This document shows positions 1 through 54,332 of a stretch of 54,332 nucleotides of DNA, piece after piece. The notes under the pieces are model-generated. The model saw only the letters and a list, made by a program, of their open reading frames with translations. It made no database searches and was not told the origin of the DNA. Within the stretch, counting starts at the first letter, position 1. Every line of letters begins with the position of its first letter. The translations under genes and the position numbers were made by a program. The stretch comes from Opitutus sp. (lineage in GTDB: Bacteria > Verrucomicrobiota > Verrucomicrobiia > Opitutales > Opitutaceae), in contig JANYAM010000189.1 of the NCBI GenBank assembly GCA_025361365.1, positions 1 through 54,332 of the forward strand, written 5' to 3'.

Positions 1-176
1 ATCGGGTTGGCCTTCGCCCAGTTGCCCCAGGCGTAGTGGGCGAAGTCGACGCGGGGATCGACGGACTTGTCCATGTAGCCGGCGCTGAAGCGCGGGACGG
101 GCGGCATTTCATCTGCGACCAGCGGAACAAGAGTGGCGAGACCGAGCACAGCCACGAGCAGGGGATGCGGTTTCAT
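1..176 (-). CDS. M13-family metallopeptidase, N-terminus only (cut by window edge)
   Basis: Reading leftwards from the ATG at 174-176 gives 58 residues before the window ends. They begin with a signal peptide (hydrophobic core LLVAVLGLATLVPLVA) and continue with RFSAGYMDKSVDPRVDFAHYA, the conserved N-terminal start of M13 (neprilysin/PepO) peptidases. The segment aligns almost residue for residue with the complete M13 protein just upstream on the same strand (324-2360), so the two are tandem paralogs. The HExxH domain lies outside the window. Being exported, it would act on peptides in the periplasm or outside the cell. The short length is due only to the window edge. Confidence 0.85.
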   Translation of the reverse strand, partial: MKPHPLLVAVLGLATLVPLVADEMPPVPRFSAGYMDKSVDPRVDFAHYAWGNWAKANP

Positions 177-225
177 AGGCCGGCGAGTTCACCCGGCTTC
201 GCCGATCATGGCAACAGTGCAGCGA

Positions 226-255
226 CAAAAAAGCCCCCGCGGTGAGACGGGGGCT
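226..255 (-). terminator. Rho-independent terminator after the M13 peptidase gene
   Basis: On the minus strand, AGCCCCCG (255-248) pairs with CGGGGGCT (239-232) and is followed by a run of T (232-227). It lies downstream of the 324-2360 gene and upstream of its tandem paralog, so the two peptidases are probably transcribed separately. Confidence 0.8.
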
Positions 256-256
256 G

Positions 257-322
257 AGGTGGAGCGCGTTGCCCTCAACGCGCTGGGGCGGAAGAACGCG
301 TTGGGGGCAACGCGTTCCACCT
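257..322. repeat. Palindromic repeat with two internal hairpins
   Basis: AGGTGG (257-262) pairs with CCACCT (317-322) as an outer stem. Inside lie two perfect hairpins: AGCGCGTTG/CAACGCGCT (263-271 with 276-284) and GAACGCGTTG/CAACGCGTTC (294-303 with 308-317). The three-way-junction shape matches the elements at 2446, 32748, 35291 and 43306, although its end sequence differs (GGTGG rather than TGTAGG). Confidence 0.75.
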
Positions 323-323
323 G

Positions 324-2360
324 TTACCAGATCCTGGCGCGCTTCTCCGGCGGGACCCACATCGGGTCGCCTTCCTTGATGTTGAAGGCGTCGTAGAAGG
401 GCTGGAAGTTCACCAGCGGCCCGATGGTGCGGCACCAGCCGGGGGCGTGCGGGTCGATGTTGACGCGGCGCGCCTGCTCGGCATCGCGGATGTTCGTACG
501 CCAGACCTGCGCCCACGCGAGGAAGAACCGCTGCTCCGGGGTAAACCCGTCAATCAGCTTGCGTTCCTTGCCCGCGAGCGAGCGCTCCAGCGCCTCGTAG
601 GCGAGGGTGATGCCACCGAGGTCGGCAATGTTCTCGCCCAAGGTCAGCGCGCCCTTCACGTGCACGCCGGGCAACACCTCGTAGCCGTCGTATTGGTCGA
701 TCATCTTCTGGGCGCGGGCCTTGAACTCCTTGGCGTCGGCCTCGGTCCACCACTCGCTCAGGTTGCCGTCGCCGTCATAGTGGCGACCCTGGTCGTCGAA
801 GCCGTGCGTGATCTCGTGGCCGATGACCGCGCCGATGCCGCCATAGTTGACGGCGTCGTCGAGCGTGAAGTCGAAGAACGGGGGCTGGAGGATGCCCGCC
901 GGGAAGTTAATGTTGTTGGCGGTCGGATCGAAGTAGGCGTTGACCGTCGGCGGCGACATGAACCACTCGGTCTTGTCCACCTTGGTGCCCAGCTTCGCGA
1001 TGTTGCGCTTGTCCTCGAACTGGTTCGCGGCGCGGATGTTCGCGAAATAGTCGCCGTGCACGATCTTGACCGTCGAGAAATCGCGCCACTTCTCGGGGTG
1101 GCCGACCTTCGAATAGAAGCGGTCGAACTTCGCCAGCGCCTTCTGGCGCGTCTCCGGCGTCATCCAGTCGAGCGTCTGCAGGCGGTCGTGCATAACAGCG
1201 ACGATGTTGCGGATCACGGCCTCCATGCGGGCTTTGGCCTCCGGCGGGTAATACTGCGCTACATACAGCTGGCCGAGCGCCTCACCGATCTCGCCATCAA
1301 CCGTGCGGACCGCGCGCTGCCAGCGGGGCTCCTGGGCGGGCGTGCCCTGCAGCTCGGTGCCGTAGAAGCGGAATCGCTCGTTCTCGAACGGACCCGCCAG
1401 GTAGGGCGCGTCAGCGCGGAGGATGTGGTAGCGCAGGTAGGTCTTCCAGTCGGAGAGCGGCCGCGCCGCGATCTGCTCCTGCAGGCCCTCGAAGAACTTC
1501 GGCTGGCCGACGATGATCTCGGCGGCGACGGGGCCGCCGATGCCGCGCTCCGCCAGATACGTGGCGAAGGGGAACGCCGGCACCTTGGCCACGAGGTCCG
1601 CCGTGGCCATCTTGTTGTAGTTGGCCAGCGAATCGCGCAGCTCGATCGGGGTGCGCGCATTATTGGCGAGGGATTTTTCCACCTCGAACACGGTCTGGGC
1701 CCCGGCGGCGGCAGCGGCCGGCGGGTCGCCGGCCAGCTCGAACATCTTGGCGACGTGCGCCACGAAGCCCGCGCGCTGCTTCTCATACTGCGGGGCGAAG
1801 TAGTATTCCTTGCTCGGGAGGCTCAGGCCGCCCTGGTTGGCCTGCAGCACGTTCAACACGCTGTTCTTCTCGTCGGCCGCCACGCCCAAGGCGAACAGAG
1901 CGCCGACCTGCTGGTTGTGCAGGTCCGCGACGGTCCGGGCTAGGTCGACCGGCGACGCGATGGCCGCGACCTGCGCGAGATCGGTGGCGATAGGCTTGAG
2001 CCCGGCGGAATCGATGGCCGCGGTGTCCATGGCCGAGGCGTAGAAATCACCGACCTTTTGCTCGATCGAACCCGGCTCATGCGACTTCGCGGCGGCGCTC
2101 TCGAGGATGCCCTTCAGCGCGGTCTGGTTGTATTGGTCGAGCTCGTTGAAAGCGCCCCAACGGGACTTGTCGGCGGGGATCGGGCTGGCCTTAGACCAGG
2201 CGCCCCAGGCGTAGTGCGCGAAGTCTTTGCGGGGGTCGACAGTCGGGTCCATGTTGCCCGGGCTGAAGCGCGGCGCAACGGGTTTGGCGGGATCGGCGGC
2301 CACGAGGGACGCCACAGTGGCGAGACCCAGGGCGGCCAGGAGGAGGCGGGGATGTTTCAT
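324..2360 (-). CDS. M13-family zinc metallopeptidase (neprilysin/PepO type), secreted
   Basis: A 678-residue protein, the usual full length for bacterial M13 endopeptidases, which cleave oligopeptides. An N-terminal signal peptide (about residues 1-22) indicates export. The N-terminal M13 domain spans roughly 35-420 and the catalytic domain follows. The zinc site is intact: HEITH with H515, E516 and H519, followed by GENIADLGG, whose E576 is the third ligand. The substrate-binding segment NAYFDPTANNINFPAGILQP is also present, as is a near-C-terminal Trp (the protein ends ARIW). It is followed on the same strand by a second M13 gene, apparently from tandem duplication. A terminator lies between them. 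No particular substrate can be named. Confidence 0.96.
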   Translation of the reverse strand: MKHPRLLLAALGLATVASLVAADPAKPVAPRFSPGNMDPTVDPRKDFAHYAWGAWSKASPIPADKSRWGAFNELDQYNQTALKGILESAAAKSHEPGSIEQKVGDFYASAMDTAAIDSAGLKPIATDLAQVAAIASPVDLARTVADLHNQQVGALFALGVAADEKNSVLNVLQANQGGLSLPSKEYYFAPQYEKQRAGFVAHVAKMFELAGDPPAAAAAGAQTVFEVEKSLANNARTPIELRDSLANYNKMATADLVAKVPAFPFATYLAERGIGGPVAAEIIVGQPKFFEGLQEQIAARPLSDWKTYLRYHILRADAPYLAGPFENERFRFYGTELQGTPAQEPRWQRAVRTVDGEIGEALGQLYVAQYYPPEAKARMEAVIRNIVAVMHDRLQTLDWMTPETRQKALAKFDRFYSKVGHPEKWRDFSTVKIVHGDYFANIRAANQFEDKRNIAKLGTKVDKTEWFMSPPTVNAYFDPTANNINFPAGILQPPFFDFTLDDAVNYGGIGAVIGHEITHGFDDQGRHYDGDGNLSEWWTEADAKEFKARAQKMIDQYDGYEVLPGVHVKGALTLGENIADLGGITLAYEALERSLAGKERKLIDGFTPEQRFFLAWAQVWRTNIRDAEQARRVNIDPHAPGWCRTIGPLVNFQPFYDAFNIKEGDPMWVPPEKRARIW

Positions 2361-2445
2361 AGGGGAACCCGCAGGCTAGAGCGGAAAAGCCCCATTTGGC
2401 AACGGGCCAGTGGCCAAGGTCGGATTTTTCACGATCAAACGCGAG

Positions 2446-2528
2446 CTGTAGGGCGGGATCACCGTATCCCGCCTCGAAGGGGATGACATGTCCGAAACAA
2501 GGCGGGATACGGTGATCCCGCCCTACAG
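2446..2528. repeat. Palindromic TGTAG-type repeat, 28-bp perfect arms
   Basis: Positions 2446-2473 and 2501-2528 are exact inverted copies, ending in CTGTAGGGCGGG and CCCGCCCTACAG. Each arm contains its own hairpin (GGCGGGAT/ATCCCGCC around a 6-nt loop), so the element can fold as one outer stem with two inner hairpins. It lies between the divergent M13 peptidase and nadK genes, possibly within their promoter region. Confidence 0.9.
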
Positions 2529-2580
2529 TAAATTGGTATTCCAATATCCGCGTTTATCCGCGTAATCAGCGGCGACGCCC

Positions 2581-3423
2581 ATGCCTCCCTTCCGCAAACT
2601 GGCCTTCATCTACAATTCGGAAAAGCCCGGTGCCGCCGAGCTGGCGCAAGAGCTGATGGTGATCGCCGAGGCGGGCGGCGCGAAGAAGGTCAAGCTGTCC
2701 GGCGACCGCAAACTGCCCCGCGGCTTTTTCAAGGATTGCGACGCCTGTTGCGTCATCGGCGGCGACGGCACGCTGCTTGGCGCCGTGCGCGGGGCGGCCG
2801 AGGCGGACATCCCGATCATCGGCGTCAACCATGGCAGCCTCGGTTTCCTCACCACTTTTTCGGCCGACGAGGCCCGCGCGCAGTTCGCCGCGCTGCTCGA
2901 GGGCGACTACCGGATCGCCCGGCGCGCGCTGCTCGATTGCAAGACCGGCCCGCGGCGCACCGACGTCGCCCTCAACGACGTGTTGATCAAGGACGCCAAG
3001 CCCTCGCGCATTGTCCGCCTCGAGGTCTTCGCCAACGACAAGCTCGTCACCGAATACACCTGCGACGGCCTCATCTTCTCCACGCCCACCGGCTCCACCG
3101 CCTACAACCTCGCCGCCGGCGGCCCGATCATCCACCCACAGGCCGAGGTCATCGCGATGACGCCGATCTGCCCGCACACGCTGAGCAACCGCACGATCAT
3201 CTTCCGCAACGACGTGAAGCTCCGGGTGGTCAACTGCACCGCGGGCTCGCGCCTGCTCGTCGCCATGGACGGCCAGCGCAACATGGTCGTGACGGATGGC
3301 ACGCCGGTGGAAATCTCGATGGACAGCCGCACCCTCTCCTTCGCCCAGCGGCGCGACTACTCGCACTACGAAGTCATGCGCGCGAAGCTTAAGTGGAGCG
3401 GCGGCTTGCTGGAGAAAAAATAA
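2581..3423 (+). CDS. nadK: NAD kinase
   Basis: Phosphorylates NAD to NADP using ATP or polyphosphate in the cytoplasm. At 280 residues it has the usual length. Family motifs are all present: GGDGT at 60-64 (Asp62 is the catalytic position), NHGSLGFL at 83-90, LNDV at 131-134, and CDGLIFSTPTGSTAY at 161-175, which binds NAD. The ATG start gives the expected short lead-in to the first beta strand. The gene stands alone, divergent from the M13 peptidase and convergent with the EF-hand gene at 3472. A minus-strand terminator overlaps its last codons. Confidence 0.96.
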   Translation: MPPFRKLAFIYNSEKPGAAELAQELMVIAEAGGAKKVKLSGDRKLPRGFFKDCDACCVIGGDGTLLGAVRGAAEADIPIIGVNHGSLGFLTTFSADEARAQFAALLEGDYRIARRALLDCKTGPRRTDVALNDVLIKDAKPSRIVRLEVFANDKLVTEYTCDGLIFSTPTGSTAYNLAAGGPIIHPQAEVIAMTPICPHTLSNRTIIFRNDVKLRVVNCTAGSRLLVAMDGQRNMVVTDGTPVEISMDSRTLSFAQRRDYSHYEVMRAKLKWSGGLLEKK

Positions 3424-3445
3424 ACCCCGGCATGGCGGCCGGGGT
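3413..3445 (-). terminator. Rho-independent terminator for the EF-hand gene
   Basis: On the minus strand ACCCCGGC (3445-3438) pairs with GCCGGGGT (3431-3424), followed by TTATTTTTT. It serves the gene at 3472-3843, and its T-run is read from within the end of nadK. Confidence 0.75.
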
Positions 3446-3471
3446 CGGAATGTCCGGGGTGTGACCTGGGC

Positions 3472-3843
3472 TTATTTTTTCTCTTCCTTGGCGGCCTTCT
3501 TGGCTTCCTTTTCCGCTTTCTTGGCTTCCTTGGCGGCTTCCTCGTCGGCTTTCATCGCGGCCTTCTCGGCCTCGTCCAGTTTGCCGTCCTTGTTGAGGTC
3601 GTATTTGGAGAGATTGGCTTCCTTCGTCGCCTTGGCCTTGGCGGCGATGTCGGCCTTCCAGGCCTTCGTCTCGGCCTCGTCGAGCACGCCGTCCTTGTTG
3701 GCGTCATATTTCGCCAGCGCTTCCTTGGAGGGCTTCTTCTCCTTGGGGGCCGCACCTTCATCCGCGGCCGTGGCAAGGTTCACTGCAAACAAGAGCGCCA
3801 GCAGACCCAGCGCGATCCGTAGAATTGAGCGTAGTGCTTTCAT
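3472..3843 (-). CDS. Secreted EF-hand protein, two calcium loops
   Basis: A 123-residue protein with an N-terminal signal peptide (about 1-26, cleaved after ATA or TAA-type residues) and two canonical 12-residue EF-hand loops, DANKDGVLDEAE and DLNKDGKLDEAE, predicted to bind calcium. The C-terminal third is almost entirely Lys, Glu and Ala, a highly charged helix. It is probably periplasmic or secreted. The neighbour at 3981 has the same design with three loops, so they are probable paralogs. No enzymatic domain is visible. Its role may be calcium binding or structural, which is inferred. Confidence 0.88.
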   Translation of the reverse strand: MKALRSILRIALGLLALLFAVNLATAADEGAAPKEKKPSKEALAKYDANKDGVLDEAETKAWKADIAAKAKATKEANLSKYDLNKDGKLDEAEKAAMKADEEAAKEAKKAEKEAKKAAKEEKK

Positions 3844-3980
3844 GGGAGCGCCAGACTACCACCCATTACCCGAGCGACAAGAGCCGACCTGCGCCTGTTT
3901 TCAGGCGCCTAAAATGCACAGGTCTTCACCACGAGCTGCCCCCGGCTGCCGGCTTGAAAATACCGCCAGGTCATCCCGTT

Positions 3981-4499
3981 TCAGGGTTTGCGCGACTTCG
4001 TCCCCTTGTTGCCCAGCGCTCGCTCGACCATCTTTTCGGTGCGCATATCATTCTTGGTCCCCTGCCGGTCGGTTTTGGCGGTAAGTTTCTCGTCCTCCTT
4101 CATTTTGGCCAGCTCGGCGTCGTCGAGTTTGCCGTCGTGATTGGCGTCATATTTGGCCAGCATCTGTTTGTATTTGGCGGCGCGGTCCGCGCCGGCGGCG
4201 GCTTCATCCGCCTTCATTTTTTCCTTTTCGGCGTCGTCGAGCCGGCCGTTGTGATTGGCGTCATACTTGGCGAGTGCCTGCTTGAGGGCTTCTTCACTGG
4301 CCGCCTTGGTCTTGGCCGTGGCGTCCGCCTTCATCTGGGTCTTTTCCTCCGCGCTCAATTTGCCATCCTTGTCCGCATCGTATTTGGCCTTCACCGGCGA
4401 AAGCTTTTCGGGCGCGTCCTCAGCGCGGGCGGCCAGCGGGACAATCACCAGCGCCAGCGTTCCCAGCGCGATTCTCAGCAGACGGGGCAGGTCTTTCAT
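3981..4499 (-). CDS. Secreted EF-hand protein, three calcium loops
   Basis: The start was placed at the ATG at 4499 (MKDLPRLLRIALG), which opens a clear signal peptide; an ATG 36 nt upstream would add a non-hydrophobic lead. The resulting 172 residues carry three EF-hand loops (DADKDGKLSAEE, DANHNGRLDDAE, DANHDGKLDDAE) separated by Ala/Lys/Glu-rich helices, with a basic C-terminus ending KSRKP. It resembles the two-loop protein at 3472, with which it forms a same-strand pair. The 137-nt gap between them contains a small hairpin (3891-3908) but no T-run. Function beyond calcium binding is unknown. Confidence 0.87.
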   Translation of the reverse strand: MKDLPRLLRIALGTLALVIVPLAARAEDAPEKLSPVKAKYDADKDGKLSAEEKTQMKADATAKTKAASEEALKQALAKYDANHNGRLDDAEKEKMKADEAAAGADRAAKYKQMLAKYDANHDGKLDDAELAKMKEDEKLTAKTDRQGTKNDMRTEKMVERALGNKGTKSRKP

Positions 4500-4549
4500 G
4501 GCGGACACGCTGGCCCCGCGATCCAGCGCCGGCAAGCGCAGAGCGGTGC

Positions 4550-7111
4550 TCAGGGCTTCACCACCAACTGGACGCGCTGCGTCGGCTGAAAATATTTCAC
4601 GGCAAACGCTTTCACGTCGGCCAGCGTGACCGCATCGATGCGGTCGTCGTAGGTCCGCCAGTCGTTGACGGGCAGGCCGTAGACCGCGTTCAGCGCCGAC
4701 AGCATGGCGCGCGCCGAATTGGTCTGCATGCCCATGCGCTTGCCCGCCTTGAGCCGGGTCTGGCAGCGCGCGAGCTCGGCCGCCGCCACGCCCCCGCCCT
4801 GCACGCGGGCGATCTCGAGGTCCAGCTCCGTGATGACTTCGCCGTAGCGCTCCGGGCTCGTGCCGGCAAAGAAGTAGAACATGCCCGCGTCCAGACCGAC
4901 GATGCGGCTGGAGCGGACGAAATACGCCAGGCTCTTCTCCTCGCGCACGCGCTCGAACAGGTGCGACGACATGCCGCTGAACAGCTCGTCCATCACCTCG
5001 CTCACCGCATAATCCGGTGCGTGCAGCCCCGGCCCGGGGAATGCCTGGAAGACAATCGCCTGCTGGCGTGGCTGCATCTCGGTGAAATCGCCCGCCTTGA
5101 CCTTCAGCGGCGCCGTCGCCTTCGCGGCCGCACCCTTGGGCAGTTTCGCGAGAAATGCCTTCAGTTTGGGCACCAGTTTCTTCGCGTCGAAATCGCCGGA
5201 CACGGCCAGGACGGCGTTGCCACTTACGAGGAGCCGCTGGTGCAACGCGCGCAGGTCGGCGACCGTGATGGCCTTCAGCCCGGCCTCGTCCCCGCCGCTC
5301 TCGATGGCGAAGGGGTGCGCCCCGAAAAATTTCGCCCGCATCGCCTTCCGGCCGACGGTGACGACGTCGTCGAGGCCTTCCTTGAGCGCCGCCAGGGCCG
5401 ACTCGCGTTCGACCTCGAGCCGCGCCGACTTGAAGGCCGGCCGCAGGACGGCATCGCTAATCAGCTCGAGCGCCAGGTCGGCGTCGCCCGGCAGCACCTC
5501 GGCCATGAGCCCGAAGCTGTTGTTGCCGGAAAAATCCTCGAACGCGCCGCCTACTTCCTCGATGGCGCGGGCCACTTCCTCGGCGGAACGCTTCGCCGTG
5601 TCCTTGGCGAGCAGCGTGGACATGAGGTTGGTCACGCCGCGGCGATCCGCTGGCTCGAACATCGGCCCGCCGGCGAACGCGAGACGCAGGTGGAGGTTCG
5701 GCAGCTGCTGGTTCGGCTGCAGGAGGAGGCGGGCGCCGTTGGGGAGAGTGAGCTCGGAGAAATCGAGGGACGGCCCTGCTGCGCCAAGGCTGCGCCGGGC
5801 GACCGGCTCAGCCGAGCCGGCCGGATTCGACGACACGACGGTGAGTTTTTCCGGCACGAGGTAGGTGCGCATCACCTTTTTCAGGCCGGCCGGTGTCAGG
5901 GCGAACAAACGCTCGAAGTAGGTCCGGGCATAATGGATGTCGCCGACGACGACTTCGCCCGCGCCGAGGCGCGAGGCCTGGCCGGACATGGTCTTGCGTG
6001 AATTGATCTCGGAGGTGACGGCCTGCCGCACGGCCTTGGCGAGGGCCTTGGGGCTGATGCCCTTCTTCTCGATGCGCGCGAGCTCGGCGAGGATGGCCGC
6101 CTCGGCGGCGACACGCTTGTCCGGATCGGCGAGGTAGGAAATGTAGAACAGGCCGCTGGTGCCCGGGCTCCAGGACATGGCGTCGATCGAGTGCACCAGC
6201 CGCGACTTTTCGCGGATGGCCTGCCAGAGCAGCGAACTGTCACCGTGGCCCAGCACCATCGCGAGCAGGTCGAGCGCCGGGGCGTCGGGATGCGTCAGGC
6301 CCGGGATCTGCCAGCCGAGGCCGGCGCGTGACACCTGCACGTCCTCGGACAAGTGCTGGTCGCGCCGGGAAAGCTGCACGGGTTCGTCGGGCACGAGCAC
6401 CGGCGCGAGCCGCACGCGCGGCGCCTTGCCGAAATGTTCGGCGATGGCCGCGCGCGTCGCCACCGGGTCATAGGCGCCCGCGATGACGACGACCAGATTG
6501 TTCGGCACGTAACGGGCGCGGTAGTAGGCCAGCAGGTCTTCGCGCGTGTTGGCGGCAAAGACATCGCGGTGCCCGATGATGGGCTGGCGGTAGGGATGCG
6601 TGCGGAAGGCCGTCTCGAACAGGGCCTGCGACAGTCGCTGGTCGGGATCGTCGAGGCACATGTCGATCTCGCGCAGGATGACGTCCTTCTCCTTGGTCAC
6701 TTCCTGCGCCGGCAGAATCGAGTGCAGTGTGGCGTCGGCGAGGAGGTCGATCGCGACGGCGGTGTGGGTGGACGGCACCTCTATATAGTAGACGGTGCGG
6801 TCGAAGGTCGTGTAAGCGTTGATGTAGCCGCCGTGGGCTTGGACCGTAGCGGAAATCTCGCGGCCGGCGCGGCGCTCCGTGCCCTTGAAGAGCATGTGCT
6901 CAAGGTAATGCGAGAGACCGGCGCCGAGGTGATCGCCCTCGTGGATGCTGCCGGTCTTCACCCACACCTGCACCGAGCTGACCGGCGCGGCGGTGTCGGG
7001 ACGCAGCAGGACGGTGAGGCCGTTGGGCAGCGTATAGCGCTCGACCGGCTCGCGCCAGAGGCTTTCCAGCAAGGCGAGGTCACGGGGACGGGCGGACGTT
7101 TTCTTGGGCAT
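4550..7111 (-). CDS. M16-family zinc peptidase with two fused M16 units
   Basis: An 853-residue protein carrying two pitrilysin-type units. The N-terminal unit (about 20-430) has the inverted zinc motif HYLEH (H68, E71, H72) and a downstream acidic ligand at about E148 in EKDVILREID, so it is catalytic. The C-terminal unit (about 445-853) lacks HxxEH and has the usual non-catalytic partner role. No signal peptide is seen, so it is either cytoplasmic or exported by an unseen route. Family members degrade short peptides. It lies 19 nt downstream of the Minf_1886 gene on the same strand, suggesting co-transcription. Confidence 0.95.
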   Translation of the reverse strand: MPKKTSARPRDLALLESLWREPVERYTLPNGLTVLLRPDTAAPVSSVQVWVKTGSIHEGDHLGAGLSHYLEHMLFKGTERRAGREISATVQAHGGYINAYTTFDRTVYYIEVPSTHTAVAIDLLADATLHSILPAQEVTKEKDVILREIDMCLDDPDQRLSQALFETAFRTHPYRQPIIGHRDVFAANTREDLLAYYRARYVPNNLVVVIAGAYDPVATRAAIAEHFGKAPRVRLAPVLVPDEPVQLSRRDQHLSEDVQVSRAGLGWQIPGLTHPDAPALDLLAMVLGHGDSSLLWQAIREKSRLVHSIDAMSWSPGTSGLFYISYLADPDKRVAAEAAILAELARIEKKGISPKALAKAVRQAVTSEINSRKTMSGQASRLGAGEVVVGDIHYARTYFERLFALTPAGLKKVMRTYLVPEKLTVVSSNPAGSAEPVARRSLGAAGPSLDFSELTLPNGARLLLQPNQQLPNLHLRLAFAGGPMFEPADRRGVTNLMSTLLAKDTAKRSAEEVARAIEEVGGAFEDFSGNNSFGLMAEVLPGDADLALELISDAVLRPAFKSARLEVERESALAALKEGLDDVVTVGRKAMRAKFFGAHPFAIESGGDEAGLKAITVADLRALHQRLLVSGNAVLAVSGDFDAKKLVPKLKAFLAKLPKGAAAKATAPLKVKAGDFTEMQPRQQAIVFQAFPGPGLHAPDYAVSEVMDELFSGMSSHLFERVREEKSLAYFVRSSRIVGLDAGMFYFFAGTSPERYGEVITELDLEIARVQGGGVAAAELARCQTRLKAGKRMGMQTNSARAMLSALNAVYGLPVNDWRTYDDRIDAVTLADVKAFAVKYFQPTQRVQLVVKP

Positions 7112-7130
7112 GAAGGAAAAGACGGCCCGC

Positions 7131-7559
7131 TCAGGCGGCGCCGGAATGACCGCGCGTGCGGCGCGCCGTGGCGGGCTGGAAGGGCTTCACAAACGCCTCG
7201 TCGAAATCGTAGATGTCCGCAAAATCCTCGCGGCGGTCGGTCTCGGTTTTGCTGAAGACATTGTATTCGATCAGATTGAAAACGATGTCGCCGAAGTCCG
7301 TGCAGCGGCGGATGCCCCAGGTGGTGAGGACGGTCTTGGTCAGCGGGCCGTATTGCTCCAGCGCGTAGGCGCGGATGCCCTCGAGGAGCTCGGCTCCGGT
7401 CACATGCTGCGACTTGCCGGTGCGCTCGGGGTGCTTGCGTTTCGTCTCCTTGACCGTGTGGTCGAGGGCCTGCCGGACAAAGTTGTAGGCCTTGCGGTCA
7501 AAGCGGGAGTCTTCTTTACAAATCAACCCGACGATTTCGGAAAATTCCAAGTCTTGCAT
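7131..7559 (-). CDS. Minf_1886-family protein (Verrucomicrobia/Planctomycete-restricted)
   Basis: A protein of about 142 residues starting at the ATG at 7559; an in-frame TTG at 7574 is less likely. The sequence (FSEIVGLICKEDSRFDRKAYNF near the start, then TWGIRRCTDFGDIVFNLIEYNVF) matches my memory of the family named after Minf_1886, known only from Verrucomicrobia and Planctomycetes and of unknown function. It is soluble with no signal peptide. It is probably the first gene of a two-gene unit with the M16 peptidase. It is a useful taxonomic marker. The family name is recalled, not searched. Confidence 0.85.
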   Translation of the reverse strand: MQDLEFSEIVGLICKEDSRFDRKAYNFVRQALDHTVKETKRKHPERTGKSQHVTGAELLEGIRAYALEQYGPLTKTVLTTWGIRRCTDFGDIVFNLIEYNVFSKTETDRREDFADIYDFDEAFVKPFQPATARRTRGHSGAA

Positions 7560-7640
7560 GAATTTCAGGGGCAATAGCTAGCACAGCCGGTCGCCGGCCG
7601 CAATCCCGCAGCCAATCTGTACCCGCAACGGCACACGGCG

Positions 7641-7659
7641 TGTAGGGCATCATCCTACA
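7641..7659. repeat. Short inverted repeat TGTAGG/CCTACA
   Basis: TGTAGG (7641-7646) and CCTACA (7654-7659) flank 7 nt in the divergent intergenic region between the Minf_1886 and Fur-family genes. It could be a regulator site, or a remnant of the TGTAG-type palindromes seen elsewhere in the window. Confidence 0.4.
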
Positions 7660-7717
7660 TGCATTTCATCGCAGTAAAATAACGTTTGGGAAAACTTCAC
7701 CTCGCGTTTCCCGGGGC

Positions 7718-7734
7718 ATAATGCATAAAATTAT
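7718..7734 (+). promoter_or_regulatory. Candidate Fur-type operator overlapping a -10 box
   Basis: ATAAT-n7-ATTAT (7718-7734) is AT-rich in GC-rich surroundings, lies 10 nt before the chosen start of the Fur-family gene and resembles half of a Fur/PerR box. CATAAT at 7717-7722 could be the -10 hexamer, so binding would give autorepression. This is inference from sequence only. Confidence 0.4.
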
Positions 7735-7744
7735 CCCATATCCC

Positions 7745-8272
7745 ATGATTTCCGCGACCCAGTCGAACCACCCCCTGGCCGCTGTCGCCGCCAGTCCTGT
7801 ACCCGCAGATTCGGCCTTGGATGAGGCCCGCGCGCGCCTCCGCCAAGCAGGGATGCGCATCACCAAGCCCCGCCTCGCGATCGTTGAGTCAATTCAACAT
7901 CATGAGGGCCCGGTCAGCATCGAGCGCATTCATCAGGAAATGGGCACCACGGTGTGCGACCTCGTCACCGTCTACCGTTGCCTGGCCGCTTTCGAACAGC
8001 TCGGCATGGTCCGCCGCAGCTACCTGCACAACGGCACCTGCCTCTACGAGCTCACGCTGCGGACGACGCGCCACTACCATATCGTTTGCAAGACCTGCGG
8101 CTCGACCGACCGCGTGGACTACTTCCCCGTGGAAGGCATCGAGCGCCTGCTGCAAGACCGCGGCTACGCGGAGGTCAGCCACGTCGTCGAGTTTTTTGGC
8201 GTCTGCCCGAAGTGCCAGCAAGCCGCGCCGGCCCGCAACGCCGCGCCGGGCATCCCTAGCGAGCGCGTGTGA
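7745..8272 (+). CDS. Fur-family metal- or peroxide-responsive transcriptional regulator
   Basis: 175 residues. The winged-helix DNA-binding domain covers about 25-95, with the recognition helix in DLVTVYRCLAAFEQLGMV. The dimerisation domain carries RHYHIVC (H110, H112) and two CxxC pairs (C115/C118 and C154/C157), typical of the structural zinc site in Fur, PerR and Zur proteins. The start at 7745 is preferred over 7721 because the latter would place the candidate operator inside the coding region. The N-terminal 25 residues are longer than in most Fur proteins. The sensed ligand (iron, zinc or peroxide) cannot be decided from sequence alone. A strong terminator follows. Confidence 0.93.
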   Translation: MISATQSNHPLAAVAASPVPADSALDEARARLRQAGMRITKPRLAIVESIQHHEGPVSIERIHQEMGTTVCDLVTVYRCLAAFEQLGMVRRSYLHNGTCLYELTLRTTRHYHIVCKTCGSTDRVDYFPVEGIERLLQDRGYAEVSHVVEFFGVCPKCQQAAPARNAAPGIPSERV

Positions 8273-8295
8273 CGCGGACCCCATCCTCTCCTCCA

Positions 8296-8320
8296 AGCGC
8301 GGCCTAGGCCGCGCTTTTTT
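8296..8320 (+). terminator. Rho-independent terminator after the Fur-family gene
   Basis: AGCGCGGCC (8296-8304) pairs perfectly with GGCCGCGCT (8307-8315) around a TA spacer, followed by a run of six T. A textbook intrinsic terminator. Confidence 0.93.
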
Positions 8321-8442
8321 CATGCGCCGATATTTCGGCACGCCGGCGCGTAGGGTTACACCTCATAGCCGGCGGCGGCCGGCTCGGGCATCATGCGGAC
8401 CAAACCGCAATATCCTCAATCAACCCATCGAGAGATAATAAC

Positions 8443-8562
8443 ATGTCCAAGAAAACCAGAGGTGGTCGCATGACCGCCGCCAAGAATCGCGCCGCCAAAT
8501 CCAAGGGAGGCAAGGGCCTCATCAAGAACCGCCCGGCCGGCCGTAACATCATGAAGACCTGA
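8443..8562 (+). CDS. Small highly basic protein, 39 residues
   Basis: ATG at 8443 to TGA at 8562 encodes a 39-residue peptide starting MSKKTRGGRMTAAKNRAAK, with about a third Lys plus Arg, no acidic residues and no hydrophobic segment. A purine-rich GAGAGA lies about 10 nt upstream and a clear terminator follows 26 nt downstream, so the unit between two terminators has the layout of a real short gene. The composition suggests nucleic-acid or ribosome binding, an inference only. I do not recognise the family. It falls below the usual ORF length cut-off. Confidence 0.6.
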   Translation: MSKKTRGGRMTAAKNRAAKSKGGKGLIKNRPAGRNIMKT

Positions 8563-8587
8563 GTCGGTTCCACCGCTCCGCTTCCAG

Positions 8588-8613
8588 AGGCCGTCTCCGA
8601 GGCGGCCTTTTTT
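8588..8613 (+). terminator. Rho-independent terminator after the small basic protein gene
   Basis: AGGCCG (8588-8593) pairs with CGGCCT (8603-8608), followed by TTTTT. It closes the short transcription unit started by the 39-residue ORF. Confidence 0.85.
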
Positions 8614-8775
8614 GCGTCCGGTTTTTTCCGGGCACCAACCACCGATCACGCGGTCTGCCTTGAAGACCCCAGAGCGGTCCGCCGTTCCAGCCGGTAAGCT
8701 CGGAGCGGTGACAGCAACGTCCGGCGGCAAATCCGCCGCCGCGACCTCAACGCCGTCCCACCAACCAATATCCTT

Positions 8776-9104
8776 ATGAAAAACCGCCACGTCCCCGCCC
8801 AGACGCCCGCCGACCTGCTCAACGATCTCCGCTCCCTCGTCGTCGAGGCCGAGAAAATGCTGGAATCCTCCGTGACCGAGCACTCCGGCGAAGCCATGGA
8901 TGCGCTCCGCACGCGCTCCGCACGCGCTACGCCGCCGCGCAGGAGCGCTTCGGCGAGCTCTACGAGAGCGCCAGGAAGAATGTCACCGCCGGTGCGAAAT
9001 ACACCGACGAGACCATCCGCGCCAATCCCTACCAGTCCATCGCCATCGCGGCCGGCGTGGGCCTGCTCGTCGGCGTCCTGGTCGGCCGCCGCAGTTCGCC
9101 GTAA
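8776..9104 (+). pseudogene. DUF883/YqjD-like membrane-anchored protein, frameshifted by 11-bp tandem duplication
   Basis: The ATG at 8776 opens a YqjD/ElaB-like protein (MKNRHVPAQTPADLLNDLRSL), but after DALRTR the frame is lost. The sequence there is an 11-bp unit, GCGCTCCGCAC, present twice in tandem (about 8902-8923). Removing one copy restores a continuous 105-residue protein that ends TAA at 9104 and has the family's C-terminus: an amphipathic stretch YAAAQERFGELYESARKN, then ANPYQSIAIAAGVGLLVGV and GRR, the membrane anchor. Family members such as E. coli YqjD are ribosome-associated inner-membrane proteins. In the uncorrected frame the reading runs on into the next gene. It is either a recent mutation or a sequencing or assembly error. 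Confidence 0.88.
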
Positions 9105-9114
9105 ACGCATCGTC

Positions 9115-9504
9115 ATGGACAGCCCCTCCCCCGCCACGCCGGGCCTGATTGGTTCGCTCCACACGCTGGGCGAAGCCCTGATGTCCACGCTGCAGGACCG
9201 CCTCGAGCTGGTCTCCGTCGAGTTGCAGGAGGAAAAATTCCGCCTGATCCAGATTTTCATCTGGATCAGCGCGGCCGTTTTCGCGGGCATGATGGCGATC
9301 ACCGTCGCCAGCCTGACCCTGGTCTATCTCTGCTGGGAAAACGCCCGCCTGGCCGCCCTCGGCGGGCTCACCCTGCTGTATACGGCCACCCTGGTGGCGA
9401 TCGTGGTCGCGTTCCGCCGCTTCCTCGCCCGCCAGTCCAAGCCCTTCGCCGCCACGCTGCAAGAAATCGGGGAGGATCGCGCGTGTATGCGCAGCGGGAA
9501 CTGA
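9115..9504 (+). CDS. Phage-holin-superfamily / YqjE-like inner-membrane protein
   Basis: 129 residues starting at the ATG at 9115, 10 nt after the stop of the YqjD-like gene. An amphipathic N-terminal part (SLHTLGEALMSTLQDRLELVSVELQEEK) is followed by two membrane segments (about IFIWISAAVFAGMMAITVAS and LLYTATLVAIVVAFRR), the layout of the holin-like YqjE family (DUF1469). The order YqjD-like, YqjE-like, small basic membrane protein matches the E. coli yqjD-yqjE-yqjK operon. Its last codons overlap the next gene. Function is unknown; a stress or stationary-phase membrane role is suggested for the family. Confidence 0.85.
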   Translation: MDSPSPATPGLIGSLHTLGEALMSTLQDRLELVSVELQEEKFRLIQIFIWISAAVFAGMMAITVASLTLVYLCWENARLAALGGLTLLYTATLVAIVVAFRRFLARQSKPFAATLQEIGEDRACMRSGN

Positions 9505-9797
9505 CCCGGCTCGCCGAGCACAAGGCCAGGCTGCGCTGGCGGATCGCCGCCCGTCGCGTGGAGTGCACGCATGCCCTGACTCAGGTGCTGCGGCCGGTCG
9601 CCTGGCTGGACCGGGCGATCGCGCTCTGGCGGCGCTTCATCCCTTTCGCGCCGCTGGCCGCCGTGCCGCTCGGCTTTCTGTTCAAGCGCGCTGCCGCGCC
9701 CCGCCGGAGCCTGCTGAGCCTCGCGCTGCGCTGGGGCCCGGCTCTGTTCGGCATCGTGCGGAATTTCACCGGGGCGGCGCGCGCGCGCAAAGAGTAG
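9483..9797 (+). CDS. YqjK-like small membrane protein (GTG start)
   Basis: 104 residues from a GTG at 9483 that overlaps the end of the YqjE-like gene by 22 nt, indicating translational coupling. The first half is rich in Arg and Glu (RELTRLAEHKARLRWRIAARR), followed by a hydrophobic stretch (FIPFAPLAAVPLGFLF) and a basic C-terminus. Its position third after YqjD- and YqjE-like genes and its general layout suggest the YqjK role, but sequence similarity cannot be tested here. No function is known. Confidence 0.7.
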   Translation: MYAQRELTRLAEHKARLRWRIAARRVECTHALTQVLRPVAWLDRAIALWRRFIPFAPLAAVPLGFLFKRAAAPRRSLLSLALRWGPALFGIVRNFTGAARARKE

Positions 9798-9915
9798 CAT
9801 TTTTTTCTCACCAAGTGCGGCCAGGCTGGTCTTTTTCATTTCCGCAGTGGTTTCCCCGCCAGCGGCGTCGGATTTCGGCTGGTGTCCCGCCTGCCTTGCC
9901 CCACCCTCCAGCATC

Positions 9916-10656
9916 ATGCTTCCCCATCCCACGCTGGCCACCCACTACGCCACGCCGGAGGCGAAGCCGGAGTTCGTCAACCAGCTATTCAATCGGGGGG
10001 CGGAACATTACGACGCGGTCGTGGACTGGGGCTTCCTGCGCAGCGGCGCCGCCTATCGCCACTGGACCCTGCAGCAGCACGGCCTGCGGCCGGGGCACCA
10101 CCTCCTCGACGTGGCCTGCGGCACCGGCCTCGTCGCCGTCGCCGCGGCGAAAATCCTCGGCACCGCCGAACACATCACCTGCCTCGACCCCAGCGCCGGC
10201 ATGCTGGGGATCGCCCGGACCAAGCTCGCCGCGACCTTCGTGCTCGGCCGCGCCGAGGCGCTGCCCTTCGCGGACCACTCCTTTGATTTTCTGACCATGG
10301 GCTATGCGCTGCGGCACGTGACCAGCCTGGAGGACACCTTCCGGGAATATCAGCGGGTGCTGAAGCCCGGCGGAAAGCTGCTGATCCTCGAGATCACCAA
10401 GCCGGCCGGCCGCGTGGGCGGATTTTTCTTCCGGCTCTACTTCCGCCACCTCTATCCTTTTCTCACCCGCCTGTTCACCCGCAGCACCGATGCCCGCGAC
10501 ATGATGCGCTATTATTGGGAGACCATGGATGCCTGCGTGCCTCCCGCCGCGGTCCTCGCGGCGCTGGCCGCTGCCGGCTTGACCGCGGTGAAGCGGAATG
10601 TCGTCCTCGGCCTTTTCAGCGAATACTCCGCGCTCAAGCCCGCCCTGTCCCCATGA
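9916..10656 (+). CDS. UbiE/COQ5-type SAM-dependent methyltransferase of the polyene-like cluster
   Basis: 246 residues from the ATG at 9916. The Rossmann methyltransferase core shows motif I LLDVACGTGL, an acidic SAM-ribose position in CLDPSAGMLG, and RVLKPGGKLLILE, typical of UbiE-like class I enzymes. In aryl-polyene and xanthomonadin pathways such enzymes methylate the aryl head group, and that is the inferred role here. The ATG at 9916 was chosen because the upstream extension is Pro/Ala-rich and non-conserved. Its stop overlaps the ATG of the first ACP (ATGA), so it is the first gene of a tightly coupled operon. Confidence 0.88.
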   Translation: MLPHPTLATHYATPEAKPEFVNQLFNRGAEHYDAVVDWGFLRSGAAYRHWTLQQHGLRPGHHLLDVACGTGLVAVAAAKILGTAEHITCLDPSAGMLGIARTKLAATFVLGRAEALPFADHSFDFLTMGYALRHVTSLEDTFREYQRVLKPGGKLLILEITKPAGRVGGFFFRLYFRHLYPFLTRLFTRSTDARDMMRYYWETMDACVPPAAVLAALAAAGLTAVKRNVVLGLFSEYSALKPALSP

Positions 10657-11027
10657 AAGCCACCGTCCACCAAGCCCCACCCGCCACTGACCAGGCGGAC
10701 CGGATCAAGCACCTGCCCGCCGAGGCCCGCGCCGCCTTCCAGCGGTTTCAGGCCGACCGCGACCCCGCTGCGCTTGACCCGGTGATCTTTGCGATCCTCG
10801 CCGACTTCATCCCGCGCAGCCCGGCTACGCCGCTGGCGGAACTGCCCGGCGAGACCCGCCTGATCGACGACCTGGGCTTTGACTCGCTCGCCATCACGGA
10901 AGTGGTCTTTTTCACCGAGGACCTGTTCGGCATCAGCATCACGAACGAGGAAATCATCCAGGTGCGCTCGCTCGCTGACTTGCAGCGTTTCATCCACGCC
11001 AAGGTCGGGGCCCGGCCCGCGCGCTGA
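10653..11027 (+). CDS. Acyl carrier protein (first of two)
   Basis: A 124-residue protein starting in an ATGA overlap with the methyltransferase gene. The carrier domain occupies about 42-120, and the phosphopantetheine attachment site is Ser78 in LIDDLGFDSLAITEV. The 40-residue N-terminal extension is unusual for a discrete ACP. In this pathway it would carry the aryl starter or the growing chain between the ketosynthases. It is followed after 17 nt by a ketosynthase gene. It differs clearly from a housekeeping AcpP, which is acidic and about 78 residues long. Confidence 0.92.
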   Translation: MKATVHQAPPATDQADRIKHLPAEARAAFQRFQADRDPAALDPVIFAILADFIPRSPATPLAELPGETRLIDDLGFDSLAITEVVFFTEDLFGISITNEEIIQVRSLADLQRFIHAKVGARPAR

Positions 11028-11044
11028 ACCTTTTCCCGCCTTGC

Positions 11045-12310
11045 ATGCCGTTCCTGCCCGTCATCACCGGCCTTGGCTTCATCACCAGCATCGGGCACGA
11101 CCGCGCCACCGTGGGCCGCAACCTGCGCGAACTGCGCCACGGGTTTGAGCCGGTCGAGTTCCTCGGCAACCCCAACCTGCCGGTCAAGGTCGCCGGCACC
11201 GTCAAGGGCTTCAGCTTCCCCTCGCCCAACTGGCGCGACTGGCGCTGGCCCGACAATTTCTCCGTCGATCGCGAGCTGATCCGCGGCCTCGCCCCACACG
11301 GCGTCTACGCAGTCTGCGCGCTGCAACAGGCGCTCGCCGAGGCCGGCCTCGACGCGGCGCAGCTGGGCGACGGCACGACGGGGTTGTTCTGCGCCTCCGC
11401 CGGCTCGCCGTTCATGCTCGGCAGTTTCCTCGAGCAGATGAAGGAAACCCGCGGCGAACGCGGCAACCCCATGGGCATCGTCTCCTCCATCGCGGGCACG
11501 TTGAACTTCAATCTCGCCGCGCATTACAAGATTTCCGGCGCGGTCTGCGGCTTCGTCTCCGCCTGCGCCTCGTCGAGCCACGCCCTCGGCTACGCCATGG
11601 ACGAGATCCGCCTCGGCCGCCAGTCGCGCATGCTCGTCATTGGCGCGGAGGACATGACCGCCGAGAGCATCGTCTCGTTCTCCAGCCTGCGCGCGCTCTC
11701 CAACAATCCCGACCCAGCCACGGCCTCGCGTCCCTTCGACCGCCGGCGCGACGGCTTCGTCGGCACCGGCGGCGCGGTCGCGCTGGTCGTCGAGGAGGCC
11801 GGGCTGGCCCGCCGCCGCGGCGCCCGCATCCAGGCCGAGCTCATCGGCTGGGGCCAGGCCGGCGACGGCCACAGCGTCGCCGCCTCGCACCCCGAGGGCG
11901 CCGGTTTGCGCGAGGCCATGCGCCGCACGCTCGCCGACGCGCAGGCGAACGCGGCCCAGGTTGGCTACGTCAACGCCCACGCCACCTCGACTCCCGCCGG
12001 CGATCGCTCCGAGGCGCTCGCACTCAAGGCGATCTTCACCGACCAGGGCGCCCGCCCCCGGGTCAGCAGCACCAAGGCGCTCACCGGCCACGGCCTGTCG
12101 CTCGCCGGCGCAATGGAGGCGGCGTTTTGCACACTCGCGATCGACGAGGCCTTCATTCCCGGCGCCGCCCACTTGGCGGAACCGGATCCCGTGTGCGCCG
12201 GCCTGGACCTGCCGCGCACGTCGCTTGACGCAGCCCCCGGCCTCGTGCTCAACAACAGCAGCGGCTTCGGCGGCAGCAATGTCTGCCATCTCCTCCGGGG
12301 CCCCGCCTGA
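11045..12310 (+). CDS. Beta-ketoacyl-ACP synthase (FabF/FabB type), catalytically intact
   Basis: 421 residues, full thiolase-fold ketosynthase length. The nucleophile is Cys174 in VSACASSSHAL. The catalytic His312 is in NAHATSTPAGD, and Lys344 and His349 are in TKALTGHGLSLAG, so the Cys-His-His triad is complete. It condenses malonyl-ACP with the aryl or acyl chain. It sits between two ACP genes (17 nt after the first, 6 nt before the second). The homologous role in aryl-polyene clusters is the elongating ketosynthase. Compared with housekeeping FabF the third motif reads HGLSLAG rather than HxLGAAG. Confidence 0.94.
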   Translation: MPFLPVITGLGFITSIGHDRATVGRNLRELRHGFEPVEFLGNPNLPVKVAGTVKGFSFPSPNWRDWRWPDNFSVDRELIRGLAPHGVYAVCALQQALAEAGLDAAQLGDGTTGLFCASAGSPFMLGSFLEQMKETRGERGNPMGIVSSIAGTLNFNLAAHYKISGAVCGFVSACASSSHALGYAMDEIRLGRQSRMLVIGAEDMTAESIVSFSSLRALSNNPDPATASRPFDRRRDGFVGTGGAVALVVEEAGLARRRGARIQAELIGWGQAGDGHSVAASHPEGAGLREAMRRTLADAQANAAQVGYVNAHATSTPAGDRSEALALKAIFTDQGARPRVSSTKALTGHGLSLAGAMEAAFCTLAIDEAFIPGAAHLAEPDPVCAGLDLPRTSLDAAPGLVLNNSSGFGGSNVCHLLRGPA

Positions 12311-12316
12311 TTTCTC

Positions 12317-12583
12317 ATGCCTGACCACCTGACGCTCCGCCTCAAAACCTTGATCATCACGACGCTCAAGCTCGATGGTGTCCGGCCGGAAGACATTCCG
12401 GACGACGAACCGTTGATCGGCTCGCCCCGCTTCGGCCTCGATTCGGTCGACGCACTCGAGATCGTGCTGGCGATCGAGAAGGAATTTAACGTCAAGATCG
12501 GCAGCAGCGAGGAATCGCGCCAGGCCCTCGCCACCATCAACACGCTCGCCGCCTACCTGCGCGCCCGCCCGCCCGGCGCCTGA
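12317..12583 (+). CDS. Acyl carrier protein (second of two)
   Basis: 88 residues, the typical length for a discrete ACP. The attachment serine is Ser43 in FGLDSVDALEIV, followed by the expected acidic recognition helix (EIVLAIEKEF). It starts 6 nt after the ketosynthase stop and ends 12 nt before the next ketosynthase, so it is translated as part of the operon. Aryl-polyene clusters normally carry two ACPs, one perhaps for priming and one for extension. That division of labour is inferred. Confidence 0.93.
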   Translation: MPDHLTLRLKTLIITTLKLDGVRPEDIPDDEPLIGSPRFGLDSVDALEIVLAIEKEFNVKIGSSEESRQALATINTLAAYLRARPPGA

Positions 12584-12595
12584 GCGGACCGCCGC

Positions 12596-13705
12596 ATGCC
12601 CGCCCCGGCCGACCAATTCTCCGCGGGCATCGCCGCCTGTGACTGCCTCACCCCGTTTGGTGACGCCACCGCCACCGCGGCCGCCCTCCTCGCGGGCCGG
12701 CGCGCGCTGGAGCTCAGCCCGGTGCTCGGCCGCGACGGCGGCGACCTTGTGCCGCTCGCGCTGACCGGGCCGATGGACGAGACGCTGCCGCCGCGCTGGC
12801 TGCCCGGCGTGCGCCGGCTGGCGGCCAGCATCCCCGCGGATGCGTGGGGCTCGGTCCGCACGCCCGTGATCGTCACGAGCAGCAACTTCGGCGTCGGCAG
12901 TCTTTATACTTTCACCCGCGACCGCGACACCCGCCACCTCGCGCACGGCACGCCCTTTGCCACCGGCGAGCTGCTCCGCACGGAGCTCGGCTGGGGCGAA
13001 CACGTGCATGTCTTCTCGCACGCCTGCGTCACGGCCCATCTCGGGCTCGCGCACGCCGCCCGGCTGCTGCACGCCGGCCTGGCCGACCGCGTGCTGGTCT
13101 TCTCCTTTGATTTCGTCAGCCAGTTTGTGGCCGGCGGTTTTCACAGCCTGAAGATCCTCAACGGCGGTTTCCCGGCGCCCTACAGCCGGGGCGAGACGGG
13201 CTCCATTGGTCTCGGCGATGGTGCGGCCTTTGCCGTGCTGACGCGCGACGCCACGCCTTTCCGTCTGGCGGCGCATGCGCTGCACAACGAGATGTTTCAC
13301 TTCACGGGCAATCAGCCGGACGGCGCCGGCTTCGCCGTGTGCGCGGCGGCGATTGCCTCCGCCGCGGGCGGGCGGCGCGTCTGGGTCAAGGGCCACGGCA
13401 CCGGCACGCTGGAGACCGGCCGCCTGGAGTCCGAGGTCATCGCCCGGCAGTTTCCCGGCGCACCACTCACCGGCTGGAAGGGCAGCCTCGGCCACACGTT
13501 GGGCAGCTGCGGACTCGTGGAGCTCGCGCTCGCGCTCGCCGCGCTCCGCGGCGGACGCATTCCCGGCACGGTCGGCGGCACCGCGCCAAGTTTCACTGGC
13601 ACTGTCGCACTCGAGCCGTTCGCGAGCGCGGAATATGATGGCGCCATCCTGACCGCCAACGCATTCGGCGGCGCCCACGCCGCGATGCTGCTCACCCATG
13701 ATTGA
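12596..13705 (+). CDS. Second beta-ketoacyl synthase of the cluster
   Basis: 369 residues, shorter than the first ketosynthase (421). The residues of a working enzyme are retained: Cys144 in FSHACVTAHLG, His267 in VKGHGTGTLETG, Lys295 and His300 in WKGSLGHTLGSCG. It therefore does not look like a dead chain-length factor. It may act as an initiation or second-stage elongation ketosynthase, or pair with the neighbouring ketosynthase. It is 12 nt downstream of the second ACP and overlaps the next gene by 8 nt. Confidence 0.9.
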   Translation: MPAPADQFSAGIAACDCLTPFGDATATAAALLAGRRALELSPVLGRDGGDLVPLALTGPMDETLPPRWLPGVRRLAASIPADAWGSVRTPVIVTSSNFGVGSLYTFTRDRDTRHLAHGTPFATGELLRTELGWGEHVHVFSHACVTAHLGLAHAARLLHAGLADRVLVFSFDFVSQFVAGGFHSLKILNGGFPAPYSRGETGSIGLGDGAAFAVLTRDATPFRLAAHALHNEMFHFTGNQPDGAGFAVCAAAIASAAGGRRVWVKGHGTGTLETGRLESEVIARQFPGAPLTGWKGSLGHTLGSCGLVELALALAALRGGRIPGTVGGTAPSFTGTVALEPFASAEYDGAILTANAFGGAHAAMLLTHD

Positions 13706-14354
13706 GCGCTACCTCCATTATATAGGCACCGAGCTGCCGGCCCCGGACGAGACGGCGGCTGGCGCCCGTGTCCGGCTGGCGGACAAATTCCCGCGCACGG
13801 CTCTGCGGCGGATGACGCACCTCGGCCTGCTGCTCGGCTCGACGCTGGAGGGCGCCGCGCCCGGGCCGGAAGATGCGCTGGTCTATGCGTCCACTTTCGC
13901 TGAGACGCGCGCGCTGGAGGATTTCCTGCAGAGTTTTCCGGCAGCCAGCCCGCTCCTCTTCCAAACCTCGATTCATCCCGGCGGCGTGCAACAGGTGCTC
14001 ATCGGCCGGCAGCAACCCGTCGCCCGCCTCTGGCCGCTCGCCGGCCGGACGCGCCTCGTCGAGCAGGCGTTATTGACCGCGTTGCTCGAGCCGGCGACGC
14101 GGGTCGTGCTCGCCGGCGGTGAGGAACGCGGCAGCTGGCTGCTCGATCACGCCATGGCCTCGGCCCGGGCCTTTGCTTTCGCCGCGGTCCTGACGCGCGA
14201 GCCGGCCGGTGCGACGGGCCGCGTCACCTTCACCCCGGGTTCGGTGTCTGATGAAGCTTGCCCGACCCTGGAAAACTTCACCGCGGCCCTCGCCCGCCGC
14301 CAGCCGCTGCGCTGGAGCGGCGCCGGCGGCGTCTGGACCCTCGCCTGGCTATGA
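13698..14354 (+). CDS. Ketosynthase-like N-terminal-domain protein (PF13723 type), non-catalytic
   Basis: 218 residues resembling only the N-terminal half of a ketosynthase: PAPDETAAGARVRLADKFPRT, then a strand-helix pattern with FAETRALEDFLQ and FQTSIHPGGVQQ. It lacks the Cys nucleophile and both catalytic histidines. Small proteins of this type (Ketoacyl-synt_2) are regular members of aryl-polyene clusters, often called chain-length factor. It probably pairs with one of the two upstream ketosynthases. Start and stop overlap both neighbours (8 nt and ATGA), indicating coupled translation. Confidence 0.8.
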   Translation: MIERYLHYIGTELPAPDETAAGARVRLADKFPRTALRRMTHLGLLLGSTLEGAAPGPEDALVYASTFAETRALEDFLQSFPAASPLLFQTSIHPGGVQQVLIGRQQPVARLWPLAGRTRLVEQALLTALLEPATRVVLAGGEERGSWLLDHAMASARAFAFAAVLTREPAGATGRVTFTPGSVSDEACPTLENFTAALARRQPLRWSGAGGVWTLAWL

Positions 14355-15259
14355 GCACTCCGGCTCCACTCCTGCGTAATCCCGGCCCGAGCTGGGGCTA
14401 TGGTTTTCTCCTGTGGGCGGAGCGGTGGTGGCCGCGCTGGTTTTTCCGCCCGGTGCTGATGGCCGGCACCTGGGTCGGGCTCGTGTTCATGCCGGCGCAG
14501 CGCGCGCATTCGCGCGCCTACCTCGCCGTCGTGCTCGGTCGGCCGCCGCGGTTGCTCGAGGTCTGGCGGCATTTCTTTGCCTTTGCGGACTCCCTGATGC
14601 TCAAGCTCCGCGCCGGGCGTGGCGTGCCGCTGCCGCGCACGGTGGCGCCCGAAAATGCCGAGGCGCTCGAGGCGCTCATCACCTCCGGCCGGCCGGCGCT
14701 GTTCGGCTCGTTCCATTTCGGCCACTCCGACCTGCTGGGCTACATGCTCAGCGCCCGCGGGCGGCCGGTGTCCATCCTCCGCCTGCGCATCGGCAACGCC
14801 ACGGACACCCGCCTGCTGGGCGAGCGGTTCGGCGACAAGGTTTCCTTCCTGTGGGTCAACGATCCCGCCAACCTGCTCTTCGACCTGAAGGCGGCCATCG
14901 AGGGGGGCGCCTCGCTAGCCCTGAAATGCGACCGCCTGGAATTTTCGACGCGCAACGAGCCGTTTGATTTCCTCGGCGCGCGCCGGCTGTTCCCGTTCGC
15001 GATCTACAACCTCGCCCTGCTCTTCGACCGGCCGGTGGTCTTCTGCTGGTCGGTGCCGGATGGAACCGAGAACGGCATGCTCATCCTGTCTTCACCGGTC
15101 TTCACCCCCAATCCGGCGGCCGACCGCCTGGCCAACAAGGAAACGGCGCGCCGGCATTTCCAAGCCGTGCTCACGCAGTTGGAGGGGCTCGTGCGCCAAC
15201 ATCCGTATCTGTGGTTCAATTTCCTGCCGCTGAACCCCGAGGCTCCCGCGGCTCGCTAA
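14351..15259 (+). CDS. LpxL/HtrB-like lysophospholipid acyltransferase
   Basis: 302 residues starting in an ATGA overlap with the previous gene. The protein resembles LpxL/HtrB acyltransferases: GSFHFGHSDLLGYML carries the HxxxxD-type catalytic motif, with a central ALKCDRLEFSTRN and a hydrophobic N-terminal region (FRPVLMAGTWVGLVFM) near the membrane. Aryl-polyene clusters carry a homologous acyltransferase, thought to attach the polyene to a lipid anchor. It is not the housekeeping lipid A enzyme, judging by location. Confidence 0.87.
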   Translation: MSTPAPLLRNPGPSWGYGFLLWAERWWPRWFFRPVLMAGTWVGLVFMPAQRAHSRAYLAVVLGRPPRLLEVWRHFFAFADSLMLKLRAGRGVPLPRTVAPENAEALEALITSGRPALFGSFHFGHSDLLGYMLSARGRPVSILRLRIGNATDTRLLGERFGDKVSFLWVNDPANLLFDLKAAIEGGASLALKCDRLEFSTRNEPFDFLGARRLFPFAIYNLALLFDRPVVFCWSVPDGTENGMLILSSPVFTPNPAADRLANKETARRHFQAVLTQLEGLVRQHPYLWFNFLPLNPEAPAAR

Positions 15260-15276
15260 CGCGGCACCATCTCCGC

Positions 15277-16053
15277 ATGTCCCTTCGTTCGGTCTACCAA
15301 CTGCCGGCGTATTACGCCACCTTGCTGCTCTTCGGGGTCTGTGGCCTCGAACTCAGCCTGTTCGGGTTGTTGTGCAGTTGGCTGCCGGCGACCGATGGCA
15401 TCGAGCGTTTTTTCCAACGGCTGATTCACCGGCATTTCGCTTTCTTTCATTGGTGGTGCGAGGCCCTGCACCTGGTTTATGTGCGCTATGAGGGCTTTGA
15501 CCGCCTGCCCCGCGGTGGTGCGGTGCTGGTCGCCAACCATGTTTCCCTCATCGACATCACCTGCCTGCTGGCCCGCATTCTCGAGGCCGTGTGCATTTTC
15601 AAGCCGGCCATCCGTCGCAATCCCGTCCTCGGCGCCGCCGCCCGCCGCGCCGGTTATCTCGGCAGCGACCTCGGGCACGAGGGCGTCCGCTCCGCCGCGA
15701 CCAAGGTGGCGGCCGGCCACCTGCTCGTCGTTTTTCCCGAGGGCACGCGCCGGCCGCCGGGCAGCACCTTGCTGCCCTTCAAGCCGGGCTTTGTGATCAT
15801 TGCCCAGCGCGCCCACGCCCCGATCCAACTCGTGCGGATCGTCACCGATTCCGACGTCCTCACCAAGGGCCGGCCCGGCTGGAAGCTGCCGCGGTTTCCC
15901 GCCCACATCACGGTGACCGCCGGCCCGTTGCTCGCCGCGGACCGGACCGCCAGCGCGGCGGCGTTGTCCGCGGAAATCGAGGCTTGGTTCCGCTCGCCCC
16001 CGGCCGGTGACCCGGCTTGCACGCCACTGGCCGTCCCGCAATCCTCGGATTGA
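15277..16053 (+). CDS. PlsC-like 1-acyl-glycerol-3-phosphate acyltransferase
   Basis: 258 residues from the ATG at 15277. A hydrophobic N-terminal segment (ATLLLFGVCGLELSLFGLL) probably embeds it in the membrane. The catalytic motif NHVSLID (N87, H88, D93) and FPEGTR (153-158) are the PlsC signatures. With the LpxL-like enzyme before it, the operon has two different acyltransferases, which fits transfer of a polyene acyl group to a lipid. Spacing is 17 nt upstream and 9 nt to the glycosyltransferase gene. Confidence 0.92.
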   Translation: MSLRSVYQLPAYYATLLLFGVCGLELSLFGLLCSWLPATDGIERFFQRLIHRHFAFFHWWCEALHLVYVRYEGFDRLPRGGAVLVANHVSLIDITCLLARILEAVCIFKPAIRRNPVLGAAARRAGYLGSDLGHEGVRSAATKVAAGHLLVVFPEGTRRPPGSTLLPFKPGFVIIAQRAHAPIQLVRIVTDSDVLTKGRPGWKLPRFPAHITVTAGPLLAADRTASAAALSAEIEAWFRSPPAGDPACTPLAVPQSSD

Positions 16054-16062
16054 TTTCCGGCC

Positions 16063-17466
16063 ATGACCGTCTCCGCCACCCACCTCGTCCTCCTGCCGAC
16101 CTACAACACCGGTCCGCGGCTGCGCGAAGTCGTAGCCGAGGTGCTGCGCCACTGGCAGCCGGTGCTGGTCGTCGTGGACGGCAGCACCGACGGCAGCGAA
16201 CAACCCATCCTGGAGTTGGCGAAAACCGAACCGGCCCTCACCGTGCTGGTGCTCCCCCACAATTCCGGCAAGGGCGCGGCCGTGCTCGCCGGCGCGCAGG
16301 CCGCCGCGGACCGCGGCTTCACCCATGCGCTGGTGATGGACGCGGACGGCCAACACCCGGCCGGCAGCATCGCGGAATTCATGGCCGCTTCACTCCGTGA
16401 ACCCGCCGTGCTCGTGCTGGGCCGGCCGGTCTTTCCCGCCAACATTCCCGCCGAGCGCTTGCACGGCCGGAAGCTCAGCGTCGGGCTCGTGCATTTCGAG
16501 CTGCTGGGCGCCGGCGTCGCCGACCCGCTGTTCGGGTTCCGCGTCTATCCGCTCGCGCCGCTGCTCGCCGTGCTCGGTCCGCGCCGCGGCGGACGCCGCT
16601 ACGACTTCGACACGGAAGCCGCCGTGCGGCTCGCCTGGGCCGGCGTGACGCCGCGCAACCTCGCGGCGCCGGTCCGTTATTTCTCCCGCGCCGAGGGCGG
16701 CGTGTCGCACTTCCATTATGTGCGCGACAACCTCACGCTGGTCTGGATGCACACCCGCCTCATCGTCGAACTGCTCTTCTGGCGCTGGCCCGCGCTGCTC
16801 CGGCACCGCCGGCAGTGGACGGCCGCGGGGGCGGCGCTGGCCGTCCTGCTCGTCTGCGCCACGCTGGGCCGCGCGGCCGAAGCCGATCCGTTGGTCAACC
16901 CGGAGCACCGGCTGCCGCCCGCGGCCCCGGCATGGAGCGACCTGGTCGAGACCTTTGCGCACCAGCCCGACACCGCCGCGGACTTCACTGAGCGCCGGCA
17001 ATTCCCCTTCAAGAAGGATCCGGTCGAACTGCAGGGTGAGGTGCGCGTCTCCGTCGCGCGCGGCCTGAGCCTCCACTATCTGGTGCCCGAGGAACGCACG
17101 GTGATCCTGGACGAACAGGGCATGCTGATCCGGGCGCGCGCCGGGGAAAAAGCCCCGCCGGCCGATCCGCGCGCCACCGCCGCCAACGAGGCGCTGCGGC
17201 ACATCCTGCGCTTCGAGTTCGCCGCCTTGGAGAAGGATTTCGAGCTCTACGGCCAGCGCGACGGCGTCGCCTGGACCCTCGCGCTCGTTCCGCGCACCGC
17301 CGCGCTGCGCGGGAGCATCGGCCGGATCACCGTCACCGGCGGGGCCGCCGCGATCCACCGGATCGAGCTGCGCCGCTCGGCGAAACAGGTCATCGAGATC
17401 CTCATCGCCCCGCCCCGTCCGCCGGCGGCGTTCACGGCCGAGGAACTGAGAACGTATTTCCGCTGA
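16063..17466 (+). CDS. Family-2 glycosyltransferase fused to a periplasmic LolA-like domain
   Basis: 467 residues in two parts. Residues 1-245 form a GT2 domain with the nucleotide-sugar motifs VVDGSTDGS and VMDADGQHP, and GRRYDFDTEA. Residues 253-270 form a hydrophobic segment (GAALAVLLVCATLG) that looks like a former signal peptide. Residues about 288-467 are LolA-like: TAADFTERRQFPF, then PVELQGEVRVSV and the acceptor pattern LHYLVPEERTVILDEQG. The topology would be GT in the cytoplasm and LolA in the periplasm. In related clusters these are separate genes. There is no internal start with a ribosome site, so it appears to be a true fusion. It precedes the exporter by 3 nt. Confidence 0.86.
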   Translation: MTVSATHLVLLPTYNTGPRLREVVAEVLRHWQPVLVVVDGSTDGSEQPILELAKTEPALTVLVLPHNSGKGAAVLAGAQAAADRGFTHALVMDADGQHPAGSIAEFMAASLREPAVLVLGRPVFPANIPAERLHGRKLSVGLVHFELLGAGVADPLFGFRVYPLAPLLAVLGPRRGGRRYDFDTEAAVRLAWAGVTPRNLAAPVRYFSRAEGGVSHFHYVRDNLTLVWMHTRLIVELLFWRWPALLRHRRQWTAAGAALAVLLVCATLGRAAEADPLVNPEHRLPPAAPAWSDLVETFAHQPDTAADFTERRQFPFKKDPVELQGEVRVSVARGLSLHYLVPEERTVILDEQGMLIRARAGEKAPPADPRATAANEALRHILRFEFAALEKDFELYGQRDGVAWTLALVPRTAALRGSIGRITVTGGAAAIHRIELRRSAKQVIEILIAPPRPPAAFTAEELRTYFR

Positions 17467-17469
17467 CCG

Positions 17470-19815
17470 ATGACCTTCCGCCGCCGCCAACTCCTGGGCT
17501 GGAGCGTCCTTGCCGGCGCGGCACTGCTCGGCGGCGCGTGGCTGCTGCAGCTCGATTACGGCCGGAAGATTTCCAGCGACGTCCTCGATCTCATCCCCGT
17601 CGACGAGCGGGCGCCGGAGTTGACGCTGGTTCGCTCGCTCGCCAGCCAGGCGGAGGCCCGGACGATGTTCTTCGAGCTGACGACGAACGGCCAACCCGCT
17701 CCCGCCGCCGCAACGGCCCGCTTCGCCACCGAGCTGGGCCGCGATCCGGCCTTCGACCAGGTCGTGGCCATGAATGATCCCGCCATGCGCGAATCGCTCG
17801 GCCGCGAACTGTTTGCGCAGCGCTTCACGCTGTTGTTTCCCCTCTGGTTGGGTGAACGCACCTCCGCCTATGCCCGCACGAGTGGCGAGCCCGCGGGATT
17901 TTCCGACTGGCTGGCGAAGGACACCGCCGCCGCGCTCGGGCGGTTTCTGTCCACCCCCGAGGCGCTGGCTTTCCAGGAAGTTATTCCATCTGACCCGCTG
18001 CTGCTGCTGCCCGGCGCCGTCGACCGCTTGAAGGATGGCCTGTCGCTGGTCCAACCCGCGGCCACGTCCGCCCACCCGCCCGCGCTGGTGTGGGCGCGGC
18101 TCGCCGCTTCGCCGCTCAGCGAGGCGGGCCAGGCCCCGGCGTTCGCCGCGATCGAGCGCGCCGCCGCGACGGTGCGGGCGGAACACCCGGGCTTCGCCGT
18201 CGCCTATTCCGGCGTGAACCGTTTCGCCGCCGCCAGCCGGGCGCGGATCGAGCACGAGGTCACGTGGCTCAACGCGCTTTCGCTCGCGGCCGTGCTGGCC
18301 GTGGCGTTCCTCTTCATCCGCGGCGTGCATCGCGGCCTGCACCTCCTACCCGTCGTCGGCCTGTCGATCCTCGGCGCCTGGGTGGGCGCGACCCTCGTCT
18401 TCGACCGGCTGCACATCATGGTGTTCGTGGTCGGGTCGCTGCTGACCGGCGTCGCGATCGACTACGGCTTCTATCTCTTCATGCAGCCGCCGGCCGGGCC
18501 CAACGAGGATTACTGGGCCAAGGTCCGCCGCCTGGCCAAGCCGCTGCTCGCGAGCTGCCTCACGACCGTCGCCGGTTTCGCGCTGCTGCTTTTCTCGGAG
18601 CTGCCCTTTATCCGCCAGCTCGGCGTCTTTGTCGGCGCCGGCCTGCTCTGCGCGCTGGCGGCGGCGGTGGTTTATTTCTCCACGGTTAAAAATCCTTTCC
18701 TCGAGACCCGCACCTTCCGGGGCGGGGCGGCGCTGCCGGACGGCGTGCGCCGCGGGCTGCGCCGGCTGCTCATCGCGGTCTGGATCGTCGCGCTGCCGGG
18801 ACTGGCGCTGCTGCAGTGGAAGGACGACATCCGCGAACTGGACATCCCTTCACCCGAGCTCAAGCGCGAGCATGCCCGCATCAGCGCCCTGTTCGGCGAA
18901 GAGGACGACAAGACCGTTTACCTCACCTACGGCAGCAGCGTCGCCGAGGCGCGCGCTGCGCTGGCCAAGCTCGAGGCCTGGCTCGCCTCCGCCGAGGGCG
19001 GCCGCACGCCGGGCATCGGGCTTGGCGCCGTGGTGCCGACTGCGGAAGCGCATGCCGCCGCGGTCCGCTTTGCACGGGAGCATCCGGAATTTTCCGACCG
19101 ACTGCGCGCGGCGTTGACCGCGGGCGGTTTTGACGCGACGGAATTTGCGCCGTTCTTCGACGCCTACGCCCGGCACGTCGCGAGCGCCGCGGACGCCGAC
19201 TACGAATCAGCCCTCGCCGGCCTGCAGGCGAAGCTCACGGGGCCGATCGGTCTGCTGCTGCACACCGGCCAGCCGCTGAGCTGGTTCGTCACCCTCGTGC
19301 GCACGGCGCCCGCGCTAGCGCCGCCGGCCGAGACCCGCACCGTCAGCTCCGGCCAGCTGCAGACGCTCAACCGGCTTTTCAGCCGCTACCGCCAATCCGC
19401 GCTGGGGCTGAGCCTGACGGGTCTCGCGATCGTCGGCGCCGGCGTGTTCCTCACCTACGGCTGGCGCGATGGCGCGCGGATTTTCGCCATCCCGTGCGGG
19501 GCGTGCCTCGGCCTGTTCGGCCTGTTCGGCTGGTTCGGGCATCCGCTCAACCTGTTCCACCTGCTCGGCGCCTTCCTCGGCGTGTGCCTTACGCACAATT
19601 ACTCGATCTTCTCCGCCACCTCGGCCTACAGTCACGAGCCGCCGCCGGTGTCGGTGCGGTTGTCCGCGCTAACGGCCGCCGCCTCCTTCGGCGTGCTCGC
19701 CCTCAGCGGCATCCCGGTGGTGCGCGCACTCGGCTCGACCGTGGCGCTGATGGTGGTCGTCGCGCTGCTAGTGATCGAATTCGAGCATCTGGCGGGACTC
19801 GGAAAAAAACCATGA
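17470..19815 (+). CDS. MMPL/RND-superfamily exporter
   Basis: 781 residues with the RND/MMPL layout: one N-terminal membrane segment (about 8-25), a large periplasmic loop, then five more membrane segments, and a repeat of this pattern (about 12 in total). Typical features are GVAIDYGFYLFM with the family acidic residue in transmembrane segment 4, and GVCLTHNYSIF at the equivalent site in the second half. In xanthomonadin and aryl-polyene clusters this protein moves the lipid-linked polyene across the inner membrane, and the fused LolA domain of the preceding gene would receive it. It overlaps the ligase start (ATGA). Confidence 0.92.
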   Translation: MTFRRRQLLGWSVLAGAALLGGAWLLQLDYGRKISSDVLDLIPVDERAPELTLVRSLASQAEARTMFFELTTNGQPAPAAATARFATELGRDPAFDQVVAMNDPAMRESLGRELFAQRFTLLFPLWLGERTSAYARTSGEPAGFSDWLAKDTAAALGRFLSTPEALAFQEVIPSDPLLLLPGAVDRLKDGLSLVQPAATSAHPPALVWARLAASPLSEAGQAPAFAAIERAAATVRAEHPGFAVAYSGVNRFAAASRARIEHEVTWLNALSLAAVLAVAFLFIRGVHRGLHLLPVVGLSILGAWVGATLVFDRLHIMVFVVGSLLTGVAIDYGFYLFMQPPAGPNEDYWAKVRRLAKPLLASCLTTVAGFALLLFSELPFIRQLGVFVGAGLLCALAAAVVYFSTVKNPFLETRTFRGGAALPDGVRRGLRRLLIAVWIVALPGLALLQWKDDIRELDIPSPELKREHARISALFGEEDDKTVYLTYGSSVAEARAALAKLEAWLASAEGGRTPGIGLGAVVPTAEAHAAAVRFAREHPEFSDRLRAALTAGGFDATEFAPFFDAYARHVASAADADYESALAGLQAKLTGPIGLLLHTGQPLSWFVTLVRTAPALAPPAETRTVSSGQLQTLNRLFSRYRQSALGLSLTGLAIVGAGVFLTYGWRDGARIFAIPCGACLGLFGLFGWFGHPLNLFHLLGAFLGVCLTHNYSIFSATSAYSHEPPPVSVRLSALTAAASFGVLALSGIPVVRALGSTVALMVVVALLVIEFEHLAGLGKKP

Positions 19816-21134
19816 GCCGCGCGCTGCTCCAAGCCTGGACGAAAACCCTGCGCCGGCACGGCGCGGACCGCGCCATCGTGGAGGCGGCCGGCGGCACCGC
19901 GGTGACCTTCAGCGAACTGGACGTCCGCGCCGGCGCCTGGCTGCACCGGCACGCGCCGGACCCGGCGCGGCTGCGCGGCCGGGCCGTGGTCTTCGCTGCG
20001 CCCAACGGCGTCGGCTGGGTCGAAGTTTTCCTCGGCCTGCTCAAGGCCGGCGCGGTCGCGGTGCCGCTCGATGCCGGCGAACCCCCGGCGGCGCAGCGCC
20101 GACTCGCGGAGTCGTTGCACGCCGCCGGCTGGTGGGATGGCACGAGGCTGGTGGCCCTGCCGGGCGCGAAACGTTACCGCGACCCGGCGATCTGCATCGT
20201 CAAGCTGACCTCCGGCACGACCGGCCAGCCGCGCCAGCTGGCCTTCACGGACAAGCAGCTGCTGGTCGACACCCGGCAGATCACGGCGACGATGGGCTTC
20301 GGGCGGCGCGACCTGAACTACGCGTTGATCCCCTTCGGCCATTCCTACGGCCTCGCCAGCCTCGTGGTGCCGCTGCTCGCGCAGGGCGTGCCGTTGGTCG
20401 GCGGCACCGCGCCGTTGCCGCACGCCATCGCCGCGGATTTCGCCCGGTGGCGGCCGACCGTGTTTCCCGGCGTGCCGGCGATGTGGCGGGCGCTGGCGGC
20501 CTCGGACCTCACGCTGCCCGGCCTGCGCCTCGCCATTTCCGCCGGCGCCCCGCTGCCACCGGAAGTGGCGCGGGATTTCGCCGCCCGCCTCGGCCAGCGC
20601 GTGCACAGTTTCTACGGCTCAAGTGAAACGGGCGGCATCAGCTATGACCGGACCGGCGACGGCGCACTCGCGGGCAACGTCGGTCGGGCCCTGCGCGGGG
20701 TGAAACTCACCGCGCGGCCGGGCCAGCGGTTGCAGGTGAGCAGTGCCGCCGTGCTGAGCCACGGCAACCGCCACCCCGGCCGCTGGATCATGCCGGACCG
20801 CGTGCAACTGGCGGCGAGCGGCACCGTGACGCTGCTGGGCCGCCGCGGGAAGACGGTGAAGATCGCCGGCCGGCGCGTGAATCTCGCCGAGGTGTCCGAC
20901 CGGCTGCGGCGTTTGCCGGACGTGCGCGAAGTATGGGTGGGCGCCAGTCCCGGGGCCGAGCCGGTGCTCGGCGCTGTGGTCGCCACCAGGCGGAGCGCGG
21001 CCGACCTGCGGGCCGCGTTGCTCGCCGACACGGCGCCCTGGAAAATTCCCAAGAAACTGATCACTGTCACCGCCCTGCCCCTGACCGCCCGCGGCAAGAC
21101 CGACACGCGGGCGCTGCTGGCGATGACGTTCTGA
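19812..21134 (+). CDS. Acyl/aryl AMP-ligase (ANL family)
   Basis: 440 residues, compact for the adenylate-forming family. The P-loop LTSGTTGQP (132-140), YGSSETGG (268-275) and the C-terminal catalytic Lys429 (ARGKTDTRAL) are present. The expected reaction activates an aryl acid, probably 3- or 4-hydroxybenzoate, with ATP and loads it onto an ACP. This assignment follows from the adjacent chorismatase. It is the last gene of the operon. Its stop codon abuts the stop of the convergent chorismatase gene within TGATCA. Confidence 0.88.
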   Translation: MSRALLQAWTKTLRRHGADRAIVEAAGGTAVTFSELDVRAGAWLHRHAPDPARLRGRAVVFAAPNGVGWVEVFLGLLKAGAVAVPLDAGEPPAAQRRLAESLHAAGWWDGTRLVALPGAKRYRDPAICIVKLTSGTTGQPRQLAFTDKQLLVDTRQITATMGFGRRDLNYALIPFGHSYGLASLVVPLLAQGVPLVGGTAPLPHAIAADFARWRPTVFPGVPAMWRALAASDLTLPGLRLAISAGAPLPPEVARDFAARLGQRVHSFYGSSETGGISYDRTGDGALAGNVGRALRGVKLTARPGQRLQVSSAAVLSHGNRHPGRWIMPDRVQLAASGTVTLLGRRGKTVKIAGRRVNLAEVSDRLRRLPDVREVWVGASPGAEPVLGAVVATRRSAADLRAALLADTAPWKIPKKLITVTALPLTARGKTDTRALLAMTF

Positions 21135-22058
21135 TCAGCGGAGGCCAGGGACGCCGAAGAGCGAGGCCTCAATCTCGACCCGCAGCGCGGTGCGGCAGAT
21201 GTCGGCCTGCACGTAGGAGACCCGATCCGTGTCCGTCAGGAACTGCTCCTGCAAAAGGGCGGCGACCATCGGCTGGTCCGCCGCGTGGCGGAGGTAAATC
21301 TTGAAATGGCGCGTGGCGCCGGAGCCGGCGGCCAGGCCCGGCCCCAGCCCACAGGCCGCGGAGAGCGCCGCCAGGTTTTCGAGCGCGCACTCCAGTTGCA
21401 GGCGCGTGCTGTGCGGGGCGATCGTGGCATGGCCGCGGATCGCCGCGGTGCCGGAAATGAAAACCGTGGCGGACTCCGGTCCCGCCACCACCGTCGCCCG
21501 GGCGAAGCTCGGCGCCCGCGGACCGTAGTCCGGCGGATAATCGTAGGCCGGCACCTGCAGCGGATTCTCGACGTGGCGCAGCGCCCCGGGGCAGGCGGCG
21601 AAGGCGACCGTCAGCGTCGCCGCCTTGCTGCCCACCGCGGACGCGGACGGCAGGAGGACCTTGAACCCGCGGCCGTAGTGTTGCTCGAAGGCCAGCGAGC
21701 GGCCGCGGCAGAAAGCCCGGTAATTCTCCAGCCCCTCCGGGCCCGTCTCATTGATGGCCGGGATGTAATTCCAGATCCGGGCGAGATGCTGCCCCCGCGT
21801 GGCGACGAAAATATCGCGGTAGAGATCGTGCGCGGCGATTTCCAAGCCGGCCCCAAACGGCACCGTGGCGGCCCCGAGCAACCAGCCCTGCGCCTCGAAC
21901 AGCGCCAGCACCCCCACCCGGCCGGCCGGCCGCGCCGCGCCGAATAATTCCTCCACCGTCTCACCCGCGAGCACCGGCAGCCCGGCGTCGAAAACGCCGG
22001 TGCCGTCCGCCCCCAGGGTGATGCGCAACGGCGGTAGTTCGGCGGTGGCGGTCGTCAT
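21135..22058 (-). CDS. Chorismatase-family enzyme (XanB2/Hyg5/FkbO-like), makes hydroxybenzoate
   Basis: 307 residues from the ATG at 22058; the longer reading frame upstream is a shadow of the next gene. The family hallmark RIWNYIPAIN (94-103) and YRAFCRGRSLAFEQHYG (113-129) are clear, as is GTAAIRGHAT in the C-terminal half. Members cleave chorismate to 3-hydroxybenzoate (Hyg5, XanB2), 4-hydroxybenzoate (XanB2) or a dihydroxy-diene acid (FkbO). XanB2 supplies the starter for xanthomonadin. Which product this enzyme makes cannot be read with certainty. It stands convergent to the biosynthetic operon and is followed upstream by a TVP38 gene in the same orientation. Confidence 0.88.
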   Translation of the reverse strand: MTTATAELPPLRITLGADGTGVFDAGLPVLAGETVEELFGAARPAGRVGVLALFEAQGWLLGAATVPFGAGLEIAAHDLYRDIFVATRGQHLARIWNYIPAINETGPEGLENYRAFCRGRSLAFEQHYGRGFKVLLPSASAVGSKAATLTVAFAACPGALRHVENPLQVPAYDYPPDYGPRAPSFARATVVAGPESATVFISGTAAIRGHATIAPHSTRLQLECALENLAALSAACGLGPGLAAGSGATRHFKIYLRHAADQPMVAALLQEQFLTDTDRVSYVQADICRTALRVEIEASLFGVPGLR

Positions 22059-22093
22059 GCGGGTTGGTGGCAGGGTTGATGTGGCGGGGCAAA

Positions 22094-22792
22094 TCAATCC
22101 CGCGCGGCGACCGCGGCCACGCGCCGGGCCGTGCGTTGCCGCAGCAATTGCAACGCCGCCACGCTGATCACGAGGACGCCCATGGCCACGAAGGCCAGCC
22201 GGCCGTTGCCTTCCATGACCGCCTCGCCGCCCGCGACGATGGCCACGATGTAGCCGGCCATCACCAGCAGGGAGACGACCAGATACGGCACCAGCGGCAC
22301 GCGGATCAGCCCGAGCAAATAGCTTTGCACCCAGAACGGCGGCCCCGGGGTCAGGCGCACGATCAGCGCCAGCTGCCACGCCCCGCCGGCCGGCGTGTCG
22401 GGCAAGCTGAAGCCGCACCAGGCCAGCAGCCGGCTCACGAGCGGACGCAGCGCACGGTTCGCCAGCCAGTAGGTCAGCAGCAGGTTGAAAAGCACCGCAG
22501 TCAAGGACCAGCCAATCACTGCGGTGGTTCCCAAGGTCGGCCCAAACACCGGGCCGGCGGCCAGCGTGAACGCCATCAGCGGGAAACCCGCGGCCGGCAG
22601 CAGCGCCATCGCCACGAAGAAAACCCCCGGGCCCGCCTCGCGCAGCGCCAGGATCACGGTGTTGACCGCCGCGCGCAGGTCGTAATGCAGCGCCACCAAG
22701 ACCGCGATGCCCGCGCCCGCGGCCAGGCCGGCGAGGAGCAGGAGGTGTCTTTTTTTCCAGCGACGGGCGGGAGGGGACGGAAGGGTTTCCAT
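22094..22792 (-). CDS. TVP38/TMEM64-family integral membrane protein
   Basis: 232 residues with about six membrane segments. The start at 22792 was chosen to match the basic N-terminus METLPSPPARRWKKR before the first segment. The family core is visible as FPLMAFTLAAGPVFGPTLGT followed by LLTYWLANR and RLTPGPPFWVQSYLLGL. These proteins (DedA/VTT-domain superfamily) are scramblase-like or transport proteins. It ends 35 nt before the chorismatase gene, likely its operon partner. A role in lipid or polyene precursor traffic is an inference from location. Confidence 0.87.
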   Translation of the reverse strand: METLPSPPARRWKKRHLLLLAGLAAGAGIAVLVALHYDLRAAVNTVILALREAGPGVFFVAMALLPAAGFPLMAFTLAAGPVFGPTLGTTAVIGWSLTAVLFNLLLTYWLANRALRPLVSRLLAWCGFSLPDTPAGGAWQLALIVRLTPGPPFWVQSYLLGLIRVPLVPYLVVSLLVMAGYIVAIVAGGEAVMEGNGRLAFVAMGVLVISVAALQLLRQRTARRVAAVAARD

Positions 22793-22845
22793 GAACGGGA
22801 CACTATGCCGGGCCGGCGCACTCAAGGTCAAAGGAAGATGTTTTA

Positions 22846-22918
22846 GCCACGAAGGATCACAAGGATCGCAGAGATCAAGCCATGCATTTTCTTTGCGAGC
22901 TTTGTGATCCTTCGTGGC
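22846..22918. repeat. 9-bp-periodic hairpin repeat, copy A (upstream of GxxExxY gene)
   Basis: GCCACGAAGGATCACAA (22846-22862) and its exact inverse (22902-22918) form a 17-bp stem. Each arm is built of degenerate 9-bp units (GCCACGAAG, GATCACAAG, GATCGCAGA...). A nearly identical copy in the same orientation lies at 23369-23433, so the pair brackets the small gene between them. Confidence 0.9.
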
Positions 22919-23000
22919 CAACCCTCGGAATTAAACCACCCGGAAACAGGTGAAACCATGCACTGAGAAATAGGCGATCCAGGCTCATTTTTCTGTTCTT

Positions 23001-23369
23001 ATGCAAAGCATCAACGAACTATGCGACATCGTGCGGCAAACCGCGTTTGCCATCCATGTTTACCACGGGCACGGCCATCTGGAGAAGGTCTATGAAAATG
23101 CCCTGGCCCATCGACTCGGAAAGGCCGGATTGAAGGTCGTGCCGCAAGCGCCGCTTCAGGTTCACGACGAGGATGGCACCCTGCTCGGCGACTACTTCTC
23201 CGATCTCCTGGTCGAAGATACGCTATTGGTGGAATTGAAAGCCTGCCGTGCCCTGGCGGACGAGCATGTGGCTCAACTGCTCGGTTATCTCAAATCGGCG
23301 CGACGAACCCATGGTTTGCTGGTCAATTTTGGCAGCTACAAATTCGAAATCAGGAAATACATTCTTTAG
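23001..23369 (+). CDS. GxxExxY protein, PD-(D/E)xK nuclease-like
   Basis: 122 residues from the ATG at 23001. The signature is G25-HL-E28-KV-Y31, and further on D68, E78 and K80 in SDLLVEDTLLVELKA form the D-x9-ExK arrangement of PD-(D/E)xK nuclease-like folds. Members are small, multi-copy proteins in Verrucomicrobia and other environmental bacteria, of unknown function. The TAG stop codon is supplied by the first bases of the downstream repeat (23369). The gene is bracketed by two same-orientation copies of an inverted repeat. A second family member is at 36430. Confidence 0.9.
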   Translation: MQSINELCDIVRQTAFAIHVYHGHGHLEKVYENALAHRLGKAGLKVVPQAPLQVHDEDGTLLGDYFSDLLVEDTLLVELKACRALADEHVAQLLGYLKSARRTHGLLVNFGSYKFEIRKYIL

Positions 23370-23433
23370 CCACGAAGGATCACAGAGATCAAGCCATGGC
23401 ATTTTCTTTGCGAGCCTTGTGATCCTTCGTGGC
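23369..23433. repeat. 9-bp-periodic hairpin repeat, copy B (downstream of GxxExxY gene)
   Basis: GCCACGAAGGATCACA (23369-23384) pairs exactly with TGTGATCCTTCGTGGC (23418-23433). It is the same element as 22846-22918 but lacks an 8-nt block (AGGATCGC). It starts inside the stop codon of the GxxExxY gene. Confidence 0.9.
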
Positions 23434-23520
23434 AAAATAATCCGAGGTCAAAAAGCCCACGTATGCGCATTGACGCCCCGGCACCGGCACGCACGCTGCC
23501 TGCAGCTGTCAACCCACGCC

Positions 23521-24111
23521 ATGTCTCCCTTGATCAAGTCACTCCTGTTGGGTTCCCTCCTCGCGCTCGCGGCCCGCGCGGCCGAGCCCGCGCCGCTGGC
23601 GCCGTGGGCCACCAGCGCGCTGAACGTCGAGTCGGGCGTGCTCTGGGAAATCGGCACCGGCACCACCATCGCCTACCGGCTCGTGCCGACACAGCTGGCG
23701 TGGCGCTCGAAGGCCGCTCTCGATCATGTCTTCGCCGACGGCTCGCGGATCGTCGTCCGCCACCGGCTGGCGCTGATCGGCACCTGGATCGAAAACGGGC
23801 CGGAGTCGCATTACGTCGGTTTCTCCGGTTCGCCCTCCGTCGAGTGGTGGGACCCGAGCGGCCGGTGGTCGCTGTTCACCGGCTCCGGCGGCGGCGCCGG
23901 GTTGATTGACTCACGCGGCGTCCGCTGGGGCCAGGGCCAGGACTTCACGTTCAACTGGTTCATCCGCGGCGGTCTCGAGCACGTCACGGCCAAGGACCAG
24001 CGGTTCAGCGCCGGTATCATGTATCAGCACATGTCGAATGGCGGGCAAACGAAGCCCAATCCCGGCATCGACGCGCTGGGCTTCACGCTCGGCTATTCCT
24101 GGGTGTTCTGA
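23521..24111 (+). CDS. PagL-like lipid A 3-O-deacylase (acyloxyacyl hydrolase family)
   Basis: 196 residues starting at 23521 with a signal peptide (about 1-21). The C-terminal part alternates into beta strands and ends in Tyr-Ser-Trp-Val-Phe, as in outer-membrane barrels. The active-site region YQHMSNGGQTKPNPGID carries His170 and Ser172, the PagL catalytic pair, with a downstream NPGID. Such enzymes trim an acyl chain from lipid A in the outer membrane and so change surface properties. The next gene is a polysaccharide deacetylase. Confidence 0.88.
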   Translation: MSPLIKSLLLGSLLALAARAAEPAPLAPWATSALNVESGVLWEIGTGTTIAYRLVPTQLAWRSKAALDHVFADGSRIVVRHRLALIGTWIENGPESHYVGFSGSPSVEWWDPSGRWSLFTGSGGGAGLIDSRGVRWGQGQDFTFNWFIRGGLEHVTAKDQRFSAGIMYQHMSNGGQTKPNPGIDALGFTLGYSWVF

Positions 24112-24139
24112 GCGGGAAAGAAAATACCGGCAGAGGGCC

Positions 24140-24232
24140 CCACGAAATACACTGAACACCCGAAAAGATATCTCGTGATGACGGCCGGCTCCTCTGCACT
24201 GTATCATTTCGTGTCTTTAGTGTATTTCGTGG
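24140..24232. repeat. 9-bp-periodic hairpin repeat (empty), CCACGAAATACACT ends
   Basis: CCACGAAATACACT (24140-24153) and its inverse AGTGTATTTCGTGG (24219-24232) enclose a partly matching interior. The arms show 9-bp units such as CCACGAAAT and ACACTGAAC. It contains no ORF. It is the same family as 29994-30066. Confidence 0.85.
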
Positions 24233-24259
24233 TGACTAATCCGATTGGATCATAGCCCC

Positions 24260-25018
24260 ATGTGGGTCCTGCTCATTATCAACCTGGCCGGCAAGGCGGC
24301 CGCCCTGCTCGTCGGCTGGAGCGCGCCGGCCGCCGGCCTGGCGCTGTGGTTCGGACCCGACCTGCTGCTCGCCTACCATATCTTCGTGCCGAACGCGCAG
24401 GGCTTGGTGCGGATGCACCGGCGCTTCGCCACGGCGCGGCGCGAGGTGTGGCTGACCCTTGACGACGGTCCCGACCCGGCGGACACGCCGCAAATCCTCG
24501 AGCTGCTCGCCGCCGAGGGCGCGCACGCGACGTTCTTTGTGATCGGGGAAAGGGCCGCCGCGCATCCCGCCCTCATCCGCGCGATCGTCGCCGCCGGGCA
24601 CGAGGTCGCGCACCATACCCACACGCATCCTCTCGCCACCTTCTGGTGCGCCTCGCCGGGCCGGGTGGCGCGGGAACTTGACGACGGCCTGGCGGCGTTG
24701 CGCGCCGCCGGGGTGACCCCGACCCGCTTTCGCCCGCCGGCCGGGATCAAGAGTCTCTGGCTGCCCGCCGCGTTGCGCGCCCGCGCCCTCACCAGTGTAG
24801 GCTGGAGCGCCCGCGGCCTCGAACACTGGCCGGGCGGCGTCGAGGCGGTCGCCGCGCGCACGCTGCGCGGCCTGGCCCCGGGGGCGATCCTCTTGCTGCA
24901 CGAAGGCCCGCGCGTGCCGGCGGCGATCCGCGTTCACGCCCTCCGCCGCGTGCTCGAACGATTGCGCGAGCAGGGCTACCAATGTGTCGTGCCCGCCGCC
25001 GGTCAGCTGGCGGACTGA
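24260..25018 (+). CDS. Polysaccharide deacetylase (NodB homology domain), membrane-anchored
   Basis: 252 residues with hydrophobic N-terminal segments (about 1-45) before the NodB domain. The catalytic motifs are TLDDGPDP (D68-D69) and HTHTH (119-123), the zinc His pair, with RPPAGIK as the substrate motif. The ATG at 24260 was used; a TTG 15 nt upstream is possible. The enzyme removes acetyl groups from a GlcNAc polymer or a lipid-linked sugar in the envelope. It overlaps the convergent PAP2 gene by 16 nt and follows the PagL-like gene, suggesting a small envelope-modification group. Confidence 0.92.
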   Translation: MWVLLIINLAGKAAALLVGWSAPAAGLALWFGPDLLLAYHIFVPNAQGLVRMHRRFATARREVWLTLDDGPDPADTPQILELLAAEGAHATFFVIGERAAAHPALIRAIVAAGHEVAHHTHTHPLATFWCASPGRVARELDDGLAALRAAGVTPTRFRPPAGIKSLWLPAALRARALTSVGWSARGLEHWPGGVEAVAARTLRGLAPGAILLLHEGPRVPAAIRVHALRRVLERLREQGYQCVVPAAGQLAD

Positions 25019-25671
25019 GCGCCGCGCAACCAGCGCAGATGCGCCGCCGCCACGAGCGCGCCGAGCACCGCGCCGGCGAGGACGTCGAGCGACACGTGCT
25101 GGCGGACCGCCACCGTGGAATAGAGGATGCCGAGGCACCACAGCCAGTTGAGGACCAACCACGCGCGCCCGGCTTTCATCTGGCGCAGCAGGCGCCCGAA
25201 CCACACGGCGCTGAATACCGCAAAGGCCACGTGCAGCGACGGGCAGGCGTTGCCCGGCGCATCCGCCGACTTAAGGAAGGCAAACGACGGGTGCTGCAAC
25301 CAGTCGATGTCCGACGGCGGCACGGCGGTGGGCCAGAAAAGAAACACACCCAAGCCGAGCGCGCTAAGCACCACCCACGCCACGCCGTAGGACACCAGCT
25401 CGCGCCGGTCGATTACCAATGACGGGGCCAGCGACACGTAGAACCACAGCGACAAATACAACGGCAGCGCCCACGCCTGGAAACCGATGGCCCGGTCAAC
25501 CGCCGTGAGCGGCATCAGGGTGACCGGCTGAAACGGGTGGTTGAGCACCCAGAAGTAGATCACGAAGAAGGCCACCATGCCGAGGGTGGTGCCGGCCATC
25601 TTGACCGGCCAGCACCAGAGAATGCGCGCCAGCACCGCGCGGAACGACGGGGGCGGGGGCGGCAGGTTCAT
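25003..25671 (-). CDS. PAP2-family membrane phosphatase
   Basis: 222 residues with the start at 25671 (MNLPPPPPSF), preferred over 25737 because the upstream extension is an Arg/Ala-rich non-conserved stretch. About five membrane segments are visible. PAP2 motifs: CPSLHVAF (PSLH at 144-147) and VRQHVSLDVLAG (H192, D196), the two catalytic pieces, read in the order of the inositol-phosphorylceramide-synthase-like subgroup. Substrates of the superfamily are lipid phosphates or undecaprenyl pyrophosphate. Its 3' end overlaps the deacetylase gene (convergent). Confidence 0.88.
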   Translation of the reverse strand: MNLPPPPPSFRAVLARILWCWPVKMAGTTLGMVAFFVIYFWVLNHPFQPVTLMPLTAVDRAIGFQAWALPLYLSLWFYVSLAPSLVIDRRELVSYGVAWVVLSALGLGVFLFWPTAVPPSDIDWLQHPSFAFLKSADAPGNACPSLHVAFAVFSAVWFGRLLRQMKAGRAWLVLNWLWCLGILYSTVAVRQHVSLDVLAGAVLGALVAAAHLRWLRGAQSAS

Positions 25672-25710
25672 GGCAACCCAGTAGGCCGGCCGCGCCGCCT
25701 CACCGCAAGC

Positions 25711-25735
25711 GCGGCGTGCCGTCAGGGCACGCCGC
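25711..25735. repeat. Single hairpin GCGGCGTGCC/GGCACGCCGC
   Basis: A 10-bp perfect stem (25711-25720 with 25726-25735) with a 5-nt loop in the intergenic space before the PAP2 gene. There is no T-run on the correct side, so it is not a clear terminator. Its sequence is unlike the other repeat families. Confidence 0.6.
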
Positions 25736-25775
25736 ACTGGAAAAATGACCGGAAGCTTCCGGCCCGGCGGCCGCT

Positions 25776-27134
25776 TTACACCTCATACATGCGCAGGGGC
25801 ACGGGGTCGATGACCCGCGTCTTGGGCAGCTGTTCGGCGAGCTGGGACTTGAACCAGTCGCGCGCATCCGGGTCGCCGTGGGTCAGCACGATGCTGCGAG
25901 CCTTTGTCTGCACCGCGAACTCGAGCAGTTCGCCGCGCTCGGCATGGCCGCTGAGCTCGAAGCGCTCGACCCGGGCCTTGACCTTGGCCTTCACGTTGAG
26001 GGCCTCGAACAGGAAGGTCGCGCCGGGTTTCGCCGCCAGCAGCTTGCCGCCGGGGGTGTCGGCATCGCAGTAGCCGACAAAGCCGATCGTGTTGCGCGCA
26101 TGGCCGAGCAGGCCGGAGGCGAGCGCGTAGCTGGGCGTGCGCTCCACGAGCATGCCGGAGCTGACGATGTAGAGGCCCTTCTGGTGCGGCTCCTGGCCCG
26201 CGATGATCTTCTTGGGCAGCTTGCGCAGCTTCAGGTCGTGGAGGATCCGGCGGTCGAACTGCACGTCCTTGGTCTTGCGCGACATCTCGTCGAACAGCTC
26301 GGAGAGGCCGATGCCGAGGCCGCCGGCATACATCGGGCAGTCGATCAACCGGCCGAAGCGGCGGGCGTCATGGAACACCGCGAGCAGCTCCTGCATGCGG
26401 CCGAGCGCGAACACGGGCAGGAGGAACGAGCCGCCCTTGGCGATCGTGTCGTTGATCGAGTCGATGAGGCGGGCGATCTCATGCACGCGCTCCTTGCCGT
26501 AGGCGCGCTCGGTCATGCCGCGGGTCGTCTCGATGATCAGCGTGTCGAAGTGGCCGATGGGGAAATGCGCACCCTTCAGCGTGCGCAGGTTCTCGAAGAG
26601 CACGTCACCCGTGAGGAAAATCTTGCGCAGCCCGTGGTGGATTTCCACAGCGGTGGCGCCCGCGACATGGCCGGAGGGATGGAACATGAGTTCCAGCTCG
26701 CCGCGCCGGCCCTTGATCTTTTTGACCTTCTTGAACGGCAGGCTGACAAAGCGCCGCGTGAGGCCCTCGATCTCCTTGTGCGTGAACAGCGGGTAGCCGG
26801 GGATGCCGTCCTCCTCCTTCTGCTTCTGCATCACGTTGGCGGAATTGTGCAGCATCTTCTCGATCAGCATGCGGCTCGACTGGGTGAGCAGCACCGGGGT
26901 TTTCGGGTGCTGGCGCATCACAACGGGCAGGCCACCGATGTGGTCCAGGTGGCAATGCGTGACGATGATAAGGTCGAGTTCGATGTCCCGCAGCAAGGCG
27001 AGGTCCGGCAGGGCGCCGACCCCGGGGGTCTTCGGGTTCAGGCCGCAATCGACGAGGATGTTGAGTTCGCCGATCATCAGCAGAAGTGAATTGGCACCGA
27101 TGCCGCCTTGGCGGTTGAGGTCGAGGAGTTTCAT
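25776..27134 (-). CDS. Metallo-beta-lactamase-fold hydrolase of the beta-CASP (RNA nuclease) type
   Basis: 452 residues. The metal motif HCHLDH (H60, H62, D64, H65) is followed by HPSGHVAGATAVEI and LTGDVLFENLR in the lactamase domain (about 1-185). A beta-CASP domain covers about 190-370, and the final motifs FELSGHAERGELL and VLTHGDPDARDW are those of RNA-cleaving family members. It resembles the YSH1/CPSF-73-like nucleases of bacteria and archaea, so RNA processing is the best guess. No signal peptide. It follows the ferredoxin-like gene on the same strand with a 159-nt gap. Confidence 0.9.
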   Translation of the reverse strand: MKLLDLNRQGGIGANSLLLMIGELNILVDCGLNPKTPGVGALPDLALLRDIELDLIIVTHCHLDHIGGLPVVMRQHPKTPVLLTQSSRMLIEKMLHNSANVMQKQKEEDGIPGYPLFTHKEIEGLTRRFVSLPFKKVKKIKGRRGELELMFHPSGHVAGATAVEIHHGLRKIFLTGDVLFENLRTLKGAHFPIGHFDTLIIETTRGMTERAYGKERVHEIARLIDSINDTIAKGGSFLLPVFALGRMQELLAVFHDARRFGRLIDCPMYAGGLGIGLSELFDEMSRKTKDVQFDRRILHDLKLRKLPKKIIAGQEPHQKGLYIVSSGMLVERTPSYALASGLLGHARNTIGFVGYCDADTPGGKLLAAKPGATFLFEALNVKAKVKARVERFELSGHAERGELLEFAVQTKARSIVLTHGDPDARDWFKSQLAEQLPKTRVIDPVPLRMYEV

Positions 27135-27293
27135 GAATGTAAGGCGTCATGGAGAGGCCGCGGGCCGGTGCAGGCAAGTCTCGGCTTTGCCGCGAGGGCG
27201 TTTTCCTGTGGGCCGGGAAATCCCGGTCCGCCCGGCGCCGCCGGCCGCGGCCGCGGCAGCAAGACGCTGTAATCGTCGCCTCCGTCCGCCGCT

Positions 27294-27629
27294 TCAGGCT
27301 GGGCCCAGTGGCTGCGTCGCCCGCACCCACTCGACCACCGGCACGCCGCCCTCCAGGTGCTCGCACCGGATCCGGTCGAAACGCTCGGGCGTGACCTGGG
27401 CATACCACACGCCCTCGGGGTAGACGACCAGCCATGGGCCGTCCGTGCACATCCGCAGGCACGCGGCCTTGGTCCGCAACGCCGGGATCTGGTGTTCCTT
27501 GAGCGCGCCCTTCAGGTGCTCCCACGTCGCGAGCCCCTGCTCCGGTGCGCAGCAATCCGGCCCGACGCACAGGAACAAATGGTGCCGCGCCGTCGGCAGG
27601 CCGATCTCGTCAAAAGTTTTGGCACCCAT
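27294..27629 (-). CDS. Thioredoxin-like 2Fe-2S ferredoxin domain protein
   Basis: 111 residues from the ATG at 27629 (MGAKTFDEIGLP). Cysteines occur as FLCVGPDCCAPEQG near the N-terminus and TKAACLRMCTDGPWLVVYP centrally, the spacing of thioredoxin-fold [2Fe-2S] ferredoxins (as in the NuoE-like small ferredoxins), so it probably carries one cluster. The physiological electron partner is unknown. The superoxide dismutase lies upstream, separated by an empty hairpin repeat at 27658. The upstream 60 nt of the longer reading frame belongs to the repeat region and is excluded. Confidence 0.85.
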   Translation of the reverse strand: MGAKTFDEIGLPTARHHLFLCVGPDCCAPEQGLATWEHLKGALKEHQIPALRTKAACLRMCTDGPWLVVYPEGVWYAQVTPERFDRIRCEHLEGGVPVVEWVRATQPLGPA

Positions 27630-27657
27630 AATGGGCAGAACCAAGGCAAAGGCGTAT

Positions 27658-27734
27658 AACACAGAGACCGCAGAGAAAGGAACAATCACTTTGTCCTTAG
27701 ATCCGACCTCTTTGATCTCTGCGTCCTCTGTGTT
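27658..27734. repeat. 9-bp-periodic hairpin repeat (empty), AACACAGAG ends
   Basis: AACACAGAG (27658-27666) pairs with CTCTGTGTT (27726-27734). Each arm continues in 9-bp steps (ACCGCAGAG and, on the other arm, GACGCAGAG, ATCAAAGAG). It lies between the ferredoxin gene and the superoxide dismutase gene and holds no ORF. Confidence 0.85.
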
Positions 27735-27740
27735 AAAAAA

Positions 27741-28478
27741 TCAGCCTTTCAAGGCCGCGGCGTAGTTCGCCTCGGCTTGGGTCCAGTTGAGCACGTTCCA
27801 GAACGCCTTCACGTAGTCGGCCCGGACATTCTGGTAATGCAGGTAGTAGGCATGCTCCCAGACATCGAGGCCGATGACCGGCTTGGCGCCGTCGCTCAAC
27901 GGTGAGTCCTGGTTGGCGGTGGATTGCACCACGAGTTTCCCGTCCTTCACGCTCAGCCACGCCCAGCCGCTGCCGAAGCGCTTCATGCCCGCATCGGTGA
28001 ATTGTTTCTTGAACTCATCCATCGAGCCGAACGCGCCGGTGATGGCCGTCGCCAGCTGACCGGCGGGGGCGCCGCCGCCCGGCGCAATGATCTGCCAGAA
28101 GAAGGTGTGGTTCACATGGCCGCCGGCGTTGTTGCGGATGCCGGTGCGGATCGCCTCAGGCACGCTGCTCAGGTCGCGCACCAGCGCCTCGGGGCCGCGC
28201 GCCAGCAGGTCGGCGTGGTCCTTGAGGAGGTTCTTCGCGTTGGTGATGTAGGCCTGGTGATGCTTGCTGTGGTGGATTTCCATCGTCCGAGCATCAATGT
28301 GCGGCTCGAGGGCGCCGTAAGCGTAGCCGAGCTTGGGCAATTCCCAGTCGAGGACGGGGCTGGCGGCGGCTTCGGCGGCGAGGGACTTGGTCAGGCCGAG
28401 GCTGGCGACGGCCACGCCGGCACCGATGATTTTCAGCGCGTCACGGCGCGTGATCTGCGGGTTCTCAGGGGCATTCAT
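27741..28478 (-). CDS. Iron/manganese superoxide dismutase with Tat signal (exported)
   Basis: 245 residues from the ATG at 28478. The N-terminus contains a twin-arginine motif ([15 protein letters not shown] at 11-12) followed by a hydrophobic stretch, so the enzyme is exported folded by the Tat system, unlike cytoplasmic SodA/SodB. Metal ligands are evident in [12 protein letters not shown], in NHTFFW, and in [14 protein letters not shown] (Asp and His). Iron versus manganese cannot be told from this. It dismutates superoxide in the periplasm. It is downstream of gatB on the same strand, with 58 nt between. Confidence 0.92.
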
Positions 28479-28536
28479 GAACCAAACCATGCTCGCATCC
28501 GTCCACGATGCAAGGCCGGCGCGCCTTTCTTCGCGG

Positions 28537-29979
28537 CTAGGCGAGCAACTTGCGGGCAATCTGGTCGACCAGCTGCGGGTTTGCCTTGCCTTTCGAGGCC
28601 TTCATCACGGCGCCCTTGATGGCATTGAGGGCCTTCTCGTTGCCGCCCTTGAAGCCGGCGGCGGCCTTCGGGTCGGCGGCGATGGCGTCGGTCACCCATT
28701 TCTCCAGTTCGCCGGTGTCGGTGGATTGCTTCAAGCCCTTGCGCTCGACGATCGCGTCGGCCTGCTCGCCCGTCGCGAACATCGCGACGAAGACCTCCTT
28801 GGCGATGTTGCTGGAAATGACGCCCGACTCGACGAGCTTCACCAGGCCGGCGATGTGCGCGGGCCGAACCTTGCTCGCGGCCAGTTCGACGCCAGCCGCG
28901 GCCAGTTCGCGCTGCAGGTCGTTGGTGATCCAGTTGGCCGCCGCCTGCGGCTTGCCACTGAGCTTCGCCGCTTCCTCGAAGAACGCGCCCAGTGCCAGCG
29001 ACGGCACGAGCACTGACGTCAGCGTGTAAGGCAGCTGGAACTGCTCAAGGTAACGCCGCTGCCGATCGAACATCCGCTCGGGTAAAGTGGGACGGATCAC
29101 CGCCAACCAAGCCTCGTCCACTTTCACCGGCATCAGGTCGGGATCGGGAAAATACCGGTAGTCGTGCGCCATCTCCTTCGAGCGGAGCGACTGGGAGGCG
29201 CCCGTCTGTCCATCGTAATCGCGCGTCTCCTGCACGATGGTGCCGCCGGAGCCGAGCACGGCGACCTGCCGGCGGATTTCGTGGGCGATGCCGTCGCGGA
29301 CGAAGGAAATGGAATTGAGATTCTTGAGCTCAACTTTGACGCCAAGCTTCGTCTCGCCCACGGGCCGGATGGAAATGTTGGCGTCGCAGCGCAGCTGGCC
29401 CTTCTCCATGTCGCAGTCGGAGATCCCGCCCTGCACCATCGCGGTGCGCAACGCGGTCAGGAACGCGAAGGCCTCGTCCGCGCTGTGCATCGCCGGCTCG
29501 GAGACGATTTCCATCAGCGGCGTGCCGGCGCGGTTGTAGTCGACGAGCGAGTCGCTGGCGCCGTGGTTGAGCTTGCCGACGTCCTCCTCGAGGTGGATGC
29601 GCGTCAGCGGGATTTTTTTATGCTCGCCCATCACGTTGCGCGACGGGCCGGGCAGCTCGATCTCGACCGTGCCGCCGACGCAGATCGGCTGGTCGTATTG
29701 CGAGATCTGGTAGTTCTTCGGTGAGTCGGGATAAAAATAGTTTTTGCGGTCCCACTTGCACACCGGCGCGATGGCGCAGTCGAGGATCAGGCCGGCCGTG
29801 ATGATCTTGTCGAGCGCCTCCTTGTTCAGCACCGGCAGTGCCCCCGGCAGCGCGAGCACGACGGGATCGGTCAGCGTGTTCTCCGGCTGGCCGTAGCCGG
29901 CCGCGACGCGCGTGAACATCTTCGACGCCGTCTTGAGCTGCACGTGGACCTCCAGGCCGATGACTGCCTCGTAATTCAT
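28537..29979 (-). CDS. gatB: Aspartyl/glutamyl-tRNA(Asn/Gln) amidotransferase subunit B
   Basis: 480 residues, full length. Start [22 protein letters not shown] is the GatB opening, with GLEVHVQL conserved, and the central CDWKRKNYF-like stretch appears as [25 protein letters not shown], the metal and ATP region. The C-terminal YqeY-like tail domain (about 330-480) ends RKLLA. With GatA and GatC it amidates mischarged Glu-tRNA(Gln) or Asp-tRNA(Asn). The gene is third in the order gatC-gatA-gatB, separated from gatA by an empty 9-bp-periodic hairpin repeat. Confidence 0.98.
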
Positions 29980-29993
29980 CAGAGCGGAAGGTC

Positions 29994-30066
29994 ACCACGA
30001 AATACACCAAACACACGAAAGGAACCGGGCCTTTCGTGTTTTCGTGTATTTCGTGTGTTTCGTGGT
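29994..30066. repeat. 9-bp-periodic hairpin repeat (empty) between gatA and gatB
   Basis: ACCACGAAATACAC (from 29994) reads inverted at the other end, GTGTGTTTCGTGGT (to 30066). On the minus strand the arms are degenerate 9-mers (ACCACGAAA, CACACGAAA, TACACGAAA). It begins 2 nt after the gatA stop codon, inside the gatCAB operon. Confidence 0.88.
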
Positions 30067-30067
30067 T

Positions 30068-31537
30068 TCACAGGCTTGGATGCTTGGTGTGCCAATCATG
30101 CGCCGACTCGTAGGCCTGGGCGACCGCGAGCAAGCCGGCTTCATCGAACGGCCGGCCGATGAGCTGCAATCCGATGGGCAGCCCGCCGCCCGTGAAGCCG
30201 CACGGGATCGAGATACCCGGCAGACCGGCGAGGTTGACGCTGATGGTGTAGATGTCGGTGAGATACATCGCCAGTGGGTCGGCTGATTTTTCCCCGAGCT
30301 TGAAGGCCGGCACCGGCGAGGTCGGCGACAGCAGGGCGTCGCAATCGCGCAGCACGGCGGTGAACTCGTTGCGGATGAGCGTGCGGACCTTCTGGGCCCG
30401 CAGGTAATAGGCGTCGTAGTAACCGCTGCTCAGCACGTGCGTGCCGAGGATGATGCGGCGCTTCACCTCCGGGCCGAAGCCCTCGGCGCGCGACTGGAAA
30501 TAGACGCCAGCCACATCCGTGGCCGCCTTCGACCGGTGGCCGTAGCGGATGCCATCGTAGCGCGCCAGGTTCGACGACGCCTCGGCGGTCGCGATGAGGT
30601 AGTAGACCGCAATGGCGTATTCCGCCGCGAGCGGCAGCGCTACCTCTTTGATTTCGCAGCCCTGCTTCCGGTAGAACTCGATGGCCTGCTTCACGGCCGC
30701 GCCGATCTCGGGATCGAGGCCGGCGCCGAAAAATTCCCTGGGCACGCCGAGCCGCCACGGGCCTTTCTTCGCCGCCAGTGCCGCGCGATAGTCCGGCACC
30801 TCAGCTTTGAAGGACGTCGAGTCGCGCGGGTCGTGCCCGGCGATGGCGCCAAGGAGCAGCGCCGCGTCCCCCACCGTGTGCGCCATCGTGCCGATCTGGT
30901 CGAGCGAGGACGCAAACGCCGCGAGCCCGTAGCGCGAGACGAGGCCGTAGGTCGGCTTGAGGCCGACGATCCCGCACAGCGCCGCCGGCTGGCGGATGGA
31001 ACCGCCCGTGTCGGAACCGAGCGTGAGCGGCACCTCGCCCGCCGCCACCGCGGCGGCAGAACCACCCGAGCTGCCGCCCGGCACGCGCGTCAGGTCCCAG
31101 GGGTTGGCCGTCGGGCCGAACGCGGAATTTTCCGTCGAGGAGCCCATGGCAAACTCGTCCATGTTGAGCCGGCCGAAGGGAATCGCCCCCGCGGCCTTCA
31201 GCTTGAGTGTCACCGTGGCGTCGTAGGGCGACACGAAGTTCGCGAGCATCTTGCTCGAGCAGGTCAGCGGCTGGCCCTCGACGGCGATGACATCCTTGAA
31301 GCCGACGGGAATGCCGTCGAGCGGCCCGCGCGCCTGCCCGGCGGCGCGGCGCGCATCGGATGCTTTCGCCGCCGCTAGCGCGCCGGCTTCGTCGCAGGAA
31401 TTGAAGGCCTTCACGCGGCCGTCGACGGCCTGGCGGCGGGCGAGGCAGGCCTGCACCAGCTCCACCGCGGAGATTTTCCCCGCCGCGAGCTGTGCCGCCA
31501 GCTGGGTGGCGGATTGATAGATAAGTTCGTCCGCCAT
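30068..31537 (-). CDS. gatA: Aspartyl/glutamyl-tRNA(Asn/Gln) amidotransferase subunit A
   Basis: 489 residues. Amidase-signature features: the Gly/Ser-rich block GSSGGSAAAVAAG and the SDTGGSIRQPAALCG stretch carrying the Ser-cisSer-Lys catalytic residues, plus GIPVGFKDVIAVEGQP with the catalytic Lys. It hydrolyses glutamine to supply ammonia to GatB. It lies 3 nt downstream of gatC. A hairpin repeat starts immediately at its stop codon. Presence of GatCAB, together with a tRNA-Gln gene in this window, suggests that Gln-tRNA may be made by transamidation. Confidence 0.98.
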   Translation of the reverse strand: MADELIYQSATQLAAQLAAGKISAVELVQACLARRQAVDGRVKAFNSCDEAGALAAAKASDARRAAGQARGPLDGIPVGFKDVIAVEGQPLTCSSKMLANFVSPYDATVTLKLKAAGAIPFGRLNMDEFAMGSSTENSAFGPTANPWDLTRVPGGSSGGSAAAVAAGEVPLTLGSDTGGSIRQPAALCGIVGLKPTYGLVSRYGLAAFASSLDQIGTMAHTVGDAALLLGAIAGHDPRDSTSFKAEVPDYRAALAAKKGPWRLGVPREFFGAGLDPEIGAAVKQAIEFYRKQGCEIKEVALPLAAEYAIAVYYLIATAEASSNLARYDGIRYGHRSKAATDVAGVYFQSRAEGFGPEVKRRIILGTHVLSSGYYDAYYLRAQKVRTLIRNEFTAVLRDCDALLSPTSPVPAFKLGEKSADPLAMYLTDIYTISVNLAGLPGISIPCGFTGGGLPIGLQLIGRPFDEAGLLAVAQAYESAHDWHTKHPSL

Positions 31538-31540
31538 CGC

Positions 31541-31831
31541 CTACTCCACGACTTTGGGCACCACGATCATGTCCTCCCGCCGGGCCGGCGCGTTGCGCAA
31601 CGCCGCCTCGACCGGGAGGCCCGGCGCCACGACATCGGGCTGCCAGACATTGAAGACCGGCGAGGCGTGGGCCATGGGCTCGACGCCGCTCACGTCCACC
31701 TGTTTCAGTTTCTCGACGTAGTGCAGAATATCACCCAGCTGTTGCGCAAACTCCGCCTTCTCCGCGTCGGTCAGCGCAAGGCGGGCGAGGTTCGCCAGGT
31801 AGTCGAGATTGAGGTCAGGCTGGGTGCTCAT
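31541..31831 (-). CDS. gatC: Aspartyl/glutamyl-tRNA(Asn/Gln) amidotransferase subunit C
   Basis: 96 residues from the ATG at 31831 (MSTQPDLNLDYLANLARLAL), the normal size for this small subunit, which wraps around GatA and stabilises the GatAB complex. Family features are the N-terminal helical LARLALTDAEKAEF region and the extended loop VEPMAHASPVFNVWQPDV. An in-frame ATG 51 nt upstream would give a non-conserved extension. First gene of gatC-gatA-gatB. Confidence 0.94.
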   Translation of the reverse strand: MSTQPDLNLDYLANLARLALTDAEKAEFAQQLGDILHYVEKLKQVDVSGVEPMAHASPVFNVWQPDVVAPGLPVEAALRNAPARREDMIVVPKVVE

Positions 31832-31907
31832 GCGCGTGGCCGATGTGGCTTCCAAGCAGGCCGTGGAAACGCCGGTTGGCAATCGGCAAAAGGCTCCAGA
31901 TGGCCCT

Positions 31908-32741
31908 ATGACCGAGCTTGAACCTACGGGGCAACTCCCCTATCCGTCGCCCGTGCTTCTTTTCAAAAAGATCCTCAACTTCAAGGCTGTGGGCGGCCTG
32001 GGAGACAAGCGCGGCGCCACGCGCTATCCCGTCGGGGTGAAATTCCCCCTCAAGGCGAAGGTCACGCTCGTGGGTCGCGACGGCGAGGGCCAGATCCTCA
32101 AAGCCGACGACAACCGCGCCATGGATTGGGGCGGGCAGCTGGTCAACATGTCCTCCGGCGGCGTGAGCATGCGCCTGCACCCTGCCGCCATGGGCGAGCG
32201 CGGCGAGAACTGCCGGCTGAAGCTCGAGCTCGACCACCAGCTCTTCGAGATCGACGCCACCGTCGCCCACTTCTGGTCCGGGCCGCAATACGCCACCTGC
32301 GGCGTCGCGCTCAAGTTTCCCGACGCCCACACGCAAAAGGCCTTTCGCCAGCTCGTCGAGCCGGTGGCGCTCGGCGCCATCCTCCAGCCCCTCGACCCAA
32401 AGGCCGTCGAGCAGGACGCGCCCGGCCTCAAGAAGGAACAGTATGCGGGCGACGAGGACACCCTGCTCACCGTCTGGCGTGACGCCAGTGGCAAGATCAT
32501 CGAGCACTTCGAGCTGCTGACCCACGACTACTTTATCCGCGGCAGCGTGCAGACGCCCGGCCTGCAGATTGGCTATCAGGAAGCCAAGGCCGCCAGCAAA
32601 GGCTCCCGCCCAGCCACGGGAGTGCACCTGACTCCCACCCAGGTCTCCGAGGTGCGCCAGCTTTTCCTCCTGATCGTGCCGAACATCTCGAAGGCCGTGC
32701 CCTCGGACGTGCGGGCCTTCTTGGAGCGGTTCGCGACCTGA
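31908..32741 (+). CDS. PilZ-domain protein
   Basis: 277 residues from the ATG at 31908. A PilZ-type domain covers about 20-150: RYPVGVKFPLKAKVTL, then VNMSSGGVSMRL, a form of the (N/D)xSxxG motif. The upstream Arg motif typical of cyclic-di-GMP binding is only partly recognisable (DKRGATRYPVG), so nucleotide binding is uncertain. The C-terminal half has no recognised domain. It is divergent from gatC and convergent with pheT. No membrane segment is seen. A c-di-GMP-responsive effector is the best guess. Confidence 0.8.
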   Translation: MTELEPTGQLPYPSPVLLFKKILNFKAVGGLGDKRGATRYPVGVKFPLKAKVTLVGRDGEGQILKADDNRAMDWGGQLVNMSSGGVSMRLHPAAMGERGENCRLKLELDHQLFEIDATVAHFWSGPQYATCGVALKFPDAHTQKAFRQLVEPVALGAILQPLDPKAVEQDAPGLKKEQYAGDEDTLLTVWRDASGKIIEHFELLTHDYFIRGSVQTPGLQIGYQEAKAASKGSRPATGVHLTPTQVSEVRQLFLLIVPNISKAVPSDVRAFLERFAT

Positions 32742-32747
32742 CGGAAC

Positions 32748-32808
32748 TGTAGCGGCGCTCGATGAGCGCCGACTCGGCGAAACGGCGGTCACAGACCGTC
32801 GCTACAGG
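32748..32808. repeat. Palindromic TGTAG-type repeat with two internal hairpins
   Basis: CTGTAGCG (32748-32755) pairs with CGCTACAG (32801-32808). The interior holds the hairpin GGCGCTCGATGAGCGCC and a second, weaker one around ACGGCGGTCACAGACCGT. It fills the gap between the convergent PilZ and pheT genes, and so may also act as a bidirectional terminator. Confidence 0.85.
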
Positions 32809-32811
32809 CAC

Positions 32812-35274
32812 TCAGGCCCGCACGGTCACCGAACCGTCGGCCGCGATGGCCTGCTGGATTTTCGCAAAGACTGCGTTGACCTCGTCGTCCGTCAGCGTGC
32901 GCTCCGCCGAACGGAACGAAAGCGCGAAGGCCAGGCTCTTCTTTCCTTCCGGCAGGCCCTTGCCCGCGTAGACGTCAAAGACTGCCACGGATTCCACGGT
33001 AAAGGCCGCGCCTGCCGTCGCGGCGCGCGCCGCTTTCAGCAGCACGGTCCGCACCTCGTCAGCGTGGCGCGCGGCGTCGACGACGAGCGCCAGGTCGCGC
33101 AAGGCCGCCGGGAAAAGACTGAACGGCTGGTAACGACGGTGGCCGCCCGCCGCGGCCAGCTTGGCCGGGAGCAGCGCGAGCGTGCCCGCCCACACCTTGC
33201 CCTCGATGCCGGCGGCGCGCACCATGGCGAGGTTCAACAGGCCGAAGCGCGCGGTCCAGCCGTCCTTCATTTCGCCGGCCGCGGCCGACTGGCCTTCCTG
33301 CCAGCCCCAGAAGGCGCCGCGCACCGGGACCATTTCCTGCGCGGCGAGATCGATCCCGGCCGAGCGGGCGAGAATCTCCACATGGCGCTTCACCGCGTAG
33401 AAATCAGGCTCCGGCCGCGCGAGCCAGGCGCGGTCCTTCGGGTTGTGGCAAAGCACAAAACCCACCGCCACGCACTCCTGCACGGTGCCGTTGAGTTCCA
33501 TGAAGACGCGCCCCGTCTCGAACAGGCGCGCGGTCGCAACGCCGCGCGACTGGTTGAGCTTGAGCGACTCCATGATGCCGAGCACGAGCGTCGGCCGCAG
33601 GTGCGACTGGTCGTCGACAAAGGGATTCGCCAAGCCGAGTTCCTCGACCGCGGCGGCCGAGGCCCACGTGGCCAGTTCCTGCTTCGAGCGCAGCGTGTAG
33701 TTGACCACTTCATGAAAATGCTGCCCGACCAGGTAGTCGGTGGCCTGCCGGTTGAAGACCGCAATCGGATCGTCGTCGCCATCCACCAGCGCCGGGCCCG
33801 CGCTCACCTGCGGCGGGATGCGGTCCGTGCCGTAGATGCGCAGCACTTCCTCGACGAGGTCGATGGGTCGGTCGAGATCGCCGCGGTAACTCGGGATGCC
33901 CACGGTCCACTCAAGGCCCGCCTTGGTGTCGTGCTCCTCCTTGATCGGGAGGTGCAGGCCGTGGAAGGCGTCGCGCATCTCGTCGTCCGTGATGTCGAAA
34001 CCCACCTTGGCGCGGATGTAATGGGGCGCGACCGTGATCTCGCGTGACCACGGCCGGTCGCCGCCGACCGTGAAGGCCGGACCGACGACGGTGCCGCCGG
34101 CGGTCTCGAGGATGAGGTCGATCGCGCGCCGCGCGGCCTCGGCCGTGCCGTGCGGATCGACGCCGCGCTCGAAACGATAGGAGGAATCGGACGCCAGGCC
34201 CAGGCGCCGGGAGGTCCAGCGCACGGACTGCGGGCGGAAATAAGCCGCCTCCAGAATGATGTCGGTCGTCGTCGCGTCCACGCCCGCGTCGTGTCCGCCC
34301 ATGATGCCGGCCACGACGAGCGGCCGGGCCTCGTCGGCGATGACGAGCATGCGGCTGTTGAGCGCACGCTCCTTGCCGTCGAGCGTGACGAGCTTCTCGC
34401 CGTCGGTGGCGCGACGGACGACGATCTGCCGGCCGGCGATCTTCTTGGCGTCGAACACGTGCAGCGGCTGGCCGAGCTCGAGCATCACGTAGTTGCCGAC
34501 GTCGACGAGGTTGTTGATCGGGCGCAGGCCGACGGCGGCGAGGCGCTCCTGCATCCACGCGGGACTCGGGCCGACCTTCACGCCGGTGACAGCGATGCCG
34601 ACGTAGAGCGGGCAGTCCTCGGGCGCATCCACGCGGATGTTCGCAAGAATGTCGGGGCGTGAAGCCCCTCCCACCTTGCCGTTGAATTTGATCGCCGGGA
34701 ACTGCAGCTCGGTCCGCAACCACGCGGAGAGCTCGCGGGCCATGCCGATGTGGCAAAGTGCATCGGGACGGTTCGGCGTGACCTCGATGTCGAACACGGT
34801 ATCGCCATCCGGCATTACCTTATTCAGCGCTTCGCCGATCGGCGCATCCGGCGCGAGGATCAGGAGGCCGGAGTGATCACCGCTCAGGCCGAGTTCATCG
34901 GCGGCGCACATCATGCCGTCCGACTGCTGGCCGCGGATCTTGGATTGCTTGATCTTGAAATCACCGGGCAGCACGGCGCCGGGCAGCGCCACGGGCACGC
35001 GGTGGCCGGCATCGCAGTTGGCGGCGCCGCAGACGATGGTGCGGATGCCGCCGTGGGCGGGGCCGACCTCGACCGTGCAGACCGACAGCTTGTCGGCGTT
35101 CGGGTGCTTGGCGCGGGTCTTGATCTCGCCGACCACGACGTTCTCGAGCGGCGGCAGGCCGGTGGTCTGCACGCCCTCGACCTCGAAGCCGAGGAAGGTG
35201 ATGGCGCGCTGCAGCTCCTCGGTGGTGGAGTAGAGGCGGACGTATTGCCGGAGCCAGTTGCGGGAGATTTTCAC
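32812..35274 (-). CDS. pheT: Phenylalanyl-tRNA synthetase beta subunit (GTG start)
   Basis: 820 residues. The start is placed at the GTG at 35274 because it gives the family opening MKISRNWLRQYV; the longer frame (from 35328) runs into the repeat. Domains in order: tRNA-binding domain near the N-terminus (about 40-150), B3/B4 region, B5 domain, catalytic-like core, and a C-terminal ferredoxin-fold anticodon-binding domain ending ADGSVTVRA. It lies 75 nt downstream of pheS, with a palindrome in the gap. Confidence 0.97.
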   Translation of the reverse strand: MKISRNWLRQYVRLYSTTEELQRAITFLGFEVEGVQTTGLPPLENVVVGEIKTRAKHPNADKLSVCTVEVGPAHGGIRTIVCGAANCDAGHRVPVALPGAVLPGDFKIKQSKIRGQQSDGMMCAADELGLSGDHSGLLILAPDAPIGEALNKVMPDGDTVFDIEVTPNRPDALCHIGMARELSAWLRTELQFPAIKFNGKVGGASRPDILANIRVDAPEDCPLYVGIAVTGVKVGPSPAWMQERLAAVGLRPINNLVDVGNYVMLELGQPLHVFDAKKIAGRQIVVRRATDGEKLVTLDGKERALNSRMLVIADEARPLVVAGIMGGHDAGVDATTTDIILEAAYFRPQSVRWTSRRLGLASDSSYRFERGVDPHGTAEAARRAIDLILETAGGTVVGPAFTVGGDRPWSREITVAPHYIRAKVGFDITDDEMRDAFHGLHLPIKEEHDTKAGLEWTVGIPSYRGDLDRPIDLVEEVLRIYGTDRIPPQVSAGPALVDGDDDPIAVFNRQATDYLVGQHFHEVVNYTLRSKQELATWASAAAVEELGLANPFVDDQSHLRPTLVLGIMESLKLNQSRGVATARLFETGRVFMELNGTVQECVAVGFVLCHNPKDRAWLARPEPDFYAVKRHVEILARSAGIDLAAQEMVPVRGAFWGWQEGQSAAAGEMKDGWTARFGLLNLAMVRAAGIEGKVWAGTLALLPAKLAAAGGHRRYQPFSLFPAALRDLALVVDAARHADEVRTVLLKAARAATAGAAFTVESVAVFDVYAGKGLPEGKKSLAFALSFRSAERTLTDDEVNAVFAKIQQAIAADGSVTVRA

Positions 35275-35290
35275 GGAGCGAAAGAGTTGG

Positions 35291-35344
35291 TGTAGGGGCG
35301 CCGCTTGACGGCGCCCGCGGGCGTCCACGAGGGACGCCCCTACA
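35291..35344. repeat. Palindromic TGTAG-type repeat between pheS and pheT
   Basis: TGTAGGGG (35291-35298) pairs with CCCCTACA (35337-35344). Inside are two hairpins, GGCGCCG/CGGCGCC (35297-35303 with 35309-35315) and GGGCGTCC/GGACGCCC (35319-35326 with 35332-35339). It is inserted between pheS and pheT, where it could attenuate or stabilise the transcript. Confidence 0.9.
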
Positions 35345-35348
35345 TGAT

Positions 35349-36392
35349 TCAGGCAAATTGTTTCAGGAAGCGCAGGTCGTTTTGGTAGAAGTAGCGGATG
35401 TCATCGATGCCATACATCAGCATCGCGAGGCGCTCGAGGCCCATGCCGAAGGCGTAGCCGCTCCAGACGTTGGGATCGTAACCGACGCCCTCGAAGACGA
35501 GCGGGTCGACCATGCCGCAGCCGCCGATCTCGATCCAGGGCTTGTTGACCTTGGGCAGGTGCTGGGCGGAGAGGTCCACCTCGAAACTCGGCTCGGTGTA
35601 GCCGAAGTAGTGCGGGCGGAAGCGGGTCTTCGTGTCCTTGCCAAGCAGCGAGGCGAAGATGTAGTCGAGCAGCGCCTTCAGGTCGCGCACGGTGACGTTC
35701 TTGTCGACGTAGAGGCACTCGATCTGGTGGAAGTTGGCGCTGTGCGTGGCGTCGGAGGTGTCGCGGCGGTAGACGCGGCCCGGCGAAACGACGCGGATGG
35801 GCGGCGAGCCCTTGAGCATGGTGCGGATCTGCACCGAGGAGGTGTGGGTGCGCAGCAGGTATTTTTCCTCTGGCGTCTTCTTCGTGATATTGCCGAAGCG
35901 TGACTTCTCCGGGAAATAGAACGTGTCCTGGGCATCACGCGCCGGGTGATCGGGCGGCGTGTTGAGGGCGTCGAAACAGTAATATTCGGTCTCGACCTCG
36001 GGGCCCTCGACGACGGTGAAGCCGGCCTTGCGGAGGATGCGGCACATTTCATCGCGCACGAGCGTGAGCGGATGCGAGGTGCCCGGGCCGGCGTCGGGCG
36101 ACGGCAGTGTGGGGTCGATGGCGGGCCCGAGCTGGGCGTTGATCTCGGCGTCGCCGAGGCGCTGGAGCGTGGCGTCGAGCTGGACCTGGAGCTGCGCCTT
36201 GGCCTCGTTGATGAGCTTGCCCATGGCGGGGCGCTCCTCCTTCGGCACGGTGCCCATCTGCTTCATCAGCGCGGTGAACTCGCCGTTCGGGCCGACGTAG
36301 CGCGCCTTGGCGGCCTCGAAGTCGGCGCGCGTCTTCAGCGACGGGAGCTCGGCCGTGGCCTTGGCGAGGAGGGCAGTGAGGGTGGCTTGCAT
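35349..36392 (-). CDS. pheS: Phenylalanyl-tRNA synthetase alpha subunit
   Basis: 347 residues. The N-terminal coiled-coil domain (about 1-90) is followed by the class II catalytic core: FDALNTPPDHPARD, motif 2 (SPGRVYRRDTSDATHSANFHQIE) and motif 3 (GYAFGMGLERLAMLMYGIDDIR). It attaches phenylalanine to tRNA(Phe). The gene is in the order rpmI, rplT, GxxExxY gene, pheS, pheT on the minus strand, so the GxxExxY insertion separates pheS from rplT. A repeat arm begins about 10 nt upstream of the pheS start. Confidence 0.98.
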   Translation of the reverse strand: MQATLTALLAKATAELPSLKTRADFEAAKARYVGPNGEFTALMKQMGTVPKEERPAMGKLINEAKAQLQVQLDATLQRLGDAEINAQLGPAIDPTLPSPDAGPGTSHPLTLVRDEMCRILRKAGFTVVEGPEVETEYYCFDALNTPPDHPARDAQDTFYFPEKSRFGNITKKTPEEKYLLRTHTSSVQIRTMLKGSPPIRVVSPGRVYRRDTSDATHSANFHQIECLYVDKNVTVRDLKALLDYIFASLLGKDTKTRFRPHYFGYTEPSFEVDLSAQHLPKVNKPWIEIGGCGMVDPLVFEGVGYDPNVWSGYAFGMGLERLAMLMYGIDDIRYFYQNDLRFLKQFA

Positions 36393-36402
36393 CAGGAGAT
36401 TT

Positions 36403-36432
36403 TGGACAGAATGAACAAAATGGACAGAATCA
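36403..36432. repeat. Left arm of 9-bp-periodic inverted repeat bracketing a GxxExxY gene
   Basis: The stretch contains TGGACAGAATGAACAAAATG and is the approximate inverse of 36820-36845. The stop codon of the GxxExxY gene (36430-36432) lies at its inner edge. Confidence 0.82.
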
Positions 36433-36819
36433 GGACTGAGGATTTGCAGTTGGCTGGTAGACGCGAAACTTCTTTTTGAATTCGAGCCGCGAGGCGCCGA
36501 AATTCAACACCAAGCCCTCATCCAGGCCGGTTGCCGTCAGGTAATTGACCAACTGAACTTCATGGACTGGCACCAAGGCCTGCACCGCCTTGTTCTCAAT
36601 CAACACTGCCTTGTTCACGAGCATATCCGCATCAAAGGTCCCGACCACGATGCCGTCATACCTGACTTGCAGCCTTACCTCCAACTCCACGTCGATACCG
36701 GCTGTTCGCAGCTCATGGGCCAAGGCGTTTTGATAGACTGACTCCAAAAAGCCTGGCCCGAGCACAGAATGAACCTTCATGGCGCAACCAATGACCTGGC
36801 CGGCCAGATCGTAGCTCAT
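36430..36819 (-). CDS. GxxExxY protein, PD-(D/E)xK nuclease-like
   Basis: 129 residues counted from the ATG at 36819 (MSYDLAGQVIG). G23-FL-E26-SV-Y29 is the signature. D65, E75 and K77 in FDADMLVNKAVLIENKA repeat the D-x9-ExK pattern of the paralog at 23001. Two further in-frame ATGs at 36828 and 36837 fall in the right-hand 9-bp repeat, so the repeat itself could supply alternative starts (MNRMDKM). The stop codon lies at the edge of the left repeat. The gene sits downstream of the rplT terminator and upstream of pheS. Function is unknown. Confidence 0.88.
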   Translation of the reverse strand: MSYDLAGQVIGCAMKVHSVLGPGFLESVYQNALAHELRTAGIDVELEVRLQVRYDGIVVGTFDADMLVNKAVLIENKAVQALVPVHEVQLVNYLTATGLDEGLVLNFGASRLEFKKKFRVYQPTANPQS

Positions 36820-36845
36820 TTTGTCCATTCTGTTCATTCTGTCAG
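36820..36845. repeat. Right arm of 9-bp-periodic inverted repeat bracketing a GxxExxY gene
   Basis: On the minus strand it reads as 9-bp steps AGAATGAAC, AGAATGGAC, AAAATGAGC, each with an in-frame ATG leading into the GxxExxY gene. It is the inverse of the arm at 36403-36432. Confidence 0.82.
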
Positions 36846-36846
36846 A

Positions 36847-36882
36847 AAATAAAAAGGACGGGCCCGCGGGGAGCCCGTCCTT
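36847..36882 (-). terminator. Rho-independent terminator after rplT
   Basis: On the minus strand AAGGACGGGC (36882-36873) pairs with GCCCGTCCTT (36863-36854), followed by a TTTTTATTTT stretch. It ends the rpmI-rplT transcript, so the GxxExxY gene and pheS lie beyond a terminator. Confidence 0.9.
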
Positions 36883-36936
36883 CACTGAAATGGTCTTTTT
36901 GACCGGAAGGCGAGCCTCCAAAGGCCCGCCGGTGCG

Positions 36937-37311
36937 TCAGGCCTTGGCGGCCTTGGACTTCAGCGCGGCCTGGGCCTGCTTGATGAGGCTGGCAAACGCC
37001 GTGGCGTCGGCGATCGCGATCTCGGAGAGCTGGCGACGGTCGAGCTGGATGTTGGCGGCCTTGAGGCCCTCGATGAAGCGGCTGTAGGAGATGCCGGCCT
37101 CGCGGCAGGCCGCGTTCAACCGCACGATCCAGAGGGCGCGCATGTTCGCCTTCTTCTTCTTGCGGTCGATGTAGGCGTATTGCCAGGCGTGCTGCACCGC
37201 TTCCTTGGCGTAGCGGTAGAGCTTGGATTTGTTGCCGAAATAGCCCTTGGCGTATTTCAGCACTTTCTTGCGGCGCTTGCGCGACGCGGGGGAGTTAGTG
37301 ACACGAGCCAT
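36937..37311 (-). CDS. rplT: Ribosomal protein L20
   Basis: 124 residues, a small, Lys/Arg-rich large-subunit protein that binds 23S rRNA early in assembly. Opening MARVTNSPASRKRRKKVLKYAKGY and the later ALWIVRLNAACREAGISYSRFI are characteristic. It lies 84 nt downstream of rpmI. In many bacteria infC precedes these genes; here it is absent upstream, where a tRNA cluster starts. Confidence 0.98.
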   Translation of the reverse strand: MARVTNSPASRKRRKKVLKYAKGYFGNKSKLYRYAKEAVQHAWQYAYIDRKKKKANMRALWIVRLNAACREAGISYSRFIEGLKAANIQLDRRQLSEIAIADATAFASLIKQAQAALKSKAAKA

Positions 37312-37395
37312 GTTATTAGGTGGTTTTAGTGCCGGCGGGTCGTCTCGTTAGGATTCACCCGCCAGGCAAGTTATGGTTTTTGCGCTTCGGTTTGC

Positions 37396-37593
37396 TTACC
37401 GGAGACCGGTGGGCAGACAGCGGAGCAGCGGCTTCGCATGGCCAGGGGCCACGAGCTTGTCGCGGGAGGCACGTCGTTTGGACTTCGTGCTCTTCGCGGC
37501 CAGCAGGTGACGGAAGCCAGGCGTGCGGCGGATCAGCTTTCCGGTGGCGGAAATCTTGAAGCGCTTGGCAACGGACTTTTTGGTCTTTTGCAT
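37396..37593 (-). CDS. rpmI: Ribosomal protein L35
   Basis: 65 residues, highly basic: MQKTKKSVAKRFKISATGK opens the family pattern, with HLLAAKSTKSKRR in the middle. It belongs to the large subunit and is co-transcribed with rplT. The upstream intergenic region of about 240 nt (to tRNA-Lys) has a GC-rich hairpin candidate at about 37695-37710 (GCCCC/GGGGC around TACA), which could take part in leader control. That is unproven. Confidence 0.97.
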   Translation of the reverse strand: MQKTKKSVAKRFKISATGKLIRRTPGFRHLLAAKSTKSKRRASRDKLVAPGHAKPLLRCLPTGLR

Positions 37594-37793
37594 GGGAGGA
37601 GTGGCCGAAAACAGAGCACGCGCGCAGGCTTGGCAAGAGTTTTGTCCAACAAAGTGCGGGGCGCCGGAAACACCCGCCTAACTCCGCCCCCCGCAGGCCC
37701 CTACAGGGGCGGGGCGCCGGGCCCGCCGGCCCTCGTCGTCGCACGCCTTTTTCCGAGGGAAAATCGCGGCGGCGGCAAAACCGGGAAATGTCG

Positions 37794-37820
37794 TTGACAT
37801 GGCCCGGGCGATAATAACTT
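37794..37820 (+). promoter_or_regulatory. Candidate promoter of the tRNA cluster
   Basis: A perfect -35 hexamer TTGACA (37794-37799) is followed by the AT-rich GATAATAACTT, about 20 nt before tRNA-Lys. The best-spaced -10 (TAACTT, 15-nt spacer) is weak, so this is only a candidate. Confidence 0.35.
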
Positions 37821-37837
37821 TTGCCCCTTCGTTTTTT

Positions 37838-37912
<75 letters not shown>

Positions 37913-37961
37913 ATTTCTGTTTTTTGCCAGTCACTTTGGTTCAGTTGCGCAGCAACGCCTC

Positions 37962-38036
37962 GCCGGCGTAGCTCAACGGTAGAGCACCTGTTTTGTAAAC
38001 AGGCGGTTGCGGGTTCGAATCCCATCGCCGGCTCCA
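37962..38036 (+). tRNA. tRNA-Thr (anticodon TGT)
   Basis: Acceptor GCCGGCG pairs with CGCCGGC, anticodon stem CCTGT/ACAGG encloses TTTGTAA (anticodon TGT), T-arm GGGTTCGAATCCC, and CCA is encoded. It lies 49 nt downstream of tRNA-Lys. Confidence 0.96.
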
Positions 38037-38095
38037 TTTTTCCGTCGGTCATGCGCGAACGAGACCCGCTGAAGCGCACGCAAAAGATTGATCAC

Positions 38096-38169
38096 TGCCC
38101 GATGGTGTAATGGTAGCACGAACGACTCTGACTCGTTCTGTCTAGGTTCGACTCCTAGTCGGGCAGCCA
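38096..38169 (+). tRNA. tRNA-Gln (anticodon CTG)
   Basis: Acceptor TGCCCGA pairs with TCGGGCA, anticodon stem AACGA/TCGTT encloses CTCTGAC (anticodon CTG), and CCA is encoded at 38167-38169. A possible substrate of the transamidation route, as gatCAB is also in this window. Confidence 0.96.
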
Positions 38170-38424
38170 ATCAATCCTGAACTGTCATTAATTTTTCAGC
38201 GGCACTAACAAAGCGCATTGACACTCCAAAGTGAATCTCGGCAACATTTCGTTCCCCGATATATTTTGGTCACATTGCTTCCGCTTCCCCACTCCTTTTT
38301 CCCCTCGCCGTGCAACCGGTGCCGGCGATAATGTGTCTACTTCTGGCGCGCTGCTTGCTTCACGCTTTCTGATTTTCCAATAAGGAATATTACCCACGGT
38401 TAAACCAATCATCCCACACGCACT

Positions 38425-39111
38425 ATGATCACCGCATCCCTGCCCTTGGCGATTCTGCTTACTAACCCGGACGGCAGCCCCATGACCTCCATGGAGCTCT
38501 TCAAGCATGGCGGCCCCATCATGTGGCCCATTCTGGTTGTGTCGTTCCTCCTGATCACGGTCGCCATCGAGCGCGTGCTCTTCATCGTCCGCGAAAATCG
38601 CCGCCGCGAGCCCGAGCTCGTCGACAAGATGCTCGAGAAGGTCGAGGCCAATGACATCGACGGCGCCGTCGAGCTGGGCAAGAAGAGCCAGGACTACGTG
38701 GCCCGCATCCTCGTCTACGCCCTCACCCACAAGGAGCACTCCCTCGGCAACGCCTTCACCCGCGCCGCCAGCCAGGAGATGCAGCGCTTCGCCCAAGGCC
38801 TCCCGACCCTCGACACCTGCATCACCGCCGCGCCGCTCCTCGGCCTCCTCGGCACTGTGACCGGCATGATGGGCACCTTCGCCGCGCTGAACAGCGGCAG
38901 CGGTGACATCGGCTCGGCCGCCACCAAGATCACCGGCGGCGTCGCCGAGGCGCTCATCGCCACGATGTGCGGTCTGGCCATCGCCATCATGGGCCTCCTG
39001 CCCTTCAATTATCTCAACGCCCGTTCGGAAGAGGCCCGTCACGACATCGAGGACGCCTCCAACTCGCTCGAGATCATCATCAACAAGGCCGAGAGCGCCA
39101 AGAGCCGCTGA
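38425..39111 (+). CDS. exbB: MotA/TolQ/ExbB-family proton channel protein
   Basis: 228 residues with three membrane segments: IMWPILVVSFLLITVAIERVL (about 32-52), TAAPLLGLLGTVTGMMGTF (about 132-150), and LIATMCGLAIAIMGLL (about 176-193). The second contains the typical LGLLGTVTGM of ExbB and TolQ. It would form, with ExbD, the proton-driven channel that energises TonB. First of a same-strand series exbB-exbD-exbD-tonB-TPR and two coiled-coil genes. Upstream is about 255 nt of intergenic DNA with no clear feature except the start region. Confidence 0.95.
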   Translation: MITASLPLAILLTNPDGSPMTSMELFKHGGPIMWPILVVSFLLITVAIERVLFIVRENRRREPELVDKMLEKVEANDIDGAVELGKKSQDYVARILVYALTHKEHSLGNAFTRAASQEMQRFAQGLPTLDTCITAAPLLGLLGTVTGMMGTFAALNSGSGDIGSAATKITGGVAEALIATMCGLAIAIMGLLPFNYLNARSEEARHDIEDASNSLEIIINKAESAKSR

Positions 39112-39155
39112 GCGCCCCGGCCCTCACGACTTTCAACCTCTAATCCCTTACTGTC

Positions 39156-39575
39156 ATGCACGGTGGCGGAGGCGGCACAGGCCCAGGCGGCAAGAAAAGG
39201 GCACGCATTGAGATCATCCCTCTCATTGACGTCATCTTCTTCCTGCTCGCAACATTCGTTCTGTTCACGCTCTCGCTGAACAAGTCCAACGGCATCAGCG
39301 TCAAGCTGCCGACGGCGATCACCAGCGTGCCCCGCGACCCGAACGGCACCGTCACCATCAGCGTGACCGACGAGGGCTCCGTCGCGTGGAACAAGGACAT
39401 CATCACCCTCGACGAGTTCACCCAGCGCCTCCTCCAGTTCAAGCGGGAGCAGCCGGACGGCCGCATCCTCATCAACGGCGACGAGCGTGCGTTCTTCGCC
39501 CAGGCCGTCTACGTCTTCGACGAGGCCCGCAAGGCGGGGTTCACCCGGGTGTATGTGGAAACCCACGTCAAGTAA
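39156..39575 (+). CDS. exbD: ExbD/TolR-family protein (first copy)
   Basis: 139 residues with a Gly-rich, basic N-terminus (HGGGGGTGPGGKKRARIEI), one membrane segment (PLIDVIFFLLATFVLFTLSL, including the key Asp in LIDV), and a periplasmic domain ending GFTRVYVETHVK. In ExbD/TolR that Asp lies in the proton path. A second, similar protein follows 59 nt downstream; the two share the same membrane block almost residue for residue. Confidence 0.95.
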   Translation: MHGGGGGTGPGGKKRARIEIIPLIDVIFFLLATFVLFTLSLNKSNGISVKLPTAITSVPRDPNGTVTISVTDEGSVAWNKDIITLDEFTQRLLQFKREQPDGRILINGDERAFFAQAVYVFDEARKAGFTRVYVETHVK

Positions 39576-39634
39576 GCCCGCCCTAACAAACCGATTTCTT
39601 GCGCGTCTAATCACTACCGAACGCAGCCCTTAAA

Positions 39635-40075
39635 ATGGAAGGTACCAAAATCAAACTCCCGGCCCGCAAGAAGGCGCGCATTGAGATCATCCCCCTCATT
39701 GACGTCATCTTCTTCCTGCTGGCGACCTTCGTCTTGTTCACCCTTTCGCTGAATCGCATCCAGTCCGTGCCGGTGGACATGCCCGTGCCGAACGCTGATC
39801 AGAAGCCGCCACCGGAGGATGACAGTGTCACCATCCAGGTTTCCGCCGACGACTCCCTCTTCTGGAACAAGGACCCGATGCAGATGGTTGACCTCCCCAG
39901 CCGGATCACGGCCTACAAGTCCCAGATGGACTCCTCGGGCAAGGAAGCCCGCGTCCTGATCGCCGGCGACGAAAAGGCCCGCTTCGGCGCCACCGTCCAG
40001 GTCCTGGATGAGGTCCGCAAGGCCGGCATCGACAAATTCTCGGTCGAAACCCGCACCCGCCCGACGGGCAAATAA
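39635..40075 (+). CDS. exbD: ExbD/TolR-family protein (second copy)
   Basis: 146 residues. The core RIEIIPLIDVIFFLLATFVL is the same as in the first copy, while the periplasmic part differs (VPVDMPVPNADQKPPPEDD). The two copies probably form a mixed dimer beside ExbB, as suggested for other ExbB-ExbD-ExbD systems. A 5-nt spacer separates it from tonB. Confidence 0.95.
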   Translation: MEGTKIKLPARKKARIEIIPLIDVIFFLLATFVLFTLSLNRIQSVPVDMPVPNADQKPPPEDDSVTIQVSADDSLFWNKDPMQMVDLPSRITAYKSQMDSSGKEARVLIAGDEKARFGATVQVLDEVRKAGIDKFSVETRTRPTGK

Positions 40076-40080
40076 GCGCC

Positions 40081-40740
40081 ATGAACAAAGATCTCATCAT
40101 CGGCCTGCTGGTCTCCGTCGCGGTCCATCTCATCGCCCTGAATCCGTTTTCGGGCAAACAGCCGCCGCCGAAGCGCGAGGCCCTCGCGAAGGATGAAGTC
40201 GTGCAGATGGTCATGCCCGACCTGCCGGACGATGACGAAAAGAAGGTCGAGGAACTCGACGAGCAGCCCATGGAAAATGTCATGGCCCCGCCGAGCCTTG
40301 TGGATCTTCCGACGGTTGTGCCGGTGAACGCCTTCACGCAGCCCCTCCAGCCGCCCCCGCCCCCGGGCATGACGGCCAACAAGGGTGCCATCAACATCCC
40401 GGTTAACCCGCCCGGCGCCAACTTCGGCCGAGGCATCAAGGATCTTTTCGACATCAACAACCTCGACCAGAAGCCGGTCGCCCGCGTCCAGAACCCGCCG
40501 CAGTATCCCTACGAGATGAGCCGCGCCGGCATCAGCGGCGAGGTCGCGGTCGAGTTCATCATCAATTCCAGCGGCGACGTGGTGGAGACCCGCGTCATCC
40601 GCTCCTCCCACCGTGAGTTCGAGGTGCCGGCCATGCAGGCTGTGCAAAAGTGGAAGTTTAAGCCCGGCCGCAAGGGCGGCAAGGCGGTCGCCACCAAGGC
40701 CTCCCAGCTCATCGAGTTCAATCTCGAGGATAACAAATGA
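40081..40740 (+). CDS. tonB: TonB-like protein
   Basis: 219 residues. A short N-terminal membrane anchor (LIIGLLVSVAVHLIAL) is followed by a Pro- and acid-rich region (about 20-130), and a C-terminal TonB domain (about 138-215; YPYEMSRAGISGEVAVEFII, AVQKWKFKPG). It would transmit the proton-motive force to outer-membrane receptors. The Pro-rich part is shorter than in classical TonB. It overlaps the next gene in ATGA. Confidence 0.92.
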   Translation: MNKDLIIGLLVSVAVHLIALNPFSGKQPPPKREALAKDEVVQMVMPDLPDDDEKKVEELDEQPMENVMAPPSLVDLPTVVPVNAFTQPLQPPPPPGMTANKGAINIPVNPPGANFGRGIKDLFDINNLDQKPVARVQNPPQYPYEMSRAGISGEVAVEFIINSSGDVVETRVIRSSHREFEVPAMQAVQKWKFKPGRKGGKAVATKASQLIEFNLEDNK

Positions 40741-42104
40741 TCCCGCCGGTCGCCATGTCCCAATTCACTTTCCCCTCCCCTCGTTCCCTTCTCACCCTCC
40801 TCGCGGCGGCCGCGCTGGCGGTGACGCTGGCGGCGCAGCAGCCCGTCCGCGACTACGCGTTCACCGACGCCACCCAGGAGGTGCTCCCGAAATTCAAGAC
40901 GACCGTCGAAGCGAAGAACTACGACGCCGCGATCGCCATCCTGGACGCCCAGATCGCCAAGGTGCCCGCGGACAGCTATGACGCGGCGATGCTCAACCAG
41001 ATCAAGGTCCAGACCCTGTTTCAGAAGGGCGATTTCGCCAAGGCCATCGAACCGATGGAGCGGGCCTTGGCTCTCTCCAACGCCCATACGCCGACGTATT
41101 TCGAGGACCGCATCAGCCGCGACCTGCAGAACTACCTGACCCAGCTCTATGTGCAGGAAGCCGTAGCCTCAAAGAATCCCGCCATCGCCGGCAAACTGTT
41201 CGAGAAGGCGGATATCAGCATGCAGCAATGGCTCAAGCTTACCCCCGGCTCCTCGGCGGATGGCCAGCTCCTCTACTCCCAGCTGCTCTATGCCTGGGCC
41301 ACCCAGAACTCCGAGAAGCCCGACCTGAAGCTCGTCCAGCGCGCCCTAGACCAGACCGAGATCGGTCTTCATCTGGCCATCCACCCGAAAGACACTTTCT
41401 ACCTGATCAAGCTCGCTGCCCTCCAGCAGCTCGGCCGCACGGCCGAGACGGCGGAGATGTTCGAGCTGCTGATCAAGCAGAAGCCCGAAAGCGCCACCTA
41501 CTACCAGCAGCTCGCCGCCACCTACCTGGGTATCGGCCAGGAATTGCGCGCCGCCCTCACCATCGAGCGCGCCCAGGCCCAGGGGCACATGGCGACGCCC
41601 CAATACAATTTCAACCTGGTCGGCATTTACTTCAACATGGGCCAGTTTGAGAAGGCCGCCGACCTGCTGGAGGCCGGGCTGAAGGCCGGCACGATCGAAA
41701 ACGAACAGAAGAACTGGGAACTTCTCGCCCTCTGCTACCAGCAGCTGGAACGTCCGCTGAAGAGCATCGAGGTGCTCAAGCAGGCCGCCAAGGTCTTCCC
41801 GAAATCGGGCCAGTTGGAATTCATGATCGCCCAGGCCTACAACGGCCTGGAAAAATCGGACGAGGCCCTCCCCCACCTGCAGGCCGCCGTCGCCAAGGGC
41901 AACCTCACCAAGCCCCACCAGGTCTACAGCTATCTCGCCTACGTGGCCTACGAGCTGAAGAAATTCGATATCGCGCTGGATGCCGCCAGGAAAGCGGTCG
42001 CCGATCCGGAAGGCGCCAAGGACCGGCAGGCCCAGGGCCTGCTCAAGGGCATCGAGGACATCATCAAGGAACGCGATGCCAAGAAAGAGAAATCCAAGTC
42101 GTAA
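40737..42104 (+). CDS. TPR-repeat periplasmic protein
   Basis: 455 residues with a signal peptide (hydrophobic LLTLLAAAALAVTLA) and a series of degenerate TPR helices from about 40 to 430, for example AIEPMERALALSNAHTP, AATYLGIGQELRAALTIERA and AQAYNGLEKSDEALPHLQ. It ends in a Lys-rich tail. The start ATG overlaps the tonB stop; an internal ATG 18 nt on would give the same signal peptide. TPR proteins next to TonB genes probably act as protein-interaction scaffolds, a role inferred from location. Confidence 0.88.
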   Translation: MIPPVAMSQFTFPSPRSLLTLLAAAALAVTLAAQQPVRDYAFTDATQEVLPKFKTTVEAKNYDAAIAILDAQIAKVPADSYDAAMLNQIKVQTLFQKGDFAKAIEPMERALALSNAHTPTYFEDRISRDLQNYLTQLYVQEAVASKNPAIAGKLFEKADISMQQWLKLTPGSSADGQLLYSQLLYAWATQNSEKPDLKLVQRALDQTEIGLHLAIHPKDTFYLIKLAALQQLGRTAETAEMFELLIKQKPESATYYQQLAATYLGIGQELRAALTIERAQAQGHMATPQYNFNLVGIYFNMGQFEKAADLLEAGLKAGTIENEQKNWELLALCYQQLERPLKSIEVLKQAAKVFPKSGQLEFMIAQAYNGLEKSDEALPHLQAAVAKGNLTKPHQVYSYLAYVAYELKKFDIALDAARKAVADPEGAKDRQAQGLLKGIEDIIKERDAKKEKSKS

Positions 42105-42132
42105 TCCCCTTTAACGCACACCGCACCCGACC

Positions 42133-42672
42133 ATGAACAAAGTCTACATCATCTTCCCGCTGATCTGCACCCTGATCTTTGGCGCGTTCTACTACAGCTT
42201 CGACAAGGGCTATGAGCAGAAACAGGCCGACATCAAGGCCGCGGCCGACGCCACCCTGAAGGCCAAGGTGGCCAAGGATGTCGCGGACCGGGCCACGGCG
42301 ATTGCCGCCGCTGTCGAATCAGCCAAGAAGCGCGAGGCCGAACGGAAGGAACGCGACCGGCTCGCCGAGCAGAAGGCGACCGCCCGCCAGGACGCCGAGG
42401 ACCGCCGCCAGAAGACCTACGACGAGCGCAACCGCGCCCGCGACCAGGTCGGCCGCCTCAAGAAGGACCTCGACGAGGTCAAAGGCACCTTCACCAAGAT
42501 CGAAGAGGACAAGAAGAAATCCCTCGACGAGCAGGCTTTCCTCAAAACCTACGTCAAGCAGGCCGAGGCCAACGTGAAGTATTACTACGACCTGCTTGAG
42601 AAGATCGACGCGGCCGAGAAGGCGAAGGCCGCGCAAGCCGCGGCGGCCGCCGCCGCCGCCAAGAAAGCCTAA
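42133..42672 (+). CDS. TolA-like single-pass coiled-coil protein (first of two)
   Basis: 179 residues: a single N-terminal membrane segment (VYIIFPLICTLIFGAFYYSF) followed by a long charged helix rich in Lys, Glu, Ala and Arg, with heptad-like spacing, and an Ala-rich C-terminus. The layout is like domains I and II of TolA, but no TolA globular C-terminal domain is seen. It is 28 nt downstream of the TPR gene and its neighbour has the same architecture. The role in spanning the periplasm is inferred. Confidence 0.78.
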   Translation: MNKVYIIFPLICTLIFGAFYYSFDKGYEQKQADIKAAADATLKAKVAKDVADRATAIAAAVESAKKREAERKERDRLAEQKATARQDAEDRRQKTYDERNRARDQVGRLKKDLDEVKGTFTKIEEDKKKSLDEQAFLKTYVKQAEANVKYYYDLLEKIDAAEKAKAAQAAAAAAAAKKA

Positions 42673-42693
42673 CCGCCCCACCACCCGACTCTC

Positions 42694-43227
42694 ATGAACA
42701 AGTCATATTTGATCGTCCCGGCCATCCTGCTCGCCATCTTCGGCTTCGTTTATAACGGCGCGTTGAAGGAAATGGCCGAGAAGGAAGCGGCCCGCATCGC
42801 CAAGATCGATGCCGCCACCAAAGCGGACGCCGACCGCAAGGCGGACGTTGAGAAGAAGGCCCAGGCCGAGGCCTTGGAGCGTCAGAAAAAGCGCGAGGCG
42901 GATGACGCGGCCAAGGCCGCCAAGAAGGAAAAAGATTACGCGGACGCGATGACGAAGCTTAAGGACGAGGCCGACGATTACGCGGGCCAGACCGCCAAGC
43001 TGACCAAGGAGGCCGCCGACCTCGAAGCCGGCATTATCCAGACCCGTAACGACAAGGAGCGGCTCACCCGCGAGAGCCTGGAACTGGCCAAGCAGGTGGA
43101 ACTGGCCAAGATCAACCGGCGCAATGCCGAGTTGGAGATCCAGCGCATGCTCGACATGGTTGCGAAGAAGCTCAACGACAGCTCCATCGCCGTCGCGCCG
43201 CCCCCGCCGCCCCCCGCCGCGAAATAA
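42694..43227 (+). CDS. TolA-like single-pass coiled-coil protein (second of two)
   Basis: 177 residues, starting 21 nt after the first. Opening MNKSYLIVPAILLAIFGFVY is a membrane anchor like the preceding protein's. The rest is a Lys/Glu/Ala-rich coiled coil and a Pro-rich tail with six consecutive prolines before AAK. The pair probably arose by duplication and divergence. It closes the ExbBD-TonB series, followed by a strong terminator. Confidence 0.78.
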   Translation: MNKSYLIVPAILLAIFGFVYNGALKEMAEKEAARIAKIDAATKADADRKADVEKKAQAEALERQKKREADDAAKAAKKEKDYADAMTKLKDEADDYAGQTAKLTKEAADLEAGIIQTRNDKERLTRESLELAKQVELAKINRRNAELEIQRMLDMVAKKLNDSSIAVAPPPPPPAAK

Positions 43228-43245
43228 TCCCGACAGCCTCATTCG

Positions 43246-43272
43246 AGCCGCACCCTCCGGTGCGGCTTTTTT
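43246..43272 (+). terminator. Rho-independent terminator after the Ton operon
   Basis: AGCCGCACC (43246-43254) pairs perfectly with GGTGCGGCT (43259-43267) around CTCC, followed by a T-run. Confidence 0.93.
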
Positions 43273-43305
43273 GTCGCCCAAGCCCACTCCGGCTGGCCCG
43301 GCATT

Positions 43306-43369
43306 TTGTAGGTCGGGGTTTATCCCCGACTCAACCGGCTCACTGTCGGGCATAAAGCCAGACCTACAA
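43306..43369. repeat. Palindromic TGTAG-type repeat with internal hairpins
   Basis: TTGTAGGTC (43306-43314) pairs with GACCTACAA (43361-43369). Inside are a hairpin around GTCGGGGTTTATCCCCGAC and a weaker one in TGTCGGGCATAAAGCC. Same architecture as the elements at 2446, 32748 and 35291. Confidence 0.85.
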
Positions 43370-43528
43370 GGATCGGTGGACTCGCCGGCTAAGTCATTTC
43401 TGTTCAACGCCGGATCGGGCCGTTGTGTCATATAACCCACCCCCTTCTTTTGAAAACGGCCGGATTGGCCCGCGGGCTGCTTTTAGCCGGGTGCTGACGT
43501 TCCAACCAACCACTACCTAAACTACATC

Positions 43529-44320
43529 ATGAAGAAGATTGCACTCATCCTCGCGGCGCTCGTTGCGGGCGCTTCGCTCTCGGCCCAAGCCCCGGCCGCG
43601 CCGGCCACACCCGAGGCAGCCTCCAGCTCCTGGGTGTTCACACCCGCCTTCACTTCCCAATACATGTTCCGTGGTGCTCGGCTGGGCGGCCCGTCCTTCG
43701 AGCCCTCCCTTGAATACGACTCCGGTTCCTTCGCCGTCGGCGTGTGGGCCAACGTCCCCTTGAAGGACAAAGTCGACGGTCAGTCGGACCCCGAGTTCGA
43801 TTTCTACGGTTCCTATACGATGGATTTGGTCAAGGACACGCTGTCGATCGCGCCGGGCGTCACGATCTACACCTACCCGAATGCGAAAAAGGCCAACGGT
43901 TTCTACAAGGCGACCTTTGAACCGAACCTCGCCCTCAACTACACGGTAGGCGGAGTGAAATTCAGCCCGAAGCTCTATTATGATTTCGTGCTCAAGGGCC
44001 CGACGGCTGAATTGACCGCCGCCTACGCCGTTCCGCTCAAGGATCTCAGCACTGAGCTCGATTTCACCGGCACCTACGGCACATTCAAGTGGACATCGGC
44101 TGTCCCCGACACGAGCCCAGACATCAAAAACTGGGGTAACTACTACCTGCTCGGCGTCGCCGCCCCCTTCCAGGTCAGCAAGGATTCCAAGCTCACGGTT
44201 GGCTTCGCCTACACGAAGGGTTCCAGTAACTTCTTCAAGCAGGGGGTTGCCGGCAAGGTGGCCAACACCGCCGCGGTCGGCCGCGGCGTACTCACCATCA
44301 GCTACGCGATTACATTCTAA
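43529..44320 (+). CDS. TorF-like putative outer-membrane beta-barrel protein
   Basis: 263 residues. The signal peptide ends around SLSAQA. The mature region alternates aromatic and polar residues and ends in an aromatic Phe (SYAITF), as in outer-membrane barrels. The segment WVFTPAFTSQYMFRGARLGGPSFEPSLEY is characteristic of the TorF/Gcw_chp family of putative porins. A strong terminator follows. It is downstream of the Ton operon but separate from it. The transported solute is unknown. Confidence 0.85.
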   Translation: MKKIALILAALVAGASLSAQAPAAPATPEAASSSWVFTPAFTSQYMFRGARLGGPSFEPSLEYDSGSFAVGVWANVPLKDKVDGQSDPEFDFYGSYTMDLVKDTLSIAPGVTIYTYPNAKKANGFYKATFEPNLALNYTVGGVKFSPKLYYDFVLKGPTAELTAAYAVPLKDLSTELDFTGTYGTFKWTSAVPDTSPDIKNWGNYYLLGVAAPFQVSKDSKLTVGFAYTKGSSNFFKQGVAGKVANTAAVGRGVLTISYAITF

Positions 44321-44341
44321 CCGGCCACCACGCTCCCATCC

Positions 44342-44371
44342 GGCCCGGGCGTATTCCGCCCGGGCCTTTTT
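44342..44371 (+). terminator. Rho-independent terminator after the TorF-like gene
   Basis: GGCCCGGGCG (44342-44351) pairs perfectly with CGCCCGGGCC (44357-44366), followed by TTTTT. It also separates the convergent aminotransferase gene. Confidence 0.94.
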
Positions 44372-44412
44372 ATGGGCGCCTCACGCCCCGACCGGCCGCG
44401 CCCTCCGTAGCT

Positions 44413-45618
44413 TCAGCGAAGGACGGGCGCCTTCAGCGTGTTCAGCATCCGCTCGATCCGGTCGCAGGCCGCTGTCAGCTTCTCCTCGTTCGCCGTGAAG
44501 CAGGCGCGCACGTGCCCCTTGCCCGCGTCGCCAAACGCCGTGCCGGGCACAACCGCGACTTTCTGCTCGCTCAGCAGCCGGCGGGCAAACTCACCTTCGT
44601 CCAGCCCGGTCCCCTTCACCGACGGGAAGGCGTAGAACGACCCGCGCGGCGAATGGCACTGCAGGCCGGCCGCGTTGATCCGGCGGACAAAGAGGTCGCG
44701 GCGCTCGCGGTAGCGGTCGCGCATGAATTTGGTGGCATCGTCGCCGAGGCGCAGCGCGGCCACGGCGCCTTCCTGGCTGATGCTCGGGGCGCACAGCATC
44801 GAATACTGGTGCACCTTCATCATCGCCTCGATCAGCGGCGCCGGGCCGCAGGCGTAGCCGAGCCGGAATCCGGTCATCGCAAAAGCCTTCGAAAAACCGT
44901 GCAGGAGGATAGTCCGCTCGCGCATGCCGGGCAGGCTGGCGATGCTCGTGTGGACACCCTCAAACACCAGCTCCGAGTAGATCTCGTCGCTGATCACGAT
45001 CAGGTCCTTCTCGATCGCGAACTTCGCGATGCGCTCCAGCTGCTCCTTGGAGCAGACGCCGCCCGTCGGGTTGCAGGGCAGGTTCAGCAGGAGGAGCTTG
45101 CAGCCGGGCTGCCAGGCCGCCGCCAGCGCCGGGGCGTCGAGCGAGAACAACTCGGTGGCGTGCGTGCCGACCGGGACTCCCACCGCGTGAACTAGGTCCA
45201 CCGACGGGGCGTAGGAAACATAACAGGGCTGGTGATACATTACCTTGTCGCCCGGATTGAGTAGCGAGCGGAGGGCCAGGTCGAGACCCTCGGAAACGCC
45301 GACGGTCACTAGGACCTCGTCGTCCCAGCGGTAGCCGACCTTGAAATGCCCCTCGGCGTAGCGGCAGATCTCCTTGCGGAGCTCGGGCAGACCGAGATTC
45401 GACGTGTAATGGGTCTTGCCGGTGTCCATGGCGGTCTTGACGGCGTCACGGATGGGCTGCGGGGTGTCGAAATCGGGTTCGCCGATGCCGAGGGAGATGA
45501 CGCCGTCGGTCTTCGCGACGAGTTCAAAAAAATCACGGATGCCGGAACGGCGCAGGCCCGCCACGTGACGCGCAATGAAGCGGGTCGTATCGAGTGGCGG
45601 TTGGGAGGAAAGGCTCAT
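44413..45618 (-). CDS. Class I/II PLP-dependent aminotransferase
   Basis: 401 residues. SLGIGEPDFDTPQPIRDAV near the N-terminus and the PLP-binding Lys244 in HGFSKAFAMTGFRLGY identify a fold-type I aminotransferase of the aspartate/alanine group. Following leuB in the branched-chain operon, it may be the final amino-donor enzyme, but broad-specificity members of this type are also aspartate or alanine transaminases, and it differs from the fold-type IV IlvE. No substrate can be assigned with certainty. The start is 30 nt downstream of the leuB stop. Confidence 0.93.
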   Translation of the reverse strand: MSLSSQPPLDTTRFIARHVAGLRRSGIRDFFELVAKTDGVISLGIGEPDFDTPQPIRDAVKTAMDTGKTHYTSNLGLPELRKEICRYAEGHFKVGYRWDDEVLVTVGVSEGLDLALRSLLNPGDKVMYHQPCYVSYAPSVDLVHAVGVPVGTHATELFSLDAPALAAAWQPGCKLLLLNLPCNPTGGVCSKEQLERIAKFAIEKDLIVISDEIYSELVFEGVHTSIASLPGMRERTILLHGFSKAFAMTGFRLGYACGPAPLIEAMMKVHQYSMLCAPSISQEGAVAALRLGDDATKFMRDRYRERRDLFVRRINAAGLQCHSPRGSFYAFPSVKGTGLDEGEFARRLLSEQKVAVVPGTAFGDAGKGHVRACFTANEEKLTAACDRIERMLNTLKAPVLR

Positions 45619-45648
45619 GGAAAAATTCGGGATATAAGGTTGGAGGAT

Positions 45649-46719
45649 CTAAGGCGCCAGCCGTTCACGGATGGCGTGGCCCATCTGGGCGGTGGTCAGC
45701 GGCTGCTTGGCGCCGAGATCGGCGGTGTGGCAGCCGGCATCGAGGGCGGCGCTTACGGCCGCCTCGATAGCTCGGGCCTCGGCCTCCAAGCCGAGGGAAT
45801 ACCGCAGCAGCATGGCCGCGGAAAGGATGGTGCCGGTCGGGTTGGCAATACCCTTGCCCGCGATGTCCGGCGCCGAGCCGTGGATGGGCTCGTAGAGGCC
45901 GAGCTTCCCCTCACCGAGCGACGCGCTGGGCAACACGCCGAGCGAGCCGGCCAGCACCGCGGCCTCGTCCGTCAGGATGTCGCCGAACATGTTCTCGGTG
46001 ACGATCACGTCGAACGACGGCGCGTGGGTGATCAGGCGCATGGCGCAGGAATCGACCAGCTGGTGCTCCAGCTTCACTTCGGGAAACTGTTTGCCGATCT
46101 CGATGGCGACCTTGCGCCAGAGGCGGGACGACTCGAGCACGTTGGCCTTGTCGACCGAGGTCACGAGCTTGCGACGCTTCTGCGCCATCTGGAAAGCCAG
46201 CAGCACAATGCGGCGGATTTCCTTCTCCGTATAGATGAGGGTATCAACGGCGACTTCGCCCTCGGGCGTCTGGGTGCGGCCCTTCGGCGTGCCGAAATAG
46301 AGGCCGCCCGTCAGCTCGCGGATGACCACGAAGTCCACGCCGGCGACGCGCTCGGGCTTGAGTGGCGACAGTTTGGCCAGGGACGGATACGGGCACACGG
46401 GGCGGACGTTGGCGTAGAGACCGAGGGCCTTGCGGATAGCGAGCAGGCCCTGCTCCGGGCGGACCTTGGCCTGGGGGTCATCCCACTTCGGGCCGCCCAC
46501 GGCGCCCAGCAGCACGGCATCGGAGGCCTTGGCGGCAGCGAGCGTCTCGTCCGGCATGGCTGTGCCCTTCGCGTCGATGGCGCAGCCCCCGAGCAGGTGC
46601 TCGGAGAACTTGAACTCGTGGCCATGGCGCTTGGCGATGGCCTCTAGCACGAGCCGGGCTTCATTGACGACTTCGGGACCAATGCCGTCACCGGGAGTGA
46701 GTGCGATGCTTGCTTTCAT
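45649..46719 (-). CDS. leuB: 3-isopropylmalate dehydrogenase
   Basis: 356 residues. Opening LTPGDGIGPEVVNEARLVL and GGPKWDDPQAKVRPEQGLL identify a beta-decarboxylating dehydrogenase. NAD is the expected cofactor. It oxidises 3-isopropylmalate in leucine synthesis and, with cimA adjacent, probably also 3-methylmalate in isoleucine synthesis. It lies 6 nt downstream of cimA. Confidence 0.97.
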   Translation of the reverse strand: MKASIALTPGDGIGPEVVNEARLVLEAIAKRHGHEFKFSEHLLGGCAIDAKGTAMPDETLAAAKASDAVLLGAVGGPKWDDPQAKVRPEQGLLAIRKALGLYANVRPVCPYPSLAKLSPLKPERVAGVDFVVIRELTGGLYFGTPKGRTQTPEGEVAVDTLIYTEKEIRRIVLLAFQMAQKRRKLVTSVDKANVLESSRLWRKVAIEIGKQFPEVKLEHQLVDSCAMRLITHAPSFDVIVTENMFGDILTDEAAVLAGSLGVLPSASLGEGKLGLYEPIHGSAPDIAGKGIANPTGTILSAAMLLRYSLGLEAEARAIEAAVSAALDAGCHTADLGAKQPLTTAQMGHAIRERLAP

Positions 46720-46725
46720 GTAAGA

Positions 46726-48315
<1,590 letters not shown>

Positions 48316-48321
48316 GCGGAA

Positions 48322-49932
48322 TCAGCGGGAAACTTCGGTGGGCGTGCTCTGCGGGTGCTGGGCCCGGCCACTGGACGAGCGCGACAGCACGTGGTTGAGG
48401 GAGGCGATGTAGGCCTTGGCCGCGGCGACGACGATGTCGCTGTCCGCGCCGTGGCCGTGCGAGGAACGCTGCTCCTCGTGGCGGACGCGGACGGTGGCCT
48501 CCGCGAGGGCGTCGACGCCCTCGGTGACGGCGCTGATGCCGAACTCGAGTAATTCGACCGGCAGCTGGACGATGCCGTTGATCGCCTTGTAGGCGGCGTC
48601 AACGGGACCGGTGCCGAGGGCGGCCGCGCTGCGGATCTTGCCATCGGGATCGCGGAGACGAACGCTGGCGGTCGGCATGCCGGTGGTGCCGCACATCACC
48701 TGCAGTGAGTCTAGGGCCCAGAGCTCAGGCACGGTGGTGCGCTCGTCGGAGGCGAGCGCGATGAGGTCGGCGTCCTGCACGGCTTTCTTGCGGTCGGCGA
48801 GCTTCTTGAACTCGTTGAAGGCCTTGAGCAGCGCATCGCCCTCGAGCGGGTAACCAAGTTCGGTGAGACGCTTGGAGAAGGCCGCGCGACCGGAATGCTT
48901 GCCGAGCACGAGCATGGTGTGCGTCGCGCCAACGTCCTGCGGCTTCATGATCTCGTAGGTCTCGGCATTCTTGATCATGCCGTCCTGGTGAATGCCTGAC
49001 TCGTGCGCGAAGGCGTTGGCGCCGACGATGGCCTTGTTCGGTGGCACGGGATAGCTGGTGCTGCGGGAGACAAGCTTGCTGATGCGGCAGAGCTGGGTGG
49101 CGTCGACGCCGGTCTGGAGGCCGATCTTCGCGCCGCGGGTGCGGATGGCCATGACGACCTCCTCGAGCGACGCGTTGCCCGCGCGCTCGCCGATGCCGTT
49201 GACCGTGACCTCCGCCTGGCGCGCGCCGGCGCGGAGGCCGGCGAGCGAGTTGGCGACGGCCAGGCCGAGATCATCGTGGCAATGCACGGAGATGATCACG
49301 TCCTTGGCGCCCGGCGTATGCTTGATGATGCCCTCGATCAACGCGCCGAACTCATCGGGCATGGTGTAGCCGACCGTGTCCGGGATGTTGAGCGTGGTGG
49401 CGCCGGCCTTGATGACGGCGGTGAGCACCTTGTAGAGGAACTCCGGGTCGCTGCGCCCGGCGTCCTCGGGCGAGAACTCGACGTCCTTGCAGAGCGAACG
49501 CGCATAGGCGACCATCTCGACGGCCTTCGCGGTCATCTCCTCGCGCGACATGCGCAGCTTGTGCGTGAGGTGGAGATCGCTGGTCGCGAGGAAAGTGTGG
49601 ATGCGCGGGTGCTTGGCGCCCTTGACGCCCTGCCAGGCCGCGTCGATGTCGTTCTTGGTGCAGCGCGCGAGACCGCAGATGATGGGCGGCGTGGCCTGCG
49701 GGCGGCCCTCGATGGCGGTCTGGCCGATTTCGGCGGCGATGGATTGCACCGCGGCGAGGTCGTCGGGCGAAGCGGCGGGGAAGCCGGCCTCGATCACGTC
49801 GACGCCGAGGCGGGCGAGCGCGCGGGCGACCTCGAGCTTTTCAGCCGAGGTCATGGAAGCACCGGGCGCCTGCTCGCCGTCGCGGAGGCTGGTGTCGAAG
49901 ATTCTAACGTAGTTGGATTTGGAAGAGGACAT
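48322..49932 (-). CDS. leuA: 2-isopropylmalate synthase
   Basis: 536 residues. IFDTSLRDGEQAPGASMTSAEK is the LeuA opening, with VHCHDDLGLAVANSLAGLRAGA and GIGERAGNASLEEV as catalytic motifs, and a C-terminal dimerisation and leucine-binding domain (about 390-515). It makes 2-isopropylmalate from 2-oxoisovalerate and acetyl-CoA. It is separated from ilvC by a small inserted gene (49962-50339) with repeat arms. Confidence 0.96.
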   Translation of the reverse strand: MSSSKSNYVRIFDTSLRDGEQAPGASMTSAEKLEVARALARLGVDVIEAGFPAASPDDLAAVQSIAAEIGQTAIEGRPQATPPIICGLARCTKNDIDAAWQGVKGAKHPRIHTFLATSDLHLTHKLRMSREEMTAKAVEMVAYARSLCKDVEFSPEDAGRSDPEFLYKVLTAVIKAGATTLNIPDTVGYTMPDEFGALIEGIIKHTPGAKDVIISVHCHDDLGLAVANSLAGLRAGARQAEVTVNGIGERAGNASLEEVVMAIRTRGAKIGLQTGVDATQLCRISKLVSRSTSYPVPPNKAIVGANAFAHESGIHQDGMIKNAETYEIMKPQDVGATHTMLVLGKHSGRAAFSKRLTELGYPLEGDALLKAFNEFKKLADRKKAVQDADLIALASDERTTVPELWALDSLQVMCGTTGMPTASVRLRDPDGKIRSAAALGTGPVDAAYKAINGIVQLPVELLEFGISAVTEGVDALAEATVRVRHEEQRSSHGHGADSDIVVAAAKAYIASLNHVLSRSSSGRAQHPQSTPTEVSR

Positions 49933-49934
49933 GG

Positions 49935-49957
49935 CGAGAGTGAAAGTGAAGGTGAAC
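49935..49957. repeat. Left arm of 6-bp-periodic inverted repeat bracketing the four-helix gene
   Basis: The 6-bp units GTGAAA, GTGAAG, GTGAAC are read in tandem, just upstream of the leuA start. The approximate inverse is at 50341-50376. Confidence 0.75.
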
Positions 49958-49961
49958 GGAG

Positions 49962-50339
49962 TTATTTCGAGGAGGCCAACTGAGAGCGAAGCTTCAGAAT
50001 ACTGGCTGTCAGGATGCCGATGATCTCGTCACAAAGGGCGATACGAGTCTCCGGCAGGCCGGCTGGCAGCCAGTGTCTAAGTCGCAGGTAGCGACCGGCC
50101 GTTTCCTGGGCAGAGCCACGGGAGATGACCAGGAACTGGCAGTATTCTTTCTTGGTCCCGCGACCGTAACCTTCCTCGATGTTCGAGGGGATCGAATCCG
50201 CACTGGCTAGCTGCTGGGCCAGCAGACGCTCGCACGACCGAACCCCGGAGAGCAACGCCATGTCCGCCACGACAAAATCAAAGAGCTCCAGCGCCTTGGT
50301 GTAGGCGCCGTAGTTCATCAATTTGGTGCGGGCGTTCAT
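49962..50339 (-). CDS. Four-helix-bundle protein of the 23S rRNA intervening-sequence family
   Basis: 125 residues. The segment ASADSIPSNIEEGYGRGTKK and FLVISRGSAQETAGRYLRL match the four-helix family first found encoded in intervening sequences of 23S rRNA, but here it sits between ilvC and leuA. Helical throughout, with no catalytic motif. Its function is not known. Its start is preceded by a 6-bp-periodic repeat arm and the stop is a few nt from the other arm, so the gene and arms form one module inside an amino-acid operon. Confidence 0.9.
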   Translation of the reverse strand: MNARTKLMNYGAYTKALELFDFVVADMALLSGVRSCERLLAQQLASADSIPSNIEEGYGRGTKKEYCQFLVISRGSAQETAGRYLRLRHWLPAGLPETRIALCDEIIGILTASILKLRSQLASSK

Positions 50340-50340
50340 G

Positions 50341-50376
50341 GATTGGACACTTTCACATTCACTTTCCCTCTCACTC
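50341..50376. repeat. Right arm of 6-bp-periodic inverted repeat bracketing the four-helix gene
   Basis: On the minus strand this stretch reads AGGGAA, AGTGAA, TGTGAA, AGTG in 6-bp steps. It is the approximate inverse of 49935-49957, including the shared GGAG and GAGAG bases at the outer end. Confidence 0.72.
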
Positions 50377-50381
50377 CGTGG

Positions 50382-51392
50382 TCATTTGGAAATGACCACG
50401 GGGTTGAGGAACGGCATCATCGCGCGCAGCTTGGCGCCGACGACTTCGATCTTCTGGCCGCGCTCGCGGTTGCGGAACTTGTCCATGGTCTTGCGACCAT
50501 GCTTGTTGTTCTCGTCGATGAAGCGTTTGGCGAACTTGCCGGTCGTGATGTCCTTGAGGATGCGCTTCATCTCGGCCTGCGTCTTCTTGGTGACGACGCG
50601 CGGGCCGGAAACGTAATCGCCCCACTCCGCGGTGTCGGAGACGGAATAGCGCATGTAATTGAGGCCGCCGCGATACATCAGGTCCACGATGAGCTTCAGC
50701 TCGTGCATGCACTCGAAGTAGGCGATCTCGGGCTGGTAGCCCGCGTCGACGAGGGTCTTGAAGCCGGCCTTGACCAGCTCGGCGCAACCGCCGCAGAGGA
50801 CCGCCTGCTCGCCGAAGAGATCGGTCTCGGTCTCCTCGCTGAAGGTCGTCTCGAGCACGCCCGCGCGGGTGCAGCCGATGCCGCGGCCATAGGACAGCGC
50901 GAGCTTCTTGGCGTGGCCGGTGGCGTTCTGGTGGACGGCGATGAGGCCGGGGACGCCGCCGCCCTCCTGGAAGACCTCGCGCACGCGATGGCCGGGGGAC
51001 TTCGGGGCGATCATGGTCACGTCGACGTTCTTCGGCGGGACGACGCCCTTGAAGCGGATATTAAAGCCGTGCGCGAACATCAGCATCTTGCCGGCGGTGA
51101 GATACGGCGCGATCTCCGCCTTGTAGAGGCGGGCCTGGACGTGGTCCGGCACGAGCACCATGATGACGTCGGCCCACTTGGCCGCCTCGGCGACGGAGGT
51201 GACGGTCAGACCGGCCTTCTTGGCCTTGGCGACGGACTTGCTCGTCGGCGCGAGGCCGACGCGGACCTTGACGCCGCTCTCCTTGAGATTGAGCGCGTGG
51301 GCGTGGCCCTGGGAGCCGTAGCCGATGATCGCGACCTTCTTGGCGCGGATGAGGGAGAGGTTAGCGTCCTTGTCGTAGTAGATTTTAGCCAT
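50382..51392 (-). CDS. ilvC: Ketol-acid reductoisomerase (class I)
   Basis: 336 residues, the short class I form. The Rossmann motif [17 protein letters not shown] binds NADPH, and the C-terminal knotted domain has the metal-binding acidic residues in [17 protein letters not shown]. It isomerises and reduces acetolactate and acetohydroxybutyrate, the second common step to valine and isoleucine. The gene is fourth in the order ilvD-ilvB-ilvN-ilvC. Confidence 0.97.
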
Positions 51393-51436
51393 GGTAGTAA
51401 AATTGAGTCTGGGATTTAGGGTCTGGGTTCTGGGGA

Positions 51437-52000
51437 TTAGACGGACATGGAGACGCCGGCATGGTCGGGATGGTGGTCGTCCGCGGTGGTGCGGACCAGT
51501 GGCGGGGCGGCGGAGAGCAGCTCGTGGCCGCGCGCCATCGCGACAGCGCCGGTGCGGACGATCTCGACGATACCGTAGGGGCGCAGGACCATCTCGAACT
51601 TGCCGATTTTTTCCGGCGTGCCGGTGACCTCGATGACCAACGTCGCCTCGTCCACGTCGACGACGCGGGCGCGGAAGACATCGGTCAGCTGCAACACCTC
51701 GGCGCGCGTCTGGTTGGTGACCTTGACCTTGACCAGGCCGAGCTCGCGGAAGAGCGAGGGCTTATGGGTGAGGTCGTCCACGCGGAGGACGTTGACCAGC
51801 TTGTAGAGGTTGGCCTCGACGATGCGGGCGCCGGCCTCGGTGGCGTCGACCACGACCGTGAGGCGCGACACGCCCGGCTGCTCGGTGCGGCCGACCGTGA
51901 GCGAATCAATGTTGAAGTTGCGCCGGCGGAAGAGCGACGCGATCCGGTTCAGGACGCCGGGCACGTCTTCCACGTAGGCGATGAGCGTATGTTTGGCCAT
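51437..52000 (-). CDS. ilvN: Acetolactate synthase small (regulatory) subunit
   Basis: 187 residues. An N-terminal ACT domain (about 1-75, [21 protein letters not shown]) is followed by the second small-subunit domain (about 80-160). ACT domains of this kind bind valine and feed back on the catalytic subunit. It starts 12 nt downstream of the large-subunit stop. The 44 nt after its stop contain an unpaired short repeat of TCTGGG units. Confidence 0.95.
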
Positions 52001-52012
52001 GGGAGGGTTGGG

Positions 52013-53875
52013 TTAGCGGCGGGAAGTTTTCGTGACCTTGCGGGCGGGCGCCTTCGCCGGCTTCTGGGCGACCTTGCCGCGGCCGTTAAGGGCCTTGGCC
52101 TCGGCTTTCGCCTCAGCGAAGACATTTGGCAGCGCGGGCGAGGGCATCTCCCAGTCCTTGTCGGAACCGGACTCGAGCATTACGTCCTGCTTCGGGCGGC
52201 GGATCATCTTGTCGAGATCGGCGCCGGCAGGGACCATCGGGAACACCGTGTCCTCCTTCTCGACGACGAAATCGATGACGACGGTGCCCTTGGCCGCGAG
52301 GGTCTTCTCCACGGTCGCCTTCACGTCGGAACGCTTGTCGCACAGGAAACCTGTGAGGCGGTAGGCCTCGGCCAGTTTCACGAAGTTCGGGCCGGTCATC
52401 GGCGTGGCGGCGTAGCGCTTGTCGTAGAAGAACTCCTGCCACTGGCGCACCATGCCCAGGAAGGCGTTGTTGATGATGGCGACGTTGACCTTGATGCCTT
52501 CCTGCTCGGCCGTGGCCAGTTCGCAGGAGGTCATCTGGAAACCGCCGTCGCCGACGACCACCCACACGTCCTTGTCGGGACACGCGAACTTGGCGCCGAT
52601 GGCCGCGGGGAGCGCGAAGCCCATCGTGCCGAGGCCGCCCGAGGTGATGAGCGAGCGGGGCTTCTCGTGGCGGAAATACTGGGCTTCCCACATCTGATGC
52701 TGGCCGACGTCCGTGACGACGATGGTGTCGCGCTTCTGCGTGAGGCGCCAGATGTCGTTGATGACATGGGCGGCGTAGAGGTGGCCGCTGTCGGGCAGGT
52801 TCTGGATGTCGCGCACGGCGGAGTCACCGCGGCGGGCATTGATGTCGGCCCACCACTCCTTGTGCTCGGCCTTCTTCACCTGCGGCTGGATGAGCGAGAG
52901 GACTTCGCGGAGATCGCCGATGAGGGCGACATCCACCGGGACGTTCTTGTTGATCTCGGTCGGGTCGATATCGACGTGGATCTTCTTCGCGTTGAGCGCG
53001 TAGGTCTTGAGGTTGCCCGTGACGCGGTCGTCGAAGCGCATGCCGAGCGCGATGAGCAGGTCGGCCTGCTGGATGGCCTCGTTGACCCAGGACTCGCCGT
53101 GCATGCCCATCATGCCGAGGTTGAACTCGGACGACGCGGGGATGGCGCCAATGCCGAGGAGCGTCGTGGTGATCGGGATGCCGGCCGTCTTGGCGAGCTT
53201 GAGCACCTCGGCGGTCGTGCCGGACTTGACGACGCCCTGCCCCACAAAAATGAGCGGACGCTTGGCGGAATTGATCAGCTCGGCGGCGCGGGCGAACTCC
53301 GACGCGGGGGCGTGGTAGCTCGGGCGGTAGCCCGGCAGGCGCGGGGCGGCGGCCGCCCAGTCGAACTCCGTCGTCATCTGTTGCGCGTCCTTCGTAATAT
53401 CGATCAACACCGGACCGGGCCGGCCGCTACTGGCGATGTAGAACGCTTCGCGGATGGCCCGGGCGATGTCGCCGGGCTTCGTCACGAGATAATTGTGCTT
53501 GGTGATCGGGAGCGTGACGCCGGTCACGTCCGTCTCCTGGAAGGCGTCGGTGCCGATCGCCTTCGAGCCGACTTGGCCGGTGATGCACACAATGGGCGAG
53601 GAGTCCATCATGGCGGTGGCAATGCCGGTGACCATGTTGGTCGCGCCGGGGCCAGAGGTCGCGATGGCGACGCCGACCTTGCCGCTGGCACGGGCGTAGC
53701 CGTCGGCCATGTGCGTGGCGCCCTGTTCGTGGCGCACGAGCACATGGTGGATCTTCGGATACTTGGTCATCGCGTCGTAGGTCGGCAGGATCGCGCCGCC
53801 CGGATAACCGAACACGACGTTAACGCCTTCCTTCTGTAAGCATTCCCAAATGATTTCTGCTCCGGTGAGTTTCAT
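52013..53875 (-). CDS. ilvB: Acetolactate synthase large (catalytic) subunit
   Basis: 620 residues from the ATG at 53875 (MKLTGAEIIWECLQKEGV). The N-terminal ThDP-domain has HEQGATHMADGYARASGK with the activating Glu, and the C-terminal domain has GDGGFQMTSCELATAEQEGIKVNVAIINN, the ThDP/Mg motif. A C-terminal tail of about 30 residues rich in Lys and Ala is unusual for this family. It makes acetolactate and acetohydroxybutyrate, the first common step. The longer upstream frame is a shadow. Confidence 0.97.
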   Translation of the reverse strand: MKLTGAEIIWECLQKEGVNVVFGYPGGAILPTYDAMTKYPKIHHVLVRHEQGATHMADGYARASGKVGVAIATSGPGATNMVTGIATAMMDSSPIVCITGQVGSKAIGTDAFQETDVTGVTLPITKHNYLVTKPGDIARAIREAFYIASSGRPGPVLIDITKDAQQMTTEFDWAAAAPRLPGYRPSYHAPASEFARAAELINSAKRPLIFVGQGVVKSGTTAEVLKLAKTAGIPITTTLLGIGAIPASSEFNLGMMGMHGESWVNEAIQQADLLIALGMRFDDRVTGNLKTYALNAKKIHVDIDPTEINKNVPVDVALIGDLREVLSLIQPQVKKAEHKEWWADINARRGDSAVRDIQNLPDSGHLYAAHVINDIWRLTQKRDTIVVTDVGQHQMWEAQYFRHEKPRSLITSGGLGTMGFALPAAIGAKFACPDKDVWVVVGDGGFQMTSCELATAEQEGIKVNVAIINNAFLGMVRQWQEFFYDKRYAATPMTGPNFVKLAEAYRLTGFLCDKRSDVKATVEKTLAAKGTVVIDFVVEKEDTVFPMVPAGADLDKMIRRPKQDVMLESGSDKDWEMPSPALPNVFAEAKAEAKALNGRGKVAQKPAKAPARKVTKTSRR

Positions 53876-53909
53876 GATGTCCCTTGAGGTTTGGTGGTTT
53901 TGAAAGTGA

Positions 53910-54332
53910 TCAGGTGGTGACGGCGCCCTCGGCGGCCGATGAGACGGTATTGGCATACTTGGCCATGACCCCGCGCGCATAACGCGGAGCCGGGGCTTTC
54001 CAGCCCGCCTGGCGCTTGGCCAGCTCGGCGGGGGCGATCTCGACCTGCAACTTGCGCGTCGCGACGTCAATCTCGATGGTGTCGCCCTCCTGGACGAAGG
54101 CGATCAAGCCGCCGACGAAGGCCTCGGGCGCCACGTGGCCGATGGAGAAACCGCGCGTCGCGCCGGAAAACCGGCCGTCGGTGAGCAGCGCGACGGAGTC
54201 AGCCAGCCCCTGCCCCGCCAGCGCGCCCGTTACGCCGAGCATCTCGCGCATGCCGGGGCCGCCCTTCGGTCCCTCGTAGCGGATGACGACGACGTCGCCT
54301 GCCTTGATCTGCTGGGCGTTGGCCGCGGCCAT
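53910..54332 (-). CDS. ilvD: Dihydroxy-acid dehydratase, C-terminal part (cut by window edge)
   Basis: 140 residues of the C-terminal domain. [23 protein letters not shown] and [23 protein letters not shown] are diagnostic of IlvD (and related Edd); its position before ilvB supports IlvD. The Fe-S-binding N-terminal domain lies beyond the right edge. It converts the dihydroxy acids made by IlvC to 2-keto acids. The first gene of the branched-chain operon that is visible here. Confidence 0.95.

Follow-up and report, generated by a model that had tools for sequence, protein, structure and literature searches.

A chorismatase-primed aryl-polyene-type cluster in Opitutus sp. that probably depends on a reductive half encoded outside the cluster

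The window, that is, the whole stretch of 54,332 nucleotides from Opitutus sp. that was analyzed, holds a compact gene cluster at 9916-22058. Genes for all the condensation, activation, carrier, acyl-transfer and export functions that a preliminary description had named there are present, most of them recognized in Pfam and NCBIfam scans. The cluster genes and three neighbors are:

9916..10656, + strand: UbiE-type SAM methyltransferase (PF01209, E 2.8e-32; best NCBIfam UbiE model below cut-off)
10653..11027, + strand: ACP1, with an N-terminal extension (PP-binding, E 1.8e-5)
11045..12310, + strand: KS1, FabB/FabF-type ketosynthase, ApeR role (PF00109/PF02801)
12317..12583, + strand: ACP2 (PP-binding, E 5.4e-8)
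12596..13705, + strand: KS2, ApeO-like elongating ketosynthase (best PDB matches ApeO)
13698..14354, + strand: ApeC-like chain-length factor, 218 aa (ORF218; PDB ApeC matches, without Pfam or NCBIfam match)
14351..15259, + strand: PatA/LpxM-type membrane acyltransferase, LpxL-like, 302 aa (PF03279, E 0.026, weak)
15277..16053, + strand: PlsC-type acyltransferase (PF01553, E 1.2e-16)
16063..17466, + strand: GT2 glycosyltransferase fused to a LolA-like carrier (PF00535, E 1.5e-18; PF19574, LolA_3, E 7.1e-7)
17470..19815, + strand: MMPL/RND-type exporter (PF03176, E 1.1e-10)
19812..21134, + strand: AMP-forming ligase, ApeH role (PF00501, E 1.2e-36)
21135..22058, - strand: chorismatase, FkbO/Hyg5 family (PF21168; TIGR04444, 193.6 bits, under the cut-off of 325)
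22094..22792, - strand: VTT/DedA-type membrane protein (PF09335, below cut-off; neighbor in 28/115 locus rows, window counted)
23530..24111, + strand: PagL-type outer-membrane protein (PF09411; neighbor in 13/115 rows)
24260..25018, + strand: polysaccharide deacetylase (PF01522; neighbor in 29/115 rows)

The 115 locus rows consist of the window plus 34 and 80 other loci; several of the 80 are contigs already included among the 34, and many end at contig edges. KS2 has two ApeO chains as its best PDB matches (7f28_B and 6qsp_A), and its residues C144, H267 and H300 are invariant in 29 aligned rows. For the ORF at 13698-14354, a 28-row profile searched to E 10 matches just two PDB entries, 7f28_A and 6qsp_B, both ApeC; its structural model (pLDDT 94.8) has 6qsp_B as top Foldseek match, and in L076 KS2 and the ApeC-like ORF form one open frame. 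PDB rank was not distinctive for KS1 and does not single it out as ApeR: FabB/FabF lead its matches, ApeR (7f27) stands far down, and KS1 is FabB/FabF-like, not specially close to ApeR. The model of the acyltransferase at 14351..15259 (pLDDT 93.4) has Foldseek matches to PatA (4.8e-12) and LpxM (9e-11), and the GT2 and LolA parts are two separate matches in many relatives. Together, the acyltransferases, GT2, LolA and MMPL form a set for lipid attachment and outer-membrane transport. The methyltransferase, present in 32 of the 115 rows, possibly methylates the head group, as ApeB does. No ApeN was recognized in the cluster, and no resorcinol-type gene was found among the scanned cluster ORFs. 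The ApeO/ApeC pair, the two ACPs, the second KS and the genes for lipid attachment and export bear out the assignment to the aryl-polyene type.

Aryl polyenes have been described as the most abundant bacterial biosynthetic cluster family, and each of two clusters put to the test proved to contain every gene required (PMC8253772). With the APE clusters of E. coli CFT073, Xenorhabdus doucetiae and Acinetobacter baumannii (ApeA-R), the window has in common the ApeO/ApeC pair, a second KS, two ACPs and the AMP-ligase, along with acyltransferases, a glycosyltransferase, LolA, an RND-type exporter and a methyltransferase (PMC8253772). It differs from them in having no ApeQ reductase, ApeI/ApeP dehydratases, ApeK thioesterase or recognized ApeN, and in its chorismatase, whereas for E. 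coli UbiC is the enzyme cited. In the available part of the account of xanthomonadin (Xanthomonas, Lysobacter) and arcuflavin (Azoarcus sp. BH72), a chorismatase and an AMP-ligase provide the first two steps, as proposed for the window, and the clusters also contain an ACP, a KS, a CLF-like protein, an acyltransferase, LolA and an exporter (PMC3949708). The same excerpt spreads the Azoarcus arcuflavin genes over more than one cluster and lists a PS-deacetylase among them, comparable with the deacetylase neighboring the window cluster (PMC3949708). As far as these sources describe them, xanthomonadin and arcuflavin clusters contain a ketoreductase and one or more dehydratases, whereas the window cluster contains none.

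A related locus has been reported in Congregicoccus parvus ASA1, as an antiSMASH 'arylpolyene' region (region 4, 5,402,678-5,443,805); this is an automatic prediction, and missing ketoreductase and dehydratase genes are not discussed in the portion of the report consulted (PMC10927696). In G033, the genome matched to this strain, KS2 is at 5.42 Mb and so within this region. C. parvus ASA1 was placed in Alterococcaceae by its authors, and G033 falls in the window's family by the genome classification used here. Its colonies are whitish-yellow, turning slightly yellow (PMC12193912), a color that was counted against the aryl-polyene reading.

The chorismatase has as PDB matches the Hyg5-like 5ag3 (E 6e-70) and FkbO 4bps (E 1.4e-60). 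Its Cys288, Gly203 and Glu295, invariant in 21/21 aligned sequences, correspond through the Hyg5 alignment to the CH-II Cys and Gly and to the catalytic Glu; the excerpt consulted gives the latter as Hyg5 E334 and the CH-II residues as Nat-hyg5 Cys-318, Gly-231 and Gly-164 (PMC7170507). By the same mapping, the third CH-II position (Nat-hyg5 Gly-164) is Ala141 in the window and in most homologues. The label 'XanB2-like' used in the preliminary description is not established; the enzyme carries the Hyg5-type Cys and Gly, and it may belong to class CH-II (as Hyg5, which forms 3-hydroxybenzoate) or to CH-III, with either 3- or 4-hydroxybenzoate as product. Over 115 genomes, KS2 and chorismatase occur together in 34, KS2 alone in 3, chorismatase alone in 3 and neither in 75 (Fisher 3e-22, kinship uncorrected). 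Where they are separate from the KS genes (L074, L078, L276-L279), chorismatase and ligase stay adjoined. Because chorismatase and cluster co-occur in this way, priming with hydroxybenzoate by the chorismatase and the AMP-ligase, as originally proposed, is well supported; the predicted role of the ligase would be to load hydroxybenzoate onto an ACP. The chorismatase lies on the opposite strand and in only 71 of the 115 locus rows, many of them ending at contig edges, which could suggest an accidental neighbor and another starter. This reading is very improbable given the genome-level co-occurrence, which persists when the two genes sit on separate contigs (G027, G095, G112) or at a distance of 0.8 Mb (G065).

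The reported absence of ketoreductase, dehydratase and thioesterase genes from the cluster held up: family scans of the cluster ORFs found no SDR, FabA/FabZ or thioesterase, and tblastn of the window with 7 SDR, 3 dehydratase and 1 thioesterase queries gave no match. An assembly artefact or contig edge was ruled out, as the cluster is interior to the window, which comprises the entire contig C17. The single-contig genomes G012 and G024 have identical closed slots (L063, L076), and the gap in the cluster is, judged by these sequence comparisons, lineage-wide, which is a new result. In none of the 115 locus rows does the stretch bounded by the outermost core genes contain an SDR. Searched by tblastn with the 7 SDR and 3 dehydratase queries, these rows yielded SDRs in seven, and dehydratases in L222 and L238, in the outgroup slots described below. 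A linked ketoreductase was rejected for L072, L206 and L208, whose SDRs sit past unrelated genes on the other strand, and for L184, whose SDR precedes the first cluster gene by ~6.8 kb. Two relatives have an SDR next to the cluster: in L196 it sits 169 bp past the chorismatase, and in G095 (L086, the same as L255) it is found ~0.8 kb past MMPL, on the other strand. Because the L196 SDR has sepiapterin reductase as its nearest PDB match and both flanking SDRs have homologues on other contigs of the window's genome (68% on C70, 51% on C101), they are read, without proof, as chance neighbors. Ketoreductase or dehydratase genes bordering the window or placed in a second, linked operon, which would make the cluster a standard one, were thus looked for and not found here.

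In other Opitutales (Pelagicoccus, Cerasicoccus and several MAGs), ApeI- and ApeP-like dehydratase genes occupy constant slots of the cluster. The ApeI-like gene lies between PlsC and GT2, where the window has a gap of 9 bp, and the ApeP-like gene between MMPL and the ligase, where the window gap is 0. The clusters of Pelagicoccus sp. SDUM812002 (L222), Cerasicoccus arenae KCTC 12870 (L248) and the MAGs have the core genes and order around KS2 seen in the window, but keep the two genes that the window cluster lacks. All ApeP-like members (8/8) match PF22817, and the outgroup pair has a conserved His in one protein and a Glu in the other, a split that fits the heterodimer with a single active site described for ApeI/ApeP in the part of the publication consulted (PMC8041823). 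Since PF07977 missed the outgroup ApeI/ApeP bar one sub-threshold match, dedicated profiles of 8 and 9 rows were built; G075, G080, G091 and G092 supplied rows, so their strong matches arise by construction. By these profiles, ApeI and ApeP are present in 4/7 cluster-bearing genomes outside the window's family (5/7 with the diverged G112) and in 0/30 inside it. The independent case, G112, matches at 1e-11 (ApeI) and 3e-5 (ApeP), no stronger than FabZ-type matches. In the 30 family genomes, all profile matches fall on FabA-family genes bar three (E 0.08-0.09). Loss of the in-cluster ApeI/ApeP pair probably dates to the ancestor of the window's family.

The loss of these two core genes, the shortened ApeP-like remnant in G095 and the lack of a strong KS2 match in 78/115 genomes could be taken as signs of a decaying cluster with no product. 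Decay is nonetheless hardly credible: the window cluster ORFs are all open, gene order is alike in many genera, and ten window genes, with between-species dN/dS of 0.11-0.34 (versus L063 and/or L064), are under purifying selection. Alternatively, the product may not be a polyene, and the KS/CLF would make a hydroxybenzoyl polyketide, unreduced or reduced only in part, for attachment to lipid and export. A cluster with no ketoreductase or dehydratase, in a genome where no ApeI/ApeP-type gene was found, is in keeping with such a product. It is considered quite unlikely, as no cyclase or aromatase family appeared among the scanned cluster ORFs, the remaining cluster order was kept after the loss of ApeI/ApeP, and the ancestral product was probably reduced, given that outgroup clusters of like make-up keep two dehydratases. 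Of the two explanations first offered for the missing steps, provision by other parts of the genome is thus better supported than a product that is not a fully reduced-and-dehydrated polyene, because outgroup clusters keep ApeI/ApeP without a ketoreductase, and a dehydratase without a reductase has no substrate.

The search for unclustered genes proposed in the preliminary description was carried out in the window's draft genome (99.7% complete). Three genes there match PF07977: a LpxC-FabZ-like frame of 485 aa (C232), FabZ (C32) and an ACP-dehydratase fusion (C19). Pfam ApeI and ApeP each gave one sub-threshold match in this genome, both on C232, and the profiles from Opitutales ApeI/ApeP recovered only the same three genes. 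The search thus returned no unlinked ApeI/ApeP-type gene, together with an unlinked locus on C19 and C24, here called locus B, that encodes the ACP-dehydratase fusion, a KS, an SDR reductase and a glycosyltransferase and adjoins a gene for a 4HBT thioesterase (C19:3673-4074). In the family, the ACP-dehydratase, KS, ketoreductase and glycosyltransferase genes are present in 10/10 loci examined and the thioesterase in 8/10. The ACP1 proteins of G012, G043 and G047 are 33-36% identical to the ACP half of the C19 fusion, and the locus-B KS (G012) is 56% identical to KS1. In a KS tree, in which row KS1_L027 duplicates the locus-B KS of the window's genome, KS1 and the locus-B KS group together, separately from FabF and from the KS of C32 and C128 (support 99/98); as KS1_L075 falls among the locus-B sequences, the KS1 rows do not form a clean group. 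By sequence, the locus-B KS is the closest KS1 paralogue among those compared.

Locus B is near full length in 68/73 family genomes (own count), including genomes with no cluster such as G003 and G023, and must therefore have its own function; its co-occurrence with the cluster is not informative. Outgroup locus B (L274, L275) has no ketoreductase, G110 has lost ApeI/ApeP and has a locus B without one, and no ApeI, intact ApeP or locus B was found in G095. AbApeQ (6NRP) is not among the 40 PDB matches listed for the locus-B ketoreductase (E up to 1e-15), and the 18 SDR matches in the window's genome include other ketoreductase candidates. The C19/C24 locus is the leading candidate supplier in trans, with odds somewhat short of even, set lower in view of the SDRs next to the cluster in two relatives. 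It has also to be considered that housekeeping FabG (C296), FabZ (the LpxC-FabZ-like C232 or C32) or other SDRs serve the cluster ACPs promiscuously, with no dedicated partner. These FabG and FabZ genes exist in the window's genome, and G080 keeps ApeI/ApeP without a locus-B ACP-dehydratase, so that its ketoreductase must come from elsewhere. Promiscuous service is rated unlikely: in the section of the report consulted, FabG of A. baumannii, one species, could not substitute for ApeQ in vitro (PMC8041823), which makes the supplier a real question.

Altogether, the cluster is read, with a probability of roughly 0.7, as a chorismatase-primed aryl-polyene assembly line with its reductive half outside the cluster, in which the chemistry and the supply in trans are deduced. 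The chorismatase would convert chorismate to hydroxybenzoate, which the AMP-ligase would put on an ACP, and KS1 and the KS2/ORF218 pair (ApeO/ApeC) would add malonyl units, with reduction and dehydration at each beta-keto step left to enzymes from other loci. The polyene acid would then reach a lipid through the two acyltransferases and the glycosyltransferase, and LolA and MMPL would take the lipid-bound polyene, expected to be yellow, out. More tentatively, and at rather less than even odds, the Opitutaceae aryl-polyene synthase may be split, an accessory cluster for priming, condensing and export having discarded its dehydratase pair and plugging into a core ACP-dehydratase lipid operon with a reductase gained in the family.

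Predicting the degree of reduction from a cluster can mislead in such a case, as the window cluster by itself would read as non-reducing. The family offers a natural experiment: the dehydratase pair has disappeared, and selection maintains the remaining genes. Once found, the enzymes serving the cluster would reveal how a type II polyketide line can draw on a borrowed reductive cycle. If the synthase is indeed split, a pigment pathway in Opitutaceae would run on the reductive cycle of another lipid pathway.

The cluster at 9916-22058, as resolved by gene prediction and family scans, is composed as follows:

9916-21134, + strand: methyltransferase, ACP1, KS1 (FabB/FabF-type ketosynthase), ACP2, KS2 (ApeO-like ketosynthase), 218-aa ORF, LpxL/PatA-type acyltransferase, PlsC, GT2-LolA fusion, MMPL exporter, AMP-ligase
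21135-22058, - strand: chorismatase

The E. coli aryl-polyene cluster carries the ketoreductase ApeQ, the dehydratases ApeI and ApeP and the thioesterase ApeK (Table 1 in PMC8253772), whereas none of the four was found among the window cluster genes, and family scans bear out the preliminary description of a cluster without ketoreductase, dehydratase or thioesterase. Because these three defining features were looked for and are absent, it is not classed as a standard aryl-polyene cluster. No SDR (the ketoreductase-type family searched) lies between the core-cluster ends in any of the 115 locus rows, and SDR genes flank the cluster in L196 and in genome G095. The L196 gene (15475-16182), sepiapterin-reductase-like, stands directly past the chorismatase; its homologue in the window's genome (68%) is truncated by the end of contig C70. 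The cluster is maintained, to judge from dN/dS values in the purifying range (0.11 to 0.34, simple Nei-Gojobori) for ten window genes other than PlsC and GT2-LolA against loci L063 and/or L064. VTT, PagL, polysaccharide deacetylase and PAP2 genes repeatedly adjoin it in part of the relatives, and in G027 it is split, with KS2-ApeC-LolA on contig C3 (L072) and PlsC-GT2-MMPL-ligase-chorismatase on C2 (L279).

The 218-aa ORF (13698-14354) has no Pfam or NCBIfam match, and a profile of 28 homologues gave two PDB matches at E up to 10, 7f28_A (4.8e-7), a chain described as ApeC (PMC8358021), and 6qsp_B (1.1e-5), also ApeC. Foldseek, given its predicted structure (pLDDT 94.8), ranks 6qsp_B first (2.6e-9), and profile and model together identify the ORF as an ApeC-like chain-length factor. 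The first two PDB matches of KS2 are both ApeO, and these matches of KS2 and the ORF put the cluster among the type II synthases of aryl-polyene biosynthesis. Both genes occur together in 34 of 34 fetched loci; in L076 (G024; 11028-12959) a single open frame of 644 aa spans the two, which would be a natural KS-CLF fusion provided that the sequence is correct.

Priming by chorismatase plus AMP-ligase is already known from the aryl polyene arcuflavin (PMC3949708) and is therefore not new here. The chorismatase profile matched 5ag3 and its variant 5a3k (6e-70; named pteridine-dependent dioxygenase in the PDB) and FkbO (4bps, 1.4e-60). We take 5ag3/5a3k to be Hyg5. The Cys, Gly and catalytic Glu that mark class CH-II (PMC7170507) are invariant in 21/21 aligned chorismatases, FkbO having Ala in place of the Cys and Gly in the alignment as displayed; the window enzyme has Ala at the third CH-II residue, so that both 3- and 4-hydroxybenzoate are possible products. 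Strong matches to KS2 (E at most 3e-107; 26 genomes with weaker matches, best 2.8e-19, were read as having other ketosynthases) and to the chorismatase (E at most 3.1e-37; weak matches in G025 and G106 left out) were each found in 37 of 115 genomes: 34 have both, 75 neither, three only KS2 (G010, G022, G070) and three only the chorismatase (G008, G048, G109). Tryptophan-halogenase-like FAD enzymes, absent from the window, adjoin the cluster in 30/115 rows (L073, L075, L078, L080, L083-L085, L087, L222 and others; one member, L073, was family-scanned), which suggests halogenated head groups in relatives.

ApeI- and ApeP-like dehydratases are retained in other Opitutales. Between PlsC and GT2, ten of 91 measurable rows hold a 99-114-aa ApeI-like ORF with the motif GHF-x3-P-x2-P:

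L082, L083, L084, L085, L222, L238, L240, L246, L248, L252 (L246 and L084 are the same contig)

The same rows minus L240 (nine of 66 measurable) hold a 137-144-aa ApeP-like ORF (LPH...E..AQ) between MMPL and ligase. At E up to 1, 8/8 ApeP-like ORFs match PF22817 (best 4.9e-8) and 6/6 scanned ApeI-like ORFs match PF22818, none above its cut-off. Against the PDB, 6qsr_B leads for ApeP-like (1.6e-19), and 3esi (6.7e-14) and 6qsr_A (1.8e-11) for ApeI-like; 6QSR is presumably the ApeI/ApeP pair. Among all 37 KS2-bearing genomes, matches below 1e-49 (ApeP-like) and 1e-25 (ApeI-like) occur only in G075, G080, G091 and G092, which lie outside the window's family and all contributed rows to the profiles. 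Diverged copies of both are present in G112 and, by profile search, neither is in G110; G095 has a shortened ApeP-like remnant, recognised by eye upstream of the ligase (L277, about 5080-5660, G095:C31), possibly a snapshot of dehydratase loss. In the 30 cluster-bearing genomes of the family (taken to be Opitutaceae; 73 of 115 genomes searched, the window's included), profile matches land on FabA-family genes, save three at E 0.08-0.09, so that loss of both dehydratases in the family would be the simplest reading; that in G110 would most simply be separate. Since a dehydratase is idle without a reductase, ketoreduction was presumably supplied in trans already in those outgroups that keep ApeI/ApeP, judging from flanks of about 10 kb on each side of the cluster. 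Some relatives have B12-binding radical-SAM-like proteins, assigned by eye, within or next to the cluster. Six rows (L094, L095, L218, L219, L227, L229) have them in the MMPL-ligase slot, the outgroups' ApeP place; L074, L081 and L090-L092 are further rows with such genes in or near the cluster.

The window is the whole of contig C17 (54,332 bp), and its genome (3.56 Mb, 297 contigs, completeness 99.7%) has three FabA/FabZ-type genes: an LpxC-FabZ-like frame (C232), FabZ (C32) and an ACP-dehydratase fusion (C19). The C32 gene belongs to a separate cluster (L026, 7424-15404) with KS, ACP, two carotenoid-isomerase/desaturase-like FAD enzymes, a FabI-like reductase, a KASIII that we assume to be OleA-like and a haloalkane-dehalogenase-like hydrolase, presumably OleB-like. 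A. baumannii FabG was reportedly unable to stand in for ApeQ in vitro (PMC8041823), which speaks against the reductive steps simply being taken over from fatty-acid synthesis, on the evidence of one species. The hypothesised supplier is an unlinked operon, locus B. C19 ends with the ACP-dehydratase fusion followed by a KS, and C24 starts inside an SDR followed by a glycosyltransferase; the two are probably contiguous, by analogy with G012, where dehydratase fusion, KS, ketoreductase and glycosyltransferase form one run on a single contig, with a 4HBT thioesterase and another glycosyltransferase on the opposite side. These four genes occur in 10/10 family loci examined, drawn from the 68 genomes of the family in which the fusion is near full length, and the thioesterase in 8/10. 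The G012 KS shares 56% identity with KS1, against 29% with FabF, and in the KS tree the KS1 and locus-B sequences come together, separate from FabF and the C32/C128 enzymes (99/98). The outgroup locus B (L274, L275) has no ketoreductase: when L272-L275 are compared with L127-L136, the SDR of this core ACP-DH/KS/GT locus is present in the family and absent from two outgroup loci. Near full-length locus B is found in 85/115 genomes, both cluster-bearing and cluster-free, and must therefore serve a function of its own, presumably the making of a separate lipid.

The literature found on aryl polyenes in Verrucomicrobiota came mostly from automatic prediction (Oceaniferula, Congregicoccus, Cephalotes gut Opitutales), and the accessible portions of these sources do not discuss missing reductive genes. 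Colonies of C. parvus, whitish-yellow and later slightly yellow (PMC12193912), are compatible with an aryl-polyene product, though weakly so. The earlier proposal that the missing steps come from elsewhere in the genome, or that the product is not fully reduced and dehydrated, holds in part and is extended: the cluster is an aryl-polyene variant particular to this lineage, most likely served in trans.
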